From: Acetobacterium woodii
Lineage (GTDB): Bacteria > Bacillota > Clostridia > Eubacteriales > Eubacteriaceae
Length of the DNA: 33,999 nucleotides
Direction: 5' to 3'
NCBI GenBank assembly: GCA_016213825.1
Contig: JACQZP010000028.1
Coordinates: 1 to 33,999, forward strand
The position numbers and the translations under genes were made by a program. Below are positions 1 to 33,999 of the stretch, piece after piece; the first letter of the stretch is position 1, and each line of letters begins with the position of its first letter. A model generated the notes under the pieces. It saw only the letters and a list, made by a program, of their open reading frames with translations, was not told the origin of the DNA and did not search any database.

Positions 1-395
1 AAATGATGCTCATGAGAAACAGGTCATAGTCATTCATCATAAAGTAGGCGAAATAGGCCATCAGAGCAAAACCTATTAGACCCGTCAGTCCTGCAATACC
101 ATTGATACCATCCATAAAATTATAAAAATTGGCAGTTCCTGCTATAAAGACAACCCAGAATCCGAAGAGCGCCACTGCTGAAACAGAGAGCGGCATCATA
201 AAAAATAGCCAGGCTGCCAAGGCAGAAATGATAAACTGGAGGCACAAGCGCAGCCTGGATGAGAGGGTTGTTTATCAAGGCTATGCTTGGACCAAATTTT
301 GATACGAGGGCAGCGCAAGAAACGCTAAAAAAGAAAGAGAGGAAAGCGGGAAGCAAGATTGGAAGAAGATGGTGGATCGTACCGTCTACTGACAT
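1..395 (-). pseudogene. Broken WecA/WbpL-type undecaprenyl-phosphate sugar phosphotransferase (copy 1, runs off the window)
   Basis: This is a degenerate member of the MraY/WecA polyprenyl-phosphate sugar-1-phosphate transferase family, the membrane enzyme that starts lipid-linked glycan synthesis. An ATG at 395 opens a hydrophobic N-terminus (MSVDGTIHHLLPILL...), which reads as far as FGPSIALIN. The frame then breaks near 255-265. In the next frame the family sequence resumes as LSSRLRLCLQFIISALAAW and reaches the signature NFYNFMDGINGIAG near 100-130. Compared with copy 2 (1807-2413), about 60 residues around the PNERSSHS...PRGGG loop are missing, so a deletion has also changed the frame. 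The C-terminus lies beyond position 1. Family assignment is firm and loss of function is very likely. Confidence 0.8.
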
Positions 396-426
396 CACCC
401 TTAGCTCATAACACTCTGATACCATC

Positions 427-540
427 CTACAGTTTCATCAATGTGGTACGGATCAGCAACTGCCCGCGCCCGGCGCTCGGGCAGGGCACTTCGGCCACCT
501 CGGTGACCCCGGTTTTGAGGCTTTGCAGAATTTGTTTGAT
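427..540 (-). pseudogene. N-terminal scrap of a bi-domain (alcohol dehydrogenase-like plus Gfo/Idh) oxidoreductase
   Basis: About 37 codons read IKQILQSLKTGVTEVAEVPC, then PSAGRGQLLIRTT, before leaving homology and stopping at 427. From memory this matches the extreme N-terminus of bi-domain oxidoreductases found in polysaccharide clusters, which are normally about 700 residues and begin MKQILQ. The initiator position here is ATC, overlapping the TAA stop of the neighbouring regulator remnant (TAATC where TAATG would be expected). The start appears mutated and all but the first few percent of the gene is gone. The stretch looks richer in G+C than the main cluster. The assignment rests on a short match. 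Confidence 0.6.
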
Positions 541-1703
541 TACTCGACCTGGTCGCCCTTTTTTATGACCGCAAAATAACCGCCACCCTTCTTGCTTCCG
601 CGATACTCGATAAGACCCTGCCGTCTTAACCCGGCAATCCATCGCTCAATCGTTTTGGGGGGTGTTCCCAGGCTGTCCGCAAGTTGTGGAATTCGTTTCC
701 CCGGCGCACTCCGGATGTGTGTCAACAACGTGTTTATTCCCTCACTTATTCCCTCACTTATTCCCTCATCAAATACTGCTGAGGAGATTTTTTGCTGATG
801 ATATCTCAGAGATACAAGGTGATTGAGTTGTCGAATATCTTGATCTGGGTATCTACCGGACTCGTATAATCCCTGTGTACTACGGCATTCAGCAATAGTT
901 CACGAAGGGCGGGCAGGGGGTACTCGTAGATTTCTCGCCGTTCGATCTCAGCGACGATTTCAAACGCAACCTTCAGGTGGGAAATAATAAACCTCATAGA
1001 CTCTTCCACTACCTGAAAGAGCGTGCCACGAATCATCCGGTCATCGATAATGGTCGATGGCGTTTTGAAGCGACCGATATGTATCGCGTAAGGCGGATTA
1101 TCCTTGCCGAACAGCAACATCGCCGCATGCGTGGGCCGGCCGCCTTGCAAAAAGCCGAGTTTCCCCAAGACGGTTTCCCATTCCCGATCGACTCGGAAAC
1201 GGCCTCCTTCCGTTACCCTGTAGAGGAACACACGGATCTTATTTATCAGTAGCCAGATCTGCCAGTGTTGACCTCCCGGAAGGGTGGGAGTCCCACGAAA
1301 GCTGAAGGGATTGCAGGTGCAGATTGGCAATCTCTGTAACCGAAAGACGGTGATTGCTATTTGCGACTCGTTTAAAATAGCGGTCGCGGAAGGCAACAGG
1401 CTTAACCGGGAATTCGCCAATGCGAATGACGGCCACTTGTTTGCCTTCCTCCCTTGACAGCTCAATATCGGGAATTATGGACGGAATCGTGCTTTGTTTG
1501 ATTTGGTTCACCCAGGTTTGAACTGTTTCCGGGCCACAGGTTATTCCGGCGATCTTACCGGAATGTTCAACCCCGACAAGCACTATGCCACCCTTATGAT
1601 TGGCAAAAGCACAGAGAGTTTCAATGACCTCCTTGCCGAAGGATGCCTTAAATTTGATCTCCTCGGACTCCCTGGAGGCTATCATTTCCGGTATGTTCTT
1701 CAT
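540..1703 (-). pseudogene. Decayed AlbA_2/Schlafen-AAA_4 transcriptional-regulator-like gene
   Basis: Three out-of-frame pieces make one recognisable protein. Piece 1 (1703-1239) has the AlbA_2 putative DNA-binding domain: ESEEIKFKASF near the start, then FANHKGGIVLVGVEH and FKRVANSNHRLS. Piece 2 (about 1275-806) continues with the middle region, including LGFLQGGRPTHAAMLLFGK and ALRELLLNAVVHRDY of the HATPase_c_4-like part. Piece 3 (about 790-540) has the repeat-like EGISEGISEGIN linker and a winged-helix end (GKRIPQLADSLGTPPKTIERW). The first break looks like a 4-base insertion near 1245-1250. The second, near 806, also lacks the roughly 80 residues usually found between the ATPase-like and HTH parts. 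Start ATG at 1703. It separates two broken transferase copies and is unlikely to act in glycan synthesis. Confidence 0.75.
734..769. repeat. 12-bp tandem repeat, three units, inside the regulator remnant
   Basis: The unit TTATTCCCTCAC occurs at 734-745 and 746-757, and with one change at 758-769. On the minus strand it encodes repeated EGIS in the linker before the winged-helix domain, and its length keeps the frame. Confidence 0.85.
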
Positions 1704-1757
1704 GCTATCAACTCATCCTTGTCATTCCGGCCCCTCACCCAGGGTCGGCTGCACCAG

Positions 1758-1781
1758 GCGAATGCCTTGCAAGGCATTCGC
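1758..1781. repeat. Perfect 24-bp palindrome at the truncated end of transferase copy 2
   Basis: GCGAATGCCTTG is followed at once by its exact reverse complement, CAAGGCATTCGC, with no mismatch or spacer. It lies in the roughly 100-base gap between the regulator remnant's start (1703) and the premature end of transferase copy 2 (1807). It may be a dispersed intergenic palindrome or part of a small non-autonomous element. The flanking bases (1757 and 1782) do not pair. Confidence 0.8.
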
Positions 1782-1806
1782 GCCAATAACCGTAAAAACG
1801 GCCTCA

Positions 1807-2413
1807 TCATCCCAAAAATAGACTGCCGACATCTCCCATAAAGACCCGTGCCCTGGGAAAATTAAAAGGCAGGAAGCCTATACAACCGGCCGCCAGAACA
1901 GTGCTCATCAAAAAAATATCGTGAGCATTCAGTATAAAATAGGAAAAATAAGCCATCAGACCGAACCCAACTAAACCTGTCAATCCGGCAATGCCATTGA
2001 TCCCATCCATAAAGTTATAGAAATTGGTCGTGGCAGTCATGAATATCAGCCAGAATAAGAAAAGGGATAACATCAATGGAGAGGCGGGAAGTCCTAAAAA
2101 GAGAAACACAACAAATGAAGAAATGACAAACTGGCTGAAGAGGCGGAACCTGGAAGAGAGCGTAAAACGGTCTTCAAGTAAACCAAGCAGTCCTGCGATA
2201 CTTAGAATCGCAGAAAAATATAAGTCTCTTGTTACAAAGATGCCAACAATGATTAACGCTATCCATATCCCAATCCCGCCGCCGCGTGGTGTGGGAAGTG
2301 AATGAGAACTTCGTTCGTTTGGAACATCTACTATAGCAATTTTGAAACTATATTTAGCTATAACCGCAGAACTGATTGCACTGAATAAAATGGATAATAA
2401 AATACTAAGGAAG
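1807..2413 (-). pseudogene. Truncated WecA/WbpL-type undecaprenyl-phosphate sugar phosphotransferase (copy 2)
   Basis: This is the N-terminal 60% of a MraY/WecA-family transferase. It reads without a break through DVPNERSSHSLPTPRGGGIG, the loop STRF-like segment LSSRFRLFSQFVISS, the signature NFYNFMDGINGIAG and FPRARVFMGDVGS. It then stops at 1807 just after GDVGSLFLG, where the family normally continues for about 140 residues. No ATG, GTG or TTG lies in frame between the upstream TAG (about 2430) and the first GTG at 2109, so the start is missing too; 2413 is where homology begins, next to the stop of the reductase gene. It follows a WbpK/WbpV-type reductase, as wbpL-like genes do in Pseudomonas clusters. 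It is diverged from copy 1, so this is not a recent duplication. Confidence 0.8.
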
Positions 2414-2414
2414 G

Positions 2415-3377
2415 TTAATACCTCACTGACCTTGTACTATTCTTATACCATTTCACTGTTTCACGAATTCCTTCTTCCATACTAAACGGCGGCTTCCAGC
2501 CAAGGACATTCCTGATCCTGCTACTATCAATTAAAAGGGAGCCTGTTAACCGTTGTATTTCATCACTCTTACCCAAAAGCGTTCCAATTACCTTTAGTAA
2601 GGCAAGTGGAAACGGTATTAATCTCGGCTTTTTACCCATTGCTGAGGCAAGCAGCCTTAGAAGTTTTGATGTAGAAATATCCTGACTATCACTTACCAAA
2701 AAGGTTTTTCCTGCAGCATCCGGATGGGTAATACAAGTCATTATTGCATCAACCAGATTCCCAAGATAAATCAGGCTGCGGCTATTGGTTACCGAAGCAA
2801 GCGGCAAAGGCCAGCCTTTGTCTACCAATGAGAGAAGTCGCAAAATATTTCCAGGATTACCTGGGCCGTAAACAAGAGGAGAACGAATAACAACCAGTTC
2901 CATTCCTGATTCAGAAGCTATTCTGCGAAGCACCTGCTCAGCCTCTAATTTTGATAAGGCATAAGGGTTATGCGGTTGAGGACCATCTTTCTCGGATAAA
3001 GGCAGTCGATGAGTCATACTTCCATTCACTCCAATTGAGCTTAGAAAAACAAAGCGTTTTACCCCAGCAACTGCTGCTGTCCGCGCTAAGCGCTCAGTAC
3101 CTATCACATTCACTTCGCGAAATGCTGCTATAGGATCTGGATCTTTCTTCTCCATGACATGCACCCGCGCAGCCAGATGGACAACCACATCCACCCCTTT
3201 TAAGGCACTTGCCCAGTTGGTATCAATATTAATTGATTTAATCTTTACGGCATCAACACCTTCTGGGAGACTGCTAACATCTCGAACAGTTCCCCTTATC
3301 TGCCACCCCTTCAGCATTATCATTGAGCATAATGCGCGGCCAATAAAACCGTTAGCACCCGTTACTAAAACCATCAT
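2415..3377 (-). CDS. NAD-dependent epimerase/dehydratase, WbpK/WbpV/WbjF-type UDP-4-keto-sugar reductase
   Basis: This is a 320-residue extended SDR. The Rossmann motif GANGFIG is at residues 7-13, the catalytic serine region at about 113-114, and the YxxxK pair is Y139/K143 (YALSK). The C-terminus (LGWKPPFSMEEGIRETVKWY) is typical of sugar-nucleotide epimerases. Within the extended SDRs it best resembles the WbpK/WbpV/WbjF group, thought to reduce UDP-4-keto-6-deoxy-GlcNAc to UDP-D-FucNAc or UDP-D-QuiNAc, which a WbpL/WecA-type enzyme then links to undecaprenyl phosphate. A WecA-type remnant directly follows, which fits. Two adjacent ATGs open the gene, with AGGA about 10 bases upstream. A GalE-like 4-epimerase is the main alternative. 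Confidence 0.85.
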   Translation of the reverse strand: MMVLVTGANGFIGRALCSMIMLKGWQIRGTVRDVSSLPEGVDAVKIKSINIDTNWASALKGVDVVVHLAARVHVMEKKDPDPIAAFREVNVIGTERLARTAAVAGVKRFVFLSSIGVNGSMTHRLPLSEKDGPQPHNPYALSKLEAEQVLRRIASESGMELVVIRSPLVYGPGNPGNILRLLSLVDKGWPLPLASVTNSRSLIYLGNLVDAIMTCITHPDAAGKTFLVSDSQDISTSKLLRLLASAMGKKPRLIPFPLALLKVIGTLLGKSDEIQRLTGSLLIDSSRIRNVLGWKPPFSMEEGIRETVKWYKNSTRSVRY

Positions 3378-3415
3378 TATGGGTAATCCTATTTACCATC
3401 TTATCTTTCATGAAA

Positions 3416-4834
3416 TCACTTAAATAAAAGTCTATATCCAATCTTTGCTTTCCTTGCAAGTTGTTTGATAGATTTGGTATGCATAAGTTCCTTGAATATA
3501 AAACTACCTTTCCCATAAAACCTGGCCATTGCATCGTCCCGCATTTTTTTCAACTCAATTTCATGAAAATATTCATTAGCATATTGTAATTTGAAATCTG
3601 CTGTTGGTTTTTTTGCAAACTCAAGCCAATAATCATATTTATAATATCCTTTCTTCAATAAATCATTGTACAACAGTGTCTTGGGGAAAGGAGTACAAAT
3701 TGAATAAGTTATATAGTCTGGCTGTATCGTGTTAACAAGTGACACTGTGGCTTCAAAATCTTCCCTGGTCTCCGTGGGAGCACCAACCATAAGATAAGCA
3801 TATGTAGAAATTCCGCTTTGTTTCGACATTTCAAAGGCACGTTTGATCTGCTCAATGGTTATCCCTTTTTGCAGACTATCCAAAATACGCTGCGAACCGC
3901 TTTCAACACCATAATGGATTCTGTAACAACCACTTCTTTTTAGAGCATCCAGAATCTCTTCATTAACAGTATTGACTCTTGAACTTATTTTATATTTAAT
4001 TTTTAATCCCTCATCTATAATTCTCTGACACAAAGTTATAAGCCTTTTCTTGTTTACTGTAATAGTATCATCATGAAAAAATATCTCTTTTACTCCTTTT
4101 TGTACCAACATCTTGATCTCCCGGATAACCATTTCTTCACTCCGACTGCGAAATTTTGTCTCCCTTATATCACAAAAATTACACTTGAATGGGCACCCTT
4201 TCGAAGTTTGAATATATGCTATGTATGGTTCATTTGACAATACATGTGAGTATTTTGATAAATCAATGAGATCATGAGCAGGCAGACCAAGATCATCCAG
4301 GTTATGTGTAACTTCACCGGGAGCATTCAGATTACTCTTTCCACTGGCATCTTTCCAGCCAATTCCTCCTATGTCATTCAGGTTATTACAATTCTTATCT
4401 TTAATAAGCCTGTCTATTAATTGAGTAAAAGGCTTTTCACCTTCACCAACCACAACAAAATCAACTGAGTCGAAATTCAATGTTTCTTCCGGATACAAGG
4501 TTGGGTGAAACCCTCCAAAACAGATTTTAATATCCCCCTTTATCTTCTTGATACTCTTCGCTACTTCCAGACACTCCAGAAGATTAAAAGTCAAAACACT
4601 CAGTCCAACAATATCGGGATCGTATTTATCTATGATATTTTTGATATCTTTAATATCAATGCCTTCCGCTGGGCAATCTACAATGCTAGGGATAATCCCC
4701 ATTTTATCTCTCAAGTATCCCGCAACACACAATATTCCCAATCTTGGACGAAACTCACGGGTTTTAATTATTTTGTCTGAAGTGTATGATTCAATTGAAT
4801 ATATCTCTGGAGGCACAATAAATAAAACTTTCAT
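3416..4834 (-). CDS. B12-binding-domain radical SAM protein
   Basis: The protein has 472 residues. The N-terminal part (about 1-150) has a B12-binding-like Rossmann fold with the hallmark GGFHPTLYPEETL and VVGEGEKPF. The radical SAM core follows with CxxxCxxC at C214, C218 and C221 (KGCPFKCNFC), which binds the 4Fe-4S cluster. Such proteins commonly catalyse methylation or ring rearrangement on unactivated carbon; the substrate cannot be read here. The usual DxHxxG cobalamin-ligand motif is not obvious, so base-off B12 binding is uncertain. The start ATG overlaps the stop of the WbuB-like gene (ATGA at 4831-4834), which indicates translational coupling. It sits between L-FucNAc genes and the WbpK-type reductase, so a C-methylated or otherwise altered sugar is a reasonable guess. 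Confidence 0.88.
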   Translation of the reverse strand: MKVLFIVPPEIYSIESYTSDKIIKTREFRPRLGILCVAGYLRDKMGIIPSIVDCPAEGIDIKDIKNIIDKYDPDIVGLSVLTFNLLECLEVAKSIKKIKGDIKICFGGFHPTLYPEETLNFDSVDFVVVGEGEKPFTQLIDRLIKDKNCNNLNDIGGIGWKDASGKSNLNAPGEVTHNLDDLGLPAHDLIDLSKYSHVLSNEPYIAYIQTSKGCPFKCNFCDIRETKFRSRSEEMVIREIKMLVQKGVKEIFFHDDTITVNKKRLITLCQRIIDEGLKIKYKISSRVNTVNEEILDALKRSGCYRIHYGVESGSQRILDSLQKGITIEQIKRAFEMSKQSGISTYAYLMVGAPTETREDFEATVSLVNTIQPDYITYSICTPFPKTLLYNDLLKKGYYKYDYWLEFAKKPTADFKLQYANEYFHEIELKKMRDDAMARFYGKGSFIFKELMHTKSIKQLARKAKIGYRLLFK

Positions 4835-6117
4835 GAAAGACTCCTATGTGTAGGTTTTTGTTCAGCACTATTTGATGAAAGAGTGTAATTCTTATTTTTA
4901 AAATTATCTATGACGTTATAAAAAAGAGTTTCGTACTTATCTATACTTGCATCCACTGTGAGATTTCTTAAGAAATATGATCTTCCATTAGCGCCCATCG
5001 TCTGTCTCTCTTCAGTCGACATCCCATAAATTTCTCTGACTGCTTTCGCAAGATCAAATGGATCAGAAGGTTTTGCAACCAAACCCGCCCTTGCATCGAG
5101 GATCAATTGCGCCGCATCCCCTTGTACTGACATTAAAATTGGTTTTTCACATGCAAGATAACTCTGTGTTTTGCCAGGGATAGTGATCTCAAATAGCGGT
5201 TCATCAATAAGGTGTACAAGAAGGACATCAGCAAGGGCATAAAAATCCGTCATCTTAGAAGCAGGCTGCCTTGATATAAACTTAACATTCTTAAGATTAT
5301 ACTCTCTGACCGCCTTGAATAAAGATTCTTTTTCAATTCCATCTCCAATTAGAACAAATTGTATTTGTGGAATATCAGTTAAAAGTTTAGCAGCCTCAAT
5401 AACATTACGCAATCCTTGTGGAGGCCCCATATTGCCGGCATACACTACATTAAACCGACCTGTTAAACCATGCTCGTGTGCAAGTTGTTCGTCCTTTTGA
5501 ACGGGTTTGTAATTACTTTCATCCGCCCAATTGTAGATCACATGAATTTTGTTAGCATCTATACCTTTATCTACCAAGTTTTTTTTGAATCCAGGAGAAA
5601 TAACTGAAATCGCAGATGCCCGGCCATAAATAAATTTAGCAGCCTTGTCAACAGTGCGATAAACGAAACTTTTCCGAGACATCTTAACTGTAGTTAGAGA
5701 TTCAGGATACATATCTTGTAAGTTAAAAACAAAGGGTTTCTTACGAAGCCAAGCCAATATCCATGCAGGCAAACCCATAGTAAGAGTATGAAATACAAAT
5801 ATTATATCTGTAGGTCCGGCAAGTAAAGGACCTAATATGGTAGACGTAAATGCAAGGCTGAGAAAATAAGCAGAGCGTTTAAAGGCCGAAAGACTGTGAT
5901 CCGTATAAAGAGGAAGGCGAATTACCTTAACACCATCTATTTCTTCTATCAGCCATAGTTTTTGTTTATAGCCATCAAAAACATTGCCATACGGATAATT
6001 AGGAAACCCGGTAATAGAAACCACAGTGTGCCCTCGTTTTACCATCTCTTTTGCAAACTCATGAGGGATTGCCACTGGCTCAGGGTAATAATATTGTGTA
6101 AGCATCAATATTCTCAT
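4831..6117 (-). CDS. wbuB: GT4 glycosyltransferase, WbuB/WbjE-like (probable L-FucNAc transferase)
   Basis: This 428-residue GT-B enzyme belongs to the WbuB-like branch of GT4. It opens [20 protein letters not shown] and carries [22 protein letters not shown] and the C-terminal donor-site region [21 protein letters not shown]. Enzymes of this branch usually sit beside fnlABC and transfer L-FucNAc onto the lipid-linked first sugar. Here it directly follows fnlC with an ATGA overlap (6114-6117), and the radical SAM gene starts inside its own stop. It probably acts at the cytoplasmic face of the inner membrane. Family is secure from sequence; donor identity comes from context. Confidence 0.85.
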
Positions 6118-7247
6118 AGGTTCTTGTGCCAGACAGTTCTATTTACATAATTTGTATAACTTAGGATTATACGTAAAACCTTTTCGGAAACATTTGGAAC
6201 ATTATAGTCTGAGACCAATCTCAACAACCTATTACTACCCCTTGCCTGTGAAGTCAAAATTAAAAGAGCCTGCAATATACGATCTATCTCCAGGCCAGTC
6301 ATCATCACCGCGGCCTCTTCCATCCCTTCCGGACGCTCATGTGCTTCACGGATGTTCAAGGCTGGAAAATTCAATATTGAAGACTCTTCAGTAATAGTGC
6401 CACTATCTGAAAGCACTGCATACGCGTTTTTCTGGATATATACATAATCAAAGAACCCGAGCGGCTTTAACAGCTCAATCTTCTCATGAAAAACAGTCCC
6501 TTTGGCTTCAATCCGTTTTTTCGTCCTTGGATGAGTGGAAACAATAATTCTTTTCCCGTAAGTATTCGCTAAACCATTTAGTACAGTGACAAGCTTAGCA
6601 AAGTTCTCTTCTGAATCTATATTTTCTTCCCGGTGTACACTTACAACAAAATAATCCATCTCTGTCAGATTTAACTTTTTCATGATCTGCGACTGATTTA
6701 TCTTTTCCTGATAGAAATAAAGGACTTCGAACATGGGACTTCCGGTCTTGATTACACGATCAGGAGGAAGACCTTCCCGCAATAGATACTCACGCGCAAT
6801 GGAACTGTATGTCAGATTTATGTCACTTATATGATCTACAATTTTCCGGTTGATTTCTTCCGGCACCCTCTGATCAAAACAGCGATTCCCCGCTTCCATG
6901 TGGAATATGGGAATCTTGCGACGTTTTGCCGGTATCACTGCTAAACAACTGTTCGTGTCACCAAGAACCAGCAGGGCTTCTGGCTTTTCCTTTTCAAAGA
7001 TCGGATCAACCTTGATAATGACCTGTCCGATGGTTTCGGCAGCGGTGGCGCCGGCAGCATTGAGGAAATGGTCGGGTTTCTTCACCTCAAGGTCGTTAAA
7101 GAATATTTCATTCAACTCGTAATCATAGTTCTGGCCAGTATGCACCAGGACGTGTTCCGTATGCCTGTCTAAGGCTGCTATTACCCTGGAAAGGCGGACG
7201 ATCTCCGGCCTGGTGCCAACCACTGTCATTACCTTCATCTTTTTCAC
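6114..7247 (-). CDS. fnlC: UDP-N-acetylglucosamine 2-epimerase family, FnlC/WbjD-type (UDP-L-FucNAc formation)
   Basis: This is a non-hydrolysing 2-epimerase of WecB type, about 377 residues. It has [14 protein letters not shown] at the N-terminus, [15 protein letters not shown], the [10 protein letters not shown] motif, [20 protein letters not shown] and the C-terminal [21 protein letters not shown] substrate site. FnlC/WbjD epimerises C2 of UDP-2-acetamido-2,6-dideoxy-L-talose to give UDP-L-FucNAc. I place the start at GTG 7247 (protein beginning [11 protein letters not shown]), because GAGGTG lies just upstream across the stop of fnlB; ATG 7238 is possible. An open frame continues upstream to 7289 but overlaps fnlB and lacks family homology. 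FnlA and FnlB upstream complete the three-step pathway. Confidence 0.92.
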
Positions 7248-7248
7248 G

Positions 7249-8361
7249 TCACACCTCGCTAAAATAGGTATCCGGTTTCTCCGGATCAAAGATGCTGTTT
7301 GCCCAAAATAAAACTATCATTTCTCCATCAGAAATATTTTCTATAGAATGAGTATAACCCGGCGGGATATCAACCACTTTAATTTTATCATCTGAAACAT
7401 GATACGATAAAACCTCATCAGAAAAAATATGCCTTAACTTGATGACCGCCCTTCCGTGAATAACACAAAATTTCTCAATCTTGGTATTGTGGTAATGATT
7501 ACCGCGAATGACTCCGGCATGGGACTTCGAGACGAACATTTGTCCGAAATGATCTGATTTGATGAGTTCAGCTAAAATACCCCTATTATCAGTTTTCACT
7601 TCAAGTTCATAGGAAAGATCGTCTTTGTCCAGATAAGATAGATATGTTGAGTAAAGGCAACGCATGAAATCATCAGACAGGTCAGGTAATATCAGTGTTT
7701 TTCGAACATTCAAAAACTGATAAATCTTGTCCGCCAGATCTCCGAGAGTGATCTTATACGACGGACGAATAGTTAAATAGTGGTTAGTCGCTGGAATTAT
7801 GCCAGACAGGATGGCCATAAAGGCGTTAACAACATCGTCAATATAGACTAACTCGATTTCTTTATTCGGATCAGATATAGTAATGTCCAGACCATGTGAT
7901 ATATTATGGCAGCATGTTGCTACAACAGAATTGTAGTTAGGTCTGGACCATTTACCGAACACATTGGGCAGACGGTAAATGAAGACAGGAGCACCGGTTC
8001 TTTTGTTGTAATCAAGTAAGACGTCTTCCGCCTGTCGCTTGCTTACTCCGTATGGATTGTCTATCTCCGCTTGAATGGACGAGGACATTACAATAGCGGC
8101 ACTCTTACCATATTTCATCAGCGATCCAATAATTGTCTGGGTAAGTTCTTTGTTGCCTGTCTCGAACTCCTTAATATCCAATGGGCGGTTCACCCCGGCA
8201 AGATGATATATAATATCAGCTTCTTGCACCAGGGGACCAAGGCTCGACAGATGGTCATCTACATCAAAACCATTAACTTTGACATTGTTCTGCCTAGATA
8301 AAGCCTCTAACAGGTTCTTACCGATAAATCCCCTGGAACCGGTAACCAGAACTTTTTTCAA
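7249..8361 (-). CDS. fnlB: Bifunctional SDR-cupin reductase FnlB/WbjC/CapF (UDP-L-FucNAc pathway)
   Basis: The protein has 370 residues, the full CapF length. Residues 1 to about 245 are an SDR with [15 protein letters not shown], the YxxxK pair in NPYGVSK, and RLPNVFGKW. Residues from about 265 to 370 form a cupin containing [18 protein letters not shown] and [12 protein letters not shown], with histidines suited to metal binding. In CapF the two domains carry out C3 epimerisation and C4 reduction to UDP-2-acetamido-2,6-dideoxy-L-talose. The start is TTG at 8361, in a TTGA overlap with the fnlA stop. GGTGGA lies about 8 bases upstream, inside fnlA. It stands between fnlA and fnlC in the usual order. 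Confidence 0.92.
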
Positions 8362-9380
8362 AGGCTACTTCCACCAGCAAGTTCTTGCTGTATATAATCC
8401 AGTTTCAGTAACTTGTCTTTGATTTCCGCAACCCCTAATCTTATTGTGTTATGGGAATTATAATCCTCAATATGAGATATCTGTTCCTCTCCTTCAGTGA
8501 AATACTTGTTATAATTCAAATCTCTGCCGTCAGGTACTATTCTGTAATAATTTCCAAAGTCTTCTGCCTTGGAAAGCTCCTCTCTTGTAAGTAAGGTCTC
8601 ATACAATTTTTCTCCATGCCTTGTCCCGATTATCTTAACTTCATTATCTCTTTGAAACAGCTCTTTTAGTGCTATGGCTAAGTCCCTTATTGTACATGCA
8701 GGCGCTTTCCGTACAAAGATGTCACCCTGCTGCGCATTGTCAAATGCATACAGCACCAAATCAACAGCATCATCTAATGACATCAGGAAGCGGGTCATGT
8801 TCGGATCGGTTACCGTTAAAGACTCCCCTTCTTTTATCTGCCTGACGAACAAGGGAATCACTGAACCACGCGAGGCCATAACATTTCCATAACGAGTTCC
8901 GCAAAGAATGGTTCTATCAGAACTGACAGCACGGGACTTAGCAACCACAAGCTTTTCCATCATCGCCTTCGAAATCCCCATAGCGTTGATCGGATAGACT
9001 GCCTTGTCGCTGCTTAATGCGATAACTCGCCTAACCCCACCGTCAATCGCAGCGTTTAATACATTCTCCGTTCCAAGTATGTTGGTCTTTACCGCTTCCA
9101 TCGGGTAGAACTCGCACGATGGCACCTGCTTAAGAGCCGCAGCATGAAATACATAATCAACGCCCTCTATAGCGAACATGAGGCTGGTATAATCACGCAC
9201 GTCCCCGATATAAAACTTAACCTTGTTATTATTAAGCTCAATCCTCATGTCTTCTTGTTTTTTTTCATCACGGCTGAATATACGGATCTCTTTTATGTCT
9301 GTATTTAAAAACCTCTTTAATACTGCGCTTCCAAAAGACCCCGTTCCACCGGTTATAAGCAGTGTTTTACCAGTGAACAT
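8358..9380 (-). CDS. fnlA: UDP-GlcNAc 4,6-dehydratase/5-epimerase, FnlA/WbjB/CapE-type
   Basis: This is the first committed enzyme of UDP-L-FucNAc synthesis, converting UDP-GlcNAc to the 4-keto-6-deoxy-L-arabino sugar. It has the GGTGSFG nucleotide motif, FSRDEKKQEDMR, HAAALKQVPSCEFYP and SSDKAVYPINAMGISK. Methionine replaces the usual catalytic tyrosine in MGISK, a hallmark of the FlaA1/CapE group. The open frame reaches 9392, but I choose ATG 9380 (MFTGKTLLITGG): the GGAG in the codons before it is a good ribosome site at 7-8 bases, and family members begin this way. It opens the compact block fnlA-fnlB-fnlC-wbuB. The gap upstream to DUF362 is only about 75 bases. Confidence 0.93.
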   Translation of the reverse strand: MFTGKTLLITGGTGSFGSAVLKRFLNTDIKEIRIFSRDEKKQEDMRIELNNNKVKFYIGDVRDYTSLMFAIEGVDYVFHAAALKQVPSCEFYPMEAVKTNILGTENVLNAAIDGGVRRVIALSSDKAVYPINAMGISKAMMEKLVVAKSRAVSSDRTILCGTRYGNVMASRGSVIPLFVRQIKEGESLTVTDPNMTRFLMSLDDAVDLVLYAFDNAQQGDIFVRKAPACTIRDLAIALKELFQRDNEVKIIGTRHGEKLYETLLTREELSKAEDFGNYYRIVPDGRDLNYNKYFTEGEEQISHIEDYNSHNTIRLGVAEIKDKLLKLDYIQQELAGGSSL

Positions 9381-9457
9381 TTTTATCTCCATAGCGAAAC
9401 ATAATTTTAAATGCCCAAACTATATTGACGATCATTCTGTATCCTCAGATGCTTTTC

Positions 9458-10450
9458 TCAACGTTCTATTATTGGCCTCTTCCGGAATGTATACATTACA
9501 TCATGGAGGAGTTTAGCCCATCTTGAAAAATAAAATAGATGTGTTAATTTGGGGGAGTGAAAAGCAGTTAATGCAGGATAATTCCAAAAGTTTCGTTTTA
9601 AAACAAACTTTCTTTTTAATGATTCTATATCTCCAATAACCTGGATGTCTTCTTTACTTGGTATAAACCCATATTTTGCAGCCATCTTTAAATGACCGAT
9701 CTCTTCCCAGTTAAACCCCATCATCTCAGAAACTATCATGTCAAATGCTCCAAGTGAATTAGATGCAACAAACCAGTTAACCTCAATAGGATCGCCAACC
9801 ATCGGACCATTATTTGTTAATCCATATTTACCATCTAAAAAGGCATATCTAAATTTCAAGATGTCCGATACCTTAGAGATGATATAATCAAACATATAAT
9901 GATTTTTTAACCTCATAACATCCGGCAGACATCCCCATTGATTTTTATAGGATAGCGTTATTTTCGTCATACAATGGACCTTGGGCAGGGGACAACTGAT
10001 CGAGAAATCTATCTCGTTAAAAAATATCTCGGGGAGTGCGATGTTATAAGGCCCCTGTGGGGTATCAATCTCAATCTCCTTAGATGGGATCTTTGAAAGG
10101 TTGATAATTTTCACCTGGGGGAACTCCTTCTCTATCTCCAGAAACCCCATATCTCTAAATGCATCAGACATAGAAAAGCTATTATATCCACCTTCTCCTT
10201 CTCCAATAAATATCTTTAAATCAGGATTAATTTTAGTTAAAACACTTACAATGCCTTTAACAAATTCAACCCTCGTAGTCACACCTTTTTTGAAGACAGG
10301 ATAGGTGAGGTTTGGCTTGATAAATAATGCCTTTGCAGTCCTCGCATCTTCTTCAAGCCCTATTTGCTTAGAGGCATCATAAACCTGCGCAAAAAGTCCT
10401 TCAGATGCATCTTTAAGAAGGTCAACGATCACCTTTTTCTTCAAGATCAC
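9458..10450 (-). CDS. DUF362 domain protein
   Basis: The protein has about 330 residues. It carries the DUF362 signature around residues 150-175 (LPKVHCMTKITLSYKNQWG, matching the family pattern PKxH..T...KN..G), the GEGEGGYNSFSM segment, and DPIEVNWFVASNSLGAFD further on. No ferredoxin-type cysteine cluster is present, unlike some DUF362 proteins. The biochemical role of the family is not established, though members recur in surface-polysaccharide clusters. The open frame begins with GTG at 10450, but GAGGGG sits immediately before it. TTG at 10444 (MKKKVIVDLL) is better spaced and is the likelier start. Only 5 bases separate it from the GT4 gene upstream, so the two are co-transcribed. Confidence 0.85.
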   Translation of the reverse strand: MILKKKVIVDLLKDASEGLFAQVYDASKQIGLEEDARTAKALFIKPNLTYPVFKKGVTTRVEFVKGIVSVLTKINPDLKIFIGEGEGGYNSFSMSDAFRDMGFLEIEKEFPQVKIINLSKIPSKEIEIDTPQGPYNIALPEIFFNEIDFSISCPLPKVHCMTKITLSYKNQWGCLPDVMRLKNHYMFDYIISKVSDILKFRYAFLDGKYGLTNNGPMVGDPIEVNWFVASNSLGAFDMIVSEMMGFNWEEIGHLKMAAKYGFIPSKEDIQVIGDIESLKRKFVLKRNFWNYPALTAFHSPKLTHLFYFSRWAKLLHDVMYTFRKRPIIER

Positions 10451-10455
10451 CCCCT

Positions 10456-11607
10456 CTAACCACTCTGTAATCTAAAATCTTGAACAGCCTTCTTCAATTC
10501 AGCCACTGTCTTTTCAACGCATACGTCCCAGGAAAATACAGCAGCACGCTTTTTTGCTCTCTCTGATAATTCACACTTCTTATCACTATCTATTCCAAGT
10601 GCCTGAATAATTACCTGAGACAAAGCCTTACCATCTCCAAGGGCATAATAAAAAGCCAGCTCTTTAAAAAACTCCGGCATAGGAGGAGCGTTTGTCGAGA
10701 CACAGATGCAACCATTGGCCATTGCTTCCAACACGATATTTGGACAGGCCTCTACACGACTGGTCATTATAAAAACTGAGCAGTTCTTATAGCACCAGGA
10801 CATCTCTTTTTCATTTAATCTACCGGCCCAACAGACTTTAGATGAAAGATTATTCTTTTGTATCCAATCCTTTAAATGATTTTGATACTTCATCATATCA
10901 GGAGTTATCTCGCCTGCGATTACAAGCCCTGAGATCAGGGATTTATCTGATAGATGCTCAAGAGCAGAAAGGACATCTTCAAGCCCTCTGGCGGGTCTTA
11001 TGGAACCAGCAGTAAATAAAAACCTCCCATTCCATCCGCCGGGAATAATATCAGGTCTTTCTAAGAGCTTATTCTCTGAAATATCTATCCCGTGATAGAC
11101 TAAACCGATTCTTTCCTGTGGAATTTTCCACTTATTCACCAAGAAATCCTTCACGAATCTTGAAATGGCTATGATGCGATCTGCATTCTTAATAGCCTTT
11201 ATTGCATTTATCGTACGGAATAAATTCTTAAACCTCACACTAACAGGATTTCCCTTAATATGGGATACAAAAGGTTCCATATTTTGAATCATATTAACGA
11301 CAGGATAATTGTTAAACCGGAAATAACGCTCTACTGGTATAAATACAACATCAGGTGAAAATCTACCCAGATGGTTCTTAAACTCAGGATCTATACGATT
11401 TCCCAAAATACTAAAAGGTGGGATATTAATAAATTTAATATTATCATATGGCTCGAACCATTCTTTAACATCTATTGACATAGGCGATGCACATAATAAA
11501 GACTCTACCTTAGGATGAGTAGCCATACGGGGGATAATATTAACCAGATATTTTCTATATCCCCCACTCATCCCACCACCGGTTATGTTAATGATAGCAA
11601 CCTTCAT
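10456..11607 (-). CDS. GT4 family glycosyltransferase
   Basis: This 383-residue GT-B glycosyltransferase opens with a Gly-rich N-terminal loop (NITGGGMSGGYRKYL), as retaining GT4 enzymes do. The linker helix has ADRIIAISRFVKDFL. The donor domain follows with FTAGSIRPARGLEDVLSAL and the E-x7-E motif in SRVEACPNIVLEAMANGC, which binds the nucleotide-sugar. Donor and acceptor cannot be read from the sequence. It starts at ATG 11607, about 34 bases after the YdcF-like gene, and is followed closely by DUF362. Family is clear; linkage is unknown. Confidence 0.9.
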   Translation of the reverse strand: MKVAIINITGGGMSGGYRKYLVNIIPRMATHPKVESLLCASPMSIDVKEWFEPYDNIKFINIPPFSILGNRIDPEFKNHLGRFSPDVVFIPVERYFRFNNYPVVNMIQNMEPFVSHIKGNPVSVRFKNLFRTINAIKAIKNADRIIAISRFVKDFLVNKWKIPQERIGLVYHGIDISENKLLERPDIIPGGWNGRFLFTAGSIRPARGLEDVLSALEHLSDKSLISGLVIAGEITPDMMKYQNHLKDWIQKNNLSSKVCWAGRLNEKEMSWCYKNCSVFIMTSRVEACPNIVLEAMANGCICVSTNAPPMPEFFKELAFYYALGDGKALSQVIIQALGIDSDKKCELSERAKKRAAVFSWDVCVEKTVAELKKAVQDFRLQSG

Positions 11608-11641
11608 CGCAATAAAATAATTTCAATCATCCTTGCCTAAG

Positions 11642-12406
11642 CTAAGCCGCTTGCATACTTTTCATGATCGCTTTATACCAGATCATCCCGATCCATTCAT
11701 GGATTACGTAACTACTTGTTGACAATTCTTCAGCAGAGGGAATAATACTTCTAATGTTATATTCTGGCAATGAATAAGTATACCCAACAGGTATAGGTAA
11801 AATAGTATCTTCCACGAAGATTTTCTTAAAAGACCGTATCGCCCTTGGCATATGTAATGCCGAGGTCACAACGCCTATCCGCATCCTCCTTGCTTGTGGA
11901 AACAATCTTCGGAGTTCGATAGCATGCTCCATTGTATTATTAGATCTTGACTCTATAATAATCCTATCTTCTGGAATCCCTATTTTAAGCGCTAAATCCC
12001 TCATAACTTCACTTTCACTTTTACCGCTGAGGACTAAGAACTTGGCATTGCTCTTTTGAAAGATTTTGACCCCGCTAAACAATCTGGAATAAGTTGTTCC
12101 TGATGCCTCAGGGTCTTTGCGAAGACCTCCAACGTGGTAAATACCGCCACCCAAAACTACTATTATATCTACCATTTCTATCTTTCCCTGGACAGGATAT
12201 GGATATTGATTCTCTAAAGAATAAATAAGGCTATATGATACGGGACTAAGACTTAAGAAATACAGTATACAAGTTCCGGTAATCACCGAATACCGACCAA
12301 TTCTTAAATAAGATTTTTTCCCTGAATCACGGGTCATAAATATGTTTACAACAAAAAGCAACAATATCCAGACAATTGGATTTGAAAAGGCTTTAAGGAC
12401 AGTCAT
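11642..12406 (-). CDS. YdcF/ElyC/SanA family (DUF218) membrane protein
   Basis: The protein has 254 residues. Two hydrophobic segments near the N-terminus (about 8-24 and 40-60) precede a DUF218 domain with VDIIVVLGGGIY, FLVLSGKSESEVMRDLALKIGIP and IESRSNNTMEHAIELRRLF, then VTSALHMPRAIRSFKK. DUF218 proteins such as ElyC and SanA are inner-membrane proteins linked to envelope or peptidoglycan precursor homeostasis, and others occur in polysaccharide loci; the reaction is unknown. Its ATG is in an ATGA overlap with a doubtful short frame upstream. It is followed by the GT4 gene after about 34 bases. Family assignment is confident and specific role is not. Confidence 0.85.
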   Translation of the reverse strand: MTVLKAFSNPIVWILLLFVVNIFMTRDSGKKSYLRIGRYSVITGTCILYFLSLSPVSYSLIYSLENQYPYPVQGKIEMVDIIVVLGGGIYHVGGLRKDPEASGTTYSRLFSGVKIFQKSNAKFLVLSGKSESEVMRDLALKIGIPEDRIIIESRSNNTMEHAIELRRLFPQARRMRIGVVTSALHMPRAIRSFKKIFVEDTILPIPVGYTYSLPEYNIRSIIPSAEELSTSSYVIHEWIGMIWYKAIMKSMQAA

Positions 12407-12586
12407 TTATGGATTGCAAACATTTTTCCCAAAGAAAAAGTATTGAGACAATAGAAGGTCAAGCAGATAGCCCAGAGGATTCGAGAGCATCCGTTTCTTA
12501 TTCCCAGCAGACTGATATTCACTGATGGGAGATGGATTCTAAAGTTTGGCTTGTAATTTGGAAGAGACAACGCCAATAAAATTGCC
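12407..12586. other. 180-base gap between the transaldolase-like and YdcF-like genes
   Basis: A 73-codon minus-strand frame (12624-12403) crosses the gap and ends in an ATGA overlap with the YdcF-like gene. However, it starts inside the transaldolase gene, has no clear ribosome site and resembles nothing I know. I see no convincing terminator or promoter here. Confidence 0.4.
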
Positions 12587-13279
12587 TTAAAGATGAGGTG
12601 GTTCCTCCACTTTCTTTGCATCATTTAAGAACATCTTGACAGTTTCTTTGCTGTAAGGATGCACGAGCATTGCATTCAAGAGATCAGGCATTACAGTAAC
12701 TATGTGTGCACCTGCTTCCAGCCATTCAATAACGTTCAACACTTCACGTGTGGACCCCACAATTATTTGGGATTTTAGATCAAACTGATCAAGTACATTC
12801 CTAAGCTTGGCAATCTCACCACAGGAATTGTATCCCATGTTGTTTACCCGACCACCGAAGATGGAAACATAAGTCGCCCCTGCCATGGCAGCCAAAAAAC
12901 ACTGCTGAGCACTCATCATAGCTGTAGCATTAATTCGAACATCATGCTTTGTTTCAAGTTCATGGATAGCTTCAAGGTTTTCTAATTCGCCTTCGGGTCC
13001 GTGGATGGTAATCTTAATGTTGATATTTTCAGACCATTGGGCAATGTCTTTAGCTTGCGTGATCATAGCAGCTTTATCAGTTTTTGTGACCTCAACTGAT
13101 AATGGATAGGGGGAAATCATTTTCGCTATTTCAATGGACCTGTTTTTAATCCCAGCTATCCCCCCAGTTACACCATCTTTTAACAAGATGGTTGGGTTGG
13201 TTGTTACCCCTCTTATGATTCCCATTTTTAAATACTTTTCTATTTCGTTAAGCTTACCTGAATCTAAGAAAATTGGCAT
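12587..13279 (-). CDS. Transaldolase / fructose-6-phosphate aldolase-like protein
   Basis: This 230-residue class I aldolase of the short transaldolase (FSA/TalC-like) type has MPIFLDSGKLNEIEKYL at the start, GVTTNPTILLK at 24-34, the Schiff-base lysine probably K89 (NINIKIT), and INATAMMSAQQCFLAAMAGATYVSIFGGR. Such enzymes move or add three-carbon dihydroxyacetone units, so it could make sedoheptulose 7-phosphate or another long-chain ketose phosphate. The next gene upstream is a GmhA-like isomerase, the enzyme that would use such a product, so I infer it supplies the heptose branch locally. AAGGAG sits about 7 bases before ATG 13279, a strong ribosome site. The C-terminal tail (EEPPHL) is slightly longer than usual. 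Confidence 0.88.
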   Translation of the reverse strand: MPIFLDSGKLNEIEKYLKMGIIRGVTTNPTILLKDGVTGGIAGIKNRSIEIAKMISPYPLSVEVTKTDKAAMITQAKDIAQWSENINIKITIHGPEGELENLEAIHELETKHDVRINATAMMSAQQCFLAAMAGATYVSIFGGRVNNMGYNSCGEIAKLRNVLDQFDLKSQIIVGSTREVLNVIEWLEAGAHIVTVMPDLLNAMLVHPYSKETVKMFLNDAKKVEEPPHL

Positions 13280-13345
13280 TTATATCTCCTTTCTTTTTTC
13301 TATGGCAGATGTATCTACTTTGCAATGTTCTTGAACAACACCACG

Positions 13346-13942
13346 TTATTTCACATTTTCCCACTTCATCCCGAAAACTTTTATTTTTGGATGAGAAACT
13401 ATGAGATGCCAGATAACAGCCTGAAAGGATTCAGTATGAGGAGTTACTGTTTCAGGATTCACTGTAGGTACTACCACACAGGCATCAGCAATTTGGGCCG
13501 TATAGCCGCCATCTCTACCTACAATCCCAAATATCTTTGCTCCGACTTTTTTAGCATATTTGATGGCCTGAACGATATTAACACTAATATTTTTTTCGTC
13601 ATTTCCTCCGCCCACGGATAATACAAACACACCATCCTTATTTGTAAGTCGGCTTCCCCTCAGCCAACTCACAAAAACTGTTTCCCATCCATCATCATTA
13701 ACTCGTGCACTTAATTCGGAAACATTATCCGTCGGCGTATAGGATTCAATACCTGCTATTTTTCTGAAATCGTTCACTGCATGGGTGGCATTTCCTGCTC
13801 CACCGCCGACTCCAAGAAAAAAAAGACGCCCGCCTAGATGCCTTAATTCTATCAAATGATTAATGATTTCTTCTATAGCATTCTTATCTATGCCATTAAC
13901 CACTTGGTGAACTTCTTCTAAGTAATTGTTTACATAGTGCAC
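13346..13942 (-). CDS. SIS-domain sugar isomerase, divergent GmhA-like (heptose set A)
   Basis: This is a 198-residue SIS-fold protein of phosphoheptose isomerase length. The phosphate-binding regions are RLFFLGVGGGAGNATHAVND (GmhA normally has GNGGSAADAxH) and FVLSVGGGNDEKNISVNI (normally GxSTSGNSxN). It lacks several usual serines but keeps the histidine. The C-terminus carries VVPTVNPETVTPHTESFQAVIWHL, like the GmhA substrate site. GmhA converts sedoheptulose 7-phosphate to D-glycero-D-manno-heptose 7-phosphate. Its neighbours are a transaldolase and GmhB, so a heptose or related ketose phosphate is the likely substrate. The frame begins with GTG 13942; the ribosome site is weak. A different ketose substrate is possible given the altered motifs. 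Confidence 0.78.
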   Translation of the reverse strand: MHYVNNYLEEVHQVVNGIDKNAIEEIINHLIELRHLGGRLFFLGVGGGAGNATHAVNDFRKIAGIESYTPTDNVSELSARVNDDGWETVFVSWLRGSRLTNKDGVFVLSVGGGNDEKNISVNIVQAIKYAKKVGAKIFGIVGRDGGYTAQIADACVVVPTVNPETVTPHTESFQAVIWHLIVSHPKIKVFGMKWENVK

Positions 13943-14013
13943 GATGTAGTCTATCCTTTCTCCTATGAAATATTATAAATCATCAGATAGCATTGTTTAT
14001 TGAAACACCTGTT

Positions 14014-14559
14014 TCACAATTTGTTTTTTATAATCAAATCCACGGCCTCTCCCAGACTCTCCACTTTATGATCACATTCTGCTTCCTGATTATAAAACCG
14101 GTCCAAAAGAATGGTTGTGCAACCTGCAGCTCGACCGGCAACCATATCTTTCCAGCTATCCCCTATTACAAAGGAGCTTTGACAATCAATATCCCACTTT
14201 TTACTAGCCTCTAATATCATCCCTGCCTTGGGTTTACGGCAAGTACACTCATCCCCATCATCATGTGGACAAACCAGGACTGCATCAACCGAAAGGGTAC
14301 TATAGACTTTTTCAGTCATCGCGTCCAGGATATTTTGAGACATCTTTCCTCGGGCAATATCCGGTTGATTAGTAACCACGATCACCATAAATCTCATATC
14401 TTTAAGCCGTCTGATGGCCTCTTGAATCCCAATCTCCCAATTAAACTCCTCTAATGCCCTGGGTGAATAAACCTTCCCGTCCCTTATCAAGACTTTATTA
14501 ACAACCCCATCGCGATCCAAAAAGACGGCACCTTTACCTTTCAATTTATCTTTCATCAC
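14014..14559 (-). CDS. gmhB: HAD-IIIA phosphatase, GmhB-like heptose 1,7-bisphosphate 7-phosphatase (set A)
   Basis: The protein has 181 residues. HAD motif I is FLDRDGVVNK (nucleophile and acid aspartates), motif II is VVTNQPDIARG, the zinc-binding loop is CPHDDGDECTCRKPKAGM, and motif IV is FVIGDSWKDMVAGRAAG. This is the layout of GmhB, which removes the 7-phosphate from heptose 1,7-bisphosphate before nucleotide activation. The start is GTG 14559, overlapping the upstream stop as TAGTG, or the ATG directly after it at 14556. It completes an HddA-GmhB-nucleotidyltransferase route together with genes at 15485 and 19530. Confidence 0.9.
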   Translation of the reverse strand: MMKDKLKGKGAVFLDRDGVVNKVLIRDGKVYSPRALEEFNWEIGIQEAIRRLKDMRFMVIVVTNQPDIARGKMSQNILDAMTEKVYSTLSVDAVLVCPHDDGDECTCRKPKAGMILEASKKWDIDCQSSFVIGDSWKDMVAGRAAGCTTILLDRFYNQEAECDHKVESLGEAVDLIIKNKL

Positions 14560-15488
14560 TAAATATGGCCTTTTGCCATCTCTGACTTAATATAATCTAT
14601 AGATCTCATAATGCCTGTGCGGATAGCAGTTTTAGGTCTCCAGCCAAGACTCTCAGCCTCGTGGATGTCAGCCAACGTCTCCTCAGCTTCACCAGATAGC
14701 TCCGGCTTATAAATAGGCGGGTTATGGATGCCTAATAACTCGCTCACTAATTTATAAATCTCATTTATGGAATAGTTTACACCTGATCCCAAATTAAAAA
14801 CGCGATTATCGGTTCGTTCGTCATTTAAGCATAACAGATGAAAGTCATTAATATCATCCACATAAACAAAATCCCTTCTTTTTTTCCCTGTTCCATAAAT
14901 TATTGCATGTTCGTCCATAAGTAATTTAATAATAAATGCACTCATGACTGGTGGAATGGTTCGCCTGTAATCTTGTACTGGACCATAGACACAAAAATAT
15001 CTCAAGGCAGTGAATTTTAACTTATAAAATTTTCGATAAGCTTCTGCAAAGTACATAGAGCTCAGTTTGCTTGTGGCATAAAAGCTTTCTGGCTTAATTT
15101 CTGATTCTGGGGTCGGGTAAAGCTTGCTCCCTTCATAGATCGCTGATGATTCTGCATAAATTATCTTTTTAACCTTTAACTTTCTGGCTGCCTCAAAAAC
15201 ATTGACAGTTCCATGGACATTAATATCAGCTGTTTCAACAGGATCATCCTGGCAGTCGGCAATGCAGTTTTTGGCAGCCAAATGAAAGACTGCATCAACA
15301 CCTTCAAAGATTGAATAGATTGATCTATCCCTTATATCAATTTGATAAAAGTTTACATCTTCAGGGATGTTTTCCTTTAATCCGTAGGTCAAATTGTCAA
15401 GACCAACAACCTCATGTCCCTCCTGTAAGAGGCGATCGGCTAGGTTGGAACCAATAAAACCAGCCACCCCTGTTATTAAAATTCTCAT
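14559..15488 (-). CDS. NAD-dependent sugar-nucleotide epimerase/dehydratase (heptose set A)
   Basis: This is a 309-residue extended SDR. GVAGFIGSNLADRLL binds NAD, FHLAAKNCIADCQDDPVETADINV follows, the catalytic YxxxK is in FYATSK, and GSGVNYSINEIYKLVSELLG lies in the substrate domain. It belongs to the broad GalE-like group; whether it epimerises C4 or dehydrates cannot be decided. It is coupled at both ends: ATGA overlap with the nucleotidyltransferase (15485-15488) and TAGTG overlap with gmhB (14559). That tight packing argues it acts on the NDP-heptose made by its neighbours. Confidence 0.88.
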   Translation of the reverse strand: MRILITGVAGFIGSNLADRLLQEGHEVVGLDNLTYGLKENIPEDVNFYQIDIRDRSIYSIFEGVDAVFHLAAKNCIADCQDDPVETADINVHGTVNVFEAARKLKVKKIIYAESSAIYEGSKLYPTPESEIKPESFYATSKLSSMYFAEAYRKFYKLKFTALRYFCVYGPVQDYRRTIPPVMSAFIIKLLMDEHAIIYGTGKKRRDFVYVDDINDFHLLCLNDERTDNRVFNLGSGVNYSINEIYKLVSELLGIHNPPIYKPELSGEAEETLADIHEAESLGWRPKTAIRTGIMRSIDYIKSEMAKGHI

Positions 15489-16222
15489 CCTGAAATCTTT
15501 CTTTTTTGATTATTCAGTAATAATTTTAATGCCAACTCATTTGCTTTTTCGTAGGATCCTTTGGTATCAATCCCGATAATAGGATCTTCCATCTTGACTA
15601 CATAGATTTTTTCACCAGCGCTAAGCATTTCAGGAAAGACATGAAATCCAAAATCGTAAAATGTATTATCAGGAATATAAGTTAAGACCTTTGGGTCCAG
15701 ACAGAAAAAACCGGCACTGACATAATTGCTAGTCACCTGTTCAGGTTTGGGCTTTTCGACTAATCCTAACATGATATTATTTCTATCAATTTTAACCATT
15801 CCACTTTTGGTTACATCTTTACGCCAATGGACAGCCATAGTGGCTATTGGATGGTGCTGATTATGAGCATCTTTGAGTTTCCTTATGTCCCACTGACTGA
15901 AGTTGTCAGCATAAATTACATAAAAAGTACTATCGAAAAAATTACCGACTTTTTTTACCGCTCCGGCTGTACCCAACAACTCAGGTTCATAAGAATAATA
16001 TACCTGTAATCCATATAGATCCCCGTTACCCACAAAGTTTCGTACCTTATCAGGTAAATAGTGCAGGTTTATCATGCACTCGGACACTCCAAAGCTATGC
16101 AACCAACGAAGGGTCCAATCAATGAGAGGGCGTCCCCCTAACGGCATAAGGCATTTAGGCATAGCCTCTGTCAAAGGGCGTAATCGTGTCCCCAAACCAG
16201 CAGCCAGTACCATTGCCTTCAC
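15485..16222 (-). CDS. hddC: Sugar-phosphate nucleotidyltransferase, HddC-like (set A)
   Basis: This is a 245-residue single-domain NTP transferase. It has the signature LAAGLGTRLRPLTEAMPKCLMP at the N-terminus, YEPELLGTAGAVKKV and the metal-binding VIYADNFSQWD, then GLVEKPKPEQVTSNYVSAGF. HddC-type enzymes attach GMP to D-glycero-D-manno-heptose 1-phosphate. Base specificity (GDP, ADP or dTDP) is not readable from the sequence. The start is GTG 16222 in a TAGTG overlap with the Gfo/Idh gene. Its stop overlaps the epimerase start, so three genes here are translationally linked. Confidence 0.85.
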   Translation of the reverse strand: MKAMVLAAGLGTRLRPLTEAMPKCLMPLGGRPLIDWTLRWLHSFGVSECMINLHYLPDKVRNFVGNGDLYGLQVYYSYEPELLGTAGAVKKVGNFFDSTFYVIYADNFSQWDIRKLKDAHNQHHPIATMAVHWRKDVTKSGMVKIDRNNIMLGLVEKPKPEQVTSNYVSAGFFCLDPKVLTYIPDNTFYDFGFHVFPEMLSAGEKIYVVKMEDPIIGIDTKGSYEKANELALKLLLNNQKRKISG

Positions 16223-17304
16223 TATTCTATTTCCGTAATCTTCACTGGCCGATTTTCTTTTGCTGACCTATAAACCGCTTCAATCATCCTATTTGCCTCA
16301 AACCCATCAAGACCATCACCAATTGGCTGTCTCTTTTCTTTGATTGCACCAATAAATTCTTTCCATTCCAATTCCCAAGAAACATCAGGGCCATCAAAAA
16401 TAATCGTTTCTTCTTCAGGAGCCCCACCTTCGTAACTAATCCTGAGGTCTAAACTCTGGGTCCTTGGTCTTTTTCCTATCTTCAATGTTTCTGGCCCATA
16501 ACTTCCCCCTAATCCATCAACAATTATATAACCTGCCTCCCCAAAAACTTCGAACGAAAAAATGTTCTTCCATTGGGTCCAACTAGTATGCATGGAAGCT
16601 ACCTGATTCCTGATGGTCTTGAATAAGGCAAAAGCATTATCTTCGACGGGCATATCCCAGAAGTAAGTCGGGATATATCCAAAGGCATCTTCAAATATCC
16701 CCATAAACCACCGAAAAAGATCCACCACATGAACGCCTTGATCTAAGAGTTCACCACCCCCGCATAAATCCTTATCTGCCCGCCATTCCTTATCATACCC
16801 TGGCCGTCCTCCATGCCCATATCGGCAGCGTATATAATAAAGAGGGCCTATCTCACCTTGATCTACTAATTCCTTGGCCTTCATAATTCCTGGATGGTGG
16901 CGGTGATTAAAACCGGTTTTTAAGACTAAAGGGATTTGAGGTTTGAGGCTTGATGCTTGACTTAACGTATTAAGTATGGCCCTTGATTCTTCAACATTCC
17001 TTCCCAACGGTTTTTCACAAAGGACTTGCTTTCCATTCTGAAGAGCCTCTATTACTATTGGAGCCAGAAATTTATTTACCGTTGAAACAACAATAACGTC
17101 CACATTCTTATTTCTGGTTATCTCTTGCCAGGAAGAGCAAGGTTCCCCTTTGCAAAGATCAGCTAACTGGCAAGCTTTTGAATAATCAATATCACAACAA
17201 AGTACTATCTTACCAAAGTGATTGTCGTTATTAGATATTTTTTGGATAGCCTGGACTCGTTTTTTCCCGATCAATCCACAGCCAATAATGCCTACCCTAA
17301 ACAT
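16222..17304 (-). CDS. Gfo/Idh/MocA family oxidoreductase (set A)
   Basis: This 360-residue NAD(P)-dependent oxidoreductase has the N-terminal Rossmann motif VGIIGCGLIGKKR. The family EKP motif is in VLCEKPLGRN, TGFNHRHHPG follows, and GGELLDQGVHVVDLFRWF carries the catalytic-region histidine. In polysaccharide clusters such enzymes oxidise or reduce a ring hydroxyl (often C3) of an NDP-sugar or sugar. It starts at ATG 17304 and overlaps the nucleotidyltransferase by one base. It lies between an SDR and the nucleotidyltransferase, so the set A sugar probably undergoes redox change. Confidence 0.87.
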   Translation of the reverse strand: MFRVGIIGCGLIGKKRVQAIQKISNNDNHFGKIVLCCDIDYSKACQLADLCKGEPCSSWQEITRNKNVDVIVVSTVNKFLAPIVIEALQNGKQVLCEKPLGRNVEESRAILNTLSQASSLKPQIPLVLKTGFNHRHHPGIMKAKELVDQGEIGPLYYIRCRYGHGGRPGYDKEWRADKDLCGGGELLDQGVHVVDLFRWFMGIFEDAFGYIPTYFWDMPVEDNAFALFKTIRNQVASMHTSWTQWKNIFSFEVFGEAGYIIVDGLGGSYGPETLKIGKRPRTQSLDLRISYEGGAPEEETIIFDGPDVSWELEWKEFIGAIKEKRQPIGDGLDGFEANRMIEAVYRSAKENRPVKITEIE

Positions 17305-17332
17305 ATTTTGATTTACCAGAACCGACTTCTAA

Positions 17333-18190
17333 CTATCCTTTTTTAAAAAATATCTTATCATCAATACGACGAATGGTTGCAAAATCTTTATCCACTCTCA
17401 GTCTGCCCTGAAATTCTTTATCTTGCCAAGGATCCCATGGAGCTGAGATGAATTTGCCAGTTATACCATCCGATTCTGATGATAAAAGAAATATTGTTAA
17501 ATCCACTGCCTTCTCAGGTGGTATGCCACCGCTTTCAATCTGCTTTTTTGTATTTTCAAAAAAGGCTTTTGAGGTAAATTCGGGTCCGGCCTTAAGAGTA
17601 TCTTGGTGGAGGCGTGTAATTACAAATCCTGGCGCTATACAATTAACATCAAACCCTTCTTCTGAAATTTCCATTGATAGATTTTCTGTAAACCTGACGG
17701 TAGCAATCTTGCTCGTCGCATAAGCGGAATAGAATGGAAAGGGAGTTGCTGCACCCCCACCTGAATAATTAACAATCTTTTTCCGAGACGTTGATTTCAA
17801 TAAAGGAATAAAAGCATGACACATATAAACTGTCCCCAGGAAATTTATCCGAATAGCTTCCGTAAATTTTCCCATATCCACTTGATAGGTTTTTCCTATA
17901 GGTCCATATACACCAGCACAATTGACCAACCCATGTATCACACCGAATTTATTTGAACACCACTCAGAAAAGGCATTTACCTCATTATAATTGCCCACGT
18001 CTATAGAATACATCTGATGTTCCTTGTCCGATATTTTATTCAATTTCTCTAATGCATTTTCCAAATTGACTTTATCACGTGCAGCAATGATAACTTTCGC
18101 GCCTGCAGAAGCGCACTTTTGGGCTATTTCAAACCCTATTCCTATGCTTCCTCCGGTTATCAGTATTATTTTCGAATCAAGAACACCCAT
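17333..18190 (-). CDS. Short-chain dehydrogenase/reductase (set A)
   Basis: This is a 285-residue classical SDR. The cofactor loop is ITGGSIGIGFEIA, NCAG is the structural motif, and the catalytic triad includes the serine of NYSGGGAA and YxxxK in SAYATSK. IAPGFVITRLH then closes the usual core of about 250 residues. A C-terminal extension of about 35 residues follows ITGKFISAPWDPWQ. It would reduce a keto sugar or oxidise a hydroxyl; the substrate is unknown. Only 2 bases separate it from the dehydrogenase gene upstream. The C-terminal SAPWDPW segment recalls sugar-type SDRs found in capsule loci, but I cannot name a precise family. Confidence 0.86.
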   Translation of the reverse strand: MGVLDSKIILITGGSIGIGFEIAQKCASAGAKVIIAARDKVNLENALEKLNKISDKEHQMYSIDVGNYNEVNAFSEWCSNKFGVIHGLVNCAGVYGPIGKTYQVDMGKFTEAIRINFLGTVYMCHAFIPLLKSTSRKKIVNYSGGGAATPFPFYSAYATSKIATVRFTENLSMEISEEGFDVNCIAPGFVITRLHQDTLKAGPEFTSKAFFENTKKQIESGGIPPEKAVDLTIFLLSSESDGITGKFISAPWDPWQDKEFQGRLRVDKDFATIRRIDDKIFFKKG

Positions 18191-18192
18191 AA

Positions 18193-19488
18193 TTACCTCC
18201 CGATAGAATAATAATTAAATCCAAACGAAACCATTTTTTCACGATCTAAAAAATTTTTAGTGTCAAAAAATATTGGTCTCTTCATCTTTTTTGGAATATC
18301 TTTCCAGTCATAGTCTTTAAATTCCTTCCACTCTGTCAGCAGAAGAAGAAAATCAGCATAAGCTGAAACATCTTCAATACCCGATGCAATAGTAAATCTT
18401 GGATTGAAACTGAGTTCAGAATAATCAGCCTTTGGGTCATAGACCTTAACTCTGGATTTATTTTCTATAAGCAATTTAACAATCTCCAGAGGAAGGCTTC
18501 TCCTTAATGTGCTCGTCCCCGGTTTGTAGGTAAGCCCGAGAACACCGATTAAACTGCCTTCAATAGAACCTATCAACCTTTTAATCCTACCTATAATTGA
18601 TTGCTTCCTCTCCTTATTTAACTCATGTATTATCCCAAATACTCTAGCGTATCCTCCTTCTCTGATATTTCTTTGATTCAGCACCATTAAATCCCTTCCA
18701 AGCGTCCCCCCAGAAAAACCAATCCCAGGTGAAAGATATGCTTTTTCACCGATACGAGGATCGGATTTCATCCCCTGAACAACATCATCAATTTGAGCTC
18801 CAGTCATTTCACAGATGTCTGCTATTTGGTTTACAAAAACAATGCTATTTGCTAAAAATGAATTTATACCATGCTTTACCATCTCAGCACTCTCAAGATT
18901 CATGCTTAAAATATTAGCTTTGATTTGGGAAAATAAATCTCTGCATCTTTTTTCAGCAATAGGATCTGCAGTTCCCAAAATTATACGGTCAGGATTCAGA
19001 TAACATTGAATTGCCTCACCAAGCCTTAAATTTTCCGGTGAATAAGCCAGTTCAAGAGAAGAATTTTTTTCTTTTAATTTAGCTCGTAATAATTTACAGA
19101 ATCCAGTTGGCGATTGAGAGCTTATGATAAGGGTGGCATTATCTTTCATGAGGCCGCAGACGTCATCAACAGATTTTTCTAAAATAGTTGTATCGCTTGA
19201 ATCATCTTCATGAACAGGCGTATCATATGATAAAAATATGAAATCACAAGAAGCAAGTGAACTTATGTCACTTGAAAAACTTAATGTTTGGTTACTAATT
19301 CCATCTTGAATAGCTTCAGAGAGATTTGGTTCAAATAAAGGGGTAATCCCTTTGTTTAATTTCTCAACTCTTAAAGTATCATGGTCAAATCCTATAACTT
19401 TATTCCCGAGTTTAGCCCATGAAGCGCAGAGTACGCATCCCAAGTGCCATAGTCCAATGACACCTATTGTTTTGTGCTGAGTAGACAT
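18193..19488 (-). CDS. UDP-glucose/GDP-mannose dehydrogenase family protein lacking the catalytic cysteine
   Basis: The protein has 431 residues, the normal length for Ugd/WecC-type NDP-sugar dehydrogenases. The N-terminal NAD domain (IGVIGLWHLGCVLCASWAKLG), the central segment (SPENLRLGEAI; K205 in AEMVKHGINSF) and the C-terminal UDP-binding domain (GVLGLTYKPGTSTLRRS) are all present. The active-site motif GxGFGGSCFPKD reads GIGFSGGTLGRD, placing Thr262 where the thiohemiacetal-forming cysteine should be, and Arg265 for the usual lysine. Full four-electron oxidation to a uronic acid therefore looks unlikely; a single oxidation or another role is inferred. GGAGGT about 7 bases before ATG 19488 is a strong ribosome site. 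It is followed 2 bases later by the SDR. Confidence 0.88.
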   Translation of the reverse strand: MSTQHKTIGVIGLWHLGCVLCASWAKLGNKVIGFDHDTLRVEKLNKGITPLFEPNLSEAIQDGISNQTLSFSSDISSLASCDFIFLSYDTPVHEDDSSDTTILEKSVDDVCGLMKDNATLIISSQSPTGFCKLLRAKLKEKNSSLELAYSPENLRLGEAIQCYLNPDRIILGTADPIAEKRCRDLFSQIKANILSMNLESAEMVKHGINSFLANSIVFVNQIADICEMTGAQIDDVVQGMKSDPRIGEKAYLSPGIGFSGGTLGRDLMVLNQRNIREGGYARVFGIIHELNKERKQSIIGRIKRLIGSIEGSLIGVLGLTYKPGTSTLRRSLPLEIVKLLIENKSRVKVYDPKADYSELSFNPRFTIASGIEDVSAYADFLLLLTEWKEFKDYDWKDIPKKMKRPIFFDTKNFLDREKMVSFGFNYYSIGR

Positions 19489-19529
19489 CTCTCTAACCTC
19501 CTCTGAATATTTCTATGCCCCCAAATCTC

Positions 19530-20531
19530 TTATCTAATCACATCTATAAAATTTACCAGATTTTTTGTTCCCTCAAAATCAAACCGATACCGCATCTCCC
19601 TCAGGCCCAATTCTTTCATTTTTGCTCTAAAACTTCCATGCTTTTTTTCAACATAAAATAGAAAAAACCCTCCTCCTCCAGCGCCTGAGATCTTCCCGCC
19701 AAGTGCACCACACTCTTTGGCAATTTCATAAATCTTATCAAAGTGAGGATTTGACATTTTATTAGATATCCTTTTTTTATACTGCCAGTGCTGATCAAAC
19801 ATCAAACCAACATCTGTTATATTACCGTTTTCTACTGCATCAAGTATTTTAAACCCAAGTTCCTTAATATAGTGCATATTTTCAACAACATCCCTTTTTC
19901 CTTCGTTTGCTCCTTTGCTCTGTTCAGAAAGAATTTCGTCAGCGCTTCGTGAGGTATTGGTATAAAACATAAGAAGGTTTCTATTTAGGTCGTCTATGTT
20001 TTCATCCGAAATATTTGCTCTTCTCACATGAACAGTCCCATCCTTCTCAATATTTAATACTGTTAATCCGCCGAAAGCTGCCATATACTGATCCTGCTTA
20101 CCTATCGGTTTACCTAATTTGTTTATCTCTAAGTCACATGCCTCTTCTGCAAGATGCTGAATCGGGATATATTCTCGCTTTAGTGTATGAAGGGCATTAA
20201 GCAGGCCAACAGTATAACAACTTGAAGATCCCAGTCCAGTTCCAGCCGGAACATCTGCCATAGAGATAATCTCAATAGCCCTTTCCACATTCATCATCCG
20301 CATGGCTTCCTTAGCAATGTCATGTTGTAACTCTTCTCTATGTTGTACTTGTTCAGATTTTGTATATTTTACCCTTACCAAATCATCCACAATAGGCCGA
20401 TTAATATTAATAAACATGTATTTGTCAATGGCTGCCGCAAAAATAAATCCACCATATTTTGAATAATAAGAAGGTAAGTCACTTCCTCCACCGCCTAAAG
20501 TAAATCTAAAGGGGGTACGAGTTATTATCAT
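19530..20531 (-). CDS. hddA: GHMP kinase, HddA-like heptose-7-phosphate 1-kinase (set A)
   Basis: This is a 333-residue GHMP-superfamily kinase. Motif 1 is TPFRFTLGGGGSDLPSYY, motif 2 (ATP loop) is DVPAGTGLGSSSCYTVGLLNALH, and motif 3 near the C-terminus is GGKISGAGGGGFFLFYV. KPIGKQDQYMAAFGGL is shared with HddA and related fucokinase-like enzymes. HddA phosphorylates C1 of D-glycero-D-manno-heptose 7-phosphate on the route to GDP-heptose. With GmhA-, GmhB- and HddC-like genes downstream, the full activation route is in this block. The start is ATG 20531, with AAAGGG a few bases upstream. Confidence 0.9.
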   Translation of the reverse strand: MIITRTPFRFTLGGGGSDLPSYYSKYGGFIFAAAIDKYMFININRPIVDDLVRVKYTKSEQVQHREELQHDIAKEAMRMMNVERAIEIISMADVPAGTGLGSSSCYTVGLLNALHTLKREYIPIQHLAEEACDLEINKLGKPIGKQDQYMAAFGGLTVLNIEKDGTVHVRRANISDENIDDLNRNLLMFYTNTSRSADEILSEQSKGANEGKRDVVENMHYIKELGFKILDAVENGNITDVGLMFDQHWQYKKRISNKMSNPHFDKIYEIAKECGALGGKISGAGGGGFFLFYVEKKHGSFRAKMKELGLREMRYRFDFEGTKNLVNFIDVIR

Positions 20532-20564
20532 TTTTTCCCTTTCTTTTTGTTTATTTCTCCAATT

Positions 20565-21503
20565 TCACTTTTTATGTTTATCTGCAAACAAAGGGCTGAA
20601 AAAATCTAATGTACGACGCAATCCTTCTTCAAGGTCCACTGAGGGTTTCCAGCCAAGTTCTAAATGGGCATTGTTGGCATCTAAATAACAACGACGTACT
20701 TCACCAAGTTTAGCCGGACCATGAACTTCAGCAAGCGGATAGTTGATCATTTTTTTAAGATTTTCGAAAATTTGGTTCACTGACACACCAACCCCCCAAC
20801 CCAAATTATATGCCCCACCACCCCCATTTACCAATGCAAGTAGATTAGCATTGACGACATCAGAGACGTAAACATAATCACGCAACTGTTCACCATCACC
20901 ATTGATAATCGCCTGAATGCCTCTTAACATTTGTCCAATAAATATAGAGACGACCCCCGCTTCTCCAAAAGGATCCTGCCGAGGACCGTATACATTGGGG
21001 TATCGAAACACTGTATATTTCAAACCATAATTTTTCTCGTAAACTGGCAAATAAAGTTCAAAACTGGCCTTGCTCGCACCATAAGGATCTCGCGGTTGAA
21101 TAGGATGTTTCTCATCTGCAGGCACATATTGTAATTCTCCATAAACACATCCACCTGTAGAAGAATATATTATCTTTTTTGTTTTGTATTTCCGGCAACA
21201 TTCAAGCAGATTAATTCCACCGCGGACATTAACATCCGCATAGGTCATTGGATCGTCTAAAGAGGCGCGGACATTCCCCCTTGCGGCTTGATGGTTCACT
21301 AAATCGAAGTGTTCCATAGCAAAGAGATCTGCAAGAGCAGGGTCCCGGATATCCATCTTATGGAAGGTAGCCTTAGAATTGACATTTTCTTTGTGTCCTG
21401 TAGAGAGATCATCTATTACCACAACTTTATGTCCATCTCCTATCAGTGCATCCACGATGTGTGATCCAATAAAACCCGCCCCTCCTGTAACTAATATTTT
21501 CAT
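20565..21503 (-). CDS. NAD-dependent UDP-glucose 4-epimerase-like protein
   Basis: This extended SDR of about 312 residues has GGAGFIGSHIVDALI at the N-terminus. HQAARGNVRASLDDPMTYADVNV follows, then SSTGGCVYGE, the catalytic YGASK, and FRYPNVYGPRQDPFGEAGVVSIF. These are typical of GalE-like enzymes, but family sequence alone does not fix the substrate. The open frame starts at TTG 21506; ATG 21503 is a better start, with AAGGAGG about 8 bases before it. It precedes the set A kinase by 33 bases, so it may act on the same sugar or supply Gal/GalNAc units. Confidence 0.87.
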   Translation of the reverse strand: MKILVTGGAGFIGSHIVDALIGDGHKVVVIDDLSTGHKENVNSKATFHKMDIRDPALADLFAMEHFDLVNHQAARGNVRASLDDPMTYADVNVRGGINLLECCRKYKTKKIIYSSTGGCVYGELQYVPADEKHPIQPRDPYGASKASFELYLPVYEKNYGLKYTVFRYPNVYGPRQDPFGEAGVVSIFIGQMLRGIQAIINGDGEQLRDYVYVSDVVNANLLALVNGGGGAYNLGWGVGVSVNQIFENLKKMINYPLAEVHGPAKLGEVRRCYLDANNAHLELGWKPSVDLEEGLRRTLDFFSPLFADKHKK

Positions 21504-21574
21504 CAAATTAACCTCCTTTTATAATGAATTATTGATTTGTTAATGTATCATGAAACCAAACATCATTCATAGCC

Positions 21575-22486
21575 TTATAGCGCACGCAGAAGTCGTTTCA
21601 CTCCAAGGGGTAGATTCGACCACATCCAGGAATTTTTTAATAATATAATGTAAATAAACGAGCGCCAGCAACCTAATTTCAGTGATTCCTTGAACTCTTT
21701 TTGTGCAAGCGCGTCGTGCCCCGTCCTTAAATAAATGCGTCCTTTATTGTATGCAAAAAATGCGTACATGAGACGTTGAGTTTTTAATTCCAATGTTTTA
21801 TTTTCGATGAGTATTTTATTAAAAACAGTTGTTATTGCGTTTATATAAAATATAGGATCTGCTGACATCGCTGTAGAGGAAGCATATTCATAGGCACCAA
21901 GGACTTTATTAACAAAATGAAATGGAAAGCGTTGTGCTATTCTAATCCACATATCCCAATCTTCACAGCCTTTTAGTTTTTCATCAAACAAGCCTACTTC
22001 GTTAAAACAACTTTTTTTTACTACGACTGTAGGCATTGGAATAATATTTCCTTTCAGCAATAATAAATAAGATTGCTTTCCAACATGACGGCTTTTCTGT
22101 ACCCATAATTTTCCCCCATTTTCGTTCACAAAATCCACATTTGAGTAAAACAAACCAACATCAGGCCCATCTTGAATAGCCTGGGCTAAATATTCCAGCT
22201 TGTGAGGATACCACCAATCGTCATCATCTAAAAAAGCAACGTATGTGCCATTAGATTTAACGATTCCTGCGTTTCGCGCCGAAGACAAACCACCATTAGG
22301 TTTATACAGATAATTAATCTGAGACTTAAAAGGCTCCAATGCAATGGTATATTTTTCTGTAGAGCCATCATCTATGACCCATATTTCATAATCATTAAAT
22401 GTCTGGGCAAGCACACTTTTTATAGCGCGCACCACTTTATACGGCCGATTGTATGTAGGGATAACTACTGAAAACATAGGTTTCAT
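21575..22486 (-). CDS. GT2 family glycosyltransferase
   Basis: This is a 303-residue GT-A enzyme. It has FSVVIPTYNRPYKVVRAIKS at the N-terminus, WVIDDGSTE and NGGLSSARNAGI. The metal-binding DxD is in VAFLDDDDWWYP and the catalytic base region in CEDWDMWIRIA. These are the standard inverting GT2 features. The C-terminal 70 residues (AYNKGRIYLRTGHDALAQKEF...) look like a single TPR-type helical hairpin, perhaps for partner binding. Donor and acceptor are unknown. A gap of about 155 bases separates it from the CgeB-like gene upstream. Confidence 0.9.
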   Translation of the reverse strand: MKPMFSVVIPTYNRPYKVVRAIKSVLAQTFNDYEIWVIDDGSTEKYTIALEPFKSQINYLYKPNGGLSSARNAGIVKSNGTYVAFLDDDDWWYPHKLEYLAQAIQDGPDVGLFYSNVDFVNENGGKLWVQKSRHVGKQSYLLLLKGNIIPMPTVVVKKSCFNEVGLFDEKLKGCEDWDMWIRIAQRFPFHFVNKVLGAYEYASSTAMSADPIFYINAITTVFNKILIENKTLELKTQRLMYAFFAYNKGRIYLRTGHDALAQKEFKESLKLGCWRSFIYIILLKNSWMWSNLPLGVKRLLRAL

Positions 22487-22642
22487 CTTCTAAGAGTTGC
22501 ACCCATCAAAACTATCACACTTCAAATTTATTCATAACCGGTAGAGTATACTTCCATGTCAATCCTATTTTCAAGCTTTTTCATAACTGATGTTCGTTGT
22601 AATCTTTGAACCAATAAGGTGACTCTGTCAGGAGACCCTTAT

Positions 22643-23848
22643 TTATTCTATAATACCTATAGTTCTAAACAATTTATCAAATCTTTTTTCCCAGGTGTGA
22701 TTCTTCATGGCTCTCGCTCTACCAGCCATGGCAATGGATTCCCTTTCACTGTGGCGGGAAAGATAGTATGAAACTTTATTGGCACATTCTTCAGGAGTTC
22801 GATAAGTTGCGATTTCCCTCCCTATATCATAAAGTTCATATAAATCTGGATTATCATGCGTTAGGTAGAAACTTCCTGACATTGGTCCATCAAAGTCTCT
22901 CATTTTCAATGAAAAAAAGTCTGTACAATGTCCTATTGTTCCTACGCCCAAGACTATTCTGGATTTCGCAAAAACTACTGGTAATTCTTTAGCATCTAAT
23001 CTACCGTGAGGCCATCCCTTACCATAGCATGTAACTCTAATTCCCTTTTTTCCTATAGCTTTTACAATTTTGCTTCTAATCCCATAATTTGCCCCTACAA
23101 AACAGACATCATATTCCTTATTAACGGCAAATGGTTTATACAATTCCGAATCACTTGCTTCCGGCAAGTAGATAGCAGGACAACCTTCTACCTGATACCA
23201 TAAACAACATTCTTTCGCTGCTGTACATGCAAGGTCTATTACCCCAATTAAGCCAGATGTTCCCAACCATTTTCCACTATTTTTTTCCAGTCGAAATGCA
23301 TGCCTATCATCCATGGAAATATTTACCACCGGAATCCCTAAAATTCTAATTTTCTGTAAAATATTATAATCTATTGTCCAACCCCACATTTGGCCAATAA
23401 CAATATGGATTTGATTGTGAGTGAGTATATTATTAATAAGTTCCATTAATCGGTTTCCATTAAATTTGGCAAGACTGATATCATTTTTTTTTGAAAACAT
23501 CTGCTCACTAAAACTAGTATATTGTTCAAACACAGTAACTTCGCCGTATTTTTGTAATCCTTGAATAAGGCCACCAAAATCTTGTTCTGGATCTGCTGTA
23601 ATATAAAGTATTTTTAATTTTCCTTTCGGAATATGCCTCAAAGTCAGATCCCTTTTTTTAAAAAGAATATTTACTGATTCTGTTATATTGCTTCCTTTGT
23701 AAATAATTTGCTTTTTCATTGATATTTTTTCATAATAATTTTTTAAATTTTTATAACTTACTTTTATTCTTTTAGCCTTCAAAAACACATTTATAGTATA
23801 TAATAATTGTATCTGTTTGATTCTATTTTTTAGATCCACATATGTCAT
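22643..23848 (-). CDS. CgeB-like glycosyltransferase (Glyco_trans_1_2 type)
   Basis: The protein has 401 residues. The N-terminal 70 residues are basic and variable. From about residue 75 it has LKILYITADPEQDFGGLIQGLQKYG. The C-terminal half reads YDVCFVGANYGIRSKIV, then TDFFSLKMRDFDGPMSGSFY and LYDIGREIATYRTPEECANKV, which is characteristic of the CgeB/DUF3880-type glycosyltransferases that decorate spore coats or surface glycans. A helical end (ARAMKNHTWEKRFDKLF) closes it, as in the family. Specificity is unknown. The ATG at 23848 lacks a strong ribosome site. About 100 bases separate it from the FkbM gene upstream. Confidence 0.85.
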   Translation of the reverse strand: MTYVDLKNRIKQIQLLYTINVFLKAKRIKVSYKNLKNYYEKISMKKQIIYKGSNITESVNILFKKRDLTLRHIPKGKLKILYITADPEQDFGGLIQGLQKYGEVTVFEQYTSFSEQMFSKKNDISLAKFNGNRLMELINNILTHNQIHIVIGQMWGWTIDYNILQKIRILGIPVVNISMDDRHAFRLEKNSGKWLGTSGLIGVIDLACTAAKECCLWYQVEGCPAIYLPEASDSELYKPFAVNKEYDVCFVGANYGIRSKIVKAIGKKGIRVTCYGKGWPHGRLDAKELPVVFAKSRIVLGVGTIGHCTDFFSLKMRDFDGPMSGSFYLTHDNPDLYELYDIGREIATYRTPEECANKVSYYLSRHSERESIAMAGRARAMKNHTWEKRFDKLFRTIGIIE

Positions 23849-23950
23849 TTAACTGAATCCTTGGATGAAGTGCATCAAATAGACTCGACTATCTGGTGCT
23901 GGAAGTGCCGGTATTTTTAAGGATCTTCTATCTTTGGACCTCGTGAATTC

Positions 23951-24844
23951 TTATATAACAGAATGTCGCTTTGCAGAATAGAATCCGCATTTCTTGATAC
24001 CTGTTAAAAAGCGAACTATATCCGGACTAATATTATGAACGTCTGGAACAATACACAAATAATCAAGCCACCGCCAGTAAATTCCTGGAAGCGACGAATA
24101 ATCTGATTTAATTTTCTTCAATCCTCCTTCGTGCAACCAATAAAATTCGTAACCTGCTGTTTTCTCCAAAAATGAAAAAAGATCTCTTGGGTGATATCCA
24201 AAGCTTTTAGTCCATTCTTCATATGCCTCTATCATTAGAATAGGCGGATTTGGGCCTTTTAGCAAATTTTCTCCCCCCATAAATACAGGAAGTTCAGCGC
24301 CTTCAACATCGCATTTAATAAAAGAAATATTTTTTATTGCATTCTCTTTAACATAGTTATCCAAGGTTATTAAATGACATGTTTCAGTTGCGTAACGCCA
24401 TGGCTCTGATTCGTAATTGAGCCATGCGTCGGATTTATGCGGTATTAATGTGGCCTCAGTACATTTTTCTAATGGTACCCGTAAAGTTGCAGAACGTGTT
24501 TCATTGCTTAATGCAAGTTTGTTTAACTTTATTATAGAAGATAATTTTGCATTCTTTACAATATTTGACAGTTTGTCAAAGGATTTTGAATAAGGTTCAA
24601 ATGCATGGACAGATCCACCTTTGCCCGCTAAAATTGCCATGAGCAAAGTTAATTGTCCTGTATTTGCACCAATATCAATGACGTTATCACCCTTTTTAAT
24701 AATTGACGAAAGCAATATTTCTGGACAAAAAAGGAATCTTTTAAATAAATTTAATTGTACAAGATTCCAATAAAGAAACCAATAGATTCTCGGCTGTTTG
24801 CTTTTAAAAATATTGATAAGAAAACGCATGATTTCTTCCTTCAT
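23951..24844 (-). CDS. FkbM family methyltransferase
   Basis: The protein has 297 residues. The SAM-binding motif I is DNVIDIGANTGQLTLLMAIL near residue 55, VHAFEPYSKSFDKL follows, and FIKCDVEGAELPVFMGGENLL is the hallmark FkbM segment with LMIEAYEEW after it. FkbM enzymes O-methylate sugars and polyketides, and in glycan clusters they typically cap or decorate a residue. The start ATG 24844 is in an ATGA overlap with the small upstream gene; ATG 24829 (MRFLINIF) is the alternative. Target hydroxyl is unknown. Confidence 0.9.
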   Translation of the reverse strand: MKEEIMRFLINIFKSKQPRIYWFLYWNLVQLNLFKRFLFCPEILLSSIIKKGDNVIDIGANTGQLTLLMAILAGKGGSVHAFEPYSKSFDKLSNIVKNAKLSSIIKLNKLALSNETRSATLRVPLEKCTEATLIPHKSDAWLNYESEPWRYATETCHLITLDNYVKENAIKNISFIKCDVEGAELPVFMGGENLLKGPNPPILMIEAYEEWTKSFGYHPRDLFSFLEKTAGYEFYWLHEGGLKKIKSDYSSLPGIYWRWLDYLCIVPDVHNISPDIVRFLTGIKKCGFYSAKRHSVI

Positions 24845-25134
24845 CTGTTTGCTATGTCAAGCCTTTCTATTTGAAAAGTTTCACCCAACGACCATGCTAT
24901 TCGGCCCAATTGCTGATTGATCCTGATCCAATCTGCAGGAATTAAATCTGTCAATCCAAGATTATCCTCGTTGATGTACTTGCTGTTATACCATTCGTTC
25001 GGCGATATCACAATCTTGTTCGGGTTGATCGACAACCTTGTTAGCAAAGACTTTAATCTATAGAGGAAAAGGCTGATAGGATATATTATTATGCGCTTAA
25101 CGCTATAAAGACCTATTAAAAGTGGGGGCTATTG
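24841..25134 (-). CDS. Small unrecognised protein or gene remnant upstream of FkbM
   Basis: An open frame runs from an upstream TAG near 25134 to a TGA at 24841 that overlaps the FkbM start as ATGA. Readable protein: an N-terminal hydrophobic stretch (IIIYPISLFLYRLKSLL), then INPNKIVISPNEWYN and DLIPADWIRINQQLGRIAWS. The only conventional start is TTG at 25047 (68 residues), which would discard the hydrophobic stretch. I do not recognise the family. The coupling to FkbM argues it is translated; the missing ATG and short length suggest it could be the end of a decayed gene. Confidence 0.4.
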
Positions 25135-25138
25135 TATT

Positions 25139-26392
25139 TTATAGATATTTCATATTAATATTTTGGGGTCTGAGAATTGTCTGAGACCGTAAATTACGAT
25201 TTCTGTTCGCCGTAATAACACCCAAAGCAAAACCGAATAATAACCAATAGGAAAAGCTAAATATCCAATCTTCACCGATACCTGCAAAAAAGAAGTAAAT
25301 AAACACTAAAGCAAATAATTTATCAGGATAAGTCAGGCTGGGGTATAGTCTCCACAATCTGAACAGCATCACCACTAGAACGGCATAAATAATGAGACCG
25401 CATAAAAGGCCAAACGAGCTAAATACATAAACAACATCTGATTCAGGTCCAACAGGCATATGTATACCGTAATCGGATAAGTGCTCTGTTAATTCATCCA
25501 TATTATTTAAAACAAAAGTATGATATACACCGTTACCAACGCCAAAAGGATATTCAGTAACTATATTTATCGTATTAGCAAGACCCATCATTCGAACGTC
25601 TTTCTTAGTCGATGTCTCCAGTATTTGAAAATACACATTCCGGAATGGAAAGATAGATACCAGAAAAACTAGGATTATGAGGATTATAAATCGCATTTTT
25701 CTAATATTTATAAAGATTGCTGTCAAGGCAAAACCCAGTTGTAGATGTCGAATCGCGCTTATAATGGGCAGAACAGTTAATATGAAAAAAATATTCCGAG
25801 ATTTATATTTAGGCTCTGGCACTGTTAGTATATGGCAAAATATAATTGCCATTGTTCCACCAGCACGATTTTTGTCCCAGTAAAAATCAAGATATAATTG
25901 CCAAAGATAACCATTAAAATAATTTTGTCCTTCGAATAAATTAATTAATACATCAATTAACAAATTGTAATGCTTCACTAATATATAGAGGGAGATACAA
26001 ATAACGACAGGGATTCCAACATTAAATATTTTTTTCACATATCTACTGAACTTCCCATAATCGCTTAACCCAATATGAAAGTAAATGGCTGCCACATAAT
26101 AGGATACCGAGAGAAATATAACCTGGTACAGAAACCATGATGGATTTCTATCAGCAGCGAAGATGAAATTTATTAAATAAACGCAAAATAAAATGAAAAT
26201 AACTATGAAGGCATCTTTGTTTCTGGGAATTTTATTAAATACTAATATAAAAAAGCAGATCGTAAATGTAACAAAATAGTTCGTTATAGTGGTACCATCG
26301 CTTCCCCCTCGCACATATTCATCAAGAAAAGAAAATTGAATGAATATTGCCAATAAAATAAAGTATAAAATGTACTGACGCTTAATGACCAT
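25139..26392 (-). CDS. Polytopic O-antigen polymerase/ligase-like membrane protein (Wzy)
   Basis: This 417-residue protein is strongly hydrophobic, with about ten membrane segments. A large loop near residues 270-310 holds NIVTEYPFGVGNGVYHTFVLNN, the P-x-G-x-G pattern seen in O-antigen ligase/Wzy_C proteins, followed by SDVVYVFSSFGLLCGLIIY. Such proteins polymerise lipid-linked repeat units or ligate the glycan, acting at the periplasmic face of the inner membrane. It is the only candidate polymerase in the window. It starts at ATG 26392. Sequence divergence makes polymerase versus ligase uncertain. Confidence 0.8.
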   Translation of the reverse strand: MVIKRQYILYFILLAIFIQFSFLDEYVRGGSDGTTITNYFVTFTICFFILVFNKIPRNKDAFIVIFILFCVYLINFIFAADRNPSWFLYQVIFLSVSYYVAAIYFHIGLSDYGKFSRYVKKIFNVGIPVVICISLYILVKHYNLLIDVLINLFEGQNYFNGYLWQLYLDFYWDKNRAGGTMAIIFCHILTVPEPKYKSRNIFFILTVLPIISAIRHLQLGFALTAIFINIRKMRFIILIILVFLVSIFPFRNVYFQILETSTKKDVRMMGLANTINIVTEYPFGVGNGVYHTFVLNNMDELTEHLSDYGIHMPVGPESDVVYVFSSFGLLCGLIIYAVLVVMLFRLWRLYPSLTYPDKLFALVFIYFFFAGIGEDWIFSFSYWLLFGFALGVITANRNRNLRSQTILRPQNINMKYL

Positions 26393-26543
26393 TATTCTTT
26401 AATGAGTTACACAATAGTTTCCGGAAGGCGGGATACATGCGTTCAGTGTAAAAAGCTAATAGACAAATTCAGTATCTTAAAAATAATTTCTTCGTCAACA
26501 ATGGCAATATTTACGCTTTTATCTTTGTGTGGGTCTGGCTTGG
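26393..26543. other. Gap between the frameshifted gmhA and the Wzy-like gene
   Basis: About 150 AT-rich bases lie between the restored gmhA stop (26544) and the membrane protein start. I see no hairpin with a T-run, no tRNA and no further coding frame. Confidence 0.4.
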
Positions 26544-27091
26544 CTAGGTTAGGATTTTATGAAGAACATGCATGACAATGAAGTGGGCATCCTCCGTGAT
26601 TTGCATATCATTTATTGGAATATGTAAACAAGTACCTGCCAGATTAATTAGTTCTCCACACGATAAACCGGTAAAACCTATGGTGATCGCATTTTTTTCA
26701 TTGGCATATTTATTGCGTTTAGTACATTTTTGGAATTACCACTTCCGGAAACCCCCAAAACAATATCTCCTTCATTCAGGAAGTTTTTAAGCTGTTCAAT
26801 AAAAATACTGTCATAACCAACATCATTTGAATAAGCTAGAACTGTAGTAATATTGTCATTTAAACAAATGATTTTGAACCTACGATCTTTGTTGTAGGAA
26901 CATCCCTTTATGATGTCACAAACCATGTGTGACGCGGTTGATCCACTACCGCCGTTTCCAAAAACAAAAATCTGTTTATTTGAATCTCTGGCATAGATAA
27001 ATAATTGAGCAATTTTTTCAATTACCTCTACCTCAATCTTTTTTATCGTAGAATTCAATAATGATAAATACTCTTGAATTTGTGCTTTCAT
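26544..27091 (-). pseudogene. gmhA: Frameshifted GmhA phosphoheptose isomerase (heptose set B)
   Basis: The frame from ATG 27091 has FVFGNGGSGSTASHMVCDIIKG and LGVSGSGNSKNVLNAIN, the two GmhA phosphate-binding loops. It then ends early at 26678 after MPMKKMRSP. In the next frame the family continues as YANEKNAITIGFTGLSCGEL and IPINDMQITEDAHFIVMHVL, stopping at 26544. Total length (548 bases) is one base short of 182 codons plus stop, so a single missing base near 26704-26716, or a slip on the A7 run at 26692-26698, accounts for it. It overlaps the upstream kinase by ATGA. It may be a real mutation, an assembly error or a slippage-rescued gene. Confidence 0.85.
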
Positions 27092-28077
27092 AATGTTTTA
27101 TATTTTCTAAAAATGATTTTTGTGCCTTCAAAATCAAATTCAAAGGGTAATTCTCGGAAAATTTTTAATGCTTTTCTTATTTTTTCATGATTTTCTTCCG
27201 GGACATAAAATAGTAAGAATCCTCCTCCTCCAGCCCCTAATAATTTTCCTCCTGTAGCTCCGTTTTGTAAAGCAATATTGTAAATGTTGTCAATTTCCGC
27301 ATTTGATATTTTACTAGCCAACATCTTTTTTCTTTGCCATGCTTCATCTAAATATGCACCGACCGCATCTATGTTCCCCTTATTGAGATCATTAAATAAT
27401 TGGGATGCAAGGTGTGCTAAGTTTTTCAGGTTTTCTTTGATAACAAAAGATTCTATGGTATTATTATTTTGTTCTTTTAAAATAGAGAATGCAGATCTAG
27501 TCGAATTGGTAGAAAAAAGCAAAAGATTATTTTGTAGCTTTAAATACTTGGGATAAGGCATTAGTATAGGCTTTATCTCGACTGTTTCATCAGGATTAAA
27601 TTGGATATATTTCAAGCCCCCGACAGCACACCCATATTGATCTTGCTTCCCAATAGGTTCATGCAGAATGTCTATCTCAAAATGACATGCCAATCTGGCG
27701 ATTTCATAATTTGGAAGATTCTTGTCTTGATAATGACAACACAAATTCACTAATCCGCATGTGAATGCAGATGAAGATCCCATTCCAGTCCCTGCGGGAA
27801 TATCTGCTGTTGAATTGAAGTCAACGTTGCTGATACCAAAATAACGGAAAACTTCTCTTATTATGTTATGATTTATTTCATCTACAGAACCGACTTCTTC
27901 TGTTTTTGAATATTTTAAAAGATATCTCGAAGGATGAAAATATTCATGCATAGATAAATATATGTATTTGTCAATGCAGGTTGAAATTACGCCACCTGGA
28001 TAATCTTTATAGAAACTTTTAAGATCAGTACCTCCGCCAACTAAGCTAATCCGAAAAGGTGTTTTACTTATTATCAT
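27088..28077 (-). CDS. hddA: GHMP kinase, HddA-like heptose-7-phosphate 1-kinase (set B)
   Basis: This 329-residue kinase has the same plan as the set A enzyme: TPFRISLVGGGTDLKSFYKD, DIPAGTGMGSSSAFTCGLVN as ATP loop, HEPIGKQDQYGCAVGGL, and GGKLLGAGGGGFLLFYV near the end. It is clearly diverged from set A, so the two are not a recent duplication. It would phosphorylate C1 of the product of GmhA, whose (frameshifted) gene follows in an ATGA overlap. It starts at ATG 28077 after a run of A; no strong ribosome site is seen. Confidence 0.9.
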   Translation of the reverse strand: MIISKTPFRISLVGGGTDLKSFYKDYPGGVISTCIDKYIYLSMHEYFHPSRYLLKYSKTEEVGSVDEINHNIIREVFRYFGISNVDFNSTADIPAGTGMGSSSAFTCGLVNLCCHYQDKNLPNYEIARLACHFEIDILHEPIGKQDQYGCAVGGLKYIQFNPDETVEIKPILMPYPKYLKLQNNLLLFSTNSTRSAFSILKEQNNNTIESFVIKENLKNLAHLASQLFNDLNKGNIDAVGAYLDEAWQRKKMLASKISNAEIDNIYNIALQNGATGGKLLGAGGGGFLLFYVPEENHEKIRKALKIFRELPFEFDFEGTKIIFRKYKTL

Positions 28078-28084
28078 TTTTTGT

Positions 28085-29200
28085 TTATTTTGCAGTCATT
28101 ATTATGTTATTATGACGAAGGAGTTTTTGCGTTTGAATAAATGCATTTGCATCAATTTCTTGGTTTTTGATCCAATCAACATATGCACTAAGAGTATCTT
28201 CCTCTGAGTATATTGGCTTCCACCCTAATTTCTTTATTTTAGAGATATCAGAAACAGCATGGCGAATATCACCTATTCTGAATTCTTTTTTAAATGAAAA
28301 AGAATATGAACATCCTATTTTATCTGCTAAAACTTTTGCTAAATTATCTATAGACCAAGCTATTTCTCCTCCTACGTTATATATTTGGTAATTAGAATCA
28401 GGTGCTTCAAGCACAATCATATTTGCATTCGCCACATCAAATACTGATACAAAATCTCTTAGGGATTTATTATCCTCAAACGTTGCAAGAGGCCGATTAA
28501 GTAATAAATTAATGGCAAAAGTTCTTAGTGCTCCAGAGTATGTGTTTTTAAGTGATTGCCTCGGCCCATGTACTATTGAATATCTCATTGCGACACTAGG
28601 AATACTATACAATCTCCCAAGCTGCAATGCTAATTTTTCTTGAAAATATTTAGATAAAGCATAATGGTTGGGCGGATTTTGATAATACTCTATATTTTTA
28701 CAATATTTTGCAGGTCCAGAGCATTTAGGACATAAATGATCCCATTGACCCTGTAACATTTTATTTTTATTCCTGATTGGAGCTTGAAACCGTCCATGTA
28801 TAGGGCATTCCCATTCACCCTCACCGTATACAAATTGAGAGGAGGCTACTATAATTTTTTCAATAGGTAAATTATTCTTTACAATCAATTCATATATTAA
28901 AGCAGTACCTCCAACATTGACGTCCATAAATAATTGAAAATCTGGATTAAGATCCATTTCTGCCGCAAGATGGATAATATAATTGACTTTTTTTATTTCA
29001 CATACCATTTTCTCCCTATCCTGAACATCTCCATAAACTCTTATGGCTGCTGGATTAATATAACTTGGCCATTTTCCATTATGTGTTTTACTGTGAAGTT
29101 TATCATAAATGATAACTTCATAGCCACGATTAATTAATAAATCTGCAGTGTGTGATCCAATAAAGCCAGCACCTCCAGTTATTAATACTTTTTTTTTCAT
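28085..29200 (-). CDS. NAD-dependent sugar-nucleotide epimerase with Cys/His-rich insertion (set B)
   Basis: This 371-residue extended SDR has GGAGFIGSHTADLLI, HLAAEMDLNPDFQ, catalytic Y180/K184 (HYALSK) and RYSIVHGPRQSL. Between the catalytic serine region and the tyrosine, residues 130-168 hold an inserted loop, CPIHGRF...LCPKCSGPAKYC, with C132, H135, C157 and C160 placed like a small zinc site. Similar insertions occur in dTDP-L-rhamnose 4-epimerase-like SDRs. Its position between kinase and nucleotidyltransferase fusion suggests it modifies the set B NDP-sugar. It begins at ATG 29200. Confidence 0.86.
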   Translation of the reverse strand: MKKKVLITGGAGFIGSHTADLLINRGYEVIIYDKLHSKTHNGKWPSYINPAAIRVYGDVQDREKMVCEIKKVNYIIHLAAEMDLNPDFQLFMDVNVGGTALIYELIVKNNLPIEKIIVASSQFVYGEGEWECPIHGRFQAPIRNKNKMLQGQWDHLCPKCSGPAKYCKNIEYYQNPPNHYALSKYFQEKLALQLGRLYSIPSVAMRYSIVHGPRQSLKNTYSGALRTFAINLLLNRPLATFEDNKSLRDFVSVFDVANANMIVLEAPDSNYQIYNVGGEIAWSIDNLAKVLADKIGCSYSFSFKKEFRIGDIRHAVSDISKIKKLGWKPIYSEEDTLSAYVDWIKNQEIDANAFIQTQKLLRHNNIIMTAK

Positions 29201-29251
29201 TATACAGCCTAATATATTTTCAAAAATGATCGTTTTTTGAACTTTATAACA

Positions 29252-31138
29252 TTATAGCTTAATTATTAAGTCTGCCTTATTTTTTGACTCCTTAACCAAT
29301 TCAGATTCATCTTGCATTCTTTTTTTATACAGTATTTGAATTTCCTTGTCCGCTATTTTTTTTGTTTTGTAAAAATCCGTAAATCGTTTTTCTCTCATTT
29401 CTTCATCAATTTCGATATACATTCTCATTGCTGAAATACTATTTAAATATGGATGATCTAAAGCAATTACTCCATCAAAAAAAATAACTTTGACATCTTT
29501 TACTGTAATGAGAATTTTATTGGAAGAAATCGAGCGAGTTAACGGTTCATAGGGAAATATTAAAATCTCCTCTTTGTCAAGGAGATTTGAAATGTCATTG
29601 GAAATTTGATCATACTGATATCGATCCTTTACCGTCATCGCCAAATTCCTTTTTTCTAACGGCAAGATCCAATGATCTAATGCAATTGATGTTGATGAAA
29701 TGTTGTTTTTTTTTAATTTTTGTTGAATATAGTTAATCAATGTAGATTTGCCGGAACGGGCCAAGCCTCCTACTGCAATAAACATTTTTTTGCTTCCTTT
29801 TTGAAAAGCAATAATTTTTGCAATGCATTGGCATACTGTAGCATTTAATTCCATTGTCAGTATTTCATTTACCGCAGTGAGAAGGTTCTCAGATTTAAAG
29901 GAAGGTATAACATCATATTTTTTATCATTTCCGGCATATCCAGTATTAACAAGATTTGTTTGTAGCCCCGCGTTTATTCCAGTTAGAATATCTGTTGTAC
30001 TATCACCAATAAAATAGGAATCTTGAAGGTCAATGTTGAATTCTTTTTCAGCTTTTTCGATCATGCCAGGATTGGGTTTCCTACAACTACATTCTGTTTT
30101 TAGCTCTTTAATTTCGCCATCATACCCGTCATCCGGATGATGAGGACAAAAGTATATCTTATCTAAATATGCTCCTTCCAACCCTAAAAGATATTCCATT
30201 TTATTGTGGATATCTTTTATTCCATGAAAAGTACACATGCCTTTGGCAATCACAGGTTGATTTGTTACCACAATTGCAAGAAAATCAGACTGATTAATTT
30301 TTTTTATTGCCTCTGTTGCCCCTTCAAGCAGTTTAAATTCAGATGCATGTTTTAGATTGTTGACTTCTTCGTTTATTACACCATCACGATCAAGAAAAAA
30401 GGCTTTCCTTTTGAATTCGTTATTAAGACGTTTGACTTTGCCATTCATTAGGTCTGTTTCGATTTTCAACAGTCTGTCAGATGTCCCTATGTCCTTAATA
30501 TATTCGGCAGAACGATATCCCATAAGAGAAAGTCCCTTATCAATTAAGGTTGGGAAGATATCTTTTCCGAAATCACATTGTTTGTTTGAGGGAATAAAAT
30601 CGAATATTTGCTCAGATAAAATATATAGCGCCGCATTAACAAGGTTAGGTTTATAATTATTGTCATGTGGTTTTGGGAAAAACTTAATAATTTTGTTTGA
30701 CATTTCATCGATATTAATCAAATCACTATCGTAAGGATGGTCATTAGGATGCACCAATAAGGTTCCCATACTTGGGAATTGATAGTCAAAATCAATCATC
30801 CTTCTTAAATTGATATCCATTATAGTATCTCCGTAAAATACCATAAACCTTTCTTTTATTACGAATTCCAATTGTTTTATTGCTCCTGCAGTTCCAAGTG
30901 CTTCTTTCTCTACGAGATGGTGGATATTTACACCCCATTTTGAACCGTCTTTAAAGTAATTCTCAATTACGTGAGCCATAAATCCTGAAAGAATATAAAT
31001 ATTAGTTATCCCATATTTTTTGGATAGTTCGATTTGATATTCCAAAATCGGCTTTCCGTTAATTGGTAACATTGGTTTAGGTAAATCTGTCCTTCCCAAT
31101 CTGGTTCCTTTGCCGCCTGCAATTATGGCTAAAATCAT
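29252..31138 (-). CDS. Tri-domain fusion: sugar-1-phosphate nucleotidyltransferase + GmhB-like HAD phosphatase + P-loop kinase (set B)
   Basis: This single 628-residue frame holds three enzymes. Residues 1 to about 235: NTP transferase with AIIAGGKGTRLGRTDLPKPM, LGTAGAIKQL and VFYGDTIMDIN (HddC-like). Residues about 245-425: HAD-IIIA phosphatase with D250/D252 in FFLDRDGVINEE, VVTNQPVIAKG, a zinc loop (C331, H333, C350, C352) and YFIGDSTTDILTG (GmhB-like). Residues about 450-628: a P-loop kinase with Walker A GLARSGKST (458-466), resembling uridine kinase-like proteins. The first two domains perform the last two steps of NDP-heptose synthesis in one chain. The third has no obvious place in that route; a salvage or additional phosphorylation role is only a guess. 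It starts at ATG 31138, 9 bases after the GT2 gene. Confidence 0.9.
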   Translation of the reverse strand: MILAIIAGGKGTRLGRTDLPKPMLPINGKPILEYQIELSKKYGITNIYILSGFMAHVIENYFKDGSKWGVNIHHLVEKEALGTAGAIKQLEFVIKERFMVFYGDTIMDINLRRMIDFDYQFPSMGTLLVHPNDHPYDSDLINIDEMSNKIIKFFPKPHDNNYKPNLVNAALYILSEQIFDFIPSNKQCDFGKDIFPTLIDKGLSLMGYRSAEYIKDIGTSDRLLKIETDLMNGKVKRLNNEFKRKAFFLDRDGVINEEVNNLKHASEFKLLEGATEAIKKINQSDFLAIVVTNQPVIAKGMCTFHGIKDIHNKMEYLLGLEGAYLDKIYFCPHHPDDGYDGEIKELKTECSCRKPNPGMIEKAEKEFNIDLQDSYFIGDSTTDILTGINAGLQTNLVNTGYAGNDKKYDVIPSFKSENLLTAVNEILTMELNATVCQCIAKIIAFQKGSKKMFIAVGGLARSGKSTLINYIQQKLKKNNISSTSIALDHWILPLEKRNLAMTVKDRYQYDQISNDISNLLDKEEILIFPYEPLTRSISSNKILITVKDVKVIFFDGVIALDHPYLNSISAMRMYIEIDEEMREKRFTDFYKTKKIADKEIQILYKKRMQDESELVKESKNKADLIIKL

Positions 31139-31147
31139 GATGTAATT

Positions 31148-32278
31148 TTATAAAGGCAATACTTCTGGCTTTAAAAAAGTTTTGAAAATACGAATGATTT
31201 TTTTAGTTGCTCTTTTCAGGTAATCTAATGATATTAATGTTGGCTTTAATAAAAAACTATTTCGAAGAACTTTTGCTAACCAATGCCTATTAAAATATGA
31301 ATGCATCTCCAATATTATCGAAAACGCTAATCGATTCTCTGAGTATATGAATCTTAAAATAGCTTCATCTAAATAAAGTAGATATTTCAGTACGTCATTC
31401 GAAAAATTCCCAGATTTTTTTAATCTATTTGACAAAGCAATCAAATGAGGGTGAATAGGAAGCTTATTATGCTGTTTTGTGTCCTGATTAAGTACGTTTC
31501 CATACCACCGGGATAACACTCTTTTTGAAAACGCATAACTAAACTCAATTGCTAAAATGTCATGTAAATACTGATCTTCTCCATCTAATCCAGGAACAGC
31601 AACAAAAAAATCACAACACTTATTTTGAAATTGTGGTTTTGGAACTAAATTAAGCTTATCTTCATGCCAATTGACTCTCTGTTTAAATGAATTAACACAT
31701 TCGGTAATAACCCCACCTGAACAATCGATAATATAACTATTTGATAAAGTGTGAGAACCAATTAACACTGGAAACCCTCCAACGCTCATAAAGGCAGACT
31801 TTTTTATTGCTACAGATGAAGTGTGAACCCCCCATCCGGTAAGTCTCCTTGCAAAATAATCCTTGAGTACACCATGATCGCCCAAACCATCGACGATCAC
31901 TTTATTTCTGTAAGAGCCGTACTCACAATAATATCCAGTAATAAATGCAGAACAATATGGATACGTCTTATATAAAAAATTAATCTCGCAGAGGTAATTA
32001 GAATCCCACTCATCATCTGCATCAATAAAGGTAATAAAATCATACTTTGATACAGACACACCAAAATTTTTAGCTGCAGATATTCCCAAATTATCCTGTG
32101 GGAAAATTATTAATCTTGGATCAGAAAAAGACTCAAGAACTTGCAATGAATTATCTGTTGAACCGCCATCAACACAGATCAATTCAAATTCATTATATTT
32201 CTGATTAAGGACGGATGAAACACTTCTGTTTAAATAACCCCCTTTATTGTAGACGGACATAACTACACTAATTGACAT
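31148..32278 (-). CDS. GT2 family glycosyltransferase
   Basis: This 376-residue GT-A enzyme has ISVVMSVYNKGGYLNRSVSS at the N-terminus and VDGGSTDNSLQVLES. DNLGISAAKNFGVS follows, and the metal-binding motif is FITFIDADDEW. The C-terminal 150 residues are less conserved and basic near the end. The inverting GT2 fold is evident; donor and acceptor are unknown. It lies 9 bases before the tri-domain fusion, so its translation and that of the heptose set B genes are probably linked. Confidence 0.88.
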   Translation of the reverse strand: MSISVVMSVYNKGGYLNRSVSSVLNQKYNEFELICVDGGSTDNSLQVLESFSDPRLIIFPQDNLGISAAKNFGVSVSKYDFITFIDADDEWDSNYLCEINFLYKTYPYCSAFITGYYCEYGSYRNKVIVDGLGDHGVLKDYFARRLTGWGVHTSSVAIKKSAFMSVGGFPVLIGSHTLSNSYIIDCSGGVITECVNSFKQRVNWHEDKLNLVPKPQFQNKCCDFFVAVPGLDGEDQYLHDILAIEFSYAFSKRVLSRWYGNVLNQDTKQHNKLPIHPHLIALSNRLKKSGNFSNDVLKYLLYLDEAILRFIYSENRLAFSIILEMHSYFNRHWLAKVLRNSFLLKPTLISLDYLKRATKKIIRIFKTFLKPEVLPL

Positions 32279-32359
32279 GGCAAATCATCTTCTTTTGAAT
32301 GAATTTCTGCAATAAAAAATAATACGAGACCTTTGCACAACTCGTCAAGTTTTTCATCC

Positions 32360-33343
32360 TTATTTAATGAATTTTTTTTTAAAATCAATTAACATGCGTG
32401 TAATAAATGGTAGTCTTAACAGCACATATGTGCAAAATAATTTAATTATCATTGTTATTGAGCGGTTGTAATAGTACCGCGATGAACAAACTCTATGAAA
32501 ATAGTATCGTGCCTGCTTATTCTTGCCTGGCCTAACAGAAAACAATAACAATGAGTTAAAAAAACAAAGGTAAGGCTGTGCTTGCACATCCACACCACTG
32601 ATTTTTTTTGCAAGCTCAACCCGCACAGCGTGCTCAAGCGGCAAGTCAAGAATGGATGAAGAGCCTATCCAGAAGTCTATCAAAGAAAGTCTTGTTTCAC
32701 CCTCAGGGATTTGTATGCATGATTCAATAATCTTTTCCGGAGATAATATACACACGCTATCTTCATTCATGTTCATTAAAGGGATCACAAATTGCGGTGC
32801 ATTTGAATAACAATATTGATAACCATAGCTAATTGATTTTATTTTACGCATATTTATCAATGAGTTACCGACCAAGATGATGTTGCCGAGAGAACCCATT
32901 TCCTTCACAAAAGACAATTTCCCTTTCGCAACGGTCAATTTATGCCTTGGTGAGTGCTCCTTACTAGGAGAATAGAAATTTATTAAGGTTGCTTCAGGGA
33001 ATTGAAGCATATATCGCTTTAATGTTGTAACAATATTATTAGAGACTTTTCTCGAATCACCGATTAAACATAGCCACTGAGTTCTGCACAGTTCATAGCA
33101 ACGAACAATATTAGCATTCCCACCGATATCAAACGAATTCCTTACAATCCCAAATTCAAACAACCTGTTTGAGGGAATTACATCATCAATTTCATCCTGC
33201 ACAGGTTTATAAGAACAGTTATCTATAATAAGTAGTCTGCTATCTTCATCAAGTTGTGGAACTAATGTCCGCAAATTCTCCTTCAAGTTATCAATTCTAT
33301 TTCTAGTCGGGATAGCGAAAGTAAGTTTTGGTTTATTCATCAT
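32360..33343 (-). CDS. GT2-like glycosyltransferase
   Basis: This protein of about 327 residues opens with PKLTFAIPTRNRIDNLKENL, as GT2 enzymes do, with LLIIDNCS and NIGGNANIVRCYE-like sequence (read as DIGGNANIVRCYELC). LCLIGDSRKVS occupies the place of the metal-binding DxD, so the usual acidic pair is replaced by GDS and activity cannot be assumed. It ends with a hydrophobic, basic segment (IKLFCTYVLLRLPFI). The open frame begins with GTG 33349; ATG 33343 or 33340 is more likely. It is the first gene after the damaged flippase. Confidence 0.8.
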   Translation of the reverse strand: MMNKPKLTFAIPTRNRIDNLKENLRTLVPQLDEDSRLLIIDNCSYKPVQDEIDDVIPSNRLFEFGIVRNSFDIGGNANIVRCYELCRTQWLCLIGDSRKVSNNIVTTLKRYMLQFPEATLINFYSPSKEHSPRHKLTVAKGKLSFVKEMGSLGNIILVGNSLINMRKIKSISYGYQYCYSNAPQFVIPLMNMNEDSVCILSPEKIIESCIQIPEGETRLSLIDFWIGSSSILDLPLEHAVRVELAKKISGVDVQAQPYLCFFNSLLLFSVRPGKNKQARYYFHRVCSSRYYYNRSITMIIKLFCTYVLLRLPFITRMLIDFKKKFIK

Positions 33344-33369
33344 GACCACAGATCAATCGTCGTTGTCAT

Positions 33370-33573
33370 CTATAGCGTATAGGGCAATACATCTCTCTTA
33401 ATGTCAGCAAGTTCTATAGAAGCACCAAAACAACAGACCTCAGTTTCGCTATTCCAATAGGGTACTGTCTGCTCGCTGAAAGAAATACCTTTAATTGTTA
33501 ATAATGTCTTTACGTCTTCAGCATAAGGGTGTCTTTCTGATGACTTCTGATGACTATTGCTAAAGATATCCAA
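33370..33573 (-). pseudogene. Unrecognised coding remnant between flippase fragment and GT2
   Basis: This short frame reads HPYAEDVKTLLTIKGISFSE and then VPYWNSETEVCCFGASIELA before a TAG at 33370. It is rich in structured-protein-like sequence but has no ATG start and does not match any family I know. It overlaps the end of the Wzx-like fragment in another frame. It is probably the C-terminal end of a lost gene. Confidence 0.35.
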
Positions 33574-33840
33574 CTAAACAATGAAAATGATAGAGAGCTT
33601 ATCAAAATATTTTCGTTAACAACTGAGACTTTATCCAGTCCTTGATAAATAGATTGAAAGAGGGTACCGAATAACGCCAATCCACTGATTACCGAAAAGA
33701 AGGCCCATGCGAAAAAAACATTAACGGATTTATCGTTAAAGAAAAAATAGCCCATTATAACAAGGGCAACAACTGCTATGGGAATAGTAACAAGATAAAA
33801 TCGAATTGCGTAATTATATACAGCGACATAAATAATTGCG
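33510..33840 (-). pseudogene. Truncated Wzx-like polysaccharide flippase fragment
   Basis: About 110 codons of hydrophobic sequence read YVAVYNYAIRFYLVTIPIAV, then MGYFFFNDKSVNVFFAWAFF and TLFQSIYQGLDKVSVVNENI. The mix of membrane segments with an internal Q-x-x-x-Q/G loop and NE resembles the middle of MATE-like Wzx flippases that translocate lipid-linked repeat units. The upstream (N-terminal) side is cut near 33840 at the transposon, and the frame ends at 33510 where a 10-bp tandem duplication lies (33535-33554). An intact Wzx is about 400-500 residues, so this one is broken. Confidence 0.6.
33535..33554. repeat. 10-bp tandem duplication in the flippase fragment
   Basis: TTCTGATGAC occurs twice head to tail (33535-33544 and 33545-33554). 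A 10-base gain would shift frame, and the flippase frame stops 25 bases further on. Confidence 0.75.
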
Positions 33841-33871
33841 CATGATATTTCTTTCTGTTATACTCCGAGCG

Positions 33872-33880
33872 GAGAGGAGG
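33872..33880 (+). promoter_or_regulatory. Ribosome binding site of the IS630-type transposase
   Basis: GAGAGGAGG lies 5 bases before ATG 33886. A second ATG at 33881 opens another frame with no homology, and the spacing favours 33886. Confidence 0.75.
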
Positions 33881-33885
33881 ATGCC

Positions 33886-33999
33886 ATGCGCAAACTTGAA
33901 ATCAAAGATGCAGATATCATTAGAATTGCAGTGCAACAAGAAATTCTCAGATCCGAGGAGTCGCGATATGATCACCGGCTCCACGGAATCATGCTTGTA
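33886..33999 (+). CDS. IS630-family transposase, N-terminal part (runs off the window)
   Basis: Thirty-eight codons on the plus strand read MRKLEIKDADIIRIAVQQEI, then LRSEESRYDHRLHGIMLV, and continue past the end. This is the start of the helix-turn-helix region of IS630-type transposases as I remember the family; these DDE enzymes insert at TA dinucleotides. It is the only plus-strand gene and faces away from the polysaccharide cluster. Its left terminal repeat cannot be placed, but must lie near 33840-33870 where flippase homology ends. Confidence is limited by the short visible length. Confidence 0.75.
   Translation, partial: MRKLEIKDADIIRIAVQQEILRSEESRYDHRLHGIMLV

Follow-up and report, generated by a model that had tools for sequence, protein, structure and literature searches.

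To our knowledge, linear octoses made via a transaldolase have been characterised only from the Streptomyces lincosamides. In their octose pathway (lincomycin, lmb; celesticetin, ccb) LmbN is presumably a SIS/GmhA-like protein, LmbL is taken here to be UGD-like and LmbZ to be Gfo/Idh-like, and a 2020 PNAS paper is said to assign 6-epimerisation to LmbM, 6,8-dehydration to LmbL, 4-epimerisation to CcbZ and 6-transamination to CcbS. Published tables on lincosamide biosynthesis assign the enzyme roster (PMC4351081 Table 2; PMC12945683 Table 1), with LmbR, LmbN, LmbK and LmbO marked as confirmed in the octose pathway (PMC4351081; PMC12945683 Table 1), and LmbR is described as forming an octulose from fructose 6-phosphate or sedoheptulose 7-phosphate and ribose 5-phosphate (PMC5854111). 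C-4 branched octoses, which occur in Gram-negative polysaccharides according to PMC4753412, are of different chemistry from these linear, transaldolase-made octoses.

The window analysed here is a stretch of 33,999 nucleotides from Acetobacterium woodii. On its minus strand, between 12587 and 20531, the ORF list holds nine frames in one run with spacings of -4 to +71 bp, in which NTP and EPI1 overlap by 4 bp, and EPI1/HAD and GFO/NTP by 1 bp each. All nine families are backed by Pfam/NCBIfam profile matches, and the block is part of a surface-polysaccharide gene cluster. The first-pass annotation had named these nine families in one direction with overlapping ends, and we recovered the same coordinates, strand and family calls; the run goes on beyond the end given there into a tenth gene, EPI2, which lies 33 bp upstream of KIN and may be a member of the pathway or an enzyme for another sugar. 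The genes are listed below with the lincosamide enzyme that each matches by role.

12587..13279, minus strand: TAL, transaldolase, 230 aa, LmbR role (TAL_FSA, 133.7 bits)
13346..13942, minus strand: SIS, ketose/aldose phosphate isomerase, 198 aa, LmbN role (SIS_2 and gmhA models; Foldseek)
14014..14559, minus strand: HAD, HAD-IIIA phosphatase, GmhB-like, LmbK role (PRK08942, 130 bits, cut-off 178)
14559..15488, minus strand: EPI1, extended-SDR NDP-sugar epimerase/dehydratase, LmbM role (Epimerase, 196.8 bits)
15485..16222, minus strand: NTP, sugar-1-phosphate nucleotidyltransferase, LmbO role (NTP_transferase, 115.6 bits; no NCBIfam cut-off reached among the matches listed)
16222..17304, minus strand: GFO, Gfo/Idh/MocA oxidoreductase, LmbZ/CcbZ role (GFO_IDH_MocA domains)
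17333..18190, minus strand: SDR, classical short-chain dehydrogenase, without Lmb counterpart (adh_short, 148.7 bits)
18193..19488, minus strand: UGD, nucleotide-sugar dehydrogenase with Thr262 for the catalytic Cys, LmbL role (TIGR03026, 309 bits)
19530..20531, minus strand: KIN, GHMP sugar kinase, HddA-like, LmbP role (HddA model, 164 bits, cut-off 600)
20565..21506, minus strand: EPI2, GalE-like epimerase, tenth gene (galE, 202 bits, cut-off 262)

By role, the block matches R, N, P, K, O, M, L and Z of the lincosamide pathway. The window holds the transaldolase and isomerase pair, and profiles add a kinase (KIN), a phosphatase (HAD) and a nucleotidyltransferase (NTP), each with predicted substrate, as well as an epimerase (EPI1), a dehydrogenase (UGD) and an oxidoreductase (GFO). 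However, the block has SDR instead of the aminotransferase LmbS, is flanked by polysaccharide rather than antibiotic genes, and its isomerase is not fused to a carrier protein. No aminotransferase was found among the 19 profiled window proteins, the others being judged by reading, and a DegT-like cluster, with one member profiled, occurred in 2 of 83 genome and plasmid loci (best 80 of 575 genome relatives); because only 8 proteins were profiled from the 95 clusters formed by 187 unlabelled neighbouring ORFs, other aminotransferase classes could be missed. The adjacencies ML, ZP and PO are shared with the lmb operon in mirror order and, by a hand calculation, do not exceed chance. The initial description, that the modified sugar had yet to be linked to such a set of genes, is not quite right, since the roster with one enzyme exchanged is that assigned in the lincosamide tables cited above; outside the lincosamides, we found no account of the cassette among the listed matches in the PMC literature.

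We favour, with somewhat better than even confidence, reading the block as a polysaccharide-cluster version of the lincosamide-type octose pathway. With ribose 5-phosphate as acceptor and either fructose 6-phosphate or sedoheptulose 7-phosphate as donor of a dihydroxyacetone unit, TAL would form octulose 8-phosphate, which SIS would convert into octose 8-phosphate, with KIN then expected to phosphorylate C1, HAD to take off the 8-phosphate and NTP to form the NDP-octose. EPI1, UGD and GFO would together re-set stereocentres and oxidise or dehydrate the sugar, and SDR would reduce the keto group which LmbS would aminate, leaving a neutral deoxy-octose for glycosyltransferases to place in the surface glycan. 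The order proposed earlier from the sequence, with kinase, phosphatase and nucleotidyltransferase followed by redox and epimerase tailoring, is supported. By analogy, we predict that the block supplies a surface glycan with an NDP-octose whose final form is probably a deoxy-octose; a C8 backbone is reasonably probable, and it is rather unlikely that the final sugar is the exact deoxy-octose proposed.

Many bacteria and some archaea have the cassette, and phage contigs carry its core. Our genome scan yielded 575 relatives, of which the best 80 were used, and its counts are therefore biased to close relatives. Among the 83 genome and plasmid loci (80 groups at >97% SIS likeness; the 63 viral loci form 55 groups), all nine families share a strand, with gaps of <1.5 kb, in 20 and eight of the nine on one strand in a further 11, with one exact gene order in 12, from Rhizobium to a Methanoperedens MAG. 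These counts bear on whether unrelated sugar genes might have been brought together by chance, as polysaccharide loci are mosaics and gene order is not constant between cassette lineages, but the conservation of the nine-gene set refutes this reading, to which we give almost no credence. The arrangement is beyond chance. The one pathway that the first-pass annotation had proposed is supported, and the lack of conservation elsewhere that would have refuted it was not observed.

TAL lies within 9 kb of SIS, the diagnostic gene of the cassette, in 71 of the 80 genome loci (best 80 of 575), 57 of 63 viral loci and all three plasmid loci, which upholds the suggested pairing of a local transaldolase with the isomerase. 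No TAL was found within 9 kb of the isomerase in 18 GmhA-like control loci (Fisher p 2e-13 for 71/80 against 0/18, the loci not being fully independent), these controls all coming from the window's phylum and having been recognised as GmhA-like through a weak search, with the GmhA ligand set in 13 of 17. Of the nine genome loci without TAL (best 80 of 575 relatives), the DNA stops within 1.8 kb 3' of SIS in L100, L159, L162 and L092, and extends for at least 4 kb in L110, L111, L131, L143 and L158. UGD was near SIS (within 9 kb) in only 25 of the 80 genome loci and SDR in 39 (best 80 of 575), which indicates that the late steps vary. Phage marker genes were looked for in 11 of the 63 viral loci, and alignment A1 comprises 37 rows, namely the window, two of the three plasmid loci and 34 of the 63 viral loci. 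A plasmid tblastn search with SIS gave five records, no actinomycete among them.

The Schiff-base residue Lys89 is present in 116 of 117 cassette TALs (one gap) and Phe141 in 115. At this position, that of TalB Phe178, fructose 6-phosphate aldolase (FSA) presumably has Tyr; with Phe here, FSA activity was rejected, and these enzymes are of transaldolase type. Transaldolases accept several aldehydes, and another long sugar could be made from, for example, arabinose 5-phosphate or a hexose phosphate, whether a C8 sugar of other configuration or a C9 or C10 sugar, including a bradyrhizose-like one in Bradyrhizobium. One Bradyrhizobium cassette was found (L161), with SIS in 8 of 195 genomes of the genus, L161's own counted. 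However, we know of no C9 or C10 pathway with this roster, whereas the lincosamide roster fits without extra assumptions, and we regard such a sugar as improbable.

The isomerase had been called divergent and GmhA-like, which agrees with its scores of 46 bits against gmhA (TIGR00441, cut-off 209, a strict threshold, as among 13 genomes that match GmhA strongly just 2 pass it) and 25.9 bits against SIS_2, slightly below the cut-off of 27. Foldseek gave GmhA as the best matches (2x3y, TM 0.77, 23% identity), and GmhA and DiaA are the structures solved among SIS relatives. The metal site of SIS is H54/D58/E171/H179 where GmhA has His/Glu/Gln/His, a change at two of four positions that PMC5705639 describes as completely conserved in GmhA orthologues. 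Asp58 is present in 148/148 cassette SIS proteins and Glu171 in all 144 without a gap at the site; HDEH is found in the window SIS and 15/15 aligned cassette proteins, and HEQH in 13 of 17 GmhA-like control proteins. The HDEH set is not cassette-only, as control L170 carries it, and Asp at the second ligand place is also found in the window's second SIS and in those of L097, L106 and L107.

The pathway to GDP-D-glycero-D-manno-heptose (GmhA, HddA, GmhB, HddC) has its isomerase-kinase-phosphatase-nucleotidyltransferase logic and folds in common with the block; unlike that pathway, the block has its own transaldolase and altered isomerase metal ligands, and falls below the NCBIfam cut-offs for gmhA, HddA, GmhB and HddC. 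A modified heptose would arise if TAL only boosted sedoheptulose 7-phosphate and SIS were a far GmhA relative, with a redox-modified NDP-heptose as product. The best NCBIfam models, GmhA for SIS, HddA for KIN and the GmhB-type PRK08942 for HAD, are consistent with this, as are the solved SIS relatives. Besides TAL, the window's own genome shows a single TAL_FSA match, of 40 bits and within a frame of 447 aa, so a local source of sedoheptulose 7-phosphate could be useful there. We examined 23 cassette genomes, comprising those of all 18 nine-gene genome loci and of five of six chosen others (L089 left out), some of them MAGs in which contamination could mimic co-existence. A separate GmhA (at least 174 bits) was found in 13 and a separate transaldolase (at least 200 bits) in 13, with both in 7 and neither in 4; 10 were without a strong separate GmhA, and 10 without a strong second transaldolase, the latter again suiting a heptose. 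That the TAL/SIS pair is kept despite these enzymes makes it look dedicated to another substrate. Together with the metal ligands and the transaldolase-free control loci, this argues against a modified heptose, which we consider unlikely, and a plain heptose was set aside as first choice for the ligands and both co-existence counts. Of the earlier heptose-or-octose proposal, the octose option is favoured, and the lead reading as a GmhA-HddA-GmhB-HddC heptose route is less likely.

UGD passes the TIGR03026 cut-off and has a predicted model nearest to UGD 3gg2 (TM 0.91). It shares the fold and most catalytic residues of the UDP-glucose 6-dehydrogenase family, but has GGTLGRD in place of GGSCFPKD, with Cys to Thr (Thr262) and Lys to Arg changes in GGTLxRD, and is indeed cysteine-less, as first annotated. 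Cys is absent, with Thr or Ser instead, in 29 of 33 UGD-like proteins of related loci, and K205, N209, R265 and D266 are invariant in the 23 rows of alignment A2, which were chosen by hand from Cys-less UGDs. The covalent thiohemiacetal/thioester route is consequently not expected, and a uronic-acid product was rejected; instead of forming an acid through a thiohemiacetal, UGD would be expected to carry out a two-electron or internal-redox step.

Elsewhere the cassette is probably taken for ordinary heptose genes. We give not quite an even chance to the wider proposal that octose sugar nucleotides are common and overlooked in microbial surface glycans, with a lincosamide-type pathway in hundreds of species (bacteria, some archaea and phages), annotated as heptose genes, making neutral deoxy-octoses via a cysteine-less UGD and an SDR instead of transamination. 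The cysteine-less UGDs and the SIS isomerases emerge as two families, each with its own signature. Should this cassette represent the general version of the route known from lincosamides, surface sugars with eight carbons would have been missed as a class because their enzymes carry heptose, uronic-acid or generic sugar annotations; glycan chemists could then look for octoses in named isolates, and the cassette would hint at the origin of the lincosamide antibiotic pathway.

The nine open reading frames of the block (12587-20531) were confirmed in their coordinates and minus-strand orientation, with spacings of -4 to +71 bp, and profile searches backed each of the nine family calls of the first-pass annotation: transaldolase (TAL), SIS isomerase, HAD phosphatase, epimerase (EPI), nucleotidyltransferase (NTP), Gfo/Idh/MocA oxidoreductase (GFO), short-chain dehydrogenase (SDR), nucleotide-sugar dehydrogenase (UGD) and GHMP kinase (KIN). 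The window covers bases 1-33999 of contig C18 in a 3.9-Mb genome, and profile search also identified glycosyltransferases flanking the block. As FnlA/FnlB/FnlC-like genes and a second heptose-like set lie around it too, we interpret the region as a cluster for a surface polysaccharide, with the following features.

3416-4834, minus strand: radical-SAM-like protein within the cluster, identified by eye
6114-9392, minus strand: FnlA/FnlB/FnlC-like genes, named by reading translations and not by family search
9458-10450, minus strand: DUF362 protein within the cluster, identified by profile
20565-21506, minus strand: tenth gene of the run, a GalE-like epimerase
about 26500-27091, minus strand: second SIS gene, broken, its frame ending after 137 aa
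26678-31138, minus strand: second heptose-like set of SIS isomerase, GHMP kinase, epimerase and a 628-aa fusion protein

Judging by their translations, the FnlA/FnlB/FnlC-like genes suggest that UDP-L-FucNAc may enter the same polysaccharide. In the second set the epimerase bears a Cys-rich insertion, and the fusion protein joins a nucleotidyltransferase, a HAD phosphatase and a kinase-like end, the last recognised by eye with no profile hit. The apparent C-terminal part of the broken SIS resumes in another frame, reflecting a frameshift or an assembly error.

Taking SIS as the diagnostic gene, we found 63 loci in viral contigs, five plasmid records (Lawsonia and Rhizobium, 63-64% identity) and, in genome contigs, at least 575 relatives among at least 581 pattern matches. 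The best 80 of these 575 or more served as genome loci; by their titles they come from many bacterial phyla, with Methanospirillum stamsii and several archaeal MAGs (Methanoperedens, Methanomicrobiales, Micrarchaeota) also represented. Families were counted within 9 kb of SIS using profiles built from the loci. Among these best 80 genome loci we detected TAL in 71, KIN in 64, HAD and NTP in 63 each, EPI in 58, GFO in 43, SDR in 39 and UGD in 25, while each of three plasmid loci held all nine families. The 18 control loci, GmhA-like and 13-20 kb each from the window's phylum, gave NTP in 8, KIN in 7, HAD in 6, EPI in 4 and SDR in 1, with TAL, GFO and UGD each in 0/18; two controls lacked a SIS label, and a BLAST search for TAL found none in either. 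KIN, NTP, HAD and EPI are therefore shared with GmhA loci, and TAL, GFO and UGD mark the cassette.

Conservation of the block elsewhere, proposed as a check on the first-pass annotation, was borne out, with all nine families on one strand with gaps below 1.5 kb in 20 of the 83 genome and plasmid loci; a further 11 have eight families so arranged. A single exact order, EPI-UGD-SDR-GFO-KIN-NTP-SIS-HAD-TAL, recurs in 12/83. The window's order differs from this, and the window forms a second cassette lineage with L089, L094, L098 and partly L132. TAL identity to the window is bimodal, at 25-40% (103 proteins) versus 55-80% (13 proteins), with median SIS identities of 62 and 64% in the two groups. 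On the Lawsonia intracellularis plasmid L086, eight of the nine genes form a single run (13992-22343), annotated with generic family names, inside which sits an LPG_synthase_TM-type membrane protein.

Searches of 40 relatives, including 18 from the same genus, gave no match to the block's SIS at E 0.001 in any of them, and the matches in 18 of 248 other genomes of the phylum (23-34% identity, best E 2e-13) are at the level that GmhA-like proteins should give. The block therefore has a patchy distribution and was probably acquired. Bradyrhizobium is equally patchy, with SIS in 8/195 genomes.

The 63 viral loci carried TAL in 57, KIN in 50, EPI in 48, NTP in 21, HAD in 14, SDR and UGD in 10 each and GFO in 8. 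Those viewed closely, including L053, L058 and L066, share a core of SIS-TAL-KIN-epimerase together with a two-domain protein, amid glycosyltransferases; in the virus it may serve the tail, the DNA or the host surface. This protein has a cytidylyltransferase-like domain (3/3 by Pfam), and its N-terminal part shows a HAD-like DxDxT motif by eye and one weak, sub-threshold Pfam match to PNK3P. Of the 11 viral loci examined for them, 5 have phage-type genes near the core, namely a tail fibre (L058), an SbcC-like nuclease subunit (L055, L073), a helicase (L061) and an integrase (L074), and so at least some viral loci are phages or prophages.

The predicted SIS structure (pLDDT 92.5) is GmhA-like, with a TM-score of 0.77 and 23% identity to 2x3y. 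The GmhA zinc ligands His64, Glu68, Gln175 and His183 are described as completely conserved among orthologues (PMC5705639). At the equivalent positions the cassette SIS has His54 (148/148), Asp58 (148/148), Glu171 (144/144 proteins with a residue there) and His179 (144/147). The HEQH set occurs in 13/17 control isomerases and HDEH in one (L170); Asp at the second ligand place is also seen in the window's second SIS and the second SIS of L097, L106 and L107. The HDEH set therefore separates cassette SIS from GmhA, yet is not exclusive to the cassette. In the aligned cassette TALs, both the Schiff-base lysine and the phenylalanine typical of true transaldolases are retained.

The dehydrogenase had been described as cysteine-less, and indeed the window UGD carries Thr262 and Arg265 where UGDs carry Cys and Lys, while retaining their general catalytic residues and a predicted structure close to UGD 3gg2 (TM-score 0.91). 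Cys is missing from 29/33 UGD-like proteins of the loci (27 Thr, 2 Ser), and Lys205, Asn209, Thr262, Arg265 and Asp266 are invariant in 23 rows selected from the Cys-less proteins. The four with Cys (L090, L107, L123 and one of two in L132) resemble ordinary UGDs. We regard a cassette with a distinct isomerase and dehydrogenase as solid.

Against a role of SIS and TAL in heptose synthesis alone, we argue that the pair should then be dispensable wherever a genome already has GmhA and another transaldolase. Among 23 cassette genomes searched (24 loci given, L089 left out), 13 had, besides the cassette SIS with its score of about 41-63 bits, another gmhA match of 174-216 bits, although only 2 of the 23 passed the strict cut-off of 209 bits; 13 had a separate TAL_FSA match of at least 200 bits. 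Both extras occur together in 7 and neither in 4, so that the argument is direct for 7/23 and partial for 12, several of the 23 being MAGs and possibly mixed. L097, L106 and L107 hold a second, different SIS beside the first, and the window itself has its second isomerase, kinase and nucleotidyltransferase-phosphatase set, which lacks a transaldolase.

The cassette's roster is the one that lincosamide biosynthesis uses for its C8 sugar (PMC4351081, PMC12945683), which comprises R transaldolase, N isomerase, P kinase, K phosphatase, O guanylyltransferase, M epimerase, L dehydrogenase, Z oxidoreductase and S aminotransferase. LmbR takes three carbons from fructose 6-phosphate or sedoheptulose 7-phosphate and adds them to ribose 5-phosphate (PMC5854111), and GDP-octose is converted to GDP-lincosamide by LmbM, LmbL, CcbZ and CcbS (PMC12945683). 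Matched by roster, the cassette has counterparts of M, L and Z; however, its SDR replaces S. The four steps from GDP-octose to GDP-lincosamide are reported in a 2020 paper to be 6-epimerisation, 6,8-dehydration, 4-epimerisation and 6-transamination. Since SDR stands in place of S and a DegT-like cluster occurs in only 2/83 genome and plasmid loci, we propose that the 6-keto group is reduced and not aminated; SDR would thereby yield an 8-deoxy-octose. Given the roster identity, and given that GmhA and a second transaldolase can co-exist with the cassette, an octose pathway is the best explanation of the cassette and, in our estimation, a fairly probable one.

As for the destination of the sugar, the GT2 glycosyltransferase of L088 has counterparts of 53-97% identity in 15 further loci, and a GtrA-like membrane protein is matched in 12 loci, comprising 10 of the 80 genome loci (the best 80 of at least 575) and 2/3 plasmid loci; neither query had a match in any of the 63 viral loci or the 18 controls. 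These genes suggest that in those strains the sugar is transferred via a polyprenyl-phosphate carrier.
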